Source of the DNA: Burkholderia ubonensis subsp. mesacidophila
GTDB lineage: Bacteria > Pseudomonadota > Gammaproteobacteria > Burkholderiales > Burkholderiaceae
DNA length: 64,000 nt
Direction of reading: 5' to 3'
Assembly: GCF_002097715.1 (NCBI RefSeq)
Contig: NZ_CP020739.1
Location: 434,001 to 498,000 of the forward strand
The notes below the pieces were generated by a model. That model searched no databases and had not been told where the DNA came from. It saw only the letters and a list, made by a program, of their open reading frames with translations. Below, one piece after another: positions 1-64,000 of this stretch. Within the stretch, counting starts at the first letter, position 1, and every line of letters starts with the position of its first letter. A program made the position numbers and the translations under genes.

Positions 1-2
1 TG

Positions 3-422
3 ACGATCACGATGCTCGACGACCCCACCATCCTGCGAGCGATTAGAAGCCAGGGGGTGAATGGTATCCTGAGCAAGTCCGATGCGCTATCGCACATTAT
101 CGGGGCTGTACATGCCGCATATGTGGGCGCGCATTACGTATCGCCATTCATCAAGAGCCTGCTTCAAGACGACACGGACTCAAAGCCCGTTGTGCGGCCA
201 CTGTCTCCGCGCGAGATCGAAGTGATTCGTCTTTTCTGCGCCGGGAATACAGTGAACACGATCGCCGAACAGCTTCATCGTAGCAAGCAGACCATCAGTT
301 CGCAAAAGGCAAGCGCAATGAAGAAGCTCGGAATCACGCGCGATATCGATCTGCTCCGCTATGCCGATGCGGTAATATTTCCCAATTCGCCCGCGTCGAG
401 CACGCCACATACAGGGGAATAG
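3..422 (+). CDS. LuxR-family response regulator, C-terminal part (5' end outside window)
   Basis: The reading frame is open from the window edge, so the start lies upstream. About 140 codons are visible. The first 55 or so resemble the end of a receiver domain, and residues KSDA near the start fit the conserved Lys region at the end of a receiver. The last 75 form a LuxR/FixJ-type helix-turn-helix (LSPREIEVIRLF, then TVNTIAEQLHRSKQTISSQK and a KLG turn), as in BvgA, EvgA and RcsB. It is a DNA-binding transcription factor. It lies 75 bp upstream of a hybrid kinase on the same strand, which is its probable cognate phosphodonor through that kinase's Hpt domain. The DNA targets cannot be told from the sequence. 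Confidence 0.85.
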   Translation, partial: TITMLDDPTILRAIRSQGVNGILSKSDALSHIIGAVHAAYVGAHYVSPFIKSLLQDDTDSKPVVRPLSPREIEVIRLFCAGNTVNTIAEQLHRSKQTISSQKASAMKKLGITRDIDLLRYADAVIFPNSPASSTPHTGE

Positions 423-497
423 CGCATGCGGATCCTGCGCGATTGCCCGGAGTTCGAGCGACACCACTGACTCGCTCACCTATCGCAGATTGAGCCA

Positions 498-3400
498 TTG
501 CGGATGATACGCATGCAGGAAAAACCGAAGCAGCACGGAGCCAGGATTGCAGCCGCAGGCCGCAAACCATTCGAACCGGACCGGGTCCGGCGTCAGCAGC
601 AATTCCTGTTGTACGGCAGCGGCGTGGCAATCACCGTGTTCATCCTGGCGTGTATGGTGCTCATCGCGCGGCTCGAAATACTCGGCCACTTCACGCAGGT
701 GCGGGGGGAGTTTCTGAAGCGGGAGGCTCGGCTGCATGCCGAGTTGATGTCGACACGATTGTTGTTCGGTCAATTCGTCAACACTGCACAGGGGCGCTGG
801 ATAGCCGCAGAGCCGGTCCCGCGCGAAGTATTGCAGAAGTTCGCCGACGACCACGGTCGCTTGATCGGATACCGGCTCGGCCATGCCTGGTTCGTCGGAA
901 TAGCCGATGTCACGCCGGAGCATCCTGCGAGTCAGTATGCGCGTTATCTTTCGGTGGCTCTGCCGCATTTCAAGATCGCGGCGACCCAGGCTCCGGTCGA
1001 CAAAGGTCTATCCGGTTATATGGTCGCGACGAACGAAGAATTCCTCGGCATTTTCGATTCCGAACTCGTCGAGCGTGCGCTCGATCTGCCTGACGGGTTT
1101 TCGTTGAAGTCGCTGATGCGACAAGTCGCGCCATCGAACGTGGATTTCACTGAGGAACATCAAGGTAGTGCGGACAAGAACGCCATCCTGATCGAAAGCC
1201 GCATTGATCCGCTGCTGGGGCGCCGTGTACTGCGCTTTGCCCAGCGCCTATACGATGGCAAGGGGCAGCAGTTCGCTTGGGCAATCATGAACTGTCGCGA
1301 GCGTATCGGCGAAATTCTCGCATCGCAGTCCGGCGACGACAGATATGCGCTGATCGATGCGCGTGCCAATTTTCTGGCAGGTGCGGAGCCGAGCCGCGAG
1401 ATGATAGCCAATGCGATCGACCATGCGCGCATTCCGTATGGAGATCACGTGGCCGTACACCGCGTCGGCACCCGTTTCGTCATCGGGGACTACTTGCCAA
1501 GCTCCGATCTCATGTTGATGGCTACTTTCTCGTGGCGGAGCGTCGCGGCTGCAGTCTTCGAGCCACTCAGCCTGACGGCCGGACTTGGGTTGATTGCCAT
1601 TTCGATTCTCTGGATCGGAATAGTCCGCTTCGATCGGCGGGCACTGCGTCCCGCGAACCGCCGGGCGATTCGATTGATCGAAAGCGAGGCACTCAACCGC
1701 ACGTTGATTCGTGCGGCTCCGGCAGGAATTATTTTGCTGTCGATGGCTGACGGCGAGACGATGGTGCGCAACGATGCCGTTCTCCAATACGAAGACAACA
1801 ATTCGGGTAAGTCGCTTGGCAAACGAATTTGGCGTGCGTATCAGGACGGAACGCGGGCGCCGGATGCACCGCGCTTCATGATGCGGGAGTTGGCCTTCGA
1901 CGTGGCTGGCCAACGGGCGGTCTATTTTGCCGTGAACATCGTGCGAACGCGATATCGTGGCGTCGATGTGCTTCTTTGCACGTTGGTCGATATCACTGTC
2001 CGAAAGCAGATGGAGGAGAAGCTGCGCGAGGCGCGTGAGGCGGCCGAGTATGCAAACAAGGCGAAATCGACGTTTCTTGCAACGATGAGCCACGAAATCC
2101 GTACGCCGCTCAACGCGATCGTCGGCAACCTTGAATTGATGGAGCGTGCTCGGATGTCCGCGCCGATGCGGCGCCGGCTCGGGACGATCATGTCGTCGTC
2201 GGACGCGTTGCTGCGCGTGATCAACGACGTGCTTGACCTGTCGAAGGCCGAATCCAACCAGATGGTCCTCGAGCACATTGCGTTCGATTTGCGCGCGTTA
2301 TTGCGAGACGTCACCGCGATCTTCCAGCCGCTCGCAGATGCGAAGCATCTGACGCTCACATGCCGTCTGTCCCCGGCGTTGGCCGATGGCTATGTCGGTG
2401 ATCCCGTGCGGCTGCGGCAGATCGTCACGAACCTCGTCAGCAACGCGATCAAATTCACGCAGCACGGTACGGTGACGGTAGACGCGCGGCTCTCGCCGAT
2501 CGCGGCGGGGAACCCACGTGTCGAGATCGTCGTCAGCGACACGGGGGTCGGCATTCCGAAGGAGAGTATGTCGACGCTGTTCGACGTCTATATTCAGGCC
2601 GACGCGGCGACATATCGACGCTTCGGGGGCACTGGGCTCGGGCTGCCGCTGTGTAAGCGTATCGTCGAGCTGATGGATGGAGAACTGTCCGTCGACAGTC
2701 GTCTCGGCGAAGGCTCGAATTTCGTTGTCACACTACCGCTGCCGGATGCGCCGCCTGGCTGGTGCACGGAGCTGCTGGATATCGACACGTGCTCGGACCC
2801 GGCGTTCGTATTCGATATCGACGCCGAACCGGTGGCGGACGAAGCCGGCGAGGAGGGAGGCGACAGCGATGAGCCGATACGTGTGCTGGTCGCCGAGGAT
2901 CATCCCGCGAGCCGCGCACTGCTGCGCGACCAACTTGACGTACTGGGTTACGACGCGACGATCGTTACCAACGGCATCGAGGCGATGCGAGCGTACTTCG
3001 AACGGCCGTACGATATCGTGTTGACCGATCTCGGGATGCCGGAACTCGACGGTTTTGCGCTGTCGAATTTTCTCCGGGAACAGGGCGCAGGGGTGCCGGT
3101 GATCGCGATGACCGCCCATGCGACCGACGAAGACCGCCAGCGTTGCGAGAAAGTTGGCGTCGCGGAGGTTGTGCTGAAGCCGCTATCGATCGGCGCACTC
3201 GATGCGGCGTTGCGGCGGCATGCGGGACGCGATGCCGTTGCGCCGACGTTGCAGGGGAGCTCGGTACGCCAACTGGAAGTTACCGACGAGATTCGCCAGA
3301 CGCTACACACGGCGACACAGCACTCGCTCGTGATAATCAACGCAGCGCTGACGAGCGGCGACATGGACGCGGTCCAGATCGAGCTCCATTCGATGCGAGG

Positions 3401-3575
3401 AGGCTTCGCGCTGGTCCGCGACGTCATTGCACGGGATGCGTGCGCGCGTGCTGAGTCGACCCTGCGTGACAATGGCCCAGGTGAGCTTAAACGAATCTGG
3501 CCTTCAATCGAAGAAGCGATTGTCCTGGGGCTAAGGCGTCTTGCGAGTGGAGGTGCGCAAGTCGATTCTCCATGA
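498..3575 (+). CDS. Hybrid sensor histidine kinase with receiver and Hpt domains (RcsC/BvgS-like)
   Basis: This is an inner-membrane phosphorelay kinase of 1025 residues. A membrane segment at about 36-58 and another at about 353-376 bracket a roughly 295-residue periplasmic sensor of unknown ligand. A PAS-like linker follows (about 390-500). The dimerisation/phosphoacceptor motif is [10 protein letters not shown] with His532, followed by an HATPase domain (N box [10 protein letters not shown] near 645, GTGLGLPL later), a receiver with acceptor Asp844 ([12 protein letters not shown]), and a C-terminal Hpt domain with His964 in HSMRGGF. All four phosphotransfer stations are intact. The start is TTG 498; ATG 504 or 513 are alternatives in the same frame. 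The LuxR regulator directly upstream is the likely output. Confidence 0.9.
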
Positions 3576-3643
3576 AATCGGTGTGCGTCTCTGCCGGCGC
3601 TGCTGGTGTGGGTACGCGCTTCACCAGCGGTGACCGGGCCGTA

Positions 3644-4078
3644 TCAACGCTTCAGCGTGCCGAGGTCGGCTTCCACTTCGCGCAAGTCGCTTGTTTTTTC
3701 ACGCAGCTTATCCTGCTTCCTGGCGAGTATCCGCCGCTTCTTCGCGATCTCCTTCGCATCCGCTGACGCTTGGGCTTCACGCAGGCGTTCCTCTGCGCGA
3801 CGTACGTCATCCTGTGCGCTGCGCACGTTGCGTCGCTTGTCCCTGAGCTTGCGTTCGGTGCTGGCAAATTGGCCTGCGCCCGCGCAACTCGCTTCGACAT
3901 GCGCGAGTGCGGCCTGCTTGCCGATCACCTGATGCGCATTGCCGTATCGCTTCGCATTGTCGATCTGCGCCTGGATTGCCTGGAGCCGTTCGGCGCAATT
4001 ACGCTTGCTCGCGATCGCTTGAGAGCCTGTGGGCAGGATGAATGGAATGGCAGCGGCAATCAGGATCTTTTTCATCAT
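3644..4078 (-). CDS. DUF1090 family periplasmic protein
   Basis: The 144-residue product has a cleavable-looking signal peptide (MMKKILIAAAIPFIL, then small residues before GSQAIA) followed by a charged, coiled-coil-prone region with many Arg, Lys, Glu and Ala and two Cys. This matches the DUF1090 family (YqjC-like), small periplasmic proteins of unknown function. The start is placed at the double Met just before the hydrophobic stretch; a longer frame reaches 4171 but its extra 31 residues are not signal-like. The gene is convergent with the hybrid kinase upstream. An ISAs1 element lies about 180 bp upstream of the start and may separate the gene from distal promoter elements. Confidence 0.75.
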   Translation of the reverse strand: MMKKILIAAAIPFILPTGSQAIASKRNCAERLQAIQAQIDNAKRYGNAHQVIGKQAALAHVEASCAGAGQFASTERKLRDKRRNVRSAQDDVRRAEERLREAQASADAKEIAKKRRILARKQDKLREKTSDLREVEADLGTLKR

Positions 4079-4261
4079 GAGCAATTTCGCGGGTGTGTCA
4101 TTGCCGATGGGGTGGTGTGCGTATAGCCACTTGTACTCCCGATCGGGACCTTCGACGCGACGGCATGGCAACCGATCGACGTGTGGGCCGCCATTAGAAC
4201 AGCAGCATTCGTGGCGGTAAATATGACATGTATGAAACCGTATTCGCGAGTTACTAGTGCC

Positions 4262-5523
4262 CAGGGCAATCGCACGAAATGTGTAAATCGTTAAAGAAGG
4301 CTTCCGTTTGCTTGAAAGCCTGTCCGAAGCAGGATGTAGTGACGGTTTTTCCCCCGGAGAGAAGCCCGTGCGACAGTCCGTTTTGCAGCAGGATGTGTTG
4401 AGTATCGAAGAAGCATTCGGAGGTTTGACGGATCCACGTAGCCGGCCGTCTCCCCATGATTTGCGGGAGATCCTGTTTGTCTCGCTGTGCGCGATTCTGT
4501 CGGGGGCAGACAGCTGGGTCGCGATTCAGATCTGGGGCGAATCGAAGCTCGACTGGTTGCGCCGGTACGTGCCGCTGGAGCGCGGGATTCCATCGCACGA
4601 TACGTTCGGTCGGGTATTCGCGGCACTTGATCCGCTGGAATTCGAAGCCTGTTTCGTTCGCTGGATGCGCGGACTCTGCCCGGCGCTGGCCGATGAAGTG
4701 GTCGCCATCGACGGCAAAACCGTGCGAGGCTCACGCAGCGCGAACCAGCATGGCATCCACCTCGTCTCGGCATGGGCAAGCCAAATGGGCATGTCGCTGG
4801 GGCAAGTGCGGATCGCCGACAAGAGCAACGAAATCACGGCCATCCCGGCATTGCTCGACGTACTGCTGCTCAAGGGCGCAATCGTCACGCTCGATGCGAT
4901 GGGGTGCCAGCGCCAGATTGCCGAGCGTATCGTCAAAGCAGGCGGGGACTACGTGCTGGCGGTCAAGGACAATCAATCGACGCTGCTGGAGCGGATCCGC
5001 TATGCACTTGAGGCCATCGAGCGTGTGCCGCACGCCTATCAGGACCACACCACCGAACATCAGGAAATCGACAAGGATCACGGCCGTATCGAAACGCGCC
5101 GGTGTATCGCCAGTGATGTCCTAGCGTGCTGGGAGCCTGATCCGGACTTATGGCCCGGCCTGCGTTCGATCGTGATGGTCGAGGCCACTCGGGAAATCGG
5201 CGATACCAAGACGACCGAGCGGCGTTACTACGTGTCGAGCCTGCCTCCCGACGCAGCGCGAATTGCGCAGGCCGTGCGGGCGCATTGGCGTATCGAGAAC
5301 AGCATGCACTGGGTGCTGGACATGGCCTTCGGTGAAGACCAATGCAGGGTTCGCGTCAACAACGCCGCCCAGAACTTTGCGATCCTGCGGCGCATCTGCC
5401 TGAACCTGCTCAAAGCGGATACGACGACGAAGGCCGGCATCAAGAATCGACGGCTCAAAGCGGGAGTCAATGACGCCTACCGCGTCGCCGTTCTCCGTTT
5501 GTGACAGTTCATGCGATTGCCCG
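4262..5523 (+). mobile_element. ISAs1-family insertion sequence, complete
   Basis: The element is about 1.26 kb. The left end reads CAGGGCAATCGCACGAA and the right end, reversed, reads CGGGCAATCGCATGAA, giving imperfect terminal inverted repeats. An 11-bp direct repeat TTACTAGTGCC flanks it on both sides (4251-4261 and 5524-5534), consistent with target-site duplication of the ISAs1 type. The single transposase gene is intact, so the element could be active. It sits between the DUF1090 gene and the small gene at 5842, inside what would otherwise be a two-component locus. Confidence 0.88.
4368..5504 (+). CDS. ISAs1-family transposase
   Basis: This is a DDE transposase of 378 residues, full length for the family (H-repeat-associated proteins of enterobacteria are relatives). 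The N-terminal DUF4372-like part contains SIEEAFGGLTDPR and PHDLREIL. Catalytic residues fit VAIDGKTVRGS (first Asp), VTLDAMGCQ (second Asp) and AHWRIENSMHW (Glu), followed by the typical EDQCRVR segment. The start is GTG 4368 because GGAGAG lies six bases upstream; the open frame extends to TTG 4308 without a good ribosome binding site. No frameshift or internal stop is present. Confidence 0.9.
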   Translation: MRQSVLQQDVLSIEEAFGGLTDPRSRPSPHDLREILFVSLCAILSGADSWVAIQIWGESKLDWLRRYVPLERGIPSHDTFGRVFAALDPLEFEACFVRWMRGLCPALADEVVAIDGKTVRGSRSANQHGIHLVSAWASQMGMSLGQVRIADKSNEITAIPALLDVLLLKGAIVTLDAMGCQRQIAERIVKAGGDYVLAVKDNQSTLLERIRYALEAIERVPHAYQDHTTEHQEIDKDHGRIETRRCIASDVLACWEPDPDLWPGLRSIVMVEATREIGDTKTTERRYYVSSLPPDAARIAQAVRAHWRIENSMHWVLDMAFGEDQCRVRVNNAAQNFAILRRICLNLLKADTTTKAGIKNRRLKAGVNDAYRVAVLRL

Positions 5524-5534
5524 TTACTAGTGCC

Positions 5535-5841
5535 TAAGTTCCGGAATTTCGAATTCGTCCAATAGTGCTGCGGCTCTAACAATCCTAAGATGGGGACTTT
5601 GTTGAGAGTCAAGCCTGCATTGGTTCATCATGCGCGCGTCGAGTGCCGCTCCCGGAAACCGAGTTTGTAAGAGGCGACTCGGACAGTAGATCGAAAATGG
5701 ATCTGTGAGCGCACGTCGTACTTGGCTGCAATCGACCGGGTCAGAAATCCAGATCCTCAAGAAGCGATGGTTCGGTAAGCGCAAGTAATAGGACGGGGTT
5801 GACTCCCCTCATGGTGGATTAGCCCCGGAGGAGATATTTCC
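5535..5841. other. Intergenic stretch without recognised gene
   Basis: About 300 bp between the ISAs1 right target duplication and the small gene at 5842. Short open frames on both strands have no ribosome binding site or family resemblance. The end of the stretch carries the ribosome binding site of the next gene (GGAGGAG at about 5827-5833). Confidence 0.5.
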
Positions 5842-6048
5842 ATGCGCGACAAAACCATGCGCGACAAAAAGAAGATACTGAATTTACTGTTGGAATTCGC
5901 GTCACTTCCCGAGAAATCAAGAAGAAAGTTTCTTATGGAAATGAACGAGTACCTGATGATGTCGCACGTACAGAGGCGACACGCGATCTACGAGTGGGAG
6001 CAAGGGGCCAGAATCCGCGATGGGTCTGCGAATCAGCAATCACGTTGA
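5842..6048 (+). CDS. Small hypothetical protein, 68 aa
   Basis: This small basic protein is not recognised. A strong ribosome binding site (CCGGAGGAG) lies eight bases upstream of ATG 5842, which supports translation. The N terminus contains a 12-base duplication that repeats the start codon: ATGCGCGACAAA occurs at 5842 and again at 5857, so MRDK is followed by T and MRDK again, and either ATG could initiate. The rest (KILNLLLEFASLPEKSRRKF, then EMNEYLMMSHVQRRH) looks helical, without signal peptide or membrane segment. It lies between two hybrid kinase genes and could be a small accessory or regulator of that locus; this is inference from position only. Confidence 0.55.
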   Translation: MRDKTMRDKKKILNLLLEFASLPEKSRRKFLMEMNEYLMMSHVQRRHAIYEWEQGARIRDGSANQQSR

Positions 6049-6430
6049 CCATCTGAGGGGGATCGCATTGGGAGCAATCAAGCAACCAAAATGTTTCATC
6101 GTGGGCATGTGACGAAGATCGTGCGCGCTCATCCCGGCTGTCGGCCCATCGGCATACCGTGTCTCCCATTCTGTTGGCGTCTACATGCTTCGTGAACATG
6201 GATCATGTTCACAACAGAACACGAGCGCGCGTAACGACCAAAATATCGGTCAAGTTCGAAATTGCGGTCTCGGCGGATTTGACATGTACGATATGCTTCG
6301 CGAGACACGAACGGTCGAGCGGATATTTGGCATATTGGCAATCACGTCTTTCATTAGGTCGACAACACGCCGGACGCCATATCAGCTCACCATTGTTTCA
6401 CTGCGCTCGTGGCTTCCGTCATGACGCATC
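6049..6430. other. Intergenic stretch upstream of the second hybrid kinase
   Basis: About 380 bp, somewhat lower in GC than the flanking genes. No convincing gene is seen. It presumably holds the promoter of the kinase gene at 6431, but no clear -35/-10 pair is assigned. Confidence 0.4.
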
Positions 6431-9400
6431 ATGCCAAACAGTCCCCTCCAAACCTTACGCCGCTACCAGAGCATCTCAGTGTTCGGCGGTGGGATCATCG
6501 TTACATTGTTGATTCTGCTCGCCAGCGGGCTCGGCATGGCGTGGATCGTCTACACCTATGCCGAAGGGGAGCGACGCACCTATTTGAGCGGGCTGGAGCA
6601 GACACTGAACGCGATCCAGGTGAGCGAGACGTCGTTTCGTAACAGCGTCACGAACGTGCAGCTCATCTGGCGGGAGGTGGGCAATGCGCCGGAGTCCATG
6701 CTCAACGAATTCTTCAACAGCGGTCAGCAATTTGCGACCAAGCCTTATTCGTCGCTCGTACTCGGCGTGCCGGAGCAAACCGCCAATCGTATCGAGGTCG
6801 CGCGATATCTATCGATGTCGGTGCTGTTGGCGCGCATCTGCGCGGCCAGTTCGATCATTCGAGGGTACACGCTGGAGGGTTATCACTACAGTACGCGCAC
6901 GGGCGCATTCGCGCTGGTGCCGAACCGGAAGCACGATTACCCGGCCCTGGATTTACCGGAAGGTCGCGCTCGCGTGCTCGATGCGTTGCGCATCCATTTC
7001 GATGAGCCATCTCGGAGCGCCGATGGCTCCCGCCCGCAGGTGCGTTGGCTGCCGCCCTTCATTAACCCCGTGTCGAGGCAGTCGAGGATCAGGATCGCGG
7101 CCGAGGCGCATGATCATGGCAAGCCATTTGCGGTACTGGTAACCGAATATCCCCCCGCCCATCTGCTGTCGTGGCTCGACGATTACCGTCCCGCAGGCGC
7201 CTTCTATATTACGACGTCCGATGGCGGGCTGGTCTCGATGGATCCGACGATCATGGGCGATACCGAGCGTGTGCAGCGCCTGCTGCGGCTGAATCGGATG
7301 CGTAGTGAGGCGTCGCCAGGCGCTCCCATGTTCAGTGACGGCTTCTTGCTGTTTCGCGATCAGCTGGGCTCGACCGGCTGGACGCTCACGTACGCGCTGT
7401 CATGGGTCGGCATCGTGCATGGCGTGGCATGGCCTGCTGGAACGGTCGCGGCGGCGACACTGGTGGCGCTGGCGGTGATGTGGACGCTGCTGCTGCGCTT
7501 TCACAGGCGCGAGTTCGTGCCGCTTTATTCCCGGTCGCAGCGCGTATTCGATAGCGAGGCGCTGTGCCGCAGCGTCATAGAGATGGCGCCGATCGGACTT
7601 GGTTTGATTGCGCGCGATGACGAGCACTTCATGCTCGTGAGCCATGCCCTGACAGAAATGGTCGAACGGATCGGCGGCGAATATCACGTGCTGTCGAGCC
7701 AGGTGGTCGGTGCGTGGCGGGTAGGCGACGCGGATTGCAAAGTGCTTGCCGGCGACATCCTGTTGCCCGGTGCGGAAGCGGCAAATCCTCACCTCGAGTT
7801 CATGGCGTGTGGTGGACGCTATCAGGGCAGGGAGGTGCTGATCGCCGCGTTCGTTGACGTGACTGCAAAGCGGCAGCTGTTGCAAAAACTTGAAGAGGCA
7901 GTTCGCGCGGCCGATTCGGCAAATGCGGCGAAATCGTCGTTCCTTGCAGCGATGAGCCATGAGATCCGCACGCCGCTGAACGTGGTCCTCGGGAATCTCG
8001 AGCTTCTCGAGCGCTCGTCACTCGATGCGTCCCAGCAGGGCCGTCTGCGCGCGCTACGTACGTCTGCAACGAACCTGCTCGCCGTCGTCAGCGACATATT
8101 GGATTTCTCGAAGATCGAAGCCGGCTCGATGTCGGTCGAATCGATCGAATTCGATGTGATCGCAATGATCGAGCGTGAGCTAAATGCGTTCTCGCCAGTC
8201 GCGAGGGAGAAGGGGCTGCAGTTATTTTGTGAAATCAATGCATCCGCCGCTCAGCGAATGCGCGGCGACCCGACACGCCTGGCGCAGGTATTCGGCAACT
8301 TGCTGAGCAACGCGATCAAGTTTACTCACGCGGGCAGTGTTACAGCGCGAGTCAGCGTGACCGCGGATGGCCGCGAGGTGTCGGAAATCGTGATCGAGAT
8401 CGAGGATACGGGGATCGGCATCTCCGCCGAGCATATGCTCAAACTGTTCAAGCCGTTCTCACAAGTTGACATGTCCATCACGCGGCGCTTCGGTGGAACA
8501 GGCCTTGGACTCGCGCTGTGCGGCCGGCTCGTCACGGCGATGGGCGGACGAATCTCGGTTGCGAGCGAGCCGGGCGTCGGAAGCTGCTTCACGGTGCGGC
8601 TTCCACTCGGAATGGACGTTTTGGCATTCGACGCGCGACGCGCGACGAACGGTCGAATTCTGACACTCGTTGCCTCACATCCTGAGTGGCGCGATTTCGT
8701 ACTGCCGCATCTGACGTCATGGGGCTTCGACGTCCGCATCCAGGACGATCCGCTCGATGTACAGGACCACGACGTTGATCGGCTTGGCACAGTGATACTG
8801 TTCGGCGATCCCGACATGTGGCCGCATGTAGACCTCGACGGCGTGTCCAGCGGCACGCGAACTATCCTGGCGACGCGCGATGGCCCGCTTGAGCCGTATT
8901 ACGTTGGCGACATAGTTCGCGTGTCATGTTATTCACTGAGTGGTTTGTACTCGGCGCTGATGCAAAGCAATGATGGGGGCCGTGAGTTCGGGAGAGATTT
9001 CCCAGTGGAACGTCCTTCCCGGAGGCCCGACGCCTCCGCGCATTATGCGATCGGCGGTACATTGCGGGTGCTCGTGGCGGACGATCAGATCGTCAACGGT
9101 GCGCTGCTCAGCGAGCAATTGCACGCGCTTGGTTGCATAGTTGCCGAAGTTGGCTCGGCGCAGGCTGCGCTCGATTCATTGGCCACCGACAGTTGGGACG
9201 TGGTGCTGATCGGCGCCGACCTTCCCGACATGTCGGCGCTTGCGCTTGCCGAGGCCGTTCGCGATCGCGAGTTCGCCGGCGATGTGTTAGTTGTGACGTC
9301 ACACCTGTTGCCGGAAGACAAGCGCCGCTGCGTGCAAGCTGGCGTGCGCCGCGTTTTGACGAAGCCGGTGACGCTCGCGCATCTGCACGGCGCGCTTGCG

Positions 9401-9493
9401 ACGCGGCGACGAGGCATTGGGGACCATCGTTTGCACGGGGCCGACCCGCCGGCAGAACGACTTGGCCCCGAAAAGGTGTTGCACGACGAATAA
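6431..9493 (+). CDS. Second hybrid histidine kinase, with degenerate receiver
   Basis: This is an inner-membrane sensor kinase of 1020 residues, paralogous in layout to the kinase at 498. A membrane segment lies at about 15-38 and another at about 335-358, around a periplasmic sensor. The transmitter has [10 protein letters not shown] with His510 and an HATPase domain (NLLSNAIKFT, GGTGLGLAL). Next comes an alpha/beta segment (about 735-850) that resembles a receiver fold without acidic residues, like the ABL region of RcsC. The final receiver keeps the acidic pair (VADDQ) and the Lys (LTKP), but reads DVVLIGADLPDM where the first kinase reads [12 protein letters not shown], so the acceptor Asp is Gly928. 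No Hpt domain follows. The kinase may signal only through another protein's receiver, perhaps the LuxR regulator system at the window start. Confidence 0.88.
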   Translation: MPNSPLQTLRRYQSISVFGGGIIVTLLILLASGLGMAWIVYTYAEGERRTYLSGLEQTLNAIQVSETSFRNSVTNVQLIWREVGNAPESMLNEFFNSGQQFATKPYSSLVLGVPEQTANRIEVARYLSMSVLLARICAASSIIRGYTLEGYHYSTRTGAFALVPNRKHDYPALDLPEGRARVLDALRIHFDEPSRSADGSRPQVRWLPPFINPVSRQSRIRIAAEAHDHGKPFAVLVTEYPPAHLLSWLDDYRPAGAFYITTSDGGLVSMDPTIMGDTERVQRLLRLNRMRSEASPGAPMFSDGFLLFRDQLGSTGWTLTYALSWVGIVHGVAWPAGTVAAATLVALAVMWTLLLRFHRREFVPLYSRSQRVFDSEALCRSVIEMAPIGLGLIARDDEHFMLVSHALTEMVERIGGEYHVLSSQVVGAWRVGDADCKVLAGDILLPGAEAANPHLEFMACGGRYQGREVLIAAFVDVTAKRQLLQKLEEAVRAADSANAAKSSFLAAMSHEIRTPLNVVLGNLELLERSSLDASQQGRLRALRTSATNLLAVVSDILDFSKIEAGSMSVESIEFDVIAMIERELNAFSPVAREKGLQLFCEINASAAQRMRGDPTRLAQVFGNLLSNAIKFTHAGSVTARVSVTADGREVSEIVIEIEDTGIGISAEHMLKLFKPFSQVDMSITRRFGGTGLGLALCGRLVTAMGGRISVASEPGVGSCFTVRLPLGMDVLAFDARRATNGRILTLVASHPEWRDFVLPHLTSWGFDVRIQDDPLDVQDHDVDRLGTVILFGDPDMWPHVDLDGVSSGTRTILATRDGPLEPYYVGDIVRVSCYSLSGLYSALMQSNDGGREFGRDFPVERPSRRPDASAHYAIGGTLRVLVADDQIVNGALLSEQLHALGCIVAEVGSAQAALDSLATDSWDVVLIGADLPDMSALALAEAVRDREFAGDVLVVTSHLLPEDKRRCVQAGVRRVLTKPVTLAHLHGALATRRRGIGDHRLHGADPPAERLGPEKVLHDE

Positions 9494-9504
9494 TCGCAAA
9501 TCTG

Positions 9505-9960
9505 TCATACCGGGCCGCAGGTTATCTCGCCGCCCGCCGCGTGCGATACAAAGGTCGCCCGGGCCGTGACGCGAATTTGATCCGCTATGCCGACGAAGAT
9601 CGCGAGACCTAACGGGTGATGGGTTGGTCGAGCGGGGCGTGTACTGTGACCGGTAGAATCCGCGCGTTGCGCGATCACAGTACAGCGGTCCTCTACGTTC
9701 AGCGCTTGTTGACTGGACTCATCGTTTCCCTGAACAGAGTGCTGAACCGTGTGGCGGCAGCGATACTTGGCCGAGCGGCGCAGGTTATAGAGACGCGATG
9801 ACGACAGGTGCTGCAGCCGCACGAACCGTTCGTCGCCATAGACCTGATACGTGCGCCGCAACACGGCCACCATGGCGGGCCCCGAGAGACGGCCGTACTA
9901 GCGCTCGGCCTCGGCCAGCCCAGATCCGCCTCCGTGTAACGCCTGGCAAAGGCGTTCGAA
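9505..9960 (-). pseudogene. Degraded integrase-core (DDE) transposase remnant
   Basis: Read on the minus strand, a frame gives LAEAER, a TAG stop, YGRLSGPAM and then VAVLRRTYQVYGDERFVRL and SSRLYNLRRSAKYR. This pattern matches the linker ahead of the catalytic core in integrase-type (rve) transposases common in Burkholderia. The premature stop before YGRLSG and the absence of any core domain after the KYR segment show it is broken. It lies just after the second kinase gene and marks the start of the accessory island. The exact IS family is uncertain. Confidence 0.5.
9640..9684. repeat. Perfect 10-bp inverted repeat with 25-bp spacer
   Basis: TGTACTGTGA at 9640-9649 and its exact reverse complement TCACAGTACA at 9675-9684. 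There is no T tract, so it is not an intrinsic terminator. It lies within the degraded transposase region and could be a leftover element end or a protein-binding site. Confidence 0.5.
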
Positions 9961-10317
9961 GATGCGCTATTGGGACGGGGCAGTGTCTTGAAATGCAACC
10001 AGCGCAACACCTGCCTCGTGACATGCGCACGGCTGAATCATCCGACAGATGATCAACCATCCCCGATAGCCTGCCGCCCATCGGCAGTCAACACTCCGGC
10101 GAATTTCCTTCGCTCCAGGCTCATCGCCCGGTGGAAACGCGCGGTTACAGGCTCATTTGCCGTTGGACAGCGTTGTTGGCTTCGCAGTCAAATTCGGACC
10201 AGTCCAATTGACGCTTGCTTCGGTGACTCATTACATTGCAATGGTGCGGCAGTCGACGTATGGACAATACCGGAATTGATAAGGTCCGCACATGTCATCA
10301 ATAGAGGATTGCATAAC

Positions 10318-10605
10318 ATGCGTGAATTGAAGGTTTCTGAAGCAAAGCAGATTTCGGGTGCCGGCCTGGTGATCGCCGGCGACATCTCCGGCAACTCTGG
10401 TACGTCATGGGATGAGATCGCCGGCGGCGCCTCCGGTACGTCAATCAATGGCGGTGTCGGCATTGGTATCGGTGCCAACGTGACGATCAACGGTCGCCCC
10501 GTTCCTCCCACAAGCTCGGGCAAGAACGGCGTTGGGGTGAGCATTGGACATTCGGGGTTCGACGTTTCGAAATTCACCAGCTCGTTTTTCAAGTTCAAGT
10601 TCTGA
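10318..10605 (+). CDS. Putative class II microcin/bacteriocin precursor with double-glycine-type leader
   Basis: The 95-residue peptide begins MRELKVSEAKQISGAG, a near-match to leaders of the double-glycine type (for example MRTLTLNELDSVSGG of microcin V), with GA in place of GG before the predicted cut. The mature part is rich in Gly, Ser and Ile (NGGVGIGIGANVTINGR) and ends in the aromatic, basic tail FTSSFFKFKF. A ribosome binding site AGAGGA lies nine bases before ATG 10318, and a strong intrinsic terminator follows 50 bp after the stop, so this is a stand-alone transcription unit. A weak promoter candidate is TTGACG (10208) with TTACAT 17 bp later. No C39-type ABC exporter, accessory membrane protein or immunity gene is recognisable nearby, so export would need a distant system. 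A longer frame from 9970 is open but its extra residues look non-coding. Function is inferred from the leader only. Confidence 0.65.
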   Translation: MRELKVSEAKQISGAGLVIAGDISGNSGTSWDEIAGGASGTSINGGVGIGIGANVTINGRPVPPTSSGKNGVGVSIGHSGFDVSKFTSSFFKFKF

Positions 10606-10655
10606 TTCGGGGGCGTTGAACCCGAAATTCAAATAAACAGATAGAGGTGTCGTGA

Positions 10656-10682
10656 GGGCAGCGATTCGCTGCCCTTTTTTTT
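10656..10682 (+). terminator. Intrinsic terminator of the microcin-like gene
   Basis: Perfect 8-bp stem GGGCAGCG/CGCTGCCC with an ATT loop, followed directly by eight T residues. Confidence 0.9.
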
Positions 10683-11039
10683 GAATTGCGAGATGTTCGA
10701 CGCTCGGCATGATGCGATGCCGCAAGCCAAGTGAGGGAGCGTAGGCGTGATGATCGGGCGCCGATCGGCGATGCGCCGTCGGAACCAGGAGTGCCTGCGA
10801 CGCAGGCATCTGGAAAATCCGTCGAGGGGGGGGGAATGAGTTGTTAAATTTCAGGCTGTACGTGGAATCGAGATGCGTGGGCGCTTCAAAACCTCGACGC
10901 CGTGGACGCGGCGCGTGTGGCATTCGATGCGAATACGAGCAGCATCGGCTACAGTCGGGCGAGCCGCATGGATTGGCCGCATGTAACGAAGATTATCCAT
11001 TCTTGGCTATTTAACATAAGCTAAAGAAATTTTTTGGGG
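10683..11039. other. Intergenic stretch between terminator and ISNCY copy 1
   Basis: No gene is recognised. It contains a run of nine G residues at 10826-10834 and a short open frame ending near 11025 that lacks a start with ribosome binding site. The last 60 bases are AT-rich and abut the IS end at 11040. Confidence 0.4.
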
Positions 11040-12420
11040 TGTCAAAGCCATTCTCAAATGTCCGCTTTCTGGCTATTTAAAAATGTCCGATTTTTCAGTT
11101 GATTTGGCTTGCCTGTTTTTCCTCGGTTTGATCGTCACGCGGTGTCGAAGGAAGGCGTCTGAACGGGCAGGGCGCTGACGTCTGAGCCACGGTCCTTCGC
11201 AGACCGACGGCCAGGTTTGCGGGGTGGCTTTGTGGTTTGCCGGTGTTGAGCCAATTCCACGATCACGCCATCCAGATCGGCCTGCGTGAACTCGCGTGGT
11301 TTCTTCGTACCCGCCCGACGTTCAGGCTTGCGCACCGCGATGCCTTGATTCGCGCGTGACGGCGATCCGGAAGCACGTCGGTTGTCGCGCTGCGCCTGGA
11401 TCGCTTCAGCCACTTGCAGCGCGTGACTCAGACGCTTGTGCTCGACGACCGCACCTTGATCGACCTCCGCCAGCTTGTCGTACTGCCGACAGGACAGCAC
11501 TGCACCGTCGGCCCGGATCTCGATGCGCCCGTCCGGATACTCCCACACGTCGATATACCGGTGAATCAGCGTGCGGTTGGCCGGCGTGTCGTCCAGCAGA
11601 TAGAGCACCCGGTCGTACAGCACCGTCAGCGACTTCGAGACGCGACGCGTCTCGCGCCAGGTCAGCAACTGATCCAGGTCCTCGTCGTCCCGCAGTGGCC
11701 GGTGTGCGTCGAAGTCGCTACGCGGCGGCTTCGCGAACTCGAAATAGCTGAACGTCGATTCCGTCGCCGTAAAGTGCAGCATCATCAACCGGCTCGTGGC
11801 GTCGTCGACGTACACCAGCAGCGTGCATTGCGGCGCCCGCTCCTCGAACCACCGATGCTCGCTGCCGTCGATCTGGATCAGCTCGCCCAGGCACGCACGC
11901 CGCGCCCGCGGCTGGTAGACCTTCGGCGGCCGCTGCCGACGCGGAATCCACAAGCCCGCGTCATACATCCAGCGTCGGACCGTTTCCTTGCCAAGTCGGA
12001 TGCCGTGACATTCCCAGAGCTTCTCGCAGGCTAGCGTCGGCCCGAAATCAGCGTAGCGCTCCCGAATCAGCGCAATCGCACGCGCGCGCAGATCGACGGA
12101 CAGTTCCCGATTGCTCGGCCGCCCGCGCTTGGCTGAAACCAGTCCGGCTGGACCCGCGGCCTCATAGCGCCGGCACAACCGGCTGATCTGCCGTTCACTG
12201 AGCTCCAGTCGCTCAGCCGCCTGAAAACACCGCAGGCGGCCTTCAACAACCGCCTCGATGACCTTGACCCGCTCGAGTTCGCGCATGCTTGCCGTGATCA
12301 ACTCACGTCCGTTCATGGTTCGCCCCTGGTCGATGCCTCACGAAAGCGTGCACTTCAACCAAGGCAGGAATCGGACATTTCTAACGAGCCCAAATCGGAC
12401 ATTACTAAAAAGCCGTGACA
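11040..12420 (-). mobile_element. ISNCY-family element, copy 1 (internally deleted)
   Basis: The ends are defined by comparison with the second copy at 16623-19691. Identity begins at TGTCAAAGCC (11040) and stops after GTGACA (12420). The terminal inverted repeats are TGTCAAAGCC and, reversed from the right, TGTCACGGCT, with ATGTCCG repeats further in. No target duplication is visible: the left flank reads TGGGG and the right flank TTGCA. Its transposase has lost 303 bp of the catalytic core, so it cannot move by itself, although copy 2 could act on it in trans. Confidence 0.85.
11135..12316 (-). pseudogene. ISNCY-family transposase lacking the catalytic core (in-frame deletion)
   Basis: The frame is open for 393 codons but lacks 101 residues present in copy 2. 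SYFE is joined directly to FAKPPRSD. In copy 2 the missing block carries the second catalytic Asp (YSDKYSVF) and the Glu (GRVERAHLTLQ), while the first Asp (YVDDATSR) remains here. The junction lies at 11738/11739, equal to loss of copy-2 positions 18704-19006, with essentially no homology at the breakpoints. The N terminus (ELITASMRELERVKVIEA, winged helix-turn-helix) and C terminus are intact, so the product could still bind the ends and act as an inhibitor; this is inference. Confidence 0.9.
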
Positions 12421-12649
12421 TTGCAGCGGCTGGACGATCGGTGTCTGACGCGTGCGCGATAAGTGGACCGTCGAGCTGTGGGATGGAACGTCTCTCCATG
12501 CCGTCGTCGACTCGCCGGTTGCAGCGGTCAGGCTCCATCGGGAACTGGTCGCTGAGCCGGACTTGACCAGGTCCGACGATCTTGACTACCAACAGGACAC
12601 GAGTGGCTGATCAGTCATTGAGATGGAAGCCACGGATCCATTACCGTGT

Positions 12650-12880
12650 GTCGCCGGGCGCCATGCCTGGCCACTCGATCTCATCGACCAAGTATCCTCG
12701 ATGGCGCAGAAGCGCAATCAACCCATTGGGCCCGCCAAATTTGTCGCATCAGCGCCGGATCGTTTCGCAGCTCACCACGACACCGCGCAGGCTGATCTGG
12801 AAGCGGAAATACCACCGCACGGCCTGAGCAATGGTGGCCGCAGGAAACCGGCGTGCACGATAGAGCGAGGTCGTTTTCAT
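12650..12880 (-). pseudogene. IS6-family transposase N-terminal remnant
   Basis: On the minus strand from ATG 12880 the frame reads MKTTSLYRARRFPA, then QAVRWYFRFQISLRG, VVVSCETIRR, a TGA stop where the family has Trp, and CDKFG. This is the start of an IS6/IS26-type transposase with a short internal deletion after SLRG and a nonsense codon. Nothing of the DDE core follows. Between this remnant and the ISNCY element (12421-12650) no gene is recognised, apart from a 52-codon frame on the plus strand (GTG 12452 to 12610) that has no ribosome binding site. Confidence 0.7.
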
Positions 12881-12980
12881 GTCGTTATCCTACGCCAACG
12901 TGACAATGCCGGTGCGTCGTTAAAAGACCGCGTACCTTGAGCGAGGGATTGGGCACGCGGACCGGCATGCTGGACTCCAG

Positions 12981-13002
12981 CTAAAAATGCTTTGCTAGCA
13001 TT
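12981..13002 (-). terminator. Weak hairpin at the chitinase stop
   Basis: On the minus strand AATGCT and AGCATT form a 6-bp stem around a 5-base loop, followed by TTT. It overlaps the stop codon. It is weak as a terminator. Confidence 0.3.
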
Positions 13003-14587
13003 AACGGTTCGGCGTCACCCCGGTGGGCTTGGTGGCGGCGGTGGCGCTGCGCAACTCGCCCATGGTGGACAGCAGTGAGCCTTGCATATCGTCGCCATCC
13101 AATGACCAACTGAACACGCCGCCCAGCTGCTGGGCTTTGACATAGCCCAGCTTGGTGCGGATCACATCCGGTGTGTCATAACTCCAGAACTGCGTGCCGT
13201 CATAGCTCCACAGCTGCTTGGTGACGGGATGCACATAACGCGCGCCTGCGCGGCCCCCCAGCACACGATAGTCCTCGTAACCCGCCTCGTAAGTGCCGGG
13301 CGCGGGGCCGGTGGCGCTTTGATACAGGCCATTGCCATTAGGGCCGGCGGCCACGCCGGTCCAGCCGCGGCCATAGAAGGGGATGCCCACATTGATGCGG
13401 TTGCGGGCCAGGCCAGCGCTGACCAGGGCATTCACCGCGTCGTCGATATCATAGAACTTGGCGTCGTTCTGGGCCGGATTAGCCGGATCCGGGTAGAGGT
13501 TGGACTGGAAGTTGGTGGGGCCTTGCGCTTCCCAGCCGCCATGGAAGTCATAAGACATCACATTGGCCCAGTCCAGGTAAGCGCCGTAGTTGCTCGGTTC
13601 GGTATTGCGGATTTTGTCCACTCCGGCGCCCAGCGCGGCGGAAAGGTAATAGCGACGCTTGTTCTGCTGGCCCAGCGCATCCAGCTGACGGCGGAACTCC
13701 GCCAGCAGCAGGGTGAAGTTTTGCTTGTCCGCCGCGCTGTAATGATTGGTGGGCAGGCCACCGGCCACCGGGTATTCCCAGTCGATGTCAAAGCCGTCAA
13801 ACACGCCCAGCGCCACACCCTGTCCCCCAGCGTTTTCTTGTTGCGGCAGGTTGCCCTTGATGTAGAGGTTGATGCAGGAGGAAACCAGCGCCTGGCGGCT
13901 GGCGTCGCTGGCGGCTACGGTGGAGAAGTTCTTGGACCAGGTCCAGCCGCCCAGGGAGATCAGCACCTTGAGCTGCGGATTTGTCAGTTTCAGCTTACGC
14001 AGTTGGTTGAAGTTGCCGCGTAGTGGGGTATCCCAGCTGTCTGCCTGGCCGTCCACGGACTCCGCCGCGGAGACGGCGCGCTGGTAATCCGCCCAGGCGT
14101 CGCCGCCATCGCCATTGCCGCTTTCCGCCACCGTGACCATGCCGCACTGGCCGTTGGCGTAGACATTGCCAAAAGCGTAGTTGAGCACGGTGAGTTTTTT
14201 ATCGCCGCCGCTGGCCGCCAGGTTTTTCACAAAGTACTGGCGCTGATAAATGCCCCATTGGGTGAAATAAGAGCCCACGTTGTAGCCCACGGTGGGCGTG
14301 GGTTCCGGCGGCACGCCGCTGCCTGAGCCGCCGCCGCTGATAGGCGCGCATGAGTTGGCGGCGCGCTGCTGCCAAACGCCCTGTTGGCTGGCTGTAGGCG
14401 TTTCCCCGCGCGTCCACCATTGCGCTTGCCAGGTTTGGCCATTGTACAAGGCGTAATCGCCCGCGTTATAGGTCTGGCTGGATTGCCAGGCGCTGCAGCT
14501 GGGCAGGGCATAGGCCGCAGAGCTGGCCACGATGAGGCTGCTCGCGCCGATCAGGGGCAGGCACAGGCGGTGAATCGAACGTTGCAT
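13001..14587 (-). CDS. Secreted chitinase (CBM5/12 plus GH18)
   Basis: This 528-residue enzyme hydrolyses beta-1,4-GlcNAc chains outside the cell. A signal peptide (LPLIGASSLIVASSAAYA) is followed by a small chitin-binding module of the CBM5/12 type (about 30-80, with YNAGDYALYNGQTWQAQWWTRGETP), a Gly/Ser/Pro linker, and a GH18 barrel. The catalytic motif DGFDIDWEYP places the acid Glu at 271; LISLGGWTWS and MSYDFHGGWE are further GH18 strands. The start is ATG 14587 because AAGGAG lies just upstream; a longer frame reaches 14746. Codon use and GC look lower than in the core operons and the gene is flanked by IS remnants, which suggests acquisition; the architecture is reminiscent of Chromobacterium-type chitinases. 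Confidence 0.93.
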   Translation of the reverse strand: MQRSIHRLCLPLIGASSLIVASSAAYALPSCSAWQSSQTYNAGDYALYNGQTWQAQWWTRGETPTASQQGVWQQRAANSCAPISGGGSGSGVPPEPTPTVGYNVGSYFTQWGIYQRQYFVKNLAASGGDKKLTVLNYAFGNVYANGQCGMVTVAESGNGDGGDAWADYQRAVSAAESVDGQADSWDTPLRGNFNQLRKLKLTNPQLKVLISLGGWTWSKNFSTVAASDASRQALVSSCINLYIKGNLPQQENAGGQGVALGVFDGFDIDWEYPVAGGLPTNHYSAADKQNFTLLLAEFRRQLDALGQQNKRRYYLSAALGAGVDKIRNTEPSNYGAYLDWANVMSYDFHGGWEAQGPTNFQSNLYPDPANPAQNDAKFYDIDDAVNALVSAGLARNRINVGIPFYGRGWTGVAAGPNGNGLYQSATGPAPGTYEAGYEDYRVLGGRAGARYVHPVTKQLWSYDGTQFWSYDTPDVIRTKLGYVKAQQLGGVFSWSLDGDDMQGSLLSTMGELRSATAATKPTGVTPNR

Positions 14588-15038
14588 TACATTCTCCTTT
14601 GCTTTACGGCGGATGCCGGTGATGAAGCCTGGCTTACTTTGGTATGTATTTGGTATTAAATTGGTATCAGTATTGGCCAGGATTCGGGAAATGCAAGGAG
14701 AATTTCGGGGCGCTTCAGAAAATCTATGGTCACCCCTTTTTTGCAAGACTGATTTCGATGTCGTTGTTGGCTTGCGTAAATCTATTCGGCGTCGTTTAGG
14801 GGAATGACTCCCCGCGCCACGACGAGATTCGCGCCTGGCGGTCCTAAAAACGGAAGCAGTCTGGTATAGGTGCTTGGAGAACGATTATTTAGAAAAATCC
14901 GTCTTGATCGGCTGCAGATGTCAGGGTAATCGATATCCCGAAAAATCCGGCGATGACAATGTGATAACTGTTAAGTCAACCTGAATACGCTGTTGAAGCG
15001 CATCGTATTCTTGAACATCGGCACGGATATGCATTTAA
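14588..15038. other. Chitinase upstream region
   Basis: About 450 bp, AT-richer than the surroundings. It should hold the chitinase promoter (minus strand). No gene is recognised on either strand. Confidence 0.4.
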
Positions 15039-15322
15039 ATGCGTAACAATGTCCACGGCGGGGCCCTGCGCGAGATCCGCGCTCGCATCGCTCTCCATAC
15101 CCGAAGCAGGGCGCGGAGGGCTGCGAGTCTCGTTGAGACGTCGCAGCCCGAGCACGCGCTCGAGGGCTGGTTCGACCCCAGCTCATTGCGCGGCTCACGG
15201 CCGCCGACGTCGCTACGTGTGTCGATCTGCTCACACTGATTCGCAAGCGGCGTCAGCGCTGGTATCGCGCGGCGCTGTACTTCGGCCCGCCCGGCGCGCA
15301 CCTGGCAAACCACGGTCCGTGA
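15039..15322 (+). pseudogene. Tyrosine-recombinase (integrase) N-terminal domain remnant, frameshifted
   Basis: One frame gives LVETSQPEHALEGWFDP. After a one-base shift at about 15179 the next frame gives QLIARLTAADVATCVDLL and RKRRQRWYRA, then stops at 15322. Together they match the DUF3701-like N-terminal region of Burkholderia phage-type integrases (GWFDP followed by an IARL helix and a WW/WY-R motif). There is no catalytic domain. It is a scar of an integrated element. Confidence 0.5.
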
Positions 15323-15369
15323 CGGCGTTACGAGGATGGAGTAGGAGGCACCACGGGCATCACCCAGCA

Positions 15370-15504
15370 ATGAGTATCAGCCTCCCGAGCGAGATGGCCG
15401 ACGGCGTGCGGCAGCGGGTCGCCAGCGGCACCTATGCCACGTCAGAAGTAATGAATCCGCAACGCGCTGCGCTGCGCGGTCTCGCCGGCCACAAGCCGAA
15501 GTGA
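15370..15504 (+). pseudogene. Truncated ParD-like antitoxin
   Basis: The frame from ATG 15370 reads MSISLPSEMADGVRQRVASG and then TYATSEVMN. The first 30 residues match the ribbon-helix-helix start of ParD/CopG antitoxins (SISLPSELADFVRQRV with G-Y-x-S-x-S-E-V), but the sequence then leaves the family and stops after 44 codons. No ParE gene follows. It lies 100 bp upstream of the intact Xre/RES module. Confidence 0.6.
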
Positions 15505-15548
15505 CCGACCGCCATTCGATTCGGCCGCGCCGTGGCACCCTTGTATCT

Positions 15549-15585
15549 GGTATCATGTGAACTGCACTCTGGTATCAATTGATAC
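15549..15585 (+). promoter_or_regulatory. Probable operator of the Xre/RES module
   Basis: A perfect 14-bp palindrome GTATCAATTGATAC lies at 15572-15585, 18 bp before the antitoxin start. Two further GTATC half-sites lie upstream (about 15543 and 15550), giving GGTATCA at both 15549 and 15571. Antitoxins of this class usually repress their own promoter through such repeated palindromes. The position between likely promoter and start fits autoregulation. Confidence 0.65.
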
Positions 15586-15603
15586 TTTATGGAGGGATCC
15601 GAC

Positions 15604-16032
15604 ATGTTGCTTGTGACCCCTGAAGCGGTGGCCGACGTGATGGAGCTTCGGCCGGTACCGCATACGCTGGCGGAGCTCGAGGCCCGTGTGCGCGACGGCC
15701 TGCCGAAGGCCGCGCTGAAGGCCGGCGTTGAGCACGCGACCGACGGCGCCGATGCGCGCCGCGCGCTGCTGGCGCGCATCATCCCCGAGGCAACCTACAA
15801 GCGTCGGCGCGACCGACTCACGCAGGACGAATCCGAGAAGACCGAACGGCTAGCGCGAATCGTCGCGACCGCGGCGTACGTGTGGGATGACGCAGACGCG
15901 GCCCGCCAGTTCCTGGCTGCACCGCACCCGGAGCTCGAGGGGCGTGCGCCGCTGGACGTCGCGCTCACCGAGCTCGGCGCGCGTCGCGTCGAGGAAGTGC
16001 TGTGGAAGCTCTTCTACGGGCTTCCGGCATGA
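15604..16032 (+). CDS. Xre/MbcA/ParS-type antitoxin (DUF2384)
   Basis: The 142-residue antitoxin blocks the RES toxin encoded next. The middle (ALLARIIPEATYKRRRDRLTQDE) is the Xre-like helix-turn-helix and the C terminus (ESEKTERLARIV, AAPHPELEGRAPLDVALTELGARRVEEVL) is the DUF2384 region with the conserved LEGRAPLD-type motif. The start is ATG 15604, seven bases after GGAGGG; ATG 15589 is in frame but lacks a ribosome binding site. The stop overlaps the toxin start in ATGA, so the two are translationally coupled. The upstream palindrome is the probable autoregulatory site. Confidence 0.88.
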   Translation: MLLVTPEAVADVMELRPVPHTLAELEARVRDGLPKAALKAGVEHATDGADARRALLARIIPEATYKRRRDRLTQDESEKTERLARIVATAAYVWDDADAARQFLAAPHPELEGRAPLDVALTELGARRVEEVLWKLFYGLPA

Positions 16033-16502
16033 AGTTGTACCGCATCGCCGACACGCGGCACACGATCTGGAGCGGCACCGGCGCGATGCTGATCGGCGGA
16101 CGCTTCAACAGCCCGGGCCGTCCGGTCATTTACGCGGCGCTGACGTTCGCGGGCGCCATGCTCGAGGTGCTCGTCCACGCGCGTATCGGCAGGGTGCCAA
16201 AGACGCACGCATGCGTCGAGTCGACCGTGTCCGATGACGTGAGCATCGAACGACACACCGCCGAATCGTTGCCCGAAGGGTGGGACGCCCCGGCGCAGCA
16301 GATCGCCCGTCGATTCGGCGACGCATGGCTGACGGAAGCGCGCAGCGCGATCCTGGTAGTGCCGTCGGTCGTCGCGCGCGCGGAATACAACGCGCTGGTG
16401 AATCCCGCACACCCGGACGCCGTACGGATTGTAGTTGCGGAACCGCGGCCGGTCGTATGGGATGAACGACTGTTTGTCATGCCGGCGGGCGGCGCATCGT
16501 AA
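16029..16502 (+). CDS. RES-domain toxin
   Basis: The 157-residue toxin belongs to the RES family, whose characterised members (for example MbcT) break down NAD+. Recognisable family segments are MKLYRIADTRH at the start, GGRFNSPGRPVIYAA (conserved Arg), ALTFAGAMLEVLVHARIG (conserved Glu) and SAILVVPSVVARAEYNALVNP (conserved Ser and the N-P end motif). The length is normal and nothing is broken, so the toxin is probably active. It starts inside the stop of the antitoxin gene. ISNCY copy 2 is inserted 120 bp downstream. Confidence 0.88.
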   Translation: MKLYRIADTRHTIWSGTGAMLIGGRFNSPGRPVIYAALTFAGAMLEVLVHARIGRVPKTHACVESTVSDDVSIERHTAESLPEGWDAPAQQIARRFGDAWLTEARSAILVVPSVVARAEYNALVNPAHPDAVRIVVAEPRPVVWDERLFVMPAGGAS

Positions 16503-16662
16503 CCCGGCTGCGTGGCACGCGGCGCGACGCCGCGCGCGAAATTCGCGATCGGCGACGGCGACGCGGACGTCAGCGTTCGTGACGTTGACTGCAACCGTCC
16601 AATATCAATCAGACCCCACCAATGTCAAAGCCATTCTCAAATGTCCGCTTTCCGGCTATTTA

Positions 16663-18046
16663 GATGGAATGGTCGCCTCCCGCCACATCGGCCGTTCCGG
16701 CACCTAACGATGCGTCTGGGTTCGGGTACGGATGTGCGACAGTGCCTTGTCCGTTCTTCCGTTAAGGAGAGTTTCAATGGAGCCCACGACGATTGCCATC
16801 GACCTGGCCAAGCGCGTTTTCCAGATCCACTTTGTCGATACGGACGGCGCGATTCATAGCAAGGTGCTCAAGCGCGTCCAGATGCTGCCGTTCTTCGCCA
16901 ACCGGCCAGCGGCCCGAATCGTCATGGAAGCCTGCGGCAGCGCGCATCACTGGGCCCGGCAACTGACGGCGCTTGGGCACGAAGTCCGACTCATTGCGGC
17001 GCAGTTCGTGCGTCCGTTCGTCAAGTCGAACAAGAACGACGTCGCGGACGCGGCCGCGATCTGGGAAGCGTCCCAGCGACCGGGTATGCGCTTCGTGGCG
17101 GTCAAATCGGCGGATCAACAGGCGATGTTGGCGCTGCACCGAATGCGCCAGCAACTGGTCCGGATTCGCGTCATGCAGGTCAACCAACTGCGCGGACTGC
17201 TCTATGAATTCGGCGTCGTCTTGCCACAAGGTCGACGCCCATCGATCCAAGCCGCCCAAGCGGCGATCGCAACGCTGACCGATCAATTGCCCGCGATGCT
17301 GATCGATAGCCTCCGGGATCAACTGTCTCGGCTTCATCTGCTCGACGACCAGGTTCAACGTATCGAGCAGCGCATCATCGAATGGCGACACGGTGACGAA
17401 GCATGCCGGCGGATCTCGGAAATCCCGGGCGTGGGCCCATTGACGGCAACTGCAGCCGTGTCGGTTATCGGTCAAGCGAAAACCTTCCGGTCTGGACGGG
17501 AGTTTGCGGCTTACCTTGGTCTCGTGCCGAGACAGAACAGTTCGGGCGGCAAGGTCCGGCTTGGCGGCATCAGCAAACGCGGTGACGTCTATCTGCGCAC
17601 GCTGCTGATTCACGGCGCCCGAGCCGTGATCTCGAGTTCGAAGCATCTGCCGGCGCACATGCGCGATCTGCAGGCACGGCGTCCCACCAACGTGGTGGCG
17701 GTTGCGTTGGCCAACAAGATGGCTCGAACGATCTGGGCATTACTCGCTTACGGTCGAACCTACCAGCCCGCGACATCGCTGCCGAGCTGAAGCCCCGTTC
17801 AACGAGCGTCAAACTCATTCCACGGTTGCACTGGTGATATTGAGCGATGGCAGGACAGGTTGGACCGCGCAAGGATAAGCCTGAGACATTTCTCGGACTT
17901 CGAGTCCGCTAGTTAGATTAGGAACCTTGCGGCGAAATCCATCGGGGCCGGCAGGCATGTCCTGCGATCGAGTCCGGATATAAGTCCGCAACCACCCTTC
18001 TCGCCTCGACCAAAATCGCCTTGCAAATGGGAGGCGACCATATAAG
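16663..18046 (+). mobile_element. IS110-family element inserted in the ISNCY left terminal region
   Basis: The boundaries are deduced from the interruption of ISNCY sequence. A perfect 13-bp inverted repeat ATGGTCGCCTCCC (16669-16681) and GGGAGGCGACCAT (18029-18041) lies near the two borders. A 17-bp stretch ATGGAATGGTCGCCTCC at 16664 recurs inverted in the right terminal region of the same ISNCY copy (19635-19651). The exact ends therefore cannot be fixed by eye: the repeat may belong to the IS110 element or to the ISNCY ends. Confidence 0.7.
16777..17790 (+). CDS. IS110-family transposase
   Basis: This DEDD recombinase has 337 residues, normal for the family. The N-terminal RuvC-like domain shows IAIDLAKRVFQIHFVD (first acidic residue), MEACGSAHHWAR (Glu), and NKNDVADAAAIWEAS (two Asp). 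The C-terminal transposase_20 domain has ISEIPGVGPLTATAA and the QNSSGGKVRLGGISKRGD segment with the conserved Ser. The start is ATG 16777 with AAGGAGA seven bases upstream. It is intact and oriented opposite to the ISNCY transposase around it. IS110-family elements may use a structured non-coding RNA from the end region to choose targets; the roughly 110 bases before the start and 250 after the stop are candidate regions. Confidence 0.92.
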   Translation: MEPTTIAIDLAKRVFQIHFVDTDGAIHSKVLKRVQMLPFFANRPAARIVMEACGSAHHWARQLTALGHEVRLIAAQFVRPFVKSNKNDVADAAAIWEASQRPGMRFVAVKSADQQAMLALHRMRQQLVRIRVMQVNQLRGLLYEFGVVLPQGRRPSIQAAQAAIATLTDQLPAMLIDSLRDQLSRLHLLDDQVQRIEQRIIEWRHGDEACRRISEIPGVGPLTATAAVSVIGQAKTFRSGREFAAYLGLVPRQNSSGGKVRLGGISKRGDVYLRTLLIHGARAVISSSKHLPAHMRDLQARRPTNVVAVALANKMARTIWALLAYGRTYQPATSLPS

Positions 18047-19584
18047 AAATGTCCGGTTTTACGGTTGGTTTGGCTGTCTGATTTGCTCCGGTTTGTTCGT
18101 TGCGCACTGTCGCAGGACGGCGTCTGAACGGGCAGGGCGCTGACGTCTGAGTCACGGTCCTTCGCAGACCGACGGCCAGGTTTGCGGGGTGGCTTTGTGG
18201 TTTGCCGGTGTTGAGCCAATTCCACGATCACGCCATCCAGATCGGCCTGCGTGAACTCGCGTGGTTTCTTCGTACCCGCCCGACGTTCAGGCTTGCGCAC
18301 CGCGATGCCTTGATTCGCGCGTGACGGCGATCCGGAAGCACGTCGGTTGTCGCGCTGCGCCTGGATCGCTTCAGCCACTTGCAGCGCGTGACTCAGACGC
18401 TTGTGCTCGACGACCGCACCTTGATCGACCTCCGCCAGCTTGTCGTACTGCCGACAGGACAGCACTGCACCGTCGGCCCGGATCTCGATGCGCCCGTCCG
18501 GATACTCCCACACGTCGATATACCGGTGAATCAGCGTGCGGTTGGCCGGCGTGTCGTCCAGCAGATAGAGCACCCGGTCGTACAGCACCGTCAGCGACTT
18601 CGAGACGCGACGCGTCTCGCGCCAGGTCAGCAACTGATCCAGGTCCTCGTCGTCCCGCAGTGGCCGGTGTGCGTCGAAGTCGCTACGCGGCGGCTTCGCG
18701 AACCGGGCGTTATAGGCCGCCATGAAGGAGGGCGCATACGCGTTGGCGTCGGCCACCGTGCTGATCCCGCGTAATCTCAGCTCCTTGACCAGCCGGTCCT
18801 GCAAGGTCAGATGCGCGCGCTCGACCCGCCCCTTGGCCGGGCTGCTGTTCGCGCAGAACGTGTCGATGTTCAGCTCGTACATCGCCCGGCCGAAGTGCGT
18901 CACGCTGCTGCCGGTCTCATGCGCCTTGACACTGCGAAACACGCTGTACTTGTCGCTGTACAACGCTACCGGCTTGCCGTACCGCTCCAGATACGCGCGC
19001 GTCGCCTCGAAATAGCTGAACGTCGATTCCGTCGCCGTAAAGTGCAGCATCATCAACCGGCTCGTGGCGTCGTCGACGTACACCAGCAACGTGCATGGCG
19101 AAGCCCGCTCCTCGAACCACCGATGCTCGCTGCCGTCGATCTGGATCAGCTCGCCCAGGCACGCACGCCGCGCCCGCGGCTGGTAGACCTTCGGCGGCCG
19201 CTGCCGACGCGGAATCCACAAGCCCGCGTCATACATCCAGCGTCGGACCGTTTCCTTGCCAAGTCGGATGCCGTGACATTCCCAGAGCTTCTCGCAGGCT
19301 AGCGTCGGCCCGAAATCAGCGTAGCGCTCCCGAATCAGCGCAATCGCACGTGCGCGCAGATCGACGGACAGTTCCCGATTGCTCGGCCGCCCGCGCTTGG
19401 CTGAAACCAGTCCGGCTGGACCCGCGGCCTCATAGCGCCGGCACAACCGGCTGATCTGCCGTTCACTGAGCTCCAGTCGCTCAGCCGCCTGAAAACACCG
19501 CAGGCGGCCTTCAACAACCGCCTCGATGACCTTGACCCGCTCGAGTTCGCGCATGCTTGCCGTGATCAACTCACGTCCGTTCAT
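17815..19584 (-). CDS. ISNCY-family transposase, full core, with C-terminal readthrough extension
   Basis: The 589-codon frame carries a winged helix-turn-helix (ELERVKVIEAVVEGRL, ERLELSERQISRLCRRY) and a DDE core with YVDDATSR (first Asp), YSDKYSVF (second Asp) and KGRVERAHLTLQ (Glu). It starts at ATG 19584, as in copy 1. Where copy 1 stops (GCG TGA after PSFDTA), this copy reads GCG CAA, so translation continues about 100 residues into the remaining ISNCY end and then the IS110 element before stopping at 17815. The core is complete and may be functional; the foreign tail could affect it. Confidence 0.88.
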   Translation of the reverse strand: MNGRELITASMRELERVKVIEAVVEGRLRCFQAAERLELSERQISRLCRRYEAAGPAGLVSAKRGRPSNRELSVDLRARAIALIRERYADFGPTLACEKLWECHGIRLGKETVRRWMYDAGLWIPRRQRPPKVYQPRARRACLGELIQIDGSEHRWFEERASPCTLLVYVDDATSRLMMLHFTATESTFSYFEATRAYLERYGKPVALYSDKYSVFRSVKAHETGSSVTHFGRAMYELNIDTFCANSSPAKGRVERAHLTLQDRLVKELRLRGISTVADANAYAPSFMAAYNARFAKPPRSDFDAHRPLRDDEDLDQLLTWRETRRVSKSLTVLYDRVLYLLDDTPANRTLIHRYIDVWEYPDGRIEIRADGAVLSCRQYDKLAEVDQGAVVEHKRLSHALQVAEAIQAQRDNRRASGSPSRANQGIAVRKPERRAGTKKPREFTQADLDGVIVELAQHRQTTKPPRKPGRRSAKDRDSDVSALPVQTPSCDSAQRTNRSKSDSQTNRKTGHFLYGRLPFARRFWSRREGWLRTYIRTRSQDMPAGPDGFRRKVPNLTSGLEVREMSQAYPCAVQPVLPSLNITSATVE

Positions 19585-19949
19585 GGTTCGCCCCTGGTCG
19601 ATGCCTCACGAAAGCGTGCACTTCAACCAAGGCAGGAGGCGACCATTCCATCTAACGAGCCCAAATCGGACATTACTAAAAAGCCGTGACAACCAAAACT
19701 TCGCTAGTCGATATTATGTCAAGTCAAATAAACCCAAGCACGTCGCAATAGGCGGGCGCTGCGTCCATCTCCAGTCTCGCCGCCATGGATCAAGTCCATG
19801 ACAGCGATGCCGACAAGCATGACGTAGCGCCGTCCCCGGCGCCACATCATGCATTTCACCCAAGCCTGCTTCCTCACTGATCCGCCGCCATCAAGCCGTC
19901 AAAGCTGCTGCGTACCGATCTCATGCCCATGTCGGCAGCGTAGCGAAGG

Positions 19950-21596
19950 CTAGTGACCACCTCGCGCGGCCAGCGCGGTCTGCAGGGCCTGGCCATCGAC
20001 ACTCCCCAGCCCCGTACAGGCGTCCCAGCCCGGTGCCACCGGGTAGCCTTTCACCTCGCCGAAGTTGTTGTTCACCGGGCCGGGTGCGCCGCCCACGACA
20101 CGAAACGTCGAGGCCGGGAGACTGTAAAGGATGGCGTTGAGACTTCCTGCCGGAAAGCCGTTGTTCGCGTTGATCCGCGCGATAAGGCCCGCATAGAGCG
20201 GTGCGACCGCGCTCGTACCACCGACCGGTTGCGGCGGCCCACCGTTAATCACTTGCAGGTAGCCGCTGTTTTCGCTTGCGTTCCCTGCGATATCGGGCAC
20301 ACCCCGGCCAGCCTGCCCTGTACCCACTCGCTTGGGAAGCGCAACATCGGACTGAAAGGCCGGAATCGGAAATCGCGCACTCACCCCGCCTCCCGTCGCC
20401 CCCGGTCCGGCCGCACCGACGTCGTTCCAGACCCATTCTTCAAAGGAGGCGCCGTTCACATTGCCGATGGTCGTGCCACCGCAGGCGGACACCGACGGAT
20501 CGCTTGCGGGATAGCTGGTTTGCGCCTGGGTCGGGCTTGCGATGCGGGCTCCGCTGTCGCCCGACGACACGAGCACGGTGATCTTGTTCGTGCCGGCGTC
20601 CTCGAACAGCATGGTGAACTGCTGCCACTCGCTGTCCGAAAAGCTCGGCTCGCCGAGGTCGTCGGGCCCCCATCCATAGCTGATGGACACGATACTCGGC
20701 GTCGGCTCCCCAGCCGTGGGATGAATCATCATCTGCAACGCATGAATCATGTTCTGGGGCTGCGCCCCGGCGAAGTAGACCGCGATCGTGGCCTTCGGCG
20801 CGATCGCACCCGCCACGGTAATGTCGAGGCCGGTCTCACCGTCGGACTGTCCGGAGTTTTGCGTGCCATCAACCGCGACGTCGACGATATGAAGAACGGG
20901 AGGACCGTCCAGCGCCTTCAAGGTTGCCGTGATGTCCGAGGTCGCATAGCCTGCCGGGCCTTCGGATGTCTCCATTTCGTACAGACCGATGGTCTGCCCT
21001 GCCCCATCGCCCGGCGGGAAATTGTAAAGCGTGGCGACCTGAGCGGGCGTCAAAGGCCGGGTGTTGGGAGGATCCATGCTCGCCCGCTTAAGTGCGGCCG
21101 ACGCAGTCGAGAAATGCTTCGCGTGGACCTTGCGGTTTGTCAGGCCCACGACCGCCTCCACGTAGTCGGCGATCGTCGCCGGCAGGCCCACAGGGCCATC
21201 GTGACCGCGATATTCACCTCGTTGATATTGATAGTCGTTGAGTTGAACGCTGAAGGCCCTGTTCATTGCCGCGACCGTTCCGCGCACGATCACGGACCGC
21301 CGCGCTGCATCCGCTTCCTCGACACTGAGTCCCTCGCTGGCGGCAAAGGCTTTGACCGCGTCGAGCTCCATCGGGTCGGCCCCATGCCGGATGGCGAACG
21401 CGTCCCGGGTTGGACGTGCCGCCCCGCCACCATCACCCGTGCCCGCTGCCGGCTCGGCGCCGCCCTGCCTTCGTCGAAGAAGCAGGGTGACGGTTAGCTC
21501 CTGGGCACTATCCGTTGGCCTCAGTTTCGTATGCCCCGCAGGGTGAGGATGCTCGCTGCCCTTTATCAGGCGATATGCCGACGACGATGCCATCAT
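19950..21596 (-). CDS. Sedolisin (S53) serine-carboxyl peptidase, kumamolisin-like
   Basis: This acid-active endopeptidase has 548 residues. The N-terminal activation (pro) domain spans about 25-170 (ELTVTLLLRRRQG, then EAVVGLTNRKVHAKHF). The catalytic domain has Glu254 and Asp258 in DGETGLDI, the oxyanion Asp347 in SSGDSG and the nucleophile Ser462 in GGTSAVAP. A C-terminal calcium-site segment reads DACTGLGSVDG. All catalytic residues are present. No classical signal peptide is seen; secretion would need another route. It lies beside ISNCY copy 2 on the edge of the accessory island. Upstream is an AT-rich non-coding stretch; no operon partner is apparent. Confidence 0.93.
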   Translation of the reverse strand: MMASSSAYRLIKGSEHPHPAGHTKLRPTDSAQELTVTLLLRRRQGGAEPAAGTGDGGGAARPTRDAFAIRHGADPMELDAVKAFAASEGLSVEEADAARRSVIVRGTVAAMNRAFSVQLNDYQYQRGEYRGHDGPVGLPATIADYVEAVVGLTNRKVHAKHFSTASAALKRASMDPPNTRPLTPAQVATLYNFPPGDGAGQTIGLYEMETSEGPAGYATSDITATLKALDGPPVLHIVDVAVDGTQNSGQSDGETGLDITVAGAIAPKATIAVYFAGAQPQNMIHALQMMIHPTAGEPTPSIVSISYGWGPDDLGEPSFSDSEWQQFTMLFEDAGTNKITVLVSSGDSGARIASPTQAQTSYPASDPSVSACGGTTIGNVNGASFEEWVWNDVGAAGPGATGGGVSARFPIPAFQSDVALPKRVGTGQAGRGVPDIAGNASENSGYLQVINGGPPQPVGGTSAVAPLYAGLIARINANNGFPAGSLNAILYSLPASTFRVVGGAPGPVNNNFGEVKGYPVAPGWDACTGLGSVDGQALQTALAARGGH

Positions 21597-22393
21597 GACC
21601 TCACAAAGTTGAATACGCTCATCTCCGGTTTCGACCGGTCCGACTCAAACCCGAAGCGAACAATCAATCACGCGGATTGCCGGTGTGCCTGAAGTGCAGC
21701 GATTTCGGCATGCATTCACCAGTGAAAATGGATATTGAAAACTCTAAAGGCCTTGAATTTGCCGCATCGTTTATTTGTCTGATTTTTTGTTTGCGTCGGA
21801 TATTCGATGGGATGCGGTCAACGATCAACCTTTGCGTTTTCATTTTCACATATACGCTTCCGGTTCGATGGGGTGCGCCAAGTACCGATGTGCACGAGGC
21901 GAAGTGTGAAGAAAGCTTAGTGCGTCTGCCCTGCCAGTTCAAGACGAACGAGGAAACGTAATGTGTCGGTTATGAAAGAGAAAGGCGTTTGACCAGGCTC
22001 GACGGCCTGGCAGTGATACTGCAGCGCAATTTCGTGAAAAATGGTAACGGCGACGACGTTTGTTAATTAAATTAGATAGAAATACAGGGATTTCCATAAG
22101 CCACGGCATGTTCAAAAAAACAGCGTAAATCAAACAGAACATATTCGGGAAAGTGCTGACCTCATCGATCAATCTCAACAACTAGACTTCGTCGTAATCG
22201 CGCAACTTTTGCAGAACAATGAACGCGATGTGCCGATTAATAACATCGCGAACTGACATCATCGCTCCAACTCGATGAACCCTTCCTCGCAGATGTGCGA
22301 GATGCCATGTCTTAGTGGCAAGGATCGTGGGGTACAGATTCGTGTCACTTGAGTCGTGGAATACGAATCCACGTGGCGACGGGGAATGCCGAA
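21597..22393. other. AT-rich non-coding stretch
   Basis: About 800 bp, clearly lower in GC than the rest. Open frames of 80-94 codons occur on both strands (about 21664-21961 and 21939-22181), but they overlap one another, lack ribosome binding sites and resemble nothing known. It probably contains the promoters of the divergent sedolisin and membrane-protein genes. The low GC suggests foreign origin. Confidence 0.45.
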
Positions 22394-23590
22394 ATGAATA
22401 ATGTGCGTGACAAAAACGAGGTTGAGACGAAAGGCGAGTTGAACGAGCTATTTGATTGTGAGTTCAAGGAGATCTTGCTGCTCCTCGATTATCTTGCCGG
22501 CAGAGCAGATAAGGATTTCACCATACCCTCGAACGGAACGGTAACCGGCAAGACAACCCACGAAATAATTAAAGAGGTATGGGGACGCGCCAATCGAGCG
22601 GGAGAATATCAGGAAGATGATGTTGCATTCCTGTTTGAAACAAAGAATTCATTGAATCGTCTGGCCTACCCGGCAAGCGGCATAACCATCGCTTATACCT
22701 ACATGTTTGTAGAGGACGAGAAAATCCTGCCGGGGCCATTCCTGACGGATCCTGGCGGGACGCGCTATTCCAGGATAGGAGTGGCGAAAGATGCCTTTCC
22801 AGGGGCAGTCGCCCACGCCCGGCGCTTTCGCCGCCTCAAAGATCAAATGAGCTTGTGGGTAACCTTAATTACGGTGATTGCGGCAATTTTGCTTTCGATC
22901 GTTGCTTTCGGCGCCCAGGTAATATCGCGCTTCGAACAGGATCGGACAGCAAATATGAAGTCAATAGACGATCTCTACTCGACACTCGCAAAGCAAGGTG
23001 CGCCGATCGGCGATACAAAGCCGCCATTAAAACTGATCAAAGAGCATTGCGAATTGCCAGACCTCAACAACCAAACCTATCAAATCATAGAATTGTGCAA
23101 CGAGTATTCATACAATGCGGCACGTTATGATGAAGCAATCAGGGGCGTTTCAGTGTACGGCGAAAGCTGGGCATTTCGGCTGCTCAGCTTTATGTTCGAG
23201 ATACCCCCTGTAGCGAATGCACAAGAGAATGCGCGCTCCGTCGCCATCGTCCTTTCGACCTTCTCAAGCTACATCCTCCCGATTCTTTTTGCCGTGATCG
23301 GTTCGTTCGCAGCCTCAGCTCGGGGGATTTACGAAAAGATCAAGGAAGGTGTGCTGGCTCCGCGGGACAGAATCCTCGCATTGGTGCGTCTGCCTTTGGG
23401 GCTGATAGCAGGCGTTTCAGTTGGATTGTTCTTCGACCCCTCGTCCGTCGTCACGCATGTAAGCATGGGTTTGGGTCTCAGTTTATCCGCAGCAGCCATT
23501 GCTTTCGCAGCGGGCTACGGTGCCGAAACCTTCTTCAGCAAGATTGACACGCTCATCAATTACATGATCGGGGGAAGACGCAGCGAATGA
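22394..23590 (+). CDS. Multi-pass membrane protein of unknown function
   Basis: The 398-residue protein is not recognised. About 150 N-terminal residues are soluble and acidic (NDVRDKNEVETKGELNELF-like start, then FLFETKNSLNRLAYPASG). A membrane segment follows (about 152-177, SLWVTLITVIAAILLSIVAF), then a roughly 105-residue region with Cys pairs near HCELP and ELCNEYSYN, and three more hydrophobic segments (about 283-308, 328-350, 357-382). The start is ATG 22394 with GGGGAA nearby; the frame runs back to TTG 22349. GC is lower than in neighbouring operons, suggesting acquisition. It is a single-gene unit convergent with the FAAL operon. Signalling or defence roles are possible but nothing in the sequence proves one. 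Confidence 0.7.
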   Translation: MNNVRDKNEVETKGELNELFDCEFKEILLLLDYLAGRADKDFTIPSNGTVTGKTTHEIIKEVWGRANRAGEYQEDDVAFLFETKNSLNRLAYPASGITIAYTYMFVEDEKILPGPFLTDPGGTRYSRIGVAKDAFPGAVAHARRFRRLKDQMSLWVTLITVIAAILLSIVAFGAQVISRFEQDRTANMKSIDDLYSTLAKQGAPIGDTKPPLKLIKEHCELPDLNNQTYQIIELCNEYSYNAARYDEAIRGVSVYGESWAFRLLSFMFEIPPVANAQENARSVAIVLSTFSSYILPILFAVIGSFAASARGIYEKIKEGVLAPRDRILALVRLPLGLIAGVSVGLFFDPSSVVTHVSMGLGLSLSAAAIAFAAGYGAETFFSKIDTLINYMIGGRRSE

Positions 23591-23625
23591 CCCGAATTGG
23601 CGCGGGAACGCGCAGTCGAGCACAA

Positions 23626-24597
23626 TCACCCCGCGCCCTTCGCCCCCCACCAGTCCAGCAGCACTTCCGAAAACGCCGGACTATCCTCGAGTTCCGGCGA
23701 ATGCCCCGCATGCTCGAAGAACGCATGCCAGACGGCGTGCGGCACCTGGCGTGCGATCGACAGCTTGTCGCTGTGCCGATGCGTGCGGTCGGCGGCGCCC
23801 CATGTGACGAGCGTCGGCTGCCTGACCGTGACCGCCGGCGGTGCGCGGTCGTAGAAATGCTGCCAGAGCGAGCCGAAGCAGCAGAACGCGCCCTGCTTGA
23901 ACGCGGTTTCCAGCGACGGCGTGAACTCGCGATAGCGGTCTTTCGCCATCGCCCGCCGGAACCACGCGATCCCGATTTTCCGCGCGCCGAACGCGCAGGC
24001 AAGCTGCCCGACCAGCGGCGTCGCAAGAAGGTTGCGGGCGTCGACGTGGCGCGCCCAGCGGACCTGTTCGCTCCACGCGGGGCTCTGCCACAGCATCAGT
24101 TTCGCGATCCGCTCGGGTTCTCGCGCGGCGATCTGCAATGCGATGTGCGCCCACACGCACGAGAACGCGAGCAGATACGGTCCTTCGTCCAACTCGATCA
24201 GCATCCGCTCGATCGCCGAGCGGTAATCGTCGAACGAGAACCTGAAACCGCGCTTCGGCACCGAGAATCCGAACCCGGGCGGCTCGAAGCATACGACGCG
24301 CGCGGACGGCGCGAGCAACGCAATCAGCGGGTCGTAGTGTTCGATCACGCTTGGCGGATCGCATACCAGCACGATCGTCGGCCGCTCGCCGGACCGCTCG
24401 CCCGCGACGCGCACGCGAATGCTCGCATCGGGCAGCTCGCAGAAGCGGACCCCAGGCCTCGATCGCGCGGCCCAGTCGCGCTTGAGCCGCGCCGCGCGCA
24501 TGCCGAGCCGCAGCGGGTCGAGCCAGGTCAGGTCGATTTCGGCCCGTCGTTCGCGAGCGCTCGCATGCGGCGTGTCCTTCAGATGGGGGGCGCTCAT
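23626..24597 (-). CDS. Alpha/beta hydrolase, last gene of the FAAL-desaturase operon
   Basis: This 323-residue alpha/beta-hydrolase-fold protein is probably an esterase or thioesterase acting on the pathway's acyl product. FEPPGFGFS lies after strand 4. The nucleophile-elbow position reads LLAFSCVWAHIAL, with Ser near 145 but Ala and Val in place of the usual flanking Gly residues. WGAADRTH supplies the acid and FEHAGHSPELE the catalytic His. The elbow variation makes catalysis less certain. It is the last of eight closely spaced minus-strand genes and begins six bases after the thioesterase stop. There is no signal peptide, so it should act in the cytoplasm. Confidence 0.82.
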   Translation of the reverse strand: MSAPHLKDTPHASARERRAEIDLTWLDPLRLGMRAARLKRDWAARSRPGVRFCELPDASIRVRVAGERSGERPTIVLVCDPPSVIEHYDPLIALLAPSARVVCFEPPGFGFSVPKRGFRFSFDDYRSAIERMLIELDEGPYLLAFSCVWAHIALQIAAREPERIAKLMLWQSPAWSEQVRWARHVDARNLLATPLVGQLACAFGARKIGIAWFRRAMAKDRYREFTPSLETAFKQGAFCCFGSLWQHFYDRAPPAVTVRQPTLVTWGAADRTHRHSDKLSIARQVPHAVWHAFFEHAGHSPELEDSPAFSEVLLDWWGAKGAG

Positions 24598-24603
24598 CGC
24601 GGT

Positions 24604-25023
24604 CTACTTCGTCGGCCAGAGGATCATCTGCGTGCAACGGAACGTCGCGAGCAGCTTGTCCGTTTCGCGATGCCGGACGGTCGCGTCCCAGACCTGCGTC
24701 ATGCGGCCGCTATGGATCGCGCGCGCGTCGCAGACGATCACGCCGGCGCGGGCCGACCCCATGAAGTTGCTCTTCAGCTCGAGCGTGCTGAAGCTGGACG
24801 CGCCTTCCGGCAAGCTCGCGAGACACCCGTAGCCGCATGCGGTATCGGCGATGCTGACGATCGTGCCCGCATGGAGGATGCCGTGCGCGAGCACGGCTTC
24901 GCGAATCGTCAGCTCGGCGAGCACGTGGTGTTGCTCGACCTGGTTGACGACGATGCCGAGCAGGCCCGGCAGATAGTCGGCGCCGAATCGGTTGAAGTAG
25001 TCCGCGTCCAGTTTTTCTTGCAT
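24604..25023 (-). CDS. PaaI/YdiI-like hotdog-fold thioesterase
   Basis: The 139-residue hotdog enzyme should hydrolyse an acyl thioester (ACP- or CoA-bound). Family features are the loop AVLAHGILHAGTIVSIADTACG, with the catalytic-type acidic residue on the central helix, and ELKSNFMGSARAG on the next strand. The start is ATG 25023 with GAGGAA upstream; the frame extends to 25065 across the end of the FAAL gene without a better start. In the operon it most likely releases the finished fatty acid from the free ACP encoded upstream, or edits misloaded chains. Confidence 0.85.
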   Translation of the reverse strand: MQEKLDADYFNRFGADYLPGLLGIVVNQVEQHHVLAELTIREAVLAHGILHAGTIVSIADTACGYGCLASLPEGASSFSTLELKSNFMGSARAGVIVCDARAIHSGRMTQVWDATVRHRETDKLLATFRCTQMILWPTK

Positions 25024-25036
25024 GCTGCGTTCCTCG

Positions 25037-26854
25037 TCAGTTGTTCCGGGTTTCGTTCGGCGCATCGAGCTGCGCGCGCCACTGCGTGATCACCGGCAAC
25101 GTGTCGCTGAGAAACAGTTCGCGACAGGCGTGCCGCTGGACCTTTCCGCTGGTCGTCTTCGGTATCGCCGACGGCAACGTGAAGACGATGTTGTGCACCG
25201 CGATGCCGTGGTGCAGATTGATTGCATGACGCAGCCTGCCGAACAGCGCGTCGGGCGCATGACCGCTGGCATGCTCGCCGTCGCTGAACGCCTTCAGGTA
25301 GCGCGCCCGCAGCTCGCGCACGACGATCACCTGCGGCGTGGCGTCGGCCTCGAGCGCGAACACCGCGCATCCGCCGGGGCGGAACAGTTCGGCGTCGAGC
25401 GGCTCGATCGTCTCTTCGACGTCGTGCGGGTAATGATTGGCGCCGCGAATCAGCATCATGTCCTTCAGTCGTCCCGTGACGAAAAGGTCGGAGCCCGACC
25501 GATAGCCGTAATCGCCGGTGCGCAGGAACCGTCCGTCGTAGCCGGGCAGCTCGGCTTCGAAGGTCTGCTCGCTCAGCGCGCGATTGTTCCAGTAGCCGAG
25601 CGCGACGCTCGGCCCTTGCGCCCAGATTTCGCCGACCTGCCCGTCGCCGCACGGAACGCGGGTGTCGGGATCGACGATCAGCGTCAGGCTGTCGCCGGCT
25701 GCGTCGCCGCAGCCGATCGTCGCGCCCACGCGCTGTGCTTCCGGTTCGTGCGCCGGCTCCGCATCGTGCGCCGCGACCGGGATGACGAGGGGCTGCGATT
25801 TCAGTCCGCCCGTCATGAACAGCGTATGCTCCGCCAGGCCGTAGCACGGATAGAACGCCCGCGCATCGAAGCCGCAGCGCGCGAAGCGCTGAGCGAACGC
25901 GTGCAGCGTGCCGCGCCGGATCGGTTCGGCGCCGACGAACGCGACGTCCCACGAGCCGAGTTCGAGCTTGTCCAGATCGGCATCGGCGATGCGCATCGTT
26001 GCGAGCATCTGGTACGCGAAGTTCGGACCGCCGCTCGTCGTCGCGCGTCGCTCGCCGATCATGCGCAGCCAGCGCAGCGGATGCTTGAGGAAATCGACGT
26101 GCGACATCAGCGCCACCGGGAAACCCACGTAAAGCGGCTGAAGGATGCCGCCGATCAGGCCCATGTCGTGATACGGCGGCAGCCAGATCACGCCCTGGCT
26201 GTCGGCGTCATGCTCGAAGCGGCTCGCGATCAGCGCGGAGTTGTGCAGCAGGTTCCGATGGCTGATCATCACGCCCTTCGGCGCGCCGGTCGAGCCGGAC
26301 GTGTATTGCAGGTAGACGGGCGTCCCGTGATCCACCGGCCGCGGGACGTAGCGCTCGACGGCATCGCCCAGCGTGTCGACCGTGACCCAGCGCAGGCTGC
26401 CGAGCGTGGACGAGCCGGCTTCGATGCAACCGGCGTCGCGGCGCACGGCCGTGGTCGACAGGATCGCGGCCGGTGCGCAATTCTCGACGATGCCGATCAG
26501 CCGCCGCAACGTGCGTTCCGCCTGCGCGGGCTCGACCGGATAGGCGGGCACCGCGACGACGCCCGCATACATGCAGCCGAACAGCGCGACGATGTAGTCG
26601 ATCCCGGGCGGAAACAGCAGCAGCACGCGATCCCCGGGGCGAGCGACCTGTTCCAGCGCCGCCGCGACGACGCCCGCGCGCCTGTCCAGCTCGGCACAAT
26701 CGAGATGCTGCTCCGCGCGATCGCCGCCCGTCACGAACGTGTAGACCCGCAGATCGGGCTGATGCGCGGCACGATATCGCGTCAGCTCGACGAAGTCTGC
26801 GAACGTGTCGACGGACGGTGCGCCATTGGATGTCGAGCGGTCGACATGGGTCAT
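25037..26854 (-). CDS. Fatty acyl-AMP ligase (FAAL)
   Basis: This 605-residue adenylate-forming enzyme activates a free fatty acid as acyl-AMP and passes it to an ACP, bypassing CoA. The P-loop TSGSTGAPKGVMISH lies near 186. FAAL-type motifs are WLPPYHDMGLIGGI, TTSGGPNFAY, FYPCYGLAEHTLFMTGG and FLRTGDYGY, and the C-terminal catalytic Lys is in PKTTSGKVQRHACR (about 570). The start is ATG 26854, overlapping the stop of the amidohydrolase gene (ATGA). The free ACP four genes upstream in the operon is the natural acceptor. It is clearly related to the FAAL domain of the fusion protein at 41187-44591 (shared WLPP-HDMGLIGGI and TTSGGPNFAY). Confidence 0.92.
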   Translation of the reverse strand: MTHVDRSTSNGAPSVDTFADFVELTRYRAAHQPDLRVYTFVTGGDRAEQHLDCAELDRRAGVVAAALEQVARPGDRVLLLFPPGIDYIVALFGCMYAGVVAVPAYPVEPAQAERTLRRLIGIVENCAPAAILSTTAVRRDAGCIEAGSSTLGSLRWVTVDTLGDAVERYVPRPVDHGTPVYLQYTSGSTGAPKGVMISHRNLLHNSALIASRFEHDADSQGVIWLPPYHDMGLIGGILQPLYVGFPVALMSHVDFLKHPLRWLRMIGERRATTSGGPNFAYQMLATMRIADADLDKLELGSWDVAFVGAEPIRRGTLHAFAQRFARCGFDARAFYPCYGLAEHTLFMTGGLKSQPLVIPVAAHDAEPAHEPEAQRVGATIGCGDAAGDSLTLIVDPDTRVPCGDGQVGEIWAQGPSVALGYWNNRALSEQTFEAELPGYDGRFLRTGDYGYRSGSDLFVTGRLKDMMLIRGANHYPHDVEETIEPLDAELFRPGGCAVFALEADATPQVIVVRELRARYLKAFSDGEHASGHAPDALFGRLRHAINLHHGIAVHNIVFTLPSAIPKTTSGKVQRHACRELFLSDTLPVITQWRAQLDAPNETRNN

Positions 26855-27837
26855 GGCGTCGGCTCCGTGGTCGGCTCGGCCGCGAGCGACTTGCCTGACG
26901 CACCGGCGGGCGCGTCGCCGTCGAACAGCGCACGAGCGTTTTCCCACAGCACCTTGTGAAGCACGCCCTCGGGCAGGTAACGCTTGAGCTGCTCGATTTC
27001 AAAATCCCATTCATACGGGATCAGCGGAAAGTCGCTGCCGTACAGAAAGCGGCCGGGACGATCGCATATCTGCGGCACCAGCTGTTCGAGCGCGGGCTTC
27101 CACGGCGCGGGCAGATGCGGATGCGCGCCGCGCGGATAGCGCGTCTCCCGCAACGGCCGCACATCGGGCACGACCTCGCCCGTCGCGACACGATGGCCGC
27201 CTATCGCCATCGCGGTATCGAAGTGCAGGTTCGGAAATTCGTCGAGCAGGTCGACGTATTCCTGAACTTCGTCATAGCCGATGTGCGGAACGATGACCTT
27301 CAGATGCGGCGTATGCCGCATCGCACGCCGGAAACGCTCGACATTGCAGAGGCGGCGGATTCCGTCCAGCTGCGTGTTGTTTTTCGCGACGGCGCCCGAA
27401 TGCAGGTTCAGCACCTTGCCCCGATCGGCGACCACTTCGAAAATCGGCGCGAGCGCGTCGTCATCCGGCGCCATCTGCAGCAAATGGCAATGAATCTTGA
27501 GGCCGGCGAAGTTCAATTCGTCCAGGAGACGGACCGTTTCGCGCGCGCAATCGCGGTCGAGCGGATGCACGGTGCCGAACGGCACCAGGAACGCCGGATG
27601 GCGCGACGCCAGTTGCGCGACGAAGTCGTTGAGGAATGGCGCAATGCCCGGCTGCCCCGCATAGCAGATGCCGGCGGCGCGCGCGACGCCGCGCGCTTTC
27701 AGGAAGGCGATCGATTGCTCGGCGAGCAGTTCATGGCGAATCTTCCATGCATCGCGCTCGTAGCTCTTCCAGACGAGTTTCGACACGACGTCGGGCAGCA
27801 CATGCACGCGCGCATCGAAGATCTTGGGCGTCGTCAT
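26851..27837 (-). CDS. Amidohydrolase-2 family protein
   Basis: This 328-residue TIM-barrel protein belongs to the amidohydrolase/decarboxylase superfamily. It starts at ATG 27837 (MTTPKIFDARVHVLPD). The first metal-ligand motif, normally HxH, here reads RVH (Arg10, His12). Later sites are present: LKIHCHLL, LNLHSGA, VPHIGYDEVQEY and LYGSDFPLIPYEW with the conserved Asp. Loss of one His suggests an altered metal site or a non-hydrolytic role. Related proteins act as decarboxylases or hydrolases of small carboxylates; the substrate here is unknown. It overlaps the FAAL start and lies 38 bp after the upstream desaturase stop, so it is part of the operon. Confidence 0.82.
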   Translation of the reverse strand: MTTPKIFDARVHVLPDVVSKLVWKSYERDAWKIRHELLAEQSIAFLKARGVARAAGICYAGQPGIAPFLNDFVAQLASRHPAFLVPFGTVHPLDRDCARETVRLLDELNFAGLKIHCHLLQMAPDDDALAPIFEVVADRGKVLNLHSGAVAKNNTQLDGIRRLCNVERFRRAMRHTPHLKVIVPHIGYDEVQEYVDLLDEFPNLHFDTAMAIGGHRVATGEVVPDVRPLRETRYPRGAHPHLPAPWKPALEQLVPQICDRPGRFLYGSDFPLIPYEWDFEIEQLKRYLPEGVLHKVLWENARALFDGDAPAGASGKSLAAEPTTEPTP

Positions 27838-27875
27838 CGCAAGGTCCGGTTGATTGCCGTCGCAGGGAATGCGCG

Positions 27876-28901
27876 TCATGCATCGCGATGATGCGCGTCC
27901 GCGAGCCGTTGGCGGATCGCGTCCCGATCGGGATGCTGAACGTCCCACACCAGCCCCAGCCGCTCGAGCAGCGCGATCAGCGAGCCGGTCACGTCGATCT
28001 GCCATCGCTGGAAGCGCGTGCTCGCGTACTGCGGAAAGGCGTGGTGGTTGTTGTGCCAGCCGGCCCCGAGCGTCAGGATCGCGAGCCACCACGCGTTGCG
28101 GCTCTGGTCGCGGCCGGGAAACGGCCGGCGGCCGCCGAGCGAATGGCCGACGGAATTGACCGCCCAGATCGCGTTCGTCGCGAGGAAGATCCGCACGCTG
28201 CCGCCCCACAGGAGGCCCAGCAGCGCGCCCTGCCACGACAGGGCGAGCAGCCCGCCGATCGCGGCCGGCAGCAGCAGGCCCAGCAGCAGCCAGACGTCGT
28301 AAGCGAGATGAATGCGCAACAGCGTCGGATCGCGGTACATGTCGCTCGCGTATCGATTCCAGCCCTTGGGGCGCGCGGACGACGGATCGAACAGCCAGCC
28401 GACATGGCCGTGCAGGATCCCTTTCGCGCGACCGGCGAAGCCGTGTCCGCCCGTCTGCGGCGTATGCGGATCGCCGGGGCCGTCGGCGTTCGCATGATGC
28501 AGCCGGTGAATCGCCACCCACCACATCAGCGGTCCCATGTAGGCGAGCGAGCCGAGAATCGCGAGCGCGACCTTCATCGACGGCGCGGCCTTGAACGTGC
28601 GATGCGCGAAGTAGCGATGCAGCGCAAGCTCCATGCCGAGGATGTTGAGCACGTAGAAGATCACGAGCATCGCGATGTCCTGCGCGCGCGGAGCCAGGCC
28701 GAATCCGCCCCACAGCGCGAGTGCGGCGACGGTGCCCACCGCCGGTATCGACGCGACGCCCAGATGGCGCGCCGACGATGCGCGGGACAGATGCCCGGCC
28801 GCGTGTTCGCCGGGCATGGCCGGGGTCGTCGAACCGGCCGGCGATGCCGCGTGGTCCGGCGTCTGCGCACGGTCGGCGCTGTCGGCGGCCGCGTCCTTCA
28901 T
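27876..28901 (-). CDS. Membrane fatty-acid desaturase (second of two)
   Basis: The 341-residue di-iron enzyme introduces a double (or possibly triple) bond into an acyl chain at the membrane. The three His boxes are HRYFAH (about 95), HRLHH (about 133) and HNNHH (about 283), in the delta-9/acyl-lipid desaturase arrangement, with hydrophobic segments at about 58-105 and 205-250. The first 50 residues are disordered and Ala/Asp-rich. The start ATG 28901 overlaps the methyltransferase stop in ATGA, so the two are coupled. With a second desaturase, ACP and FAAL in one operon, the likely substrate is an acyl-ACP, as in JamB-type acetylenase systems; the true product is unknown. Confidence 0.9.
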   Translation of the reverse strand: MKDAAADSADRAQTPDHAASPAGSTTPAMPGEHAAGHLSRASSARHLGVASIPAVGTVAALALWGGFGLAPRAQDIAMLVIFYVLNILGMELALHRYFAHRTFKAAPSMKVALAILGSLAYMGPLMWWVAIHRLHHANADGPGDPHTPQTGGHGFAGRAKGILHGHVGWLFDPSSARPKGWNRYASDMYRDPTLLRIHLAYDVWLLLGLLLPAAIGGLLALSWQGALLGLLWGGSVRIFLATNAIWAVNSVGHSLGGRRPFPGRDQSRNAWWLAILTLGAGWHNNHHAFPQYASTRFQRWQIDVTGSLIALLERLGLVWDVQHPDRDAIRQRLADAHHRDA

Positions 28902-29833
28902 ACGGCGGCCGCCCGATACTGCGAACCTGCCTGGATCCGGTTCGGCTCGATCCGCCGGAACGTGATCCGATACAGCACGAACGCGCCGAGATCGAACGAA
29001 TAGCTCATCGTCCGATACAACCGCTCGTAGCGCTCGACCACGTCGAGCGGCGCAAGTTCGAGCGCCTCGCGGCGATGCGCGCGCAGGTTCTCGAACCACG
29101 CGCGCATCGTCTTCACATAGTCGTGGCGATCGTTGCGGACGAGCTCCACTTCGAACAGCATTTCGGACGCGCGAACGATATCCGCGAGGTACGGCAGATC
29201 CGATTCCGGAAAGACTTCGCGCGCGATGAAGAGATCGGTGTGTCGTGCGTCGCGCGGAACGTCGCCGTACCCCATCGTCTGCAGCGACATCCTGCCGCCC
29301 GGCTTCAGGAACGCATGGCACTTCCTGAAGAAATGGCGATAGGCTTCGACCTTGTCTTCGTCGATCTTCGCGAAGTGCTCGAACGCGCCGAGCGAGATGA
29401 TGCCGTCGAACGGCTGTTCGGGCTCATAGTCCTGCCAGTTCCGCAGCAGCACTTCGATGCCCGGGTGCCGGTATTGCTCGCCGACGTAGCCGAGCTGTTC
29501 GTTCGACAGCGTGAGCCCCACGGCCTCCTTCACGCCGGCGACCGTGACGAGCCGGTCGAGCAGCGCGCCCCAGCCGCAGCCGATGTCGAGCACGCGCGCC
29601 GCGTCGCGCGCCCGGATCTGCGCGATGTGATAGTCGAGCTTGCGGATCTGCGCCTGTTCGTGCGTATCGCCCGGCTCGTACATCGCACACGAGTAGTTGC
29701 GGCCGCGTTCCTGCGCGAGCGCGAGGAACGCGTTGCCGATGTCGTAGTGATACTGGATCGCGTCGGCGGATGCCCCGTACGGCACGCCGCGCGCCGGCGC
29801 GCCGGCATCCTGGATCTGGATCTGGACGGTCAT
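28898..29833 (-). CDS. SAM methyltransferase, cyclopropane-fatty-acid-synthase family
   Basis: The 311-residue protein matches the catalytic half of cyclopropane fatty acid synthases and mycolic acid methyltransferases. IQYHYDIGNAFLAL is the family's YDxxNxF-type motif, VLDIGCGWGAL (about 82) binds SAM, TLSNEQLGYV and SLGAFEHFAK follow, and YSFDLGAFVLYRITF is near the end. It is shorter than the 380-residue housekeeping enzyme, lacking the N-terminal lipid-binding domain. It probably transfers a methylene or methyl group across a double bond made by the flanking desaturases. Its location between two desaturases and beside the ACP supports action on the same acyl chain. Confidence 0.88.
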   Translation of the reverse strand: MTVQIQIQDAGAPARGVPYGASADAIQYHYDIGNAFLALAQERGRNYSCAMYEPGDTHEQAQIRKLDYHIAQIRARDAARVLDIGCGWGALLDRLVTVAGVKEAVGLTLSNEQLGYVGEQYRHPGIEVLLRNWQDYEPEQPFDGIISLGAFEHFAKIDEDKVEAYRHFFRKCHAFLKPGGRMSLQTMGYGDVPRDARHTDLFIAREVFPESDLPYLADIVRASEMLFEVELVRNDRHDYVKTMRAWFENLRAHRREALELAPLDVVERYERLYRTMSYSFDLGAFVLYRITFRRIEPNRIQAGSQYRAAAV

Positions 29834-29845
29834 CGTTCGGTCTCC

Positions 29846-30130
29846 CTATCGCCCGGCCCACAGATCGGCAAGCGCCTGCGCGAGTGCGTCGATCGTCGGA
29901 TATTGATAGGGCAAGCTCGGGGACAGCTCGAAGCCGACATAATCCTCGAGATCGCCGACCATCTTCATCGCGTCGGCCGAATCGAGGCCGTAGTCGATGA
30001 ACTGCTTGTTCGCGTCGACCGACCCGCTGTCGATGCGCAGCCTGGCCGCCAGATAGCCGGTCATCCAGTCGCGGATGTCCTCGCGGCTTTTTGCGTCGTG
30101 TTCCACTGCGTTCGAGGTGGCACTCTTCAT
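29846..30130 (-). CDS. Acyl carrier protein, stand-alone
   Basis: The 94-residue acidic carrier protein holds the 4'-phosphopantetheine attachment site in DYGLDSADAMKM at Ser51. Helices follow the usual four-helix pattern (REDIRDWMTGYLAARL, VGDLEDYVGFEL, TIDALAQALADLW). It differs from housekeeping AcpP and is placed directly in the operon, so it should be the dedicated carrier loaded by the FAAL at 25037. The gap to the methyltransferase gene is 12 bp and to the upstream desaturase 25 bp. Confidence 0.92.
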   Translation of the reverse strand: MKSATSNAVEHDAKSREDIRDWMTGYLAARLRIDSGSVDANKQFIDYGLDSADAMKMVGDLEDYVGFELSPSLPYQYPTIDALAQALADLWAGR

Positions 30131-30155
30131 TCGCTCGGCTCCCGTAGAGAGTTGG

Positions 30156-31190
30156 TCAAGGTGCGATGCGCTTCTTTTCGATCAGTTCCGCGGTGGGGCG
30201 ATGCACGTCGTAGACGAGGTGCAGGCGTTCCAGCACGCGGACGAACAGCCCGCCCGGATCGATCTGCCACCAATGCAGCCCGGTGAAAGCAGACCCGGGA
30301 AACGCGTGATGGTTGTTGTGCCAGCCCTGCCCGAACGTCGGGATCGCGAGCAACAGGCTGTTGCGGCTCCGGTCGTGCGCGGTGGTGTGGAAATCGCGCC
30401 GGCCGATCACGTGACACAGCGAGTTCAGCGCCCAGATGCAATGGCTGACCGCGAAGATCCGCACCATGTCGCCCCACAGGAAGCCGAGCAGCACGCCCAT
30501 CCACGAACGCGACGCGAGCCCGCAGATCAGCGGCGGCAGGACGAGCCCGATCCAGACCCAGCGGTAATACGCCATATGCTGCTTGAAGACGAGCGGGTCC
30601 TGGTAGAGGTCGGGCACGTATTTTTCCCATCCCGCCGGCCGCGTCGACTCGCCGACGAACAGCCATCCCATGTGACTGTGATACAGGCCCTTGAGCCGGC
30701 CGCCGACACCTTCGCCCGACAAGTGCGGCGAATGGGGATCGCCGTCGCCGTCGCTCGTCGAATGATGGCGCCGATGCGTCGACGCCCACCAGTTGACCGG
30801 GCCGTGCGCGCCCATCGAACCGAGCGCGATCAGCACGGCCCGCACCCACGGCTTCGCCTTGAACGCCTTGTGCGTCACGTGGCGATGAAAGCCGACTTCG
30901 AGCCCCAGTGCGGTGGCGAAATAGAAGACTGCGAACACGATCAGTTCGACGGCGCCCGGCACGTAGCCGCCGATCGATAACGCGATCGCGGCGACCGTGC
31001 CCAACGCGGGAAGCAGCGTGACGACGGCGGCAATACGGCGATCGAGCCGGACGGTTGACCGGGGCGAGATTCTTGTCGGGCGAGCCGAGCCATGCGAACC
31101 GGAAGAAAAAGAGTCGGGAATTGCGCTTCCGATCACACCCTCGGGCTGGCTCGCACCTTCGCTCGAAGACGGAGGCTGGCCGGAACGCAT
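30156..31190 (-). CDS. Membrane fatty-acid desaturase (first gene of the operon)
   Basis: The 344-residue di-iron desaturase has His boxes HRHVTH (about 102), HRRHH (about 140) and HNNHH (about 292) and four hydrophobic segments. It resembles the second desaturase of the operon along its whole length, including FKAKPW/FKAAPS and WNRY/WEKY segments, so the pair arose by duplication and probably act at different positions or in sequence. The first 45 residues are Ser/Gly/Pro-rich and probably disordered; the upstream ATG 31190 is the only good start. It is the promoter-proximal gene, with an AT-rich region of about 330 bp upstream shared with the divergent diguanylate cyclase. Confidence 0.9.
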   Translation of the reverse strand: MRSGQPPSSSEGASQPEGVIGSAIPDSFSSGSHGSARPTRISPRSTVRLDRRIAAVVTLLPALGTVAAIALSIGGYVPGAVELIVFAVFYFATALGLEVGFHRHVTHKAFKAKPWVRAVLIALGSMGAHGPVNWWASTHRRHHSTSDGDGDPHSPHLSGEGVGGRLKGLYHSHMGWLFVGESTRPAGWEKYVPDLYQDPLVFKQHMAYYRWVWIGLVLPPLICGLASRSWMGVLLGFLWGDMVRIFAVSHCIWALNSLCHVIGRRDFHTTAHDRSRNSLLLAIPTFGQGWHNNHHAFPGSAFTGLHWWQIDPGGLFVRVLERLHLVYDVHRPTAELIEKKRIAP

Positions 31191-31519
31191 GAGGTGTCTC
31201 TCAGTAAAAGTAAATTGTCCGGCACATATTCCACGGACGGAATTCGAAACTCAAAATGAATTTTCCTATCGTCAACGCTGATGCATTTGGTATCCCGAAA
31301 CAAATTTTCGATATAAATCCGCGATTTGAATACGAAAATGGATGGATGCCGATGGAAACCGATTCCAGGAAATTTTTCGTTTCCCGGTCGGCGTCATTTC
31401 ATTTCGTTAAACGATCGAATTGATTTTCGGGTGACGTGAGTTATTCGGTCGGCATGAAGGTCAGCCAGGATGCGTCCCTTTGCCTATACTGGAACCACCT
31501 GACTGAACTGGGGCAAAAC
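31191..31519. promoter_or_regulatory. Divergent AT-rich promoter region
   Basis: About 330 bp between the FAAL-desaturase operon (leftward) and the diguanylate cyclase gene (rightward). It is strikingly AT-rich between about 31250 and 31430. Promoters for both units are expected here, but no -35/-10 pair is clear enough to assign and no protein-binding palindrome is obvious. Confidence 0.5.
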
Positions 31520-32923
31520 ATGACCATCCGTGTTGCCGCCAATGAGACATCCGAGCCGGTCCAATTGATTACCAGGGGCTACGCCAGGCTTCTGCTGGTC
31601 GGCTTCGCGCTGGTGCCGCTGTATCTGATTGCCTACCTGTACTACTTCCAGGATCCTTCGCTGAAATTCGAGAATCACGCCTTTCACGAGCTGGCGATCG
31701 CCGCCGCTACGCTCGAAGGCGGATTCGTCACCTATGTATGCTGGCGTTGCTATCGCCTGTCGGGCGAGCCGCTGTTGCGTTGGCTCACGCTGGGCTTTCT
31801 GGGCTTTTCCCTCATCTATGCATTGCACGGCGCCTTTACCGGCATGGCGCATCACAATATCTGGCTGTTCCTGCTGTATGGGCCGGCCTCCCGCCTGGCG
31901 ATGTCGATCCTGGTCCTTGTCGGGCAGCTCGCCTACAGCCGTACGGCCGACAGCGAAGCAACCCGCACCGATCGCCGCATCTGGACGGCGTGGATCGCGC
32001 TGTTCGTGCTGATCGACGTCGCGGTTGCCGGCGTCGCCTACTCGCCGGTGGCCGGCCGCCCGTGGGTGCGCCTTTCGATGGAAGGCGGAGCGCTCGTGTT
32101 CTTCGCCGTGAACGTCACCGCGCTGGTCCTGCGCCGCATCCATTCGCCGCTCATGACGATCTACGGCATTTCGGTGACGTCATTCGCGCTGTCCTCGCTC
32201 GCGTTCATCCTCGGGCGGCCGTGGAATCATATGTGGTGGCTGGCGCACGCGATTTTTGCAGCCGGGTTCTTCCTGCTCAGCTTCGGTGTCGTGCAGGCGT
32301 TTCACACGACGCGTTCATTCTCGAAAATCTATAGCCAGGAAGAGCTGTTTGCGCGCCTGAGAGAAGCGATGGCGCGGACGGAGAGAGCCCTGCAGGAGTT
32401 GCAGCGGACCAACGAGAAGCTCGAGCATATGGCTGCAACGGACCCGCTGACGGGCGCGGCCAACCGGCGGCATTTCCTCGACTGCGTGGAAACCGAAATC
32501 GCCCGGGCGAAACGCAATGGCGCACCGTTCTCGTTGCTGTCGCTCGATCTCGACCACTTCAAGACGATCAACGACAGCTACGGGCATCAGGCCGGCGACG
32601 AGGTGTTGCAGCGCTTCGTCAAGAAATGCCTCGATGCGATCCGGCCGTACGACGGCGTCGCGCGGGTTGGCGGAGAGGAGTTCATGGTGCTGCTGCCGCA
32701 GGCCGGGCTGGATACCGCCCGGTCGATCGGCGAGCGCATCCGCGAGGCGATCGCCGGCACGCCGTTCGAGGCGGGCATCGGCAAGCCGATCGAGGTCACC
32801 GTGAGCGTCGGCGTCTCCGAGTTCGGCCGCGACGGGGAGACGGTCGACGCGATTCTGCGCAAGGTCGACGAACGCCTGTACCGCGCAAAGGACCAAGGCC
32901 GCAACCGGGTGGTTGCGGCGTAG
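31520..32923 (+). CDS. Membrane-bound diguanylate cyclase (GGDEF)
   Basis: The 467-residue enzyme makes cyclic-di-GMP from GTP. The N-terminal half has about seven or eight hydrophobic segments (from LLLVGFALVPLYLIAYLYYF to HAIFAAGFFLLSFGVV), a MASE-like membrane sensor. A short coiled coil follows (about 265-300), then the GGDEF domain with active-site GGEEF at 384-388 and an inhibitory-site RPYD at 375-378, five residues ahead as in product-inhibited cyclases. Catalytic function looks intact. The start is ATG 31520 (MTIRVAAN); GTG 31436 and ATG 31454 are in frame upstream. It is divergent from the desaturase operon and convergent with uvrA, 19 bp apart. Confidence 0.9.
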   Translation: MTIRVAANETSEPVQLITRGYARLLLVGFALVPLYLIAYLYYFQDPSLKFENHAFHELAIAAATLEGGFVTYVCWRCYRLSGEPLLRWLTLGFLGFSLIYALHGAFTGMAHHNIWLFLLYGPASRLAMSILVLVGQLAYSRTADSEATRTDRRIWTAWIALFVLIDVAVAGVAYSPVAGRPWVRLSMEGGALVFFAVNVTALVLRRIHSPLMTIYGISVTSFALSSLAFILGRPWNHMWWLAHAIFAAGFFLLSFGVVQAFHTTRSFSKIYSQEELFARLREAMARTERALQELQRTNEKLEHMAATDPLTGAANRRHFLDCVETEIARAKRNGAPFSLLSLDLDHFKTINDSYGHQAGDEVLQRFVKKCLDAIRPYDGVARVGGEEFMVLLPQAGLDTARSIGERIREAIAGTPFEAGIGKPIEVTVSVGVSEFGRDGETVDAILRKVDERLYRAKDQGRNRVVAA

Positions 32924-32942
32924 TCCGTGGCAGGCCCCCCGT

Positions 32943-35900
32943 TCACGCCACGCCGGCCCCTCCGCTTCGCACCGGTTCGCCCCGGTCGGCCCCGCTTCGC
33001 GCCAGCACGGGTTCGAGCGCGCGCCCCGTATGGCTCGCGCTCACCTGCACGAGCCCTTCCGGATGCGCCGCCGCCACGATCGCGCCGCCGCCCACGCCTC
33101 CCTCCGGGCCGAGGTCGATGATCCAGTCCGCTTCCGCGATCACATCGAGGTCGTGCTCGATCACGACGACGCTGTGCCCCGCATCCACGAGCCGGTGCAG
33201 CACATGGATCAGCTTCGCGACGTCCGCCATGTGCAAGCCCACGGTCGGCTCGTCGAGCACGTACAGCGTATGCGGCGCTTTCTGGCCGCGCCGTGTAACG
33301 TCGTCGCGCACCTTGCTGAGCTCGGTGACGAGCTTGATGCGCTGCGCCTCGCCGCCGGACAAGGTCGGCGACGGCTGGCCGAGCGTCAGGTAACCGAGGC
33401 CGACGTCCTTCATCAGCTGCAGCGGATGCGCGATGTTCGAGATCGCCGCGAAAAACTCCACCGCTTCGTCGATCTCCATCGTCAGCACGTCCCCGATGTT
33501 CCTGCCGCGCCACGTGACCGCGAGCGTCTCCGGATTGAAGCGCTGCCCGTGGCACACGTCGCACGGCACCTTCACGTCGGGCAGGAAGCTCATGCCGATC
33601 GTGCGCACGCCCTGCCCTTCGCAGGCCGGGCAACGCCCTTCGCCGGTGTTGAACGAGAAACGCGACGCCGTGTAGCCGCGGGCGCGCGCCTCCAGCGTGT
33701 CCGCGAACAGCTTGCGAATGGCGTCCCACACGCCGATATAGGTCGCCGGGCAGGAACGCGGCGTCTTGCCGATCGGTGTCTGATCGACTTCGAGCACGCG
33801 ATCGATATGCTCCCAGCCGCTGATCGACTCGCAGCCCTGCCACGCATGCGTGACGTCGAGCGACGGCCTCGGCGCGCTGCGCGCCAGCACGCTCGCGCGG
33901 CGATTCGCCGCCTGCGGCGCCTCTTGCTGCGCGGCCTTGCGCGCGCGTCGCGTCGCCGGCGACGACAGCACCGAGCGGCCCACCGCATCGAGCAGGTTCG
34001 TCATCAGCACGTCGCGCGCGAGCGTCGACTTGCCCGAGCCGCTCACGCCCGTCACCGCGACGAGCCGCCCAAGCGGAATGCCGACCGTGACGTCGCGCAG
34101 GTTGTGCAGCTTGCCGCCATGCACCGTCAGCCAGGTCTGCGGCACCGCCGGCTCGTGCTTCGCGCCCGGCAGGTTCACGCTGCGGCGCGGCTGCAGCGGA
34201 TGCACGATCGGTTGCGCGAGGAAGCGCCCCGTCAACGAGTCGGACTGCGCGGACAGGTCCGCGACCCCGCCCTGCGCGACCAGCGTGCCGCCGCGCTTGC
34301 CGGCGCCCGGGCCGACGTCGATGATGTGATCGGCGCGGCGAATCGTGTCTTCGTCATGCTCGACGACGACGAGCGTATTGCCCTTGTCGCCGAGTTTGCG
34401 CAGCGCGTTCAGCAGGATCTGGTTGTCGCGCGGATGCAGGCCGATCGTCGGCTCGTCGAGCACGTAGCACACGCCCTGCAGGTTGCTGCCCAGTTGCGCC
34501 GCGAGCCGGATGCGTTGGGCTTCGCCGCCAGACAGGCTCGGCGCCGCGCGATCGAGGCTCAGGTAGCCGAGCCCGACTTCCTCGAGAAACGCGAGACGGC
34601 TGCCGATTTCGCTGACGATGTCGCGCGCGATCTGCGCGTCCCGCCCGGCGAGCTGCAGGCCGTCGATCCAGCGCCGCGTATCCGACACCGTCCATTGCGC
34701 GACATCGACGATCGGATGGCCTTCAAAGGTCACCGCGCGCGCCGACGGGTTCAGACGCGTCCCACCGCAATCCGGACACGGCTCGTCGCTGACGCCCTCC
34801 GGTTCCTGCTCGTCGGAAGGCAGCGTCTGCTCGCGCCCTCGCCCGTCTTCGGCGAGCACCGTGTCGTCGTAGGCCGCGCGCTGCTCGCGCGTGAGCGTGA
34901 CGCCGGTCCCCACGCAGGTCGTGCACCAGCCGTGCTTGCTGTTGTACGAGAACATCCGCGGGTCCAGCTCCGGGTAGCTCGTGCCGCACACCGGGCACGC
35001 ACGCTTGACCGACAGCACCTTGACCTCGCCGATCCGCGCGGTCGAATGATCGTTGGTCATCGCGTGATGCAGGCCGTCGAGCGGCGCGAGCAGATGCATC
35101 ACGCCCTTGCCGAGCTCGAGCGTCTCGTCGAGACGCTGCCGCAACTCGGCCTCGTTGTCCGGCGACACGACGAGATCGGCCACCGGCAGCTCGATCGTAT
35201 GCTCGCGGAAGCGATCGAGCTTCGGCCACGGGTCCACCGTCACGAATTCGCCGTCGACGCGCAGATGCGTATTGCCGCGCGCCTTCGCCCACTTCGCGAG
35301 ATCCGTGTACACGCCCTTGCGGTTGACGACGAGCGGTGCGAGCAGCCCGACGTGCTCGCCGCGGTGATCGCGCAGCAACTGCGCGGCGATCGATTCGACG
35401 GTTTGCGACGTCACCGGCGTGCCGTCGTGGATGCAATGCTGCAGGCCGAGCTTCACATACAGCAGCCGCAGGAAGTGCCAGACTTCGGACGTCGTCGCGA
35501 CCGTGCTCTTGCGGCCGCCGCGCGACAGCCGCTGCTCGATCGCGACGGTCGGCGGAATGCCGTACACCGCGTCGACTTCCGGGCGCCCCGCCGGCTGCAC
35601 GATCGAGCGCGCGTATGCGTTCAGCGATTCGAGGTAGCGGCGCTGGCCTTCGTGAAACAGGATGTCGAACGCGAGCGTCGACTTGCCGGAACCGGACACG
35701 CCGGTCACCACGTTGAACTTGCCGTGCGGAATGTCGACGTCGAGCGCCTTCAGGTTGTGCTCGCGCGCGTTGACGATCCGCACGACGTCCTCGCCTTCGA
35801 CTTCCCGCCGCGCGCGCGCCGCATTCAGCGCGGCCTGCAACGGCACGCCTTCGTCTGCAGGCTCGGCTTCGACGCCCATTGCGCGGTCGTAGTGCAGCAG

Positions 35901-38828
35901 CGCCGCGCCGGTATGCGATTCGGCGCAGGCTTTCACATCGTCGGGCGTGCCCGCGCACAGCACGAGGCCGCCGCCGTCGCCGCCTTCCGGACCGAGATCG
36001 ATCAGCCAGTCGGCCGCGCGGATCACGTCGAGATTGTGCTCGATCACGATCAGCGAATGGCCGCTTGCCAGCAGCTTGCCGAACGCCTGCATCAGCTTCG
36101 CGATGTCGTCGAAGTGCAGCCCCGTGGTCGGCTCGTCGAACATGAAAAGACGCGCGACGCGCGCCTCTCGCGTGACGACGCGGCGCCCGCTGGCGGCCTT
36201 CGCCGACTCCGCGAGAAAGCCCGCCAGCTTCAGGCGCTGTGCTTCGCCGCCCGACAGCGTCGGCACCGGCTGGCCGAGCTTCACGTATTCGAGCCCGACG
36301 TCGACGATCGGCTGCAGCACGCGCAGCACCTCGGCGTCGGCCGCGAAGAACGCCGCGGCTTCGCTGACGGTCAGGTCGAGCACGTCGGCCACGCTGAGCG
36401 CGCGGCCATCGCGCTCGATCCGCACTTCGAGCACCTCGCCCCGGTAGCGCTGGCCGTCGCAGTCCGGGCAGCGCAGATAGACGTCGCTCAGGAACTGCAT
36501 CTCGATGTGCTCGAAGCCGGAGCCGCCGCACGTCGGGCAGCGGCCGTCGCCCGAGTTGAAGCTGAAGGTGCCCGCGCCGTAGCCGCGCTGCAGTGCGAGC
36601 GGCGCCTTTGCGAACAGCTTGCGGATCTCGTCGAACGCGCCGACATAGCTTGCCGGGTTCGAGCGCGTGGTCTTGCCGATCGGCGATTGATCGACGAACA
36701 CGACGTCGGTCACCTGCTCCGCGCCCGTGAGACGGCGGTACGCGCCCGGCGACTCGGTCGCCTTGCCCAGGTGCCGCGCCATCGCCGGATAGAGCACGTC
36801 CTGCAGCAGCGTCGATTTGCCGGAACCGGATACGCCGGTCACGCAGACGAGGCGTTCCAGCGGAATCTCGACCGTGACGTCGCGCAGGTTGTGTTCGCTC
36901 GCGCCCTCGAGCACGATGCGCGGCGTGTGCGCGTCCACCGGGCGGCGCGACCAGTGCGACGCGTGCGCGACGTGCTTGCGGCCGCCGAGATACTCGCCCG
37001 TCAGCGTATCGGCCGAACGGATCGCGCCGGGCGTGCCGTCGTAGACGATCGTGCCGCCGCGCTCGCCCGGGCCGGGACCCATGTCGATCAGCCGGTCGGC
37101 CGCGAGCATCACCGACGGATCGTGCTCGACGACGACCAGCGTATTGCCCGCATCGCGCAGCCGCTGCATCGCCTCGACGATCCGGTTCAGGTCGCGCGGA
37201 TGCAGCCCGATGCTCGGCTCGTCGAGCACGAACAGCGTCTTCGTGAGCGACGTGCCGAGCGCCGTCGTCAGGTTGATCCGCTGCACCTCGCCGCCCGACA
37301 GCGTGCGGCTCTGCCGGTCGAGCGTCAGGTAGCCCAATCCCACGTCGCACAGATACTTCAGCCGCGTGCGCACTTCCGCGAGCAGCAGCTTCAGCGCATC
37401 GTCGAGCAGCGCGCTCGGCAGGCTGATGTCGTCGAAGAAGCGGCGGATGCGCGCGATCGGCAGCAGCATCAGGTCGTGCACCGTCAGGCCCGGCAGCGCT
37501 TCGAGCTGCGCGCGGGTCCAGTCGACGCCGCGCGGCAGGAAGCGGCCGGCCGGCGCGAGCGCCGCGTCGGCGTTCGCCTTCGTGCCGAGCCGCCACAGCA
37601 GCGACTCCGTCTTCAGGCGCGCGCCGCCGCACACCTCGCATGGCGTGTAGCTGCGGTATTTCGACAGCAGCACGCGGATATGCATCTTGTACGCTTTCGA
37701 TTCGAGGTAGCCGAAGAAGCGCTTCACGCCGTACCACTGGCGCTGCCACTTGCCGTCCCAGTCCGGCGAGCCGTTGATGACCCAGTCCCGCTCATCGGAC
37801 GTCAGCTCGCTCCACGGCGTATCGCGCCGGATGTTCGCCTTCGCCGCATAGCGCATCAGGTCGTCCTGGCATTCCTTCCAGGCGGGCGTCTGCATCGGCT
37901 TGATCGCGCCGCCGCGCAGCGTCTTGCGCTCGTCGGGGATCACGAGGCCGAGATCGACGCCGATCACGCGGCCGAAGCCGCGGCAGGTTTCGCACGCGCC
38001 GTACGCCGAGTTGAACGAGAACAGCGCCGCCTGCGGATCCGCGTAGCGCAGGTCGCTTTCCGGGTGGTGGAGCCCGGTGGAGAAGCGCCATACCTGAGGC
38101 TCCGCTGCTGCGTCCTCTTGCGCGAGCACGTAGACGTTCACCCGCCCGCCGCCGCGCTTCAACGACGCTTCGATCGCCTCGACCGCGCGAACCTTGTCGA
38201 CCTGATGCAGACGGAAGCGGTCGGCCACCACGTCGAGCACCTTGCGCGTACCGGTGGGCGACGCGACTTCGCGCCGCGCCTGCACCCGCGTATAGCCGCT
38301 CGCCGACAGCCACTGCTCGACTTCCTCATCCGTCACGGTTTCCGGCAGTTCGACCGGAAACGTGACCACGAGCCGCGGATCGTGATCCGCCGTGCGCGCG
38401 GAGAGGTCCGTGTAGATCGTCTCCGGCGTGTCGTGTCGCACCGGCTGCGCGGTCTTGCGGTCGAACAGTTCGGCCGCGCGTGCGTACAGGAGCTTCAGGT
38501 GGTCGTTGAGCTCGGTCATCGTGCCGACGGTCGAGCGCGAACTGCGGACCGGATTGGTCTGGTCGATCGCGATCGCGGGCGGCACGCCGTCGACGCGATC
38601 CACCTGCGGCCGGTCCATCCGGTCGAGAAACTGCCGCGCGTACGCGCTGAACGTCTCGACGTAGCGCCGCTGGCCTTCCGCGTACAGGGTGTCGAACACG
38701 AGACTCGATTTGCCGGAGCCCGACGGGCCGGTGACGACCGTCATTTCGCCGGTGCGCAGGTCGAGATCGATGTGCTTGAGATTGTGCTGACGTGCTCCGC
38801 GAATGCGGATCAGATTGCTGGATGACAA
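32943..38828 (-). CDS. uvrA: Double-length UvrA-like excinuclease ATPase (two UvrA units in tandem)
   Basis: At 1961 residues this is twice the size of UvrA (about 940). It carries four ABC ATPase modules: Walker A motifs GPSGSGKSS (about 33), GVSGSGKST (about 666), GVSGSGKST (about 1043) and GVSGSGKST (about 1596), and four LSGGE signatures (about 513, 857, 1430, 1824). UvrA-type zinc-binding Cys pairs appear in both halves (CPTCGGSGFEH and CPDCDG; CPACEGQG and CDVCHG). A covalent UvrA dimer for damage recognition is the simplest reading; such long paralogues are known in proteobacteria. A perfect LexA box lies 129 bp upstream, so it should be SOS-induced. The opposite strand is also open over the whole length, an artefact of codon bias. 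Confidence 0.92.
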   Translation of the reverse strand: MSSSNLIRIRGARQHNLKHIDLDLRTGEMTVVTGPSGSGKSSLVFDTLYAEGQRRYVETFSAYARQFLDRMDRPQVDRVDGVPPAIAIDQTNPVRSSRSTVGTMTELNDHLKLLYARAAELFDRKTAQPVRHDTPETIYTDLSARTADHDPRLVVTFPVELPETVTDEEVEQWLSASGYTRVQARREVASPTGTRKVLDVVADRFRLHQVDKVRAVEAIEASLKRGGGRVNVYVLAQEDAAAEPQVWRFSTGLHHPESDLRYADPQAALFSFNSAYGACETCRGFGRVIGVDLGLVIPDERKTLRGGAIKPMQTPAWKECQDDLMRYAAKANIRRDTPWSELTSDERDWVINGSPDWDGKWQRQWYGVKRFFGYLESKAYKMHIRVLLSKYRSYTPCEVCGGARLKTESLLWRLGTKANADAALAPAGRFLPRGVDWTRAQLEALPGLTVHDLMLLPIARIRRFFDDISLPSALLDDALKLLLAEVRTRLKYLCDVGLGYLTLDRQSRTLSGGEVQRINLTTALGTSLTKTLFVLDEPSIGLHPRDLNRIVEAMQRLRDAGNTLVVVEHDPSVMLAADRLIDMGPGPGERGGTIVYDGTPGAIRSADTLTGEYLGGRKHVAHASHWSRRPVDAHTPRIVLEGASEHNLRDVTVEIPLERLVCVTGVSGSGKSTLLQDVLYPAMARHLGKATESPGAYRRLTGAEQVTDVVFVDQSPIGKTTRSNPASYVGAFDEIRKLFAKAPLALQRGYGAGTFSFNSGDGRCPTCGGSGFEHIEMQFLSDVYLRCPDCDGQRYRGEVLEVRIERDGRALSVADVLDLTVSEAAAFFAADAEVLRVLQPIVDVGLEYVKLGQPVPTLSGGEAQRLKLAGFLAESAKAASGRRVVTREARVARLFMFDEPTTGLHFDDIAKLMQAFGKLLASGHSLIVIEHNLDVIRAADWLIDLGPEGGDGGGLVLCAGTPDDVKACAESHTGAALLHYDRAMGVEAEPADEGVPLQAALNAARARREVEGEDVVRIVNAREHNLKALDVDIPHGKFNVVTGVSGSGKSTLAFDILFHEGQRRYLESLNAYARSIVQPAGRPEVDAVYGIPPTVAIEQRLSRGGRKSTVATTSEVWHFLRLLYVKLGLQHCIHDGTPVTSQTVESIAAQLLRDHRGEHVGLLAPLVVNRKGVYTDLAKWAKARGNTHLRVDGEFVTVDPWPKLDRFREHTIELPVADLVVSPDNEAELRQRLDETLELGKGVMHLLAPLDGLHHAMTNDHSTARIGEVKVLSVKRACPVCGTSYPELDPRMFSYNSKHGWCTTCVGTGVTLTREQRAAYDDTVLAEDGRGREQTLPSDEQEPEGVSDEPCPDCGGTRLNPSARAVTFEGHPIVDVAQWTVSDTRRWIDGLQLAGRDAQIARDIVSEIGSRLAFLEEVGLGYLSLDRAAPSLSGGEAQRIRLAAQLGSNLQGVCYVLDEPTIGLHPRDNQILLNALRKLGDKGNTLVVVEHDEDTIRRADHIIDVGPGAGKRGGTLVAQGGVADLSAQSDSLTGRFLAQPIVHPLQPRRSVNLPGAKHEPAVPQTWLTVHGGKLHNLRDVTVGIPLGRLVAVTGVSGSGKSTLARDVLMTNLLDAVGRSVLSSPATRRARKAAQQEAPQAANRRASVLARSAPRPSLDVTHAWQGCESISGWEHIDRVLEVDQTPIGKTPRSCPATYIGVWDAIRKLFADTLEARARGYTASRFSFNTGEGRCPACEGQGVRTIGMSFLPDVKVPCDVCHGQRFNPETLAVTWRGRNIGDVLTMEIDEAVEFFAAISNIAHPLQLMKDVGLGYLTLGQPSPTLSGGEAQRIKLVTELSKVRDDVTRRGQKAPHTLYVLDEPTVGLHMADVAKLIHVLHRLVDAGHSVVVIEHDLDVIAEADWIIDLGPEGGVGGGAIVAAAHPEGLVQVSASHTGRALEPVLARSGADRGEPVRSGGAGVA

Positions 38829-39320
38829 TTTGTCTGCCCGTCTGAGTGGGTTGGCCAGGGGGCGCGGCAGCCGGAAGGCTGGGGGGGCGCTCGCGGGGGC
38901 GGCGCTCGTGCCGTGGTGCGGGCACGAGTGCGGGCCGGTTTCGGACGAGTACTATACTGTATATTCGTACAGCCCTCCATCCGTGGCTGTTACGGGGCCG
39001 TCTTGGGCGGTGCTGCGCATTCACCGCTATCTTGGGGGCATATTCGAGCCTTTCGGGCAAATCCTGGCGGTCAGTTGCCGCAACCCCTTATCCCGTAAGG
39101 CTCCGAAGCGCGGCGACAGCGTGTCGAAACTCGAACTTGCGAGCCTTTTATCAGGAGGACATTTCCGGACCCCGGCACGAGAATGTGCACGAGAGGCGCG
39201 ACTACCCCGATCAGGCGGCCCTGGCAGACGCGCGCCTTGAGTTCATTGAAACCCTGAGCCGGAACCTGGCCCATCGGTCGGCTCGAATTCCTCCGGCATT
39301 CAGCCGTGCGCCACATGCGC
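38829..39320. other. Intergenic region containing the uvrA promoter
   Basis: About 490 bp. The part next to uvrA holds the SOS box and promoter. The rest (about 39000-39320) has no recognised gene; open frames there continue from the high-GC shadow frames and have no family match. Confidence 0.5.
38951..38972 (-). promoter_or_regulatory. LexA (SOS) box with adjacent -10 element, upstream of uvrA
   Basis: CTGTATATTCGTACAG at 38957-38972 fits the consensus CTGT-N8-ACAG exactly. On the uvrA strand it is followed immediately by TATAGT (38956-38951), a good -10 hexamer, so LexA bound here would block the promoter. Confidence 0.85.
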
Positions 39321-40118
39321 TCAGGACGGCACGTGATTCCGCACGATCCTGAACAGCAGCCTCGGGAAAAAGCGCCTCAAAAGCACCGCATACTTTTCCT
39401 TGCCTTGGCTGACGACCAGCTCGGGCGATCGCTTCGCGATGCCTCTGACGATCCGGCGCGCGCATGCCTCGACCGGCATCCCGTGCGCCAGCATGTCATC
39501 GACCTTGCCGTAACGCTCGCCATTGCCGACGAACGCACGCCGGGTGATTTCCGTGTCGATATAGCCGGGACACACCATCGTCACGTCGATGCCGTCGCGA
39601 AACGCCTCGGCGCGCAGACAATCGAAGTAGCCATGCAATGCATGCTTCGATGCGGAATAGCTCGACCGCAGCGGCGAGCCGACTTTCCCGGCAATGCTGC
39701 TCAGGATCACGAGATGGCCCTTCCTGCGCGCCAGCATCCTCGGAAGCACGGCCCGCGTGAGCGCGACCGTGCCGAAATAATTGAGCTCCATGATGGCCCG
39801 ATCGACCTCGTCCACGGTGTCGCGCGCCATCGCGCGTTGACTGACGCCCGCGCACTGGATCAGGATGCCGATCCCGTCGAACGCCTGCCATGCCGCCTGC
39901 GCGGCAGGCGCAATCGACTGGGGTTGCGTCAGGTCGATCGTGCAGACCTGCACGCGTGCGCCCAGGTCCCGGCAATCGGCTGCGACCCTGTGCAGTTTGT
40001 CTTCGCTTCGCGCGGAGAGCACCAGATTGGCGCCACGTTCGGCAAACGTCCGCGCCAACGCCGCACCGATTCCCGACGACGCGCCCGTAATCCAGATCGA
40101 CTCGCCCTTGAAGTTCAT
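39321..40118 (-). CDS. Short-chain dehydrogenase/reductase of the aminoketone-lipid cluster
   Basis: This 265-residue classical SDR has TGASSGIG (about 11-18, cofactor binding), NYFG-type and LSSIAGKVGSP segments (catalytic Ser) and YSASK (Tyr about 154, Lys about 158). The GARSEDK-like segment after strand 2 (LSARSEDKL) has an Arg that suits NADPH. A C-terminal basic, hydrophobic stretch (LLRRFFPRLLFRIVRNH) may touch the membrane, as in 3-ketodihydrosphingosine reductases. The start is ATG 40118; a longer frame extends into the upstream gene. Downstream of a FAAL-ACP-oxoamine synthase and a Rieske oxygenase, it would reduce the 3-keto group of an aminoketone lipid to the amino-alcohol; this is inference. 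Confidence 0.85.
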   Translation of the reverse strand: MNFKGESIWITGASSGIGAALARTFAERGANLVLSARSEDKLHRVAADCRDLGARVQVCTIDLTQPQSIAPAAQAAWQAFDGIGILIQCAGVSQRAMARDTVDEVDRAIMELNYFGTVALTRAVLPRMLARRKGHLVILSSIAGKVGSPLRSSYSASKHALHGYFDCLRAEAFRDGIDVTMVCPGYIDTEITRRAFVGNGERYGKVDDMLAHGMPVEACARRIVRGIAKRSPELVVSQGKEKYAVLLRRFFPRLLFRIVRNHVPS

Positions 40119-40182
40119 GTTGACCCTCGATGTTAGACCTCGACGCATCGGTTTCCCGCTGTGCGTCGACGTGCGGCGGACC

Positions 40183-41190
40183 TCATAGCCGGTAGTCCGT
40201 CTCGGTCGCTCTGAACGGCGCCTGCGGCCCGGTGCCGTTGGCGGCATAGGCGCGCGCGGCGCGCGCCGTCCAGATCGCTGCCACATCCGCCTTGCATGCC
40301 GTTTTCCCGAACGCGGGATCAGCCCATTCCTGCCGCGCTTCGTGCTCGAGCATGAGCTTGTCCTGAACCAGCACGCGATCGACCATGAGCTTGAAAAACG
40401 GCAAGAAGAACCTTGCAAACGGGAAATCCAGCGTAATGCGGTAGAAAACGCGCGTCCTCTGCTCGCTCACCGGAACGCATACGAACTGGCTCGACGCGTG
40501 GGTTCCGCCCGGCTGGCTGAAGACCGTGCGAATCGTGTGAGGCACGATGAATTCCTCCGTGTGGAAGATATCGTGCTCCTTGCCGCCGAACACGCGATAA
40601 ATCAGGCTTCGCCGGGCCTTCTCCCCCATTGTGTTCGCCAACACGCCCGTGGGCGTTTCGCTGACGTGCGACACCACGCGAGTCGTCGGCCGTCCGCGCA
40701 GCAACCCGCCGTGAATGTAGCCCGCGTGCGGGTTATCGACCAGGTTTTCCATCAGCCGGATATATTCGCAATCCATATCGAGTATCGTTCGAAACGATTG
40801 CTTCTCGGGGAAGTGCCAGTCCGGCGGATCGGCCTGATAGGGAGACGGGGAGAACGTAAACCAGACGGTCCCCTGTGACTCGCGCGCGACGTAGCTCCTG
40901 ATTTTCCGGACAGGCGGCACGGTCGACCCCGCATGACTCGGCATGTGAACGCACGCGCCGGCGCCGTCGAATATCCAGCCATGGTACGGACACTCGATGC
41001 CCTTGTCGGTACATATGCCGCCCGAGAGTTTCACCCCCTTGTGAGGGCACCGGTCATCCATCACGCGTGCCGTCCCGCTCGCATCGCGAAACGCGACCAC
41101 GTGCCTGCCCAGCACTTCGGCGGCAATCGGCTTACCCTTCAACGCGGACGACCACGCGATCGGATACCACGATCGTTCGAGCGGCATCAT
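40183..41190 (-). CDS. Rieske non-haem iron oxygenase
   Basis: The 335-residue oxygenase alpha subunit is of the VanA/pheophorbide-oxygenase type. The Rieske [2Fe-2S] cluster is held by Cys48, His50, Cys67 and His70 (CPHKG and CPYHGW). The mononuclear iron site fits DNPHAGYIH (Asp, His, His). All ligands are present. It starts at the first of two adjacent Met codons (41190 or 41187), overlapping the stop of the fusion gene upstream, so it is translationally coupled to it. No reductase or ferredoxin gene is nearby; electrons must come from elsewhere. In context it probably hydroxylates or desaturates the long-chain aminoketone product. Confidence 0.9.
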   Translation of the reverse strand: MMPLERSWYPIAWSSALKGKPIAAEVLGRHVVAFRDASGTARVMDDRCPHKGVKLSGGICTDKGIECPYHGWIFDGAGACVHMPSHAGSTVPPVRKIRSYVARESQGTVWFTFSPSPYQADPPDWHFPEKQSFRTILDMDCEYIRLMENLVDNPHAGYIHGGLLRGRPTTRVVSHVSETPTGVLANTMGEKARRSLIYRVFGGKEHDIFHTEEFIVPHTIRTVFSQPGGTHASSQFVCVPVSEQRTRVFYRITLDFPFARFFLPFFKLMVDRVLVQDKLMLEHEARQEWADPAFGKTACKADVAAIWTARAARAYAANGTGPQAPFRATETDYRL

Positions 41191-44100
41191 GCAACATCTC
41201 CGTTTGCGACCGTTTCGCCGCCGGCGGGGCGCAGCGCGCCAAGCGCATCCGCCAGCACGCGCACCGTCTGGCGCACCTGCTCGTCGGTATGCGTGGCATT
41301 GAACGAGAACCGCAACCGCGCGGCATTCGCGGCGACCGCCGGAAAGATGATCGGCTGCACATTGATGCCGTTCGCGAACAGGATCTGATAAAGGCGAATG
41401 CATTCGATCTGGTTGCCGATAATCACCGGAACGATCGGTCCGCCGTGGCAGTTGCCGGTATTCAGCCCGGCGCGCGCGGCCAGTTCCAGGAACTGGTCGA
41501 CCCGCTCGCGCAATTGCCGGATCGGCGACGGATCGTCCTTCAGCAATTGCAGCGCGGCGAGCGCCGCCGCTGCGTTGGCGGGCGAGATGCCGGTCGTGTA
41601 GATGAAGCCCGGCGTGGTGAACTTCAAATAGCTGATCAATGACTTTCGTCCCGCGATATAGCCGCCGCAGCTTGCAAACGCCTTGCTGAGGCCGCCCATC
41701 CAGATGTCGACGTCATCACGGTCCACCGCATGGAATTCGCCAATCCCGCGACCGGTTGCGCCGATTACGCCGATCGAAAGGCACTCGTCCACCATCAACC
41801 ACGTCTTGTGCTTTTTCTTGATCTCGATGAAACGGGGCAGGTCGGGAATGTCCCCGTCCATGCTGTAAAGACCTTCAATGAACACAAGCACGTGCTCGTA
41901 TTGGCGCCGCCGATTCGACAGGATGCGGTCGAGGTCGTCGAAGTCGTTATGCCGGAACGGCTGCGAATCCGCATGAGAGAGCTTGATGCCTTGCAACAGG
42001 CTGTTGTGGCTCAACTCGTCATACAGGATCAGGTCCTTCGGCCCGAGCAGATGACCGACGGTCGACACGTTGGCGGTTGCCGCGCCGACGAATACCAGCG
42101 CGGACTCCACCCCGATCCAGTCGGCAATGGCCTGCTCGAGCTCGAGATGCAGCGGCCGCTCGCCGGAAACGAGCCGGCTGGCGGATACGCTCGTGCCGTA
42201 TTGCCGGATCGCGTCGATCGAGCGCTCGGTCACGACGGGATGCCCGCTCAAGCTCAGGAAGTTGTTGCACGAGTAATTGATATAGTCCCGGCCGCCGATG
42301 ACCGTGCGGTCGTTGTTCAGGCCGTCATGCACCGTAAAGAATGGAAGCTTTTCCTGATCCTTGAACAAGACCTGCTGACGCTGCGCGAATTCGACGTAAG
42401 CCGCCGACTCCTCGAAGCGGCTGCAGGCGGCCGGAATGTCCGCCCCGTCGAACAGGTCTCGCGGCGTGCGGCCGTTCGACAGCAGGTCGAGCATTTCGCG
42501 GCGTTCGTCCTCCGACAGCAGCGCGAGCGCGCTGCTGCAATGCCTCATCGCGCCAAGATACCGGCTGACCGACGTGATCGTGGCAGGCTCGCTGAAAACT
42601 TCCGCCCGCACCGGGCACCCGAGCCAGTCGGACAGCTCACCGGTCAGGGTGGCGATCTGCAGCGAGTCGAGACCGTGGTCCGCAAAGACCGCATTGACGT
42701 CGACATCCTCGCTTGCGACGTGGACGGCCGACGCAATCGCCTCCTTGAGCCACACCAGGATCGCGTCGGCCGCGCCGTCGTTCGTATCCGGTTTCGATAG
42801 CGGGCGCGGCGCCGCATCCCGCTGGACGGACGTCAGGTCGAGCGCCCACTCCGACACGCAGGGCAGCGTCCGGTCAACGAATGCGTCGCGGCACGCATGC
42901 CGCCTTATTTTTCCGCTCGTCGTCACCGGCAATCCCGCCGGCTTGACAAGCGCGACCGCGCAGACCTGGAGTTCGTGACGCTGGGTCACCGCCCGCCTGA
43001 TCGCGTCGACGACATCGCTCAGGTCGGCCCGCAGATGTTCGCGCTTGACTTCATGCACGACGACCAGCCGCTCCTCGTCAAGGATCGACACGGAAAACGC
43101 GGCGCCCGCGCCCGGCCTCAGCGCCGAATGCGCGTCGCCCACCGTTGTTTCGATGTCCTGCGGATGGTAATTGCGTCCGCGGATGATGATCAGATCCTTG
43201 CGACGTCCCGCGATGAAGATCTGTCCGTCATCGCCGACAAAGCCGAGGTCCCCGGTGCGCAACCACTTCGGCGACGTCGTCTGCGCGATCGTCGACGCAA
43301 AGGTTTCCGCCGTGCGCTCGGGCTGCACCCAGTAGCCCCGCGCGACGCTGGGCCCCGACACCCAGATCTCCCCCACCTCGTTGCGCGGGAGTCGAGCGAG
43401 CGTTTCCGGGTGAACGATCTCGATCGCGTGGTCGTCGGTCGGCACGCCGCAGGCCACGAGGCGCTGGCTTGCGGCGCCGGGCTCGGCGGGCACGACGCGA
43501 TGCGAAGCCAGCTGCCGCGCGTCCACCACCGTGCTGCTCGGCCCGCGCCCCTTGATGCCGCCCGTGACGATCAGGGTCGTTTCGGCCATGCCGTAACACG
43601 CGTAGAACGCCTCCTTCCGGAATCCGCAACGGGCGAACCGGTCCGCGAACCGGTCGATGACGTCGGCCGAAACAGGCTCCGCGCCGTTGAACGCAACCTC
43701 CCAGCTGCTCAGGTCCAGCCGATCGAGATCCGCATCCTGAATTTTCCGGACACACAGGTCATACGCGAAATTGGGGCCGCCGCTCGTCGTCGCGCGGCAA
43801 TCCGAGATCGCCTGAAGCCAGCGCAACGGCTTCTGGACGAAGGACATCGGCGGCATCAGCGTCGTATGAAACCCGACAAACACGGGCTGCACGATTCCGC
43901 CGATCAGCCCCATGTCGTGGAACGGGGGAAGCCAGATCACCCCCTTGCTGGACTGATCGTGACCGAAACGGTCGCGGATGCTGCCGGAATTGTGCATCAG
44001 GTTCGCGTGCGTAATGACGACGCCCTTGGGCGTGCCGGTGGAACCGGACGTGTACTGGATCAGTGCAATATCGTCCGCGTCGAGCATGTCCGGCTCGAAC

Positions 44101-44591
44101 GCGGGTTGCAGCGTCGTCGGGATCGCGTCGATGGACACCACGTTCAGATCCCCGTTCGCGCCCGCACTGTCGAGATGGCTTGCCAACGTCGAACGCATGC
44201 ACTCAGTGGTCAGGATCACTGTGGGGCGGCAGTCCGCCATCATGCCAGCGATCGGCGCAAAGCTCCTGGCGTTTTTTCCCGGCGGGTAGGTCGGCACGGC
44301 GATCATGCCCGCCCGGAGGCACGCAAAGAAAGACGCAACGAACTCGAGCCCCGGCTGAAAAACCAGCAGCACCCGGCTGCCACGACTGGCGATCGCCGCC
44401 AGATGCGCGGCGATCGAGTCGACACGGGACGCCAGCCCGGCGCACGAAACCGTAGTTTCCTCGTTGTCGTTCACGAAACTGAACAACGGCCGATGGGGGG
44501 ACTGGACGCGATGAAATTCGAGGCAGTCGATAATGGTCGATTGCAAGCCGGCCCGCTGGATTTTCTCGTCCACCAGATTCATGTTCGGCAT
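41187..44591 (-). CDS. FAAL-ACP-alpha-oxoamine synthase fusion protein
   Basis: This 1134-residue trifunctional protein has three parts. FAAL domain (1 to about 585): QYTSGSTGTPKGVVITH, WLPPFHDMGLIGGI, TTSGGPNFAY, YACYGMAETTL, WLRTGDLGF and TTSGKIRRHACRD. ACP domain (about 610-690) with DHGLDSLQ, Ser at about 642. PLP alpha-oxoamine synthase domain (about 750-1120, like BioF, Kbl, CqsA and serine palmitoyltransferase) with HNSLLQGIKLS, GLYSMDGD and GGLSKAFASCGG, Schiff-base Lys970. It should activate a fatty acid, load it on its own ACP and condense it with an amino acid, releasing CO2, to give a long-chain alpha-aminoketone. The segment VDECLSIG (935-939) has Leu where the family normally has His (DxAH). 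Rieske oxygenase and SDR genes follow in the same operon. Confidence 0.92.
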   Translation of the reverse strand: MPNMNLVDEKIQRAGLQSTIIDCLEFHRVQSPHRPLFSFVNDNEETTVSCAGLASRVDSIAAHLAAIASRGSRVLLVFQPGLEFVASFFACLRAGMIAVPTYPPGKNARSFAPIAGMMADCRPTVILTTECMRSTLASHLDSAGANGDLNVVSIDAIPTTLQPAFEPDMLDADDIALIQYTSGSTGTPKGVVITHANLMHNSGSIRDRFGHDQSSKGVIWLPPFHDMGLIGGIVQPVFVGFHTTLMPPMSFVQKPLRWLQAISDCRATTSGGPNFAYDLCVRKIQDADLDRLDLSSWEVAFNGAEPVSADVIDRFADRFARCGFRKEAFYACYGMAETTLIVTGGIKGRGPSSTVVDARQLASHRVVPAEPGAASQRLVACGVPTDDHAIEIVHPETLARLPRNEVGEIWVSGPSVARGYWVQPERTAETFASTIAQTTSPKWLRTGDLGFVGDDGQIFIAGRRKDLIIIRGRNYHPQDIETTVGDAHSALRPGAGAAFSVSILDEERLVVVHEVKREHLRADLSDVVDAIRRAVTQRHELQVCAVALVKPAGLPVTTSGKIRRHACRDAFVDRTLPCVSEWALDLTSVQRDAAPRPLSKPDTNDGAADAILVWLKEAIASAVHVASEDVDVNAVFADHGLDSLQIATLTGELSDWLGCPVRAEVFSEPATITSVSRYLGAMRHCSSALALLSEDERREMLDLLSNGRTPRDLFDGADIPAACSRFEESAAYVEFAQRQQVLFKDQEKLPFFTVHDGLNNDRTVIGGRDYINYSCNNFLSLSGHPVVTERSIDAIRQYGTSVSASRLVSGERPLHLELEQAIADWIGVESALVFVGAATANVSTVGHLLGPKDLILYDELSHNSLLQGIKLSHADSQPFRHNDFDDLDRILSNRRRQYEHVLVFIEGLYSMDGDIPDLPRFIEIKKKHKTWLMVDECLSIGVIGATGRGIGEFHAVDRDDVDIWMGGLSKAFASCGGYIAGRKSLISYLKFTTPGFIYTTGISPANAAAALAALQLLKDDPSPIRQLRERVDQFLELAARAGLNTGNCHGGPIVPVIIGNQIECIRLYQILFANGINVQPIIFPAVAANAARLRFSFNATHTDEQVRQTVRVLADALGALRPAGGETVANGDVA

Positions 44592-45134
44592 TCCCCCTCT
44601 CGGTCAGTTAATCAATAATTTCTCGGCATGAGTTGATTTTGACGATCATTTTGCCGGGCATAGTCGACGCAAATCATCGACGCGCCGCGAACAGATGATC
44701 GCGACGGCAAGCGAAAGGAACGCGGAATGAATGTCGTGGCGGTCGACGCCCGTGACGGTAATCGCCGGCGGCGTGCGTGGACCATGAGGCGACGCTTGCC
44801 GCCAGGTTGAATGTCCAGTCGTGTCGGCGGCCCGGAATGGCGCCAACCCAATACCGGCATCGTGATAAAAAAATTGACGAACGGGGATTGTTAAATAATC
44901 GCCAACACTCCCACTCATAAATTCTCGCGACGCCAAAAATCAGCCAGCCAACCTTCTTTTCGCATTTCCACTGAGGCTAAACAAGGCGGCGCGACTTGTA
45001 AAGATAAATTAGCTTTCCAATTCAGGCGAAATTGATTTTGTAAATTTAAAACGCGATTTTTACGTTTAAAGCAATTGCACGACGTCAGTTTTTTCACGTT
45101 CCATCAGCGGCAAAAGGTGTACCGGAGCGTGCCC
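44592..45134. other. Upstream region of the FAAL-ACP-oxoamine synthase operon
   Basis: About 540 bp, AT-rich from about 44860 to 45080. It must carry the operon's promoter on the minus strand; no unambiguous hexamers or operator are seen. Short frames (for example 44646-44936 minus) have no family match. Confidence 0.45.
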
Positions 45135-45308
45135 ATGGATGCCTCGCCGGCATCACTCGACGTCATTGCCGAAGACAGCGAACTTCGCGAGTACGTGACG
45201 ACGCACTACCTGCTGCTGTATGCGCAGATCAGGGGCGTGGTGTATCTGCTCTCCATTCGCCACCATCGGCAACTGTCGTTTGATTTGGCAGGTCACTGGC
45301 CGGCGTGA
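45135..45308 (+). pseudogene. C-terminal remnant of a RelE/ParE-type toxin
   Basis: The 57-codon frame reads DSELREYVTTHYLLLYAQIRG, VVYLLSIRHHRQLSFDL and ends GHW-PA. This matches the C-terminal strands of RelE/ParE toxins (LRE, HYLLLY, VVYLLSIRHHRQ). The N-terminal 40 residues of the family are missing and no antitoxin gene precedes it, so it is a fragment and probably inactive. Confidence 0.6.
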
Positions 45309-45404
45309 GCGGATACCAGGCAAGAGCATCAGGCGCCGCCGGCACCTGGGATCCCGCCCACGCTCGAACCCCGCGCAGGCATCACCCAGTGCCGACGTGC
45401 CTCC

Positions 45405-46796
45405 TCAAATATGCACCGCGTGCCCCAACGCCCGCAACGCAGCCTCCTGCATGGCCTCACCAAGCGTCGGATGCGCGTGAATCGTACCGCCGATATCCTC
45501 GAGCCTTGCGCCCATCTCGATCGACTGCGAAAACGCCGCAGCGAGCTCCGACACCCCTCGCCCGACCGCCTGCCACCCAACGATCAGATGCGTATCGCGC
45601 CGCGCGACAACCCGCACGAACCCATCGGTGGCCTGAAGCGTCATCGCCCGCCCATTCGCGGCAAACGGAAACGACGCGCTCAAGCAATCGACGCCGGCCG
45701 CCCGCGCATCGTCCGGCGACCAGCCCGACGTCACGATCTCCGGATCGGTAAAGCACACGGCAGGAATCGACGCGGGCACGAACTTGCGACGCTTGCCGGC
45801 AATCAGCTCCGCCACCATCTCGCCTTGCGCCATCGCGCGATGCGCGAGCATCGGCTCGCCGGCGACGTCGCCGATCGCCCACACGTTGCGCATCGTCGTC
45901 CTGCATTCGTCGTCGATGCGCAGCGCGCGGCCGTTGCGTTCGAGCGGCAGCGTCTCGAGGCCGAAGCCGTCGACGCGCGGCCGGCGGCCGACCGCGACCA
46001 GCACGCGATCGGCCGGCAGCGTCCGCTCGGCGCCGTCGGGCGCCTGCACGCGCACCGCGCCGTCGTCCGCGAGCCCCAGCACCTTGTGGCCGAGCCACAG
46101 CTTTACGCCGAGCCGCGCGAGCGAATCGGCGACCGGCTTCACGAGCTCCGCGTCATACGCGGGCAGCACGCGCTCCGCCGCCTCGACGACGCTGACGTCG
46201 ACCCCGAGCTTGCGATAGACCATCCCGAGTTCGAGCCCGATGTAACCCGCGCCGACGACGACCAGCCGCTTCGGCAACGTCTTGGGCGACAGCGCCTCGG
46301 TCGACGAAACGACATGCCCGCCGAACGGCATCGACGGCAACGCGACCGGCTCGGAACCCGTCGCGAGCAGCAGGTGCTCGCAGCCGATCCGGATCGTCTC
46401 GCCGCCGGCGGCAACCTCGACGGTCTTGCCGTCGATCACGCGCGCGTCGCCGTGCAGCACGCGCACGCCGTTCTTCTTCAGCAGCGCGCCGACGCCGCGC
46501 GTCAGCTTGTCGACGACACCATCCTTCCACGCGACGCTGCGCGCGATGTCGATCTCCGGCGAGTGCACGCGGATGCCGAGTTCGCCTTCGCCAGCATGAT
46601 CACGCGCCTGCTCGAATGCATCGGCGACGTGGATCAGCGCCTTCGACGGAATGCAGCCGATGTTCAGGCAGGTGCCGCCGAGCCGGTCGCGCTCGACGAG
46701 CAGCGTCGGTATGCCGAGCTGTCCGGCACGAATGGCGGCGACGTAGCCGCCCGGGCCGCCGCCGATCACGAGCAGCGTGGTGTGTTCGTTCTTCAT
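45405..46796 (-). CDS. lpdV: Dihydrolipoamide dehydrogenase, E3 of the branched-chain complex
   Basis: The 463-residue FAD enzyme reoxidises the lipoamide of the E2 partner with NAD+. It has [10 protein letters not shown] (FAD), the redox disulphide in [25 protein letters not shown] (NAD) and HAHPTL near the C terminus (catalytic His). The start is ATG 46796 with GGAG eight bases before; GTG 46805 overlaps the E2 stop and is an alternative. It is the last gene of the bkd operon. Confidence 0.92.
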
Positions 46797-46801
46797 TGGG
46801 A

Positions 46802-48106
46802 TCACTCCACGAACAGCAGCGCCGGGCGTTCGAGCAACGCGCGCACCGCCTGGATGAATTCAGCCGCGTCCATGCCGTCGACGACGCGATGATCGAACGA
46901 CGACGACAGGTTCATCAGCTTGCGCGCGACGACCGCGCCATCACGGAACATCGGGCGTTCGACGATGCGGTTCACACCGACGATGCCGACCTCCGGATGA
47001 TTGATGACCGGCGTCGACACGATGCCGCCGAGCGGGCCGAGGCTCGAAATCGTGATCGTCGAACCGGTGAGTTCGTCGCGCTGCGCGCGGTTGGTGCGCA
47101 CCGCCTCGGCAAGCCGCGCGATCTCGGCGGAAATCGACCACACGTCGCGCGCTTCCGCATGACGCAGCACGGGCACCGTGAGACCGGCGTCGGTCTGCGT
47201 CGCGACGCCCATGTGCACCGCGCCGGAACGTGTCACGACGCCGGCTTCATCGTCGAAGCGCGCGTTGATCTGCGGAAAATCGCGCAGCGCGATCACCATC
47301 GCGCGGATCAGCAGCGGCAACAGCGTAAGCCGGCCGCGCGCGTCGCCGTAACGGCGGTTCAGTTCCGCGCGCAGCGCCTCGAGTTCGGTCACGTCGATTT
47401 CCTCGACGTAGCTGAAGTGCGGAATGCGCCGCTTCGCTTCCTGCATCTTGCGCGCGATCGCGCGACGCAGGCCGATCACCGGCACTTCGGTCTCGTCGGT
47501 CCGTTCGTCATAGCCGCGCGCAGTCTGGCCGCCTGCCCGGCTGCCGGTGCGTGCGTACGCATCGAGGTCCGCGTGCAGGATCCGCCCGGCATCGCCCGTG
47601 CCGCGCACGTAGCGCAGCTCGATGCCCATGTCCCACGCGCGCTGGCGTACCGCCGGCGATGCGAGCGGCCGCTCGCCCGGCGTGAGCGCGGCGCGCGGCG
47701 GCACAGCGTGCTCCGCGCGGCGCGGCTCGGCAGGCGCGCGGCTCGCCGGGTGACCCGCCTCCACGGACGGAGCCACCGGTGCTGCAGCAACCGGCGCCGC
47801 GACAGCGGCTTCAGCGGCCACCGCAGCCTCGCGCACGTCGGCGCCCGGCTTCAGGTTGCCGTCGCCCTCGACCTCGAGGCGAATCAGCTCGCTGCCGACC
47901 GCCATCATCTCGCCGATCTTGCCGCCGAGCGCAAGCACCTTGCCCGTCACGGGCGACGGAATCTCGACCGCCGCCTTGTCGGTCATCACGTCGGCGAGCG
48001 GCTGGTCCTCCTTGATCGTCTGTCCGACTTCCACATGCCAGGCCACCAGCTCGACCTCGGCGATCCCTTCGCCGATATCCGGCATCTTGATGACGTGAAT
48101 ACCCAT
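46802..48106 (-). CDS. bkdB: Branched-chain 2-oxoacid dehydrogenase E2 (dihydrolipoyl acyltransferase)
   Basis: The 434-residue E2 core has a lipoyl domain (1-80) with attachment Lys44 in [11 protein letters not shown], an Ala/Pro-rich linker, a peripheral-subunit-binding domain ([18 protein letters not shown], about 155-190), a second linker, and a catalytic domain ending with [15 protein letters not shown] (active-site His about 405 and Asp about 409). It transfers the branched acyl group to CoA. It lies between E1beta (one-base gap) and E3 genes. Confidence 0.93.
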
Positions 48107-48107
48107 G

Positions 48108-49151
48108 TCAAGCCTCCATCACGCGTCGCAACGCTTCGCCGACCCGGCTCGGGCCGGGAAAATACGCCCATTCCTGCGCATGCGGATACGGCGTATCCCA
48201 GCCGGTCGTGCGCTCCACGGGTGCCTCGAGGTGGTAGAAGCAATGTTCCTGGACGAGCGACACCAGCTCCGCGCCATACCCGCAGGTGCGCGTGGCCTCG
48301 TGCACCACGACGCAGCGCCCGGTCTTGCGCACCGATGCGACGACCGTATCCAGATCGAGCGGCCACAGCGTGCGCAGGTCGATCACTTCGGCATCGATGC
48401 CCGTCTCCTCGGCCGCGGCAAGCGACACGTGGACGGTCGTGCCGTACGTCAGCACCGTCACGTCGCTGCCGGCGCGCACGACGGCGGCCGAGTCGAGCGG
48501 CACCGTGTAGTAGCCCTCCGGCACCGCGCTCGCGGGATGCTTCAGCCACGACGTGACGGGCCGTTCGTGATGGCCGTCGAACGGCCCGTTGTAAAGCCGC
48601 TTCGGCTCGAGAAAGATCACCGGGTCGTCGTTCTCGATCGCCGCGATCAGCAGCCCCTTCGCGTCGTACGGGTTCGACGGCATCACCGTGCGCAGCCCGC
48701 ACACCTGCGTGAACATCGCCTCCGGGCTCTGGCTGTGGGTCTGGCCGCCGTAGATGCCGCCGCCGCACGGCATCCGGATCGTCATCGGCGCGGTGAACTG
48801 GCCCGCGGAGCGGTAGCGCAGCCGGGCGCCTTCCGACACGATCTGGTCGGAGGCCGGGTAGAAGTAGTCCGCGAACTGGATCTCGCACACGGGCCGCAAC
48901 CCGTACGCGCCCATCCCGACCGCCGCGCCGACGATCCCGCCTTCCGAGATCGGCGCGTCGAACACGCGCGACTTGCCGTACTTGGTCTGCAGCCCTTCGG
49001 TGCAGCGGAACACGCCGCCGAAATAGCCGACGTCCTGGCCGAACACGACCACGTCGCCGTCGCGCTCGAGCATCACGTCCATCGCGGAGCGCAGCGCCTG
49101 GATCATCGTCATCGGCTGCGCCGCCGTCGTCGTTGCTTCTCGTTGCGCCAT
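48108..49151 (-). CDS. bkdA2: Branched-chain 2-oxoacid dehydrogenase E1 beta subunit
   Basis: The 347-residue thiamine-diphosphate enzyme subunit has MIQALRSAMDVMLERD, VFGQDVGYFGGVFR, and FDAPISEGGIVGAAVGMA-like segments, with the conserved Glu of ISE that activates TPP, and RMPCGGGIYGGQTHSQSPE. It starts at ATG 49151, two bases after the E1alpha stop. It pairs with BkdA1 to decarboxylate 2-oxoisovalerate, 2-oxoisocaproate and 2-oxo-3-methylvalerate from Val, Leu and Ile. Confidence 0.93.
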   Translation of the reverse strand: MAQREATTTAAQPMTMIQALRSAMDVMLERDGDVVVFGQDVGYFGGVFRCTEGLQTKYGKSRVFDAPISEGGIVGAAVGMGAYGLRPVCEIQFADYFYPASDQIVSEGARLRYRSAGQFTAPMTIRMPCGGGIYGGQTHSQSPEAMFTQVCGLRTVMPSNPYDAKGLLIAAIENDDPVIFLEPKRLYNGPFDGHHERPVTSWLKHPASAVPEGYYTVPLDSAAVVRAGSDVTVLTYGTTVHVSLAAAEETGIDAEVIDLRTLWPLDLDTVVASVRKTGRCVVVHEATRTCGYGAELVSLVQEHCFYHLEAPVERTTGWDTPYPHAQEWAYFPGPSRVGEALRRVMEA

Positions 49152-49153
49152 GA

Positions 49154-50713
<1,560 letters not shown>

Positions 50714-50747
50714 GAAGAAGAAGAAGGACCGCGCGCGCTGCGCGCGG
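50714..50747 (-). terminator. Intrinsic terminator of the porin gene
   Basis: On the minus strand CCGCGCGC and GCGCGCGG pair around a 3-base loop, followed by TCCTTCTTCTTCTT. It lies 16 bp after the porin stop. Confidence 0.75.
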
Positions 50748-50763
50748 CCGCCCGAGCCTGCGC

Positions 50764-51912
50764 TCAGAACATCTGACGCAGGCCGATCGCCGCGCCGACG
50801 TTGTTGGTCCGGCCGATCTGGTCGACCCTGCCCGTGGCGGGGTTGGTCGCGCCCGGATAGTCGGCGGCGAATGCGCCGTTGCCGCGCGCGAAATCCACCG
50901 TGCCGTACACCTCGGTGTGCTTCGACAGCGCATACTCGGCCAGCACGGTCGCGGAGGTGTTGATGCCGGAGCCGAGCGTGCCGTCGAGCCGCTCCGCGTT
51001 GCGCGCATGGCCGTAATAGCCGGCCACCGTGATCAGCAGCGGTGCGGTGGCCTGCCAGTTGGCGCCGACGTAGAACGTATCGTCGATGCGGTTCGGGCTG
51101 CCCGCGCGCAACGTCGGCGCGCCGGCTTGCTGCATGTTGAAGTCCGTCGTGCCGGTCTTGTCCTGGCCGTGCAGCCAGCCGGCCAGCAGCCGCACGGCCG
51201 GGGTGACCTGATACGCGCCGCTCACGTGCAGGAAATTCACCTTCGCGCCGTTGACCGAGCTGCCGTTCAACGACGATACCGAGGTCTGGTGGTAGCCCGC
51301 GTTGATCGACGCCGGCCCGTGCGCATACGTCAGTTCCACGCCGTACGTGCTGTCGAGGCCCATTGCGCCGGCGTGATTGCCGAAGCCGTAGATCGCGTCG
51401 ATGCTGAGGCCGTTGTACGAGAACTGGTACTTGACGGAGTTCGGCACCGTCAGGAAGCTGCCGATGCCGTTGTACATCCAGCTGTCCTGCCAGTAGTTGC
51501 CAACGGTCAGCGGGTCGAAGGTGTCGCCCATCGTGTCGTACAGCGGCGCGTACTGGTTGCCGAAGGTCAGCGTGCCGTAGCGGTTGCTCGACAGGCCGAC
51601 ATACGCCTGCCGGCTGAACAGCGTGTTGGGCACGTGCAGTTTCCCGTCGCCGAGTTCGAAGCCGTTCTCGAGGCGGAAGATCGCCGACAGGCCGCCGCCC
51701 AGGTCTTCGCTGCCGCGCAGGCCCCACCGGCTGTGCGTTTCCGGGCCGACGGTCATCCCGATCAGGTCCTTGCCGTCCGGGCCGGCATTCGTTTGATAGC
51801 GAATGGCCGTGTCGACGAGGCCATACAACGTGACGGAACTTTGCGCAAACGCGGACGACGCTGCAACGGCGAGCACCGCGCCAATACCACTGGAAATGAC
51901 GACGCCTCTCAT
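50764..51912 (-). CDS. Outer-membrane porin, Burkholderia OmpC-like (porin_4)
   Basis: The 382-residue trimeric general porin starts with a signal peptide (MRGVVISSGIGAVLAVAASSAFA, cleaved before QSS), then SVTLYGLVDTAIRY, the standard first strand in Burkholderia porins. SRWGLRGSEDLGGGLSAIF follows, with alternating amphipathic strands ending in the terminal Phe of GLRQMF, needed for BAM-mediated insertion. A strong terminator follows. It is a monocistronic gene. Substrate preference cannot be told; many such paralogues exist in the genus. Confidence 0.92.
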   Translation of the reverse strand: MRGVVISSGIGAVLAVAASSAFAQSSVTLYGLVDTAIRYQTNAGPDGKDLIGMTVGPETHSRWGLRGSEDLGGGLSAIFRLENGFELGDGKLHVPNTLFSRQAYVGLSSNRYGTLTFGNQYAPLYDTMGDTFDPLTVGNYWQDSWMYNGIGSFLTVPNSVKYQFSYNGLSIDAIYGFGNHAGAMGLDSTYGVELTYAHGPASINAGYHQTSVSSLNGSSVNGAKVNFLHVSGAYQVTPAVRLLAGWLHGQDKTGTTDFNMQQAGAPTLRAGSPNRIDDTFYVGANWQATAPLLITVAGYYGHARNAERLDGTLGSGINTSATVLAEYALSKHTEVYGTVDFARGNGAFAADYPGATNPATGRVDQIGRTNNVGAAIGLRQMF

Positions 51913-52196
51913 GACTAGGCCTCCCTGATCGGTTGATTTTGTAAGCAGTCCGATCGCTTGTCGGCTGGGGATCGGAACTGTGATCGGGAGAATAATCGGT
52001 CATTTTCACCGCACATATTGCCGGCAATGGAGTGGTCCTTTCCATTCTGGACAACAGTGCAACAGTCGCGGCGGCGGGCGGGCGCTTGTCAACGTGCAAT
52101 GACCTGCCTATCTTCATACCTTGGTCACCCCTTTCAAGCAATCTGGCTGGACGCCCCGTCACGCGACGGGTCGCTACCTTCAGGAGAGGCTCCGTC

Positions 52197-54134
52197 ATGA
52201 TCGAAACAAAACGAATTCATGCAGTGCTCCTCGCCGCCGCGATCGCGACGATGGCGCCGGCCTGTCAGGCGGCGCCAAACACCACCGACTGGCTGGCGAA
52301 CACCTATGGCACCCTCGCCGCCCACGTGGGCAACGCCGCGCGTTCCATGTGGGTCGCGCCCGAAGGCGTGATCTATACGGCTTCCAATTGGGACGAGGAT
52401 GAAGGCGGCGTCGCCGTCTACCAGAACGGCACGAGCCTCGGCTCGATCGGCGCGCACGGCGAGTTTCAGGGCGGCGCGATCACGGGCAACGCGACGTCGA
52501 TCTTCACGGCGCTGCAGGCCAACAGGTCATACGGCAGCGGCGCGGTGGGTCGATACAACCGCACCACCAAGGCCCGCGACCGGTTCATTCAGGTCAGCGC
52601 GGCGACCAACCAGACGCGGGTCGACGTCGTCACCGGGCTCGCCACGGCGGGCTCGCTTCTCTACGCGAGCGACTTCTACGGCAATCGCGTGCGGGTCTTC
52701 ACCACCGACGGCGTCTGGCAGCGGGACATCAACGTGTCGGGCCCGGGCGCGCTCGCCGTTGATGGCGCAGGCAACGTCTGGGTCGCGCAGAAGAGCGCGG
52801 GCACGATCGTCGAGTTCGGGCCGACCGGCGCGCTGCTGAACACCATTCGGATGGCCGGCGAGTCGCGGCCGTCGGCGCTCTATTTCGATGCGTCGTCGAA
52901 GCAGCTGATGGTCGGCGACGAGGGCCCCGACATGAACATCAAGCGCTACAACGTCGCAGGCACGCCGACGCTGGCCGGCACCTTCGGCATCCAGGGCGGT
53001 TATCTCGACACGACGACGGGCATCAAAGGCCAGGTCGGCGCGCAGCGCTTCACCCGCGTCGCCGGCATCGGCAAGGACACCGCCGGCAACCTCTACGTGC
53101 TCAACAACCCGTGGGGCGGCAGCTGGGACCTCGGCCGCAACGGCGCCACCGACATTCATGCGTACGGCAGTGCCGGCAACCTGCGCTGGACGCTTCAGGC
53201 GCTCAACTTCGAGGGCATCGCTGCGCCGGACCCGGTCACGGACGGCGCGCTGTTCTATGGCGGCACCCACATCTACAGCGGCACGGCGGGCGGCACCTTC
53301 GTCGCGAACACCGTCGATCCGTTCACGTACCCGTCGGACCCGCGCATCAACATGAACGACGTGCAGCGCGACGAGCATTTCGGGCTGCTCGCGGCCGTCG
53401 GCGCGCACCGGATTCTCGTGGCGGCCGGCCAGAACCCGCCGGTCTTCTACTTTTTCCATTTCAACGCGGCGAACGGCTACATCGCGATTCCGGATGCGTC
53501 GATTCCGGGGCCCGCGTTCAATACGACCCTGCGCGTCTCGAGCGGATTCAGCATCGACAGCAAAGGGGACGTCTGGGCCGGCCTGGACAAGACCGGTGCC
53601 ATCTACCACTACCCGCTGACCGGCTTCGACGCCGGCGGCAAGCCGTCATGGGGGCCCGGTGTACCGACCCGCGTTCCCGCGAGCATCCAGCCGCTGACGC
53701 GCATCGTCTATCTCGCGGACAGCGACACGATGATTCTCGGCCAAGGCATCGTCGGGGGGACGGACTGGACGGCGATCGGCACGCGGATCGAGGTGTATCA
53801 CGGCTGGAGCGCGGGCAACACCACCCACCCCAATCCGGTGATCACCCTCCCCGATGCCGGCGCGAAATCGATGGACGCGGCCGGCAATCATCTGTTCGTC
53901 GGCTACTGGTTCGGCGGCAGCGGGCCCGCCAGGCCGAACGTCGACGCGTTCAACCTCACCACCGGCAATCTCGACGCCACGCTGGTCAATACGAGCAGCG
54001 CCACCGTGGACGCCAGCAGCGCCATCGATGCGATGTACGCCATCAGGGCATACCGTCGATCGACCGGCGAGTACGTTGTGACGAAGAACAACGTCAAGGG
54101 CAACAGCATCACCGTTTATCGGTGGACGCCATGA
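52197..54134 (+). CDS. Secreted beta-propeller (NHL-repeat-like) protein
   Basis: The 645-residue protein has a signal peptide (HAVLLAAAIATMAPACQA). Repeated segments of the type GALAVDGAGNVWVAQKSAGTIVEF, GIGKDTAGNLYVLNN and FSIDSKGDVWAGLDKTGAIY fit NHL/SMP30-like propeller blades; at least six are visible. No catalytic motif is evident. The start is ATG 52197 with AGGAGAGG eight bases before; a longer frame reaches 52032. A 57-codon frame overlaps its end (ATG 54131) but has no support. It could bind or degrade an extracellular polymer; related secreted propellers occur in Burkholderia without known function. Confidence 0.8.
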   Translation: MIETKRIHAVLLAAAIATMAPACQAAPNTTDWLANTYGTLAAHVGNAARSMWVAPEGVIYTASNWDEDEGGVAVYQNGTSLGSIGAHGEFQGGAITGNATSIFTALQANRSYGSGAVGRYNRTTKARDRFIQVSAATNQTRVDVVTGLATAGSLLYASDFYGNRVRVFTTDGVWQRDINVSGPGALAVDGAGNVWVAQKSAGTIVEFGPTGALLNTIRMAGESRPSALYFDASSKQLMVGDEGPDMNIKRYNVAGTPTLAGTFGIQGGYLDTTTGIKGQVGAQRFTRVAGIGKDTAGNLYVLNNPWGGSWDLGRNGATDIHAYGSAGNLRWTLQALNFEGIAAPDPVTDGALFYGGTHIYSGTAGGTFVANTVDPFTYPSDPRINMNDVQRDEHFGLLAAVGAHRILVAAGQNPPVFYFFHFNAANGYIAIPDASIPGPAFNTTLRVSSGFSIDSKGDVWAGLDKTGAIYHYPLTGFDAGGKPSWGPGVPTRVPASIQPLTRIVYLADSDTMILGQGIVGGTDWTAIGTRIEVYHGWSAGNTTHPNPVITLPDAGAKSMDAAGNHLFVGYWFGGSGPARPNVDAFNLTTGNLDATLVNTSSATVDASSAIDAMYAIRAYRRSTGEYVVTKNNVKGNSITVYRWTP

Positions 54135-54385
54135 TCGTTCGTTTTGTCGATGAGGGAGCAATAATGATGCTGGAACAGCGAGCCGGTGCCCGCATAAGCG
54201 ACGGTGGAGGATTCAACGCGACGGGCCTCGTTTCGGCGGGGAAATCCATCGGCGAAATGAATCGTCACCGAAACCCTTGGTACCATCGAGCTTCACAATA
54301 AAGCACGCGAAGGCATTCAGGGTCGCGGTGGCGATTCAATGGTCACAGTGGCTTTCTCTGGGACAGAGTCGCCACAGATATATTC

Positions 54386-55072
54386 TTATGCGCGTCGATA
54401 AATGACGCCTTCCGAATTCACAACCCACGGAAGTCCATTGGGACTCACCGAAATATTCACGGCTCCCCCGCTCACGCTGTCCCAGCCCGTCCCGTTCCAT
54501 CGATAAATGCCAAAGCCGCCTCCGACCTTGTTGGTGCCGGTCACCCAGACCGAGCCGTCGGCCGCCACGCCGATATCCGTAGCTGCGCCCGGCACTTGCC
54601 GCCAACCCGATACGCCGCGGACATAGATGTTGCCGGACGAGTTCACCACCCAGGGCGAACCGTCAAAACCCACCGCGATCCGCACGGCGCCGCCATCCAC
54701 GCCGTCCCAGTTCGAACCGTTCCAGCGGTAGATGCCATAACCGCCTCCGACACTATTGGAGCCGATCACCCAGGCCGTGCCATCCCCGCCTACCCCGATA
54801 TCGTGTGCGTTGCCTGGCAGTTGCCGCCAGTCCGCCGCGACGCGCTGGTAGATATTGCCCGAATCGTTCACCACCCACGGCGAGCCGTCGGGACCGACCG
54901 CGATGCGGACCGCGCCACCACTCACGCCGTCCCAGTTCATGCCGTTCCAGCGGTAGATGCCGAAACCACCGCCGACCTTGTTGGTGCCGATCACCCAGGT
55001 CGCACCGTCACTGCCGACGCCGATATCGTTTGCTGAACCAGGAAGCTCGACCCACGAAGTACCAGTAGACAT
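54386..55072 (-). CDS. Tectonin-type beta-propeller lectin-like protein
   Basis: The 228-residue protein consists almost wholly of three near-identical repeats of about 75 residues. Each holds two tectonin-like blades: DIGVGxDGxxWVxGxNxVGGGxGIYRWNG and AVRIAVGPDGSPWVVNDSGNIY. Such propellers (tectonin, tachylectin-1) bind sugars or lipopolysaccharide. There is no signal peptide, so it is cytoplasmic or released another way. The start is ATG 55072 after AAGGAG; the frame continues upstream to 55150 without a ribosome binding site. It is divergent from the LasA-type peptidase gene. High repeat identity suggests recent internal duplication. Confidence 0.82.
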   Translation of the reverse strand: MSTGTSWVELPGSANDIGVGSDGATWVIGTNKVGGGFGIYRWNGMNWDGVSGGAVRIAVGPDGSPWVVNDSGNIYQRVAADWRQLPGNAHDIGVGGDGTAWVIGSNSVGGGYGIYRWNGSNWDGVDGGAVRIAVGFDGSPWVVNSSGNIYVRGVSGWRQVPGAATDIGVAADGSVWVTGTNKVGGGFGIYRWNGTGWDSVSGGAVNISVSPNGLPWVVNSEGVIYRRA

Positions 55073-55360
55073 TTTCAGCTCCTTATTACTTGGCAACAAA
55101 GATTTTGACCTTGCACTATTTTGCGAATAAATATCTTCAAAACACACCATAACGGTGCATCAAAAAATATAGAACATGACTCATGCCTTTCAAACCAATA
55201 ATTCAAGCCAATCAATATCGCACCATTCGTCTCGATAATTTATAAAATCGAGCGTCATCAAACGATTTTGAATCAGATGTTTACATCTTTACGTTTTGAT
55301 TACTATCATTCCCCCGGAGAAGAATATTCGTAACGCTCAACTCGCACCGGAGGAGGCACA
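55073..55360. promoter_or_regulatory. Divergent AT-rich promoter region
   Basis: About 290 bp between the tectonin-like gene (leftward) and the M23 peptidase (rightward), with much lower GC than both. The end carries the ribosome binding site GGAGGAGG for the peptidase. No operator is assigned. Confidence 0.5.
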
Positions 55361-56596
55361 ATGGGATGGAATGAGGCAGCTGGTTCGTTCAGGCATTACG
55401 TTGTTCCGCTATGCGCCGCATGCTTGATCAATACCGTGTACGCCGCCCCCGGCGACGACGCGGACCTGCAGCGCGCCGCACAGCAAGCGTTCAGTGAAAG
55501 GCTCGACAAACAACGCCCGATGAAGCGCGCGTCGGGCAACGACCTGATGGAAACCATCAGGTCGACGGACGCCGGGGGATGGGTCCTGGGCGTCGCCACG
55601 CAAGTCCTCCCGGACGGGACACCTGCCGATCCCGTCAGCAAGCTGTTTCTCGCGCAGCGCACGCAAGGCACATGGCGCGTCGGCATGGAGGGGAGCGACG
55701 CGTTCGACAACCTGCTCGCCGCCGCGCCTGCGACGCTCGTCGCCCCTGCCGAGCGCGCGCATCTACATTCCCATCGTATTGCGCGGCCGTCGGCGCGCGC
55801 GAGCGCCGCGCCCGGACAAATCGGCCTGGCCTTGCCCTGGCAACTCGACACCGCGTGGTATTGGACAGGCGGGGCGCACGGCTGGAGCGGGGAAAGCCGC
55901 CCATACAATTCGCTCGACTTCTCGGGCGGGAACGGCCGAGTGCTGGCGGCACGCGACGGCTACCTCTACAAAAGTTGCGAACGCAACGGCAGCGCGATCG
56001 TGAAGCTGGTCCACGACAACGGGTACGCGACGACCTACTATCACATGGAGCAACTGGCGCCGCTTGCCAGCGGAGCGTATGTTCGCCAGGGCGACTACCT
56101 TGGACGCATCGGCAACGCGCTACCGTGTGGCGGACAGACGACAGGCGCGCACGTGCACTTGTCGTTGAGCCAGGGCGGCAACGACATTCCGGTCAACGGC
56201 AAGACGATCGGCGGCTGGCAGTTCTTCGAAGGCGACCGAGCCTATTCCGGTTATGCGGTCCGCAATCAGCGACGCGTTTCCGTGCAGGCGTCGCTGACCA
56301 ACTATGGCGCGAACGACGATGGCGGCCCGCCCGAGCCTTCGCGACCGGTCAAGGCTTCGGTGCAATCGAGCGGCCCCGTCAACCTGCGCAGCGCCCCATC
56401 GCTGTCCGCGTCGATCCTCGGCACGGCCGCCAACGGCGATACCGTCGAACTGGCTTGCTCGGCCTTCGGCGATACGGTGCAGGGCAACTGGGGCGCGACG
56501 CGGCTTTGGTATCGGTTGAGCTCGCGACAGTGGATCTCGGACGGCTTCGTCTACACGGGAAGCAACGATCCAGTCGTCTCCGCCTGCGTCGAATGA
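55361..56596 (+). CDS. LasA-like M23 metallopeptidase with C-terminal SH3-type domain
   Basis: The 411-residue secreted zinc endopeptidase is related to staphylolysin/beta-lytic peptidase, which cut glycine- or alanine-containing peptidoglycan cross-links. A signal region (YVVPLCAACLINTVYA) is followed by a propeptide (about 30-160). The catalytic domain has the zinc ligands in GGAHGWSGESRPYNSLDFSGG (His and Asp) and GAHVHLSLS (final His), with YATTYYHMEQL as in LasA. Unlike LasA, it continues into an SH3b-like domain (about 330-408; SGPVNLRSAPSLSASILGTAANG, WYRLSSRQWISDGFVYTG) that may bind cell walls. A strong GGAGGAGG ribosome binding site precedes ATG 55361. Confidence 0.88.
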   Translation: MGWNEAAGSFRHYVVPLCAACLINTVYAAPGDDADLQRAAQQAFSERLDKQRPMKRASGNDLMETIRSTDAGGWVLGVATQVLPDGTPADPVSKLFLAQRTQGTWRVGMEGSDAFDNLLAAAPATLVAPAERAHLHSHRIARPSARASAAPGQIGLALPWQLDTAWYWTGGAHGWSGESRPYNSLDFSGGNGRVLAARDGYLYKSCERNGSAIVKLVHDNGYATTYYHMEQLAPLASGAYVRQGDYLGRIGNALPCGGQTTGAHVHLSLSQGGNDIPVNGKTIGGWQFFEGDRAYSGYAVRNQRRVSVQASLTNYGANDDGGPPEPSRPVKASVQSSGPVNLRSAPSLSASILGTAANGDTVELACSAFGDTVQGNWGATRLWYRLSSRQWISDGFVYTGSNDPVVSACVE

Positions 56597-56602
56597 TCCC
56601 GA

Positions 56603-56658
56603 CGTGCCGCGTCGGCACGAACGCAAAGGACGGGAGACCCGCACGGGTCGCCCGTGCG
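56603..56658. terminator. Two perfect hairpins between convergent genes
   Basis: CGTGCCG-CGT-CGGCACG at 56603-56619 and CGCACGGG-TCG-CCCGTGCG at 56640-56658. They lie between the M23 gene (rightward) and the DUF2909-like gene (leftward). Neither has a T tract, so a bidirectional terminator role is only probable. Confidence 0.45.
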
Positions 56659-56666
56659 CCGATCGC

Positions 56667-56879
56667 TCAACGCCCGATCGGGAGGCCGGTCGGCTCGATC
56701 CAGCCAAGCCAGTACGCGATAAGGAGCGCAAGAAACAGCGTGATCGACAGCCCCACGCGCGCCGCGAGCGCCCACGCCATCCGTTTGGTCGTTCCGCGAT
56801 CGCGATTCATGTAGTACAACGCGGAAATCAAGCTGCCGATAATCAGAATGAATGCGACAGCGACAACAAAACTCTTCAT
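56667..56879 (-). CDS. Small two-helix membrane protein (DUF2909-like)
   Basis: The 70-residue protein has two hydrophobic helices (about 4-24, SFVVAVAFILIIGSLISALYY; about 42-63, VGLSITLFLALLIAYWLGW) joined by a basic loop (NRDRGTTKRM). This is the pattern of the twin-transmembrane DUF2909 family, often encoded near cytochrome-oxidase assembly genes. The function is unknown. It starts two bases after the stop of the next gene, so they are co-transcribed. Confidence 0.7.
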   Translation of the reverse strand: MKSFVVAVAFILIIGSLISALYYMNRDRGTTKRMAWALAARVGLSITLFLALLIAYWLGWIEPTGLPIGR

Positions 56880-56881
56880 TT

Positions 56882-57226
56882 TCAGTGCCTTGCGAGATCA
56901 GAATCGGCTTGAATCAGTGAGGCCAGCCTTTGCCGCTCGGCGGCGACATCGCTCACGCCCGTCGCCGGCCAGTCCATTGCCACACCGCTGGCCAGCGAGT
57001 CGCGCACGAGCGTCTGATACTGCCAGTCGCTGATCTGGCCGTGCGCCATCGCATCCGCGATCTCGTGCCGGAATGTCGAAGGAAAGCTCTGGTACGCGCG
57101 CGACAGCGCCGCATACTGTCGCGCATCGATCTCCTTCGAGGACGGCACGGCAGCCCAGATGACGACCGCCACGATAGCGGTGAACGGGATGGCGGTATAG
57201 CGGAGAATGAATTTGATCGGGGTCAT
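56882..57226 (-). CDS. Hypothetical membrane-anchored protein, 114 aa
   Basis: It is not recognised. One N-terminal membrane helix (about 7-27, ILRYTAIPFTAIVAVVIWAAV) is followed by a soluble helical domain (YAALSRAYQSFPSTFRHEIADAM, ISDWQYQTLV). It may face the periplasm. The gene lies 88 bp downstream of the hyf-like operon on the same strand and directly precedes the DUF2909-like gene. Confidence 0.65.
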   Translation of the reverse strand: MTPIKFILRYTAIPFTAIVAVVIWAAVPSSKEIDARQYAALSRAYQSFPSTFRHEIADAMAHGQISDWQYQTLVRDSLASGVAMDWPATGVSDVAAERQRLASLIQADSDLARH

Positions 57227-57314
57227 GAAGCGACAATAAGTGTCATTGCGAACGTGGGTTGGTTTGCAGGTTGAGCGTTGGCTTGAAGCACACGCTGGTT
57301 TGATTATCGGACAG

Positions 57315-57830
57315 TCATGCCCGGCGGGACCGGCACGCTGCCAGGATGCCGCGCAGCAAGTCGACCGGTGGCGGCGGGCACCCGGGTATCGTCACGTCGA
57401 CCGGCAGGATCGACGAGACGGGGCCGCACACCGCATAACTGTCGGCAAAAATGCCGCCCGTACACGCGCATTCGCCGACGGCCACCACGAGTTTCGGGCC
57501 GGGTGTCGCGTCGTACGCGGCGAGCACGGCCGCACGCATGTTCAGCGTCACGGGCCCGGTCACGAGCAGCAGGTCGGCATGCCGGGGGCTGGCGACGAAC
57601 TTGATCCCGAGTCCTTCGATGTTGTACACGGGACTGTTCAGCGCATGGATCTCCAACTCGCAGCCATTGCACGAACCCGCGTCGATCTGCCGGATGCACA
57701 GCGCGCGCCCGAGCAGATCGAGAATGTCCTGGCGAATCCGCCGCTCGTCGTGTCGCCACGCGTCTTCCGCCGCCGGTACGGGTTCGTCGGGAAAATCGGT
57801 GCGCGCGAATTGCCGGATGAGTTGCCACAT
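57315..57830 (-). CDS. hyfI: NuoB/HyfI-like iron-sulfur subunit
   Basis: The 171-residue small subunit is homologous to NuoB and the small subunit of group 4 hydrogenases. Four Cys positions for the proximal [4Fe-4S] cluster are visible: DAGSCNGCE (two), GECACTGG and IPGCPPPP. The N terminus is longer than in HyfI. Start ATG 57830 overlaps the stop of the HyfG-like gene (ATGA). The cluster is retained although the partner large subunit has lost its NiFe ligands. Confidence 0.88.
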   Translation of the reverse strand: MWQLIRQFARTDFPDEPVPAAEDAWRHDERRIRQDILDLLGRALCIRQIDAGSCNGCELEIHALNSPVYNIEGLGIKFVASPRHADLLLVTGPVTLNMRAAVLAAYDATPGPKLVVAVGECACTGGIFADSYAVCGPVSSILPVDVTIPGCPPPPVDLLRGILAACRSRRA

Positions 57831-59389
57831 CAGAGATCGTGCCCCGCATAGTTCAGGTTGAACGATTTGTTGATCAGCGGGAAATCGGGAACGATGTTGC
57901 CGATGATCGCATGCTCGAGCGCCGGCCAGTTCTGCCAGGATGGATCGTGGCAATGGCATCGTGCGATCACGTCGCCCGGCGCGAGGTCGAGCGCGACGAA
58001 CACGTCGCCTCGCCAGCCTTCCACCCAGCCGACGCCCTGGGCGGGGGCCGCTGCGGGCATCATGTCGACGGCAAGCGGGCCGTCGGGAAGGTCGGCCAGC
58101 AGCGCGCGAATCACGCGCAGGGATTCATCGATCTCGGCGAAACGCACCGCAACGCGCGCGGCGACGTCACCGCGCGCATCACTTGCCGCAATGACCGCGA
58201 AGTCGTCGTACGGCGCCGGCCGCATGTTCGCGCGCACATCGAACGCGTGACCGCTGGCGCGGGCCGCCATGCCACGCACGCCGAAATGCTCGACGACGGC
58301 GGTGCTCAATCGTCCCGTGCCGAGAAATCGATCCTGCAGCCCGGACTGGTCGTCGTAGATCTTTCGCATGACGTGGACTTCGCGTTCGATGCGGTCACAC
58401 TGCGTCGCCAGCACGGCCGCGTCCTCGGCGCGAACGTCGACCGCCACGCCGCCCGGCACGATCCGATCCATCAGATATCGATGCCCGAATGCGCGCGCGT
58501 TCTCCCGTATCCAGTCCTCCTTGAGTCGCGAGAACTGGGCGAGCCCGAACCCGAACCCCGCATCGTTTCCGAGCGCGCCGAGGTCGCCGAGGTGGTTGGC
58601 GATGCGCTCGCGTTCCAGCAGCAGCGCCCGCAAATGGAGCGCACGCTTCGACGGCGCCGCGCCACACGCTTGCTCGAGCGCCATGCAATAGGCCCACGAG
58701 AATGCGACAGTCGAGTCGCCCGCAATCCTGGCGGCCACCCGATGAGCGCACGACGCCGGGGTGCGCTCGAACAGCCGCTCGACGCCGCGATGGACGTAGC
58801 CGAGACGCTCTTCAAGGCGCAGCACCTTCTCGCCGACGACGGAGAACCGGAAATGCCCCGGCTCGATGATGCCGGCGTGGATCGGCCCGACGGCAATCTC
58901 GTGCACGCCGTCACCCGCCACCTGCACGAACGCGTAATCCGCCTCGCTCGACTCGAATGCTTCGACGCCCGTCGCCTGCTTTTGCAGCGGAAAATAATCG
59001 TCGGGCCAGTTGCCGTGATTGAGCCACGGCCGCGTATCGTCAGCGCCGCGGGCCCGCAAGCCGGTCAGGTCGAAGATCGCCCGTTGCATGCGCGCCGCGC
59101 ACGGAAACATCGGAACGAGATCGGGATAGTCCCCATCGGCATCGTGCTTGCGCCCGATCGCGATGCGCGTCCACAGGATGCCGTCGTCGCATTCGTACGC
59201 GGCGTTCACCGAAAACACCCCTTCGACGGCTTCGCTGCCCCACATTGCAACGAGCCGGTTTCGCTCCGCTCGCGCCGTCCGCGCGATCTCGAGCCACCCC
59301 GCTTCATCGGCGTCCACCACACCCACCGGAATCTGGCCGGCACCGCGCGCGAGGCGGCTGGCGGCAATCTGCATCGTGTCGAGTCGCAT
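57830..59389 (-). CDS. hyfG: HyfG/NuoCD-like large subunit lacking NiFe ligands
   Basis: The 519-residue fusion has a NuoC-like part (about 1-180) and a NuoD/large-subunit part (about 190-519). Family segments HFRFSVVGEKVLRLEERLGYVHRGVERLFE and RERIANHLGDLGALGNDAGFGFGL are clear. True NiFe subunits have CxxC after the glycine-rich RVCGIC segment and a second CxxC near the C terminus. Here the first reads ARIAGDSTVAFSW and the C terminus ends SFNLNYAGHDL, with no Cys pair. It therefore cannot hold a standard NiFe centre and resembles large subunits of Ehr (energy-converting hydrogenase-related) complexes or NuoD. Confidence 0.88.
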   Translation of the reverse strand: MRLDTMQIAASRLARGAGQIPVGVVDADEAGWLEIARTARAERNRLVAMWGSEAVEGVFSVNAAYECDDGILWTRIAIGRKHDADGDYPDLVPMFPCAARMQRAIFDLTGLRARGADDTRPWLNHGNWPDDYFPLQKQATGVEAFESSEADYAFVQVAGDGVHEIAVGPIHAGIIEPGHFRFSVVGEKVLRLEERLGYVHRGVERLFERTPASCAHRVAARIAGDSTVAFSWAYCMALEQACGAAPSKRALHLRALLLERERIANHLGDLGALGNDAGFGFGLAQFSRLKEDWIRENARAFGHRYLMDRIVPGGVAVDVRAEDAAVLATQCDRIEREVHVMRKIYDDQSGLQDRFLGTGRLSTAVVEHFGVRGMAARASGHAFDVRANMRPAPYDDFAVIAASDARGDVAARVAVRFAEIDESLRVIRALLADLPDGPLAVDMMPAAAPAQGVGWVEGWRGDVFVALDLAPGDVIARCHCHDPSWQNWPALEHAIIGNIVPDFPLINKSFNLNYAGHDL

Positions 59390-59392
59390 GCG

Positions 59393-60856
59393 TCACCCTG
59401 CCAGCATCGTTGCAGCCTGGCGATACCACATCGCCAGGTACGGCGGAACATAAAGCCCAAGCATCAGCCCCAGGCCCAGATGAACGAATACCGGCAGCGG
59501 CGCGGGGCGATGCTCGAGCGGCCTGGCCGTCGTCGTTGCGCCGAACACCATGCGCTGCACGCGCGCGAAGATGGCCGCGAACGCGACGGCGAGCCCGAGC
59601 AGCAGCAACGGCGCCGTCCACGGCAGCGTGTTGATTGCGGTCGTCAGGATCAGGAATTCGCTCGCAAACACGCCGAACGGCGGCAGGCCGAGAATCGCGA
59701 GCGTGCCGAGCATCATGCCCCAGCCGACCGTCGGGCTGACCTGCAGCAACCCGCGAATGCCGTCGATCGCCTGCGTGCCGGCCTTCTGCGCCGCGTGGCC
59801 CACCGCGAAGAAGATCGCCGACTTGACGAGGGAATGCACCGTCATGTGCAGCAGCCCGGCGAACGTCGCGACCGGGCCGCCGAGCCCGAACGCGAACGTC
59901 ATCAGCCCCATGTGCTCGATCGACGAATAAGAGAACAGCCGCTTGACATCCTTCTGCCGGAACAGCGAGAACGACGCAACCAGCACCGACACGAGGCCGA
60001 ACCCGACCAGCAGCCGCCCCGGCAGGCCATTGCCCAGCGCGCCGTCGGCGAGCACCTTGCAACGCAGCACCGCATACAGCGCAACGTTCAGCAGCAGCCC
60101 GGACAGCACCGCCGAAATCGGCGTCGGGCCTTCGGCATGGGCGTCCGGCAACCAGCTGTGCATCGGCACGAGGCCGACTTTCGTGCCGTAGCCGACGAGC
60201 AGGAACACGAACGCGATCGACACGATGGTCGGGTCGAGGTGCGTCTTGACCGCGGCAAGGCTCGTCCACAGCAGCGCGTCGCCGTCCGCCAGTTGCCGGC
60301 TCGCGGCGAGGTACAGCAGGATCGTGCCGAACAACGCCTGCGCGATGCCGACGCCGCACAGGATGAAGTACTTCCACGCGGCCTCGAGGCTCGCGGCCGT
60401 CCGGTAGACGCTGACGAGCAGCACGGTCGCGAGCGTGGCGGCCTCCATCGCGACCCACAGCACGCCGAGGTTGTCGGTCAGCAGCGCGAGCAGCATCGCG
60501 AACATGAACAGCTGGTACATGCTGTGATAGAGCCGCATCCGGCCAGCCGTCATCCGGCCGCGGGCCTCCTCGACCTGCATGTACGGGCGCGAGAACAGCG
60601 ACGTCGTCCAGCCGACGAACGCGGTGAGCGCGACGAGGTAGACGTTGAGCGGATCGACGAAAAAGGCCCGTCCGAACGCGAACGACGGGCCGTGCTCGAC
60701 GGTGCGTGCGGCGAGCACGAGCGCCGCCGCGAACGTCGCGAAGCTGAAGCCGACGTTCAGCGTGCGCGCGACATGCGTGCGCCGCACGCCCGCCAGACAT
60801 GCGGCGGCCACGAGCGGAATGCCGAGCACGGCGAGCACGACGTGGGCGTCACTCAT
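59393..60856 (-). CDS. hyfF: HyfF-like proton-pumping membrane subunit
   Basis: The 487-residue antiporter-like subunit (NuoL/M/N and MrpA/D family) has about 14 hydrophobic helices. Typical segments are VAMEAATLATVLLVS, GLVPMHSWLPDAHAEGPTPISAVLSG (conserved Lys/His helix), KRLFSYSSIEHMGLM and HSLVKSAIFF. The length is normal for HyfF. Its start overlaps the hyfE stop by eight bases. It should couple the soluble redox module to proton or sodium movement. Confidence 0.9.
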   Translation of the reverse strand: MSDAHVVLAVLGIPLVAAACLAGVRRTHVARTLNVGFSFATFAAALVLAARTVEHGPSFAFGRAFFVDPLNVYLVALTAFVGWTTSLFSRPYMQVEEARGRMTAGRMRLYHSMYQLFMFAMLLALLTDNLGVLWVAMEAATLATVLLVSVYRTAASLEAAWKYFILCGVGIAQALFGTILLYLAASRQLADGDALLWTSLAAVKTHLDPTIVSIAFVFLLVGYGTKVGLVPMHSWLPDAHAEGPTPISAVLSGLLLNVALYAVLRCKVLADGALGNGLPGRLLVGFGLVSVLVASFSLFRQKDVKRLFSYSSIEHMGLMTFAFGLGGPVATFAGLLHMTVHSLVKSAIFFAVGHAAQKAGTQAIDGIRGLLQVSPTVGWGMMLGTLAILGLPPFGVFASEFLILTTAINTLPWTAPLLLLGLAVAFAAIFARVQRMVFGATTTARPLEHRPAPLPVFVHLGLGLMLGLYVPPYLAMWYRQAATMLAG

Positions 60857-61508
60857 CTTTGAGTTTCTCGAGGTGATGGATGTCCAGGCTGTCGAACTGC
60901 TCGCGGATCTGGAACATGAACACGCCCAGGATCAGGATCCCGACCAGCACGTCGAGCCCGATGCCGAGCTCGACGATCATCGGCATGCCGTTGGTGGCGG
61001 CCGTGGCCGCGAAGAACAGCCCGTTCTCCATCGACAGGAAGCCGATCACCTGGGGAATCGCCTTCGCGCGCGTGATCATCGCCATGAACGACAGCAGCAC
61101 GCACGCGAGCGCGATGCCGAGCGTGCCGCGCGCGACCGACGTCGCGAGCTGGCTGATCGGCGCCGCGACGTTGAACGCGATGATCACCAGCACGATGCCG
61201 ATCAGCAGCGTGGTCGGAATGTTGATGAGCGGCTCGACGTCGGCCTGGACGTTGAGCCTGCGCACGAGCCGATACAGGATCCACGGAATCACGCCCACCT
61301 TCAGCACCACCGTCAATCCGGCGGACACGTACAGGTGCCCGTCGCCCGTCACGACGCCGAGGATCAGGTTGGCCAGCACGAGCGCCACGCCCTGCAGCGT
61401 GTAGAGATGAATCAGCGACAGGATCCGGCGCTGGCTCAGCATCGCGAACGACAGCATGAGCAGCACCGCCGCGAGGAAATTGATCAGTTGCGTCGCGTAG
61501 CCGTGCAT
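60849..61508 (-). CDS. hyfE: HyfE-like membrane subunit
   Basis: The 219-residue NuoK-related protein has about six hydrophobic helices (LINFLAAVLLMLSFAMLS; LQGVALVLANLILGVVTG; LLIGIVLVIIAFNVAAPIS; LGIALACVLLSFMAMITR). The last part contains the family-typical FLSMENGLFFAATAATNGMPMIVELGIGLDVLVG. It is adjacent to hyfC (stop 61509) and overlaps hyfF. Confidence 0.9.
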   Translation of the reverse strand: MHGYATQLINFLAAVLLMLSFAMLSQRRILSLIHLYTLQGVALVLANLILGVVTGDGHLYVSAGLTVVLKVGVIPWILYRLVRRLNVQADVEPLINIPTTLLIGIVLVIIAFNVAAPISQLATSVARGTLGIALACVLLSFMAMITRAKAIPQVIGFLSMENGLFFAATAATNGMPMIVELGIGLDVLVGILILGVFMFQIREQFDSLDIHHLEKLKDE

Positions 61509-62459
61509 TCACGCCCCCAGCAGCAGATGGACGAGCATGCCGATCACCGCAAGCAGGAACGCCGTCGCAAGGAACTCCGGCACCCGGAAAATCCGCATCT
61601 TGGCGTTGGCCGTCTCGACCACGGCGAGCGCGGCGCCGCCCACCATCAGCTTGACGAAGAGCGCCGGCACCGCGAACACCAGCGCGAGCGGATTGCCCGC
61701 CGCGGCGATGCCCCACGGCATGAAGAGCGCGAGGCCGATGCACGAGTACGCGAACAGCTTGAGGCTGGCCGCCCACTCCATCAGCGCGAGGTGCCGCCCC
61801 GAATATTCGAGGATCAGCGCCTCGTGGATCATCGTCAGCTCGAGGTGGGTGGCCGGATTGTCGACGGGCAGCCGCGCGTTCTCGGCGAGCGACACCAGCG
61901 TGAACGCGATGCCCGCGAAGGCGAGGCTCGGATAGATCGTGAGCTCGCCCCGCCCGAGCGTCGCGACGATGCTCGTGAGCAGCGTCGACCGCGTGATCAG
62001 CGAGGCGGACAGCAGCACCATCAGCAAGGCCGGCTCCGCGAGGAAGCCGATCAGCATTTCGCGGCGGGCGCCGAGCGTGCCGAACGCCGTGCCGACGTCC
62101 ATCGCGGCGAGCGACAGCGCGACGCGCGCGAGCGCGAACAGGCCGACGAGCGCGATCGCGTCCGCGGCGGGCGACAACGGCAATTCGGTCGACAGCGTCG
62201 GCACGATCGCGCAGGCGAGCGTCATCGCCGCCCACACGACATAGGGTGCGCCGCGGAACACCGGACTTGCGCCATAGGCGACGACCGACTCCTTGTTGAA
62301 CAGCTTGTGGAGCATCCGGTACGGCTGCCAGATGCTGGGCGCGCGCCGGTTCTGCAGCCACGCGCGGCACTGGTTGACCCAGCCCGTGAGCAGCGGCGCG
62401 GCGGCGAGCGCCACGACGATCTCGAGGGTTTGCGACAGCACGCCGGATACGGTCACCAT
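61509..62459 (-). CDS. hyfC: HyfC-like membrane subunit (NuoH family)
   Basis: The 316-residue complex-I subunit-1 homologue anchors the soluble arm to the membrane arm. Segments RAPSIWQPYRMLHKLFNKE, LGARREMLIGFLAEPAL, LAENARLPVDNPATHLELTMIHEA and KMRIFRVPEFL match the family. About eight helices are present. The start is ATG 62459, which overlaps the hyfB stop by seven bases; the frame continues upstream to 63911 only as a shadow of hyfB. Confidence 0.9.
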   Translation of the reverse strand: MVTVSGVLSQTLEIVVALAAAPLLTGWVNQCRAWLQNRRAPSIWQPYRMLHKLFNKESVVAYGASPVFRGAPYVVWAAMTLACAIVPTLSTELPLSPAADAIALVGLFALARVALSLAAMDVGTAFGTLGARREMLIGFLAEPALLMVLLSASLITRSTLLTSIVATLGRGELTIYPSLAFAGIAFTLVSLAENARLPVDNPATHLELTMIHEALILEYSGRHLALMEWAASLKLFAYSCIGLALFMPWGIAAAGNPLALVFAVPALFVKLMVGGAALAVVETANAKMRIFRVPEFLATAFLLAVIGMLVHLLLGA

Positions 62460-64000
62460 CGTCTCACCAGCAACAGGAGCAGGATCAGCACGGCGAAGCT
62501 GTAGGTCAGGTACACGGCGATCTTTCCCGTCTGCAGACGGCCCGCCCATTCGGCCATGCGTTGCGTCAGCGCCGCGATGCGCTCGTAGAGCGCGGGCCAG
62601 GTGCGGTCGGTGACCGAGACCCGGTAGGCCGGCTGCGCGTCGAACGGCGACGGCACGTGCCGCTCGATGCGCAGGAACGGCGCGAAGATTTCCCGGATCG
62701 GCTGCCCGAACCCTTCCGCCGTATCCTGCATGCGCGCGTTCGTGAACGGGAAGCCGCAACTCCACGGCGCGGCGCGACGCAGCCGGCCGTGGTAGAAGCG
62801 CCGCACCACCACCCACGCGAGCCCGCAGCACGCGATGAAAAACAGCATGAACACGGCGGGCATGTAGCTGGCCCGCGCGGTCGACACGGGCACGAACAGA
62901 AGCCAGCCGTGGTTGTCCGCGCCGATGCCGGCCCCGACCAGCGTGCGCGTGACCCGGTCCAGGATCTTGACGAACTGCGCGGGCATCAGGCCGAGCAGTA
63001 CGCCGGCCGCCGCGAACCAGCAGAACGCGAGCCGCTCCCATCCATTCGCGTCGCGTGCGCGGCTCAGCTTCGTTTCTCTCGGCTGCCCGAGGAAGACGAT
63101 GCCGAAGAACTTGACCATCGTGTAGCCGGCCAGCGCGGCCGTCATCGCGACCAACGCCGCCGCAATGGGCACCGTCATCGCGAGCACCGAATTCGGCAAG
63201 CCCGGGGTGAACAGGAAGCTCTGCAGCAGGAGCCACTCTGCAACGAACCCGCTCAGCGGCGGCAAGCCGGCGCTGGCGACGACGCCGGCGAGCACGGCCC
63301 ACGCGGTCCACGGCATGAAGCGGATCAGGCCGCCGAGCTTGCCGAGATTGCGCTCCCCGGTGGCGTGCAGCACGGCCCCCGTGCCGAGGAACAGCAGGCT
63401 CTTGAAGGCCGCATGCGCGACGATCTGGTAGAGCATCGCAGTGAGCGCGAGCGCGGACAGGCTCGTCATGCCGTACGCGCGAAACAGCACCGCGACGCCG
63501 AGCGCGACGATCATCAGGCCGACGTTGTCGATCGACGAATACGCGAGCAGGCGCTTCATGTCGACCTGGATCGTGCTGAACACGACGCCGAGCAGCGCGG
63601 TGCCGACGCCGAGCACGAGCAGCAGCACGCCCCACCACGCGAACTGCACGTGCAGCAGGTCGAACAGCGTGCGCAGCAGGCCATACAAGCCGACTTTCAG
63701 CACGAAGCCGCTGAGCAGCGCCGATACGGGGGACGGCGCAGCGGGATGGGCATCCGGGAGCCAGACGTGCAGCGGGAACACGCCCGCCTTCGCGCCGAAT
63801 CCGACCAGCGCGAACACGAACGCCAGCGACGCCCGGAGCGCATCGAGCGACTGCGTACGCATGTTGGCGAACGTGTAGTCGCCCGTGTGCGCCTGAAGAA
63901 TGCCGAAGCACAGCAGCAACGCGAGCGCGCCGACGTGGGAGATCAGGAAATACAGGTAGCCCGCGCGGCGGATCTCGCCGATCCGGTGGTTGGTCATCAC
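62453..64000 (-). CDS. hyfB: HyfB-like proton-pumping membrane subunit (5' end outside window)
   Basis: At least 515 residues are visible and the frame is open to the window edge, so the true start lies beyond 64000. It belongs to the NuoL/HyfB antiporter-like family: GFGAKAGVFPLHVWLPDAHPAAPSPVSALLSGFVLKVGLYG (split by the conserved Lys), KRLLAYSSIDNVG, AHAAFKSLLFLGTGAV and SGFVAEWLLLQ. The C-terminal extension ends with a helix (KIAVYLTYSFAVLILLLLLVRRW). It is the most promoter-proximal visible gene of hyfB-C-E-F-G-I; hyfD (NuoN-like) is absent here. Confidence 0.9.
   Translation of the reverse strand: MMTNHRIGEIRRAGYLYFLISHVGALALLLCFGILQAHTGDYTFANMRTQSLDALRASLAFVFALVGFGAKAGVFPLHVWLPDAHPAAPSPVSALLSGFVLKVGLYGLLRTLFDLLHVQFAWWGVLLLVLGVGTALLGVVFSTIQVDMKRLLAYSSIDNVGLMIVALGVAVLFRAYGMTSLSALALTAMLYQIVAHAAFKSLLFLGTGAVLHATGERNLGKLGGLIRFMPWTAWAVLAGVVASAGLPPLSGFVAEWLLLQSFLFTPGLPNSVLAMTVPIAAALVAMTAALAGYTMVKFFGIVFLGQPRETKLSRARDANGWERLAFCWFAAAGVLLGLMPAQFVKILDRVTRTLVGAGIGADNHGWLLFVPVSTARASYMPAVFMLFFIACCGLAWVVVRRFYHGRLRRAAPWSCGFPFTNARMQDTAEGFGQPIREIFAPFLRIERHVPSPFDAQPAYRVSVTDRTWPALYERIAALTQRMAEWAGRLQTGKIAVYLTYSFAVLILLLLLVRRW

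Follow-up and report, generated by a model that had tools for sequence, protein, structure and literature searches.

Among the closest described systems, one route from a free fatty acid to a bacterial sphingoid base is split over separate proteins. In it, AasR enzymes load a dedicated carrier protein, AcpR, and not CoA; acyl-AcpR is the preferred substrate of the serine palmitoyltransferases (SPTs) from Caulobacter, E. coli B and Sphingomonas; coexpression of AasR, AcpR and SPT gives 3-oxo-sphinganine; and the later ceramide genes have been assigned as epi and aca (yghO) (PMC9386255). In a second system, the PfSga cluster, PfSgaC is a classical short-chain dehydrogenase/reductase (SDR) and likely a ketosphinganine reductase, and homologous clusters are reported as dominant in Burkholderia (PMC12134224). 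Others have already encountered fused forms, since a further report notes some Spt homologues that are parts of longer proteins, and adds that alanine can replace serine (PMC11334938). A search of the open-licence literature found no paper on a fusion of a fatty acyl-AMP ligase (FAAL), an acyl carrier protein (ACP) and an alpha-oxoamine synthase (AONS).

We have analysed a window of 64,000 nucleotides from the soil bacterium Burkholderia ubonensis subsp. mesacidophila (the whole stretch G000:C3:434001-498000, from a host genome of 7,840,830 bases in four contigs) and describe in it a unit of three genes which, on balance, probably constitutes a pathway, gained by horizontal transfer, to a modified amino-lipid of the sphingoid type, made as a specialized metabolite with alanine or serine as the amino acid. 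The points that are new beyond the first-pass annotation of this DNA are the membership of the synthase in a clade that lacks an active-site histidine and the missing ceramide genes.

Organization of the three-gene unit

The first-pass annotation had placed a FAAL-ACP-AONS fusion, a Rieske oxygenase and an SDR at 39321..44591, and all of these domains were found, at exactly those coordinates (Table 1). The stop codon of the fusion gene and the start codon of the Rieske gene overlap by 4 nt (ATGA, 41190-41187) and 64 nt separate the Rieske gene from the SDR gene, so that the three genes are read as one operon; the starts of the Rieske and SDR genes were chosen by hand, and mechanical open reading frames extend further upstream. 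The presence of a compact minus-strand operon with intact catalytic motifs was thereby confirmed. Chance is ruled out as an explanation, because the three genes are intact and co-directional, their domain sets are complete and a protein search returned an ortholog of the fusion, named from B. ubonensis, with 96% identity over 100% of the length. Terminator-like sites gave no usable signal (four, against a mean of 5.9 in shuffled sequences) and Rfam had no match within 38800-45420.

Table 1. Coordinates, in the window, of the three genes, the regions of the fused protein and the edges of the unit
Feature	Position	Strand	Basis or remark
Sequence similar to that between uvrA and the antitoxin gene of B. 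stagnalis (left flank)	38910..39028		87% over 119 nt
Classical SDR (P0003), 265 aa	39321..40118	-	Pfam, NF004825, motifs
Rieske non-haem iron oxygenase, VanA type (P0002), 335 aa	40183..41190	-	Pfam, motifs
FAAL-ACP-AONS fusion (P0001), 1134 aa	41187..44591	-	ORF, Pfam domains, homologues, predicted structure
Alpha-oxoamine synthase region, residues about 742-1117	41241..42368	-	Pfam, alignments, tree
Acyl carrier region, residues about 607-690, with phosphopantetheine Ser643 (presumed)	42522..42773	-	Pfam PP-binding, motif
Fatty acyl-AMP ligase region, residues about 18-583	42843..44540	-	
Remaining 3' part of the antitoxin-adjacent B. stagnalis gene (hypothetical); right edge of the inserted unit	45155..45308	+	

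The fused protein and its relatives

Pfam matches in the fusion comprised AMP-binding (residues 31-421, E 1.9e-67), a DIP2-like AMP C-domain, PP-binding (residues 614-679, E 1.5e-10) and Aminotran_1_2 (residues 769-1112, E 1.7e-44). Its best matches among solved chains were FAALs (7r7e, 544 bits), a whole-domain homology that makes the first region a member of the FAALs, and the best solved match of the PLP domain was an SPT (3a2b, 204 bits). Ser643, which we take to be the phosphopantetheine site of the ACP, lies in the carrier motif GLDSL, and the protein keeps Lys970, His862 and Arg1094, presumably the PLP lysine, the ring-stacking histidine and the arginine of the C-arm, respectively. An AlphaFold model had a mean pLDDT of 78.9, with pocket loops below 50, and in a fold search SPT and Kbl were tied in Z as the nearest folds, giving no discrimination.

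A protein search with the fusion scored 7,995 candidates, of which 7,946 matched at E<=1e-3, and many of these may cover one domain only. Among the matches listed, AMP-binding, PP-binding and aminotransferase I/II domains were all present in 120/120 homologues, the length was 1,050-1,200 aa in 119/120 and a carrier-type serine motif was found in 118/120. The fused architecture is recurrent and hence not new in itself, and by its domain order and PLP-domain clade the window protein belongs to this family of fused FAAL-ACP-AONS proteins. The homologues are mostly unnamed; those with names are mostly called 8-amino-7-oxononanoate synthase or PLP-dependent enzyme. The CoA-independent route put forward by the first-pass annotation is borne out by the FAAL domain and the in-cis carrier, so that the condensing enzyme has a dedicated acyl-ACP synthetase and ACP, both fused with it in one chain, but the novelty of that route is not, given the listed homologues and the published split AasR-AcpR-SPT system (PMC9386255).

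The gene context of other fused proteins ties them to that split system. In E. coli BL21(DE3) the genes for a fatty acyl-AMP ligase (the annotation carried by AasR), an epimerase, an ACP and SPT adjoin and yghO is divergent; the FAAL region of the window protein is 34% identical to BL21 AasR and its AONS region 32% identical to BL21 SPT. Twelve fused loci were read (L009-L017, L020, L023 and L095). YghO (aca/bCerS) homologues lay downstream of the fusion in six of the 12, directly so in four (phmmer E 8.5e-54 to 5.9e-70), and epi/CerR homologues lay near it in five (E 7e-20 to 2.5e-35), so that seven loci had one or both; six of these are contigs of Gemmatimonadota and the seventh is from a genome in the class to which the window belongs. 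The five loci without ceramide genes were L009, L011 (Planctomycetota), L010 and L014, which are short contigs, and L023. In the seven loci the fused protein looks like a single-chain form of AasR-AcpR-SPT, and the presence of fused genes beside ceramide genes is the strongest support for a sphingoid reading; it also ties a large, mostly unnamed protein group to ceramide synthesis. Genes for epi/CerR and aca/bCerS (YghO) are absent from the three-gene unit itself, and a search of the host genome, run without a positive control, gave no YghO homologue at E<=1e-3.

Phylogeny of the PLP domain

The PLP domain was placed in a tree of 71 rows (IQ-TREE, mixture model, midpoint root). Masking of the DExxH motif covered 64 rows; the seven rows without a match to the pattern stayed unmasked. 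The 25 DEAHS trimodular proteins in the tree were a random draw from the other listed ones, and the Kbl row of the host genome was added. L083, a divergent, longer fused protein on a long branch, was left out, as were two distant AONS of the host genome with zero end branches, probably mis-extracted. The fused family and four unfused Pseudomonas AONS formed one clade of 53 rows (100/100), which grouped with the ten SPT rows (99/89), apart from Kbl, ThAOS, BioF and ALAS. The window domain thus lies outside the group that the 10 SPT rows form, the fused family being a separate, neighbouring clade. An earlier, quick tree of 73 rows agreed except for L083, which there grouped with the SPTs, and the fusion may have more than one origin. 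The exact sister group appears less sure than the separation from BioF and Kbl, because the root is a midpoint root and some long branches meet. A grouping of the domain with BioF or Kbl, which the first-pass annotation had named as the outcome that would count against it, was looked for in this tree; the domain falls beside SPT instead.

The curated NCBIfam cut-offs for SPT were all missed by the fusion (289/640, 262/500 and 187/670 bits), as were those for BioF, Kbl and ALAS (328/426, 268/460 and 238/339 bits). Identity with BioF, Kbl or ALAS was rejected on these cut-offs together with the tree.

The active site and the choice of amino acid

At the fourth place of the DExxHS motif, 124 of 141 aligned AONS domains had His and 17 had Leu, the window protein (Leu938, where other rows have His) being counted twice, so that there are 16 distinct Leu proteins. 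These form one clade in the 71-row tree (100/99), to which we refer by its motif, DECLS; the PLP lysine and the stacking histidine are kept in 141/141 domains, and the DExxHS histidine in every other AONS family sampled. Among the fetched loci the motif was confined to the window's own copies, no DECLS member was found in 80 loci that were the best 80 of 167, and viral contigs yielded one distant AONS, without the motif.

Two pocket positions were compared on the basis of earlier work. The site of SulA Lys281, which is Ala in SPT, separates enzyme types (PMC9304779), and it lies 30 residues from the PLP lysine in both SulA and 3a2b. It is Thr1000 in the window protein, and Thr in the Leu clade (16/16), BioF (22/22), ALAS (4/4) and ThAOS (1/1), as against Ala in SPT (10/10), Asn in Kbl (2/2) and Val in 27/33 other fused rows. 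The V79 position of ThAOS, reported in PMC11906848 to control amino-acid access, is Ser805 here, and Ser in the Leu clade, SPT (10/10) and BioF (20/22); Kbl and ThAOS have Val and ALAS has Thr. (The BioF sample consists of 21 fetched rows and the host's own one; 22 of 30 fetched loci were over the cut-off and the other eight were left out.) Two places after the C-arm arginine, 11/16 rows of the clade have Ser, as in SPTs, which is a point towards SPT, and 33/33 other fused rows have Phe. Taken together, these residues make alanine or serine more likely than glycine as the amino acid. Alanine would be slightly preferred to serine, in a prediction from few sites, because Thr1000 and Ser805 match the alanine-using BioF and not SPT.

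An unlikely, though by no means negligible, alternative is that the fusion is a canonical ACP-dependent SPT in fused form, which would condense serine with palmitate to 3-oxo-sphinganine; the SDR would then form sphinganine, an unlinked N-acyltransferase would form ceramide and the Rieske enzyme would add a hydroxyl, giving a phytosphingosine-like product. The place of the PLP domain beside the SPTs, the ceramide cassettes of its relatives, Ser805, the Ser two places after Arg1094 and the precedent of the split system (PMC9386255) would all suit this scheme, but two active-site residues set the clade apart from SPT, Leu938 and Thr1000 standing in place of the DExxH His and the pocket Ala (each found in 10/10 SPT rows), none of the curated SPT cut-offs is reached, and the unit has neither epi nor aca. 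The SPT-like sphinganine chemistry suggested by the first-pass annotation is thus supported as to domain order and the tree, while plain use of serine is uncertain on account of the same two substitutions and the missed cut-offs. A bolder reading, which we put forward tentatively and consider doubtful as a whole, is that the DECLS proteins make up an alpha-oxoamine synthase class of their own, working without the active-site histidine on a non-serine amino acid (alanine is the best guess) and an in-cis acyl-ACP, and that in Burkholderia it feeds a Rieske oxygenase to give the first Rieske-hydroxylated metabolite of 1-deoxysphingoid type; the gene set of Rieske enzyme and SDR beside a DECLS-clade fusion was read in the window's genome alone.

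The Rieske oxygenase and the SDR

The second protein matched Rieske (E 3.1e-21) and VanA_C (E 1.1e-13) in Pfam and has the motifs C48xH50...C67xxH70 and D152xxH155xxxxH160; with CxH...CxxH, the DxxHxxxxH iron site and VanA_C all present, it is a VanA-type Rieske non-haem iron oxygenase. At E<=1e-30, a search of 274 genomes of the class gave five matches other than the protein itself (28-31% identity), and the 15 plasmid matches listed had 27-31% identity. The third protein matched adh_short (E 2.1e-51), has TGASSGIG at 11 and Y154xxxK158, and passes the broad PRK06181 model NF004825 (252 bits, cut-off 215); 11-beta-HSD1 and FabG-type ketoreductases are among the solved proteins that it matches best, which would fit reduction of a ketone. 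The roles named for the motif residues of both proteins are those that we take them to have. The Rieske step was described in the first-pass annotation as having no counterpart in the standard pathway, and this agrees with the open-licence literature as far as it showed, where no Rieske sphingoid hydroxylase was found.

The pairing of ACP-AONS proteins with Rieske enzymes recurs in prodiginine and saxitoxin pathways, and the aminoketone might accordingly be captured into a pyrrole, a pyrazine or a similar ring, the Rieske enzyme acting in a late oxidation or cyclization. SxtT and SxtDIOX are indeed among the nearest solved relatives of the Rieske protein (83 bits), but phthalate dioxygenase (90 bits) and the dicamba monooxygenase DdmC (88 bits) score slightly higher, the unit holds no further tailoring or ring-forming genes, the SDR suits simple reduction of a ketone and the PLP domain lies beside SPT, in a tree that had no PigH or SxtA rows. 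We regard a ring product as improbable.

Distribution and origin

At E<=1e-200, orthologues of the fusion were found in 1/65 Burkholderia genomes, the window's own, and in 1/61 genomes of relatives, 2/369 of the class, 1/399 of the order and 1/398 of the phylum; these sets overlap and each includes the window's own genome, and scoring covered up to 12, 11, 2, 2 and 2 first-look candidates in each genome for relatives, genus, class, order and phylum, respectively. The second orthologue at class level (G180) is of the DEAHS type. One B. stagnalis record has, between uvrA and lpdA, a gene for an antitoxin of Phd type and another annotated as hypothetical (a toxin by its position), and the edges of the unit correspond to parts of that interval (Table 1), while window 39028-45155 has no match in the record. 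The G+C content is 0.59-0.69 in the unit, 0.52-0.57 just upstream of the fusion and 0.66-0.72 in the flanking genes. By these features the unit behaves as an acquired island. About 100 kb away on the same replicon, beside a FAAL/NRPS region, is a 565-base piece that is 81% identical to the 5' end of the fusion gene and contains an in-frame stop.

That truncated copy, and the finding of 0 sigma-70-like promoters in a scan where shuffled sequences gave a mean of 1.6, would be expected if the island were decaying, with a synthase made inactive by the change of His to Leu or a product that is no longer made. We hold this to be very unlikely, as the 16 members of a supported clade all have this change, every AONS row retains the PLP lysine and the stacking histidine, the three genes are open and full length and the 96% ortholog is named from B. 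ubonensis. Least credible of all is a route like that of CqsA/LqsA to a signal of the alpha-hydroxyketone type: Vibrio and Legionella use long-chain alpha-amino- and hydroxyketones as signals and the superfamily is the same, but the fusion misses the cut-off of the AHK synthase model NF005526 (151/428 bits) and its neighbours are uvrA and lpdA.

Proposed pathway

Our working hypothesis for the acquired three-gene pathway is that a free long-chain fatty acid is first adenylated by the FAAL part and then transferred to the fused ACP, a step strongly suggested by the domains, and that the AONS part with PLP would condense the acyl-ACP decarboxylatively with a small L-amino acid to give a 2-amino-3-ketone, as its family and the intact Lys970 indicate. 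With L-alanine, the product would be a base of the 1-deoxysphinganine type. Reduction of the ketone to an amino-alcohol is plausible for the SDR. Hydroxylation of the product by the Rieske enzyme, at a putative position and in a putative order, is likewise plausible; the reductase feeding this enzyme would need to be the product of a gene outside the unit. What the pathway finally yields is probably a base, either free or decorated in some other way, and not a ceramide membrane lipid, and a specialized metabolite is favoured over ceramide because the unit has no N-acyltransferase and is rare in the genus. We therefore picture a hydroxylated, possibly 1-deoxy, sphingoid base, in which the amino acid, the chain length and the Rieske step are the inferred elements. 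If this is correct, bacteria build sphingoid bases as acquired specialized metabolites, from free fatty acids and with one multidomain enzyme; sphingoid tailoring extends to Rieske chemistry, for which the open-licence literature yielded no report in sphingolipids; and the locus offers a ready test of amino-acid choice in alpha-oxoamine synthases and of the role of the DExxH histidine.

Comparison with known systems

SulA, the cysteate acyl-ACP transferase, is like the window AONS an acyl-ACP-dependent enzyme, but it is a standalone protein of a sulfonolipid pathway and has Lys281 where the window protein has Thr (PMC9304779). BioF has Ser and Thr together at the two pocket positions in 20/22 rows, as does the window protein, which lies outside the BioF part of the tree and below the BioF cut-off. 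The PfSgaABC system of Pseudomonas fluorescens MYb115 shares with the present unit an AONS and an SDR, there used for sphinganine-type secondary metabolites, and a proteobacterial host; in PfSga, however, the chain comes from an iterative PKS and a free-standing AONS prefers serine, whereas here a FAAL would activate a free fatty acid, the AONS is part of one chain and a Rieske enzyme is present (PMC12134224). A PfSga-type PKS cluster was rejected for this locus, as there is no PKS (KS and AT families were absent from the Pfam matches of the three proteins) and the flanking genes are uvrA and lpdA.

The fused proteins of Gemmatimonadota, Planctomycetota, cyanobacteria and others have the domain order, length and PLP-domain clade of the window protein. 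Most of those sampled combine DEAHS with a pocket Val (27/33 tree rows) and several stand in ceramide cassettes, whereas the window protein belongs to the DECLS/Thr clade and is accompanied by another gene set. The AasR/AcpR/SPT system of Caulobacter crescentus and E. coli BL21(DE3) follows the order proposed here, from fatty acid to adenylate, dedicated ACP and PLP-dependent condensation, with acyl-ACP preferred over acyl-CoA (PMC9386255). It differs from the window in consisting of three proteins in place of one chain, in having epi/CerR and aca/bCerS where the unit has a Rieske enzyme and a classical SDR, and in its PLP pocket, which is unlike that with Leu938 and Thr1000. The first steps of the pathway thus look like known bacterial chemistry, and novelty appears to lie in the altered active site and in the oxidation step.

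Fused and standalone relatives of the synthase

Six of the loci retrieved (L012, L015, L016, L017, L020 and L095) carry the fatty acyl-AMP ligase (FAAL), acyl carrier protein (ACP) and alpha-oxoamine synthase (AONS) as a single fused gene followed by genes for homologues of YghO, the ceramide N-acyltransferase. Gemmatimonadota have this arrangement, a compact ceramide cassette, as does one genome from the class to which the window belongs. The longer fused protein encoded by ORF 24–4406 of L083, a locus from a Mycobacteriaceae metagenome-assembled genome, has a PLP domain that scored highest against the serine palmitoyltransferase (SPT) of E. coli BL21(DE3) (254 bits) and grouped with SPT in the tree; it possibly represents an independent fusion event. 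The 1689 aa Nostoc protein P0064 combines the FAAL-ACP-AONS set with extra domains, which we take to be acyl-CoA dehydrogenase.

Standalone AONS genes from Pseudomonas (L055, L062, L063 and L071) fall in the same PLP clade as the fused family, with 50–52% identity and the DEAHS motif. Neighbouring genes in all four loci resemble those for the capsule proteins KpsC/KpsS, an SDR gene also lies nearby in L062, L063 and L071, and it is possible that these are lipid anchor genes. The end of an IMG/VR contig (L121) also encodes an AONS of 48% identity, and the gene that follows it is of the GNAT type.

Other features of the window and its genome

Related and neighbouring features are collected in the table.

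Location of additional features in the window and elsewhere in its genome (G000)
Feature	Location	Remarks
Truncated copy of fusion gene	L089 8994–9558 (G000:C3, about 575 kb)	First 565 bases or so, 81% identical
Second lipid cluster	Window 23626–31190	Same strand as three-gene unit; genes assigned on either side of 26.9–28.9 kb
Two adjoining distant AONS-like genes	L093 (G000:C1 3541961–3544298)	Largest contig
Branched-chain keto acid dehydrogenase genes	Window 45405–50386	Directly upstream of three-gene unit

The truncated copy contains an in-frame stop and adjoins an ACP/FAAL and NRPS region, and the genes near the distant AONS-like pair are, we assume, HpcH-like and MaoC-like. The second lipid cluster comprises genes for an alpha/beta hydrolase, a 4HBT thioesterase, a FAAL, a CMAS-type methyltransferase, a free ACP and a fatty acid desaturase; searching the plasmid collection for near-identical DNA gave only short Streptomyces matches. 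Elsewhere in the window, the ORFs at 11135–12316 and 17815–19584 share identical first 60 residues and are probably copies of one insertion sequence.

The branched-chain keto acid dehydrogenase genes could supply branched starters, but they are part of a neighbourhood common to the window and B. stagnalis, where the same genes occupy the corresponding position.
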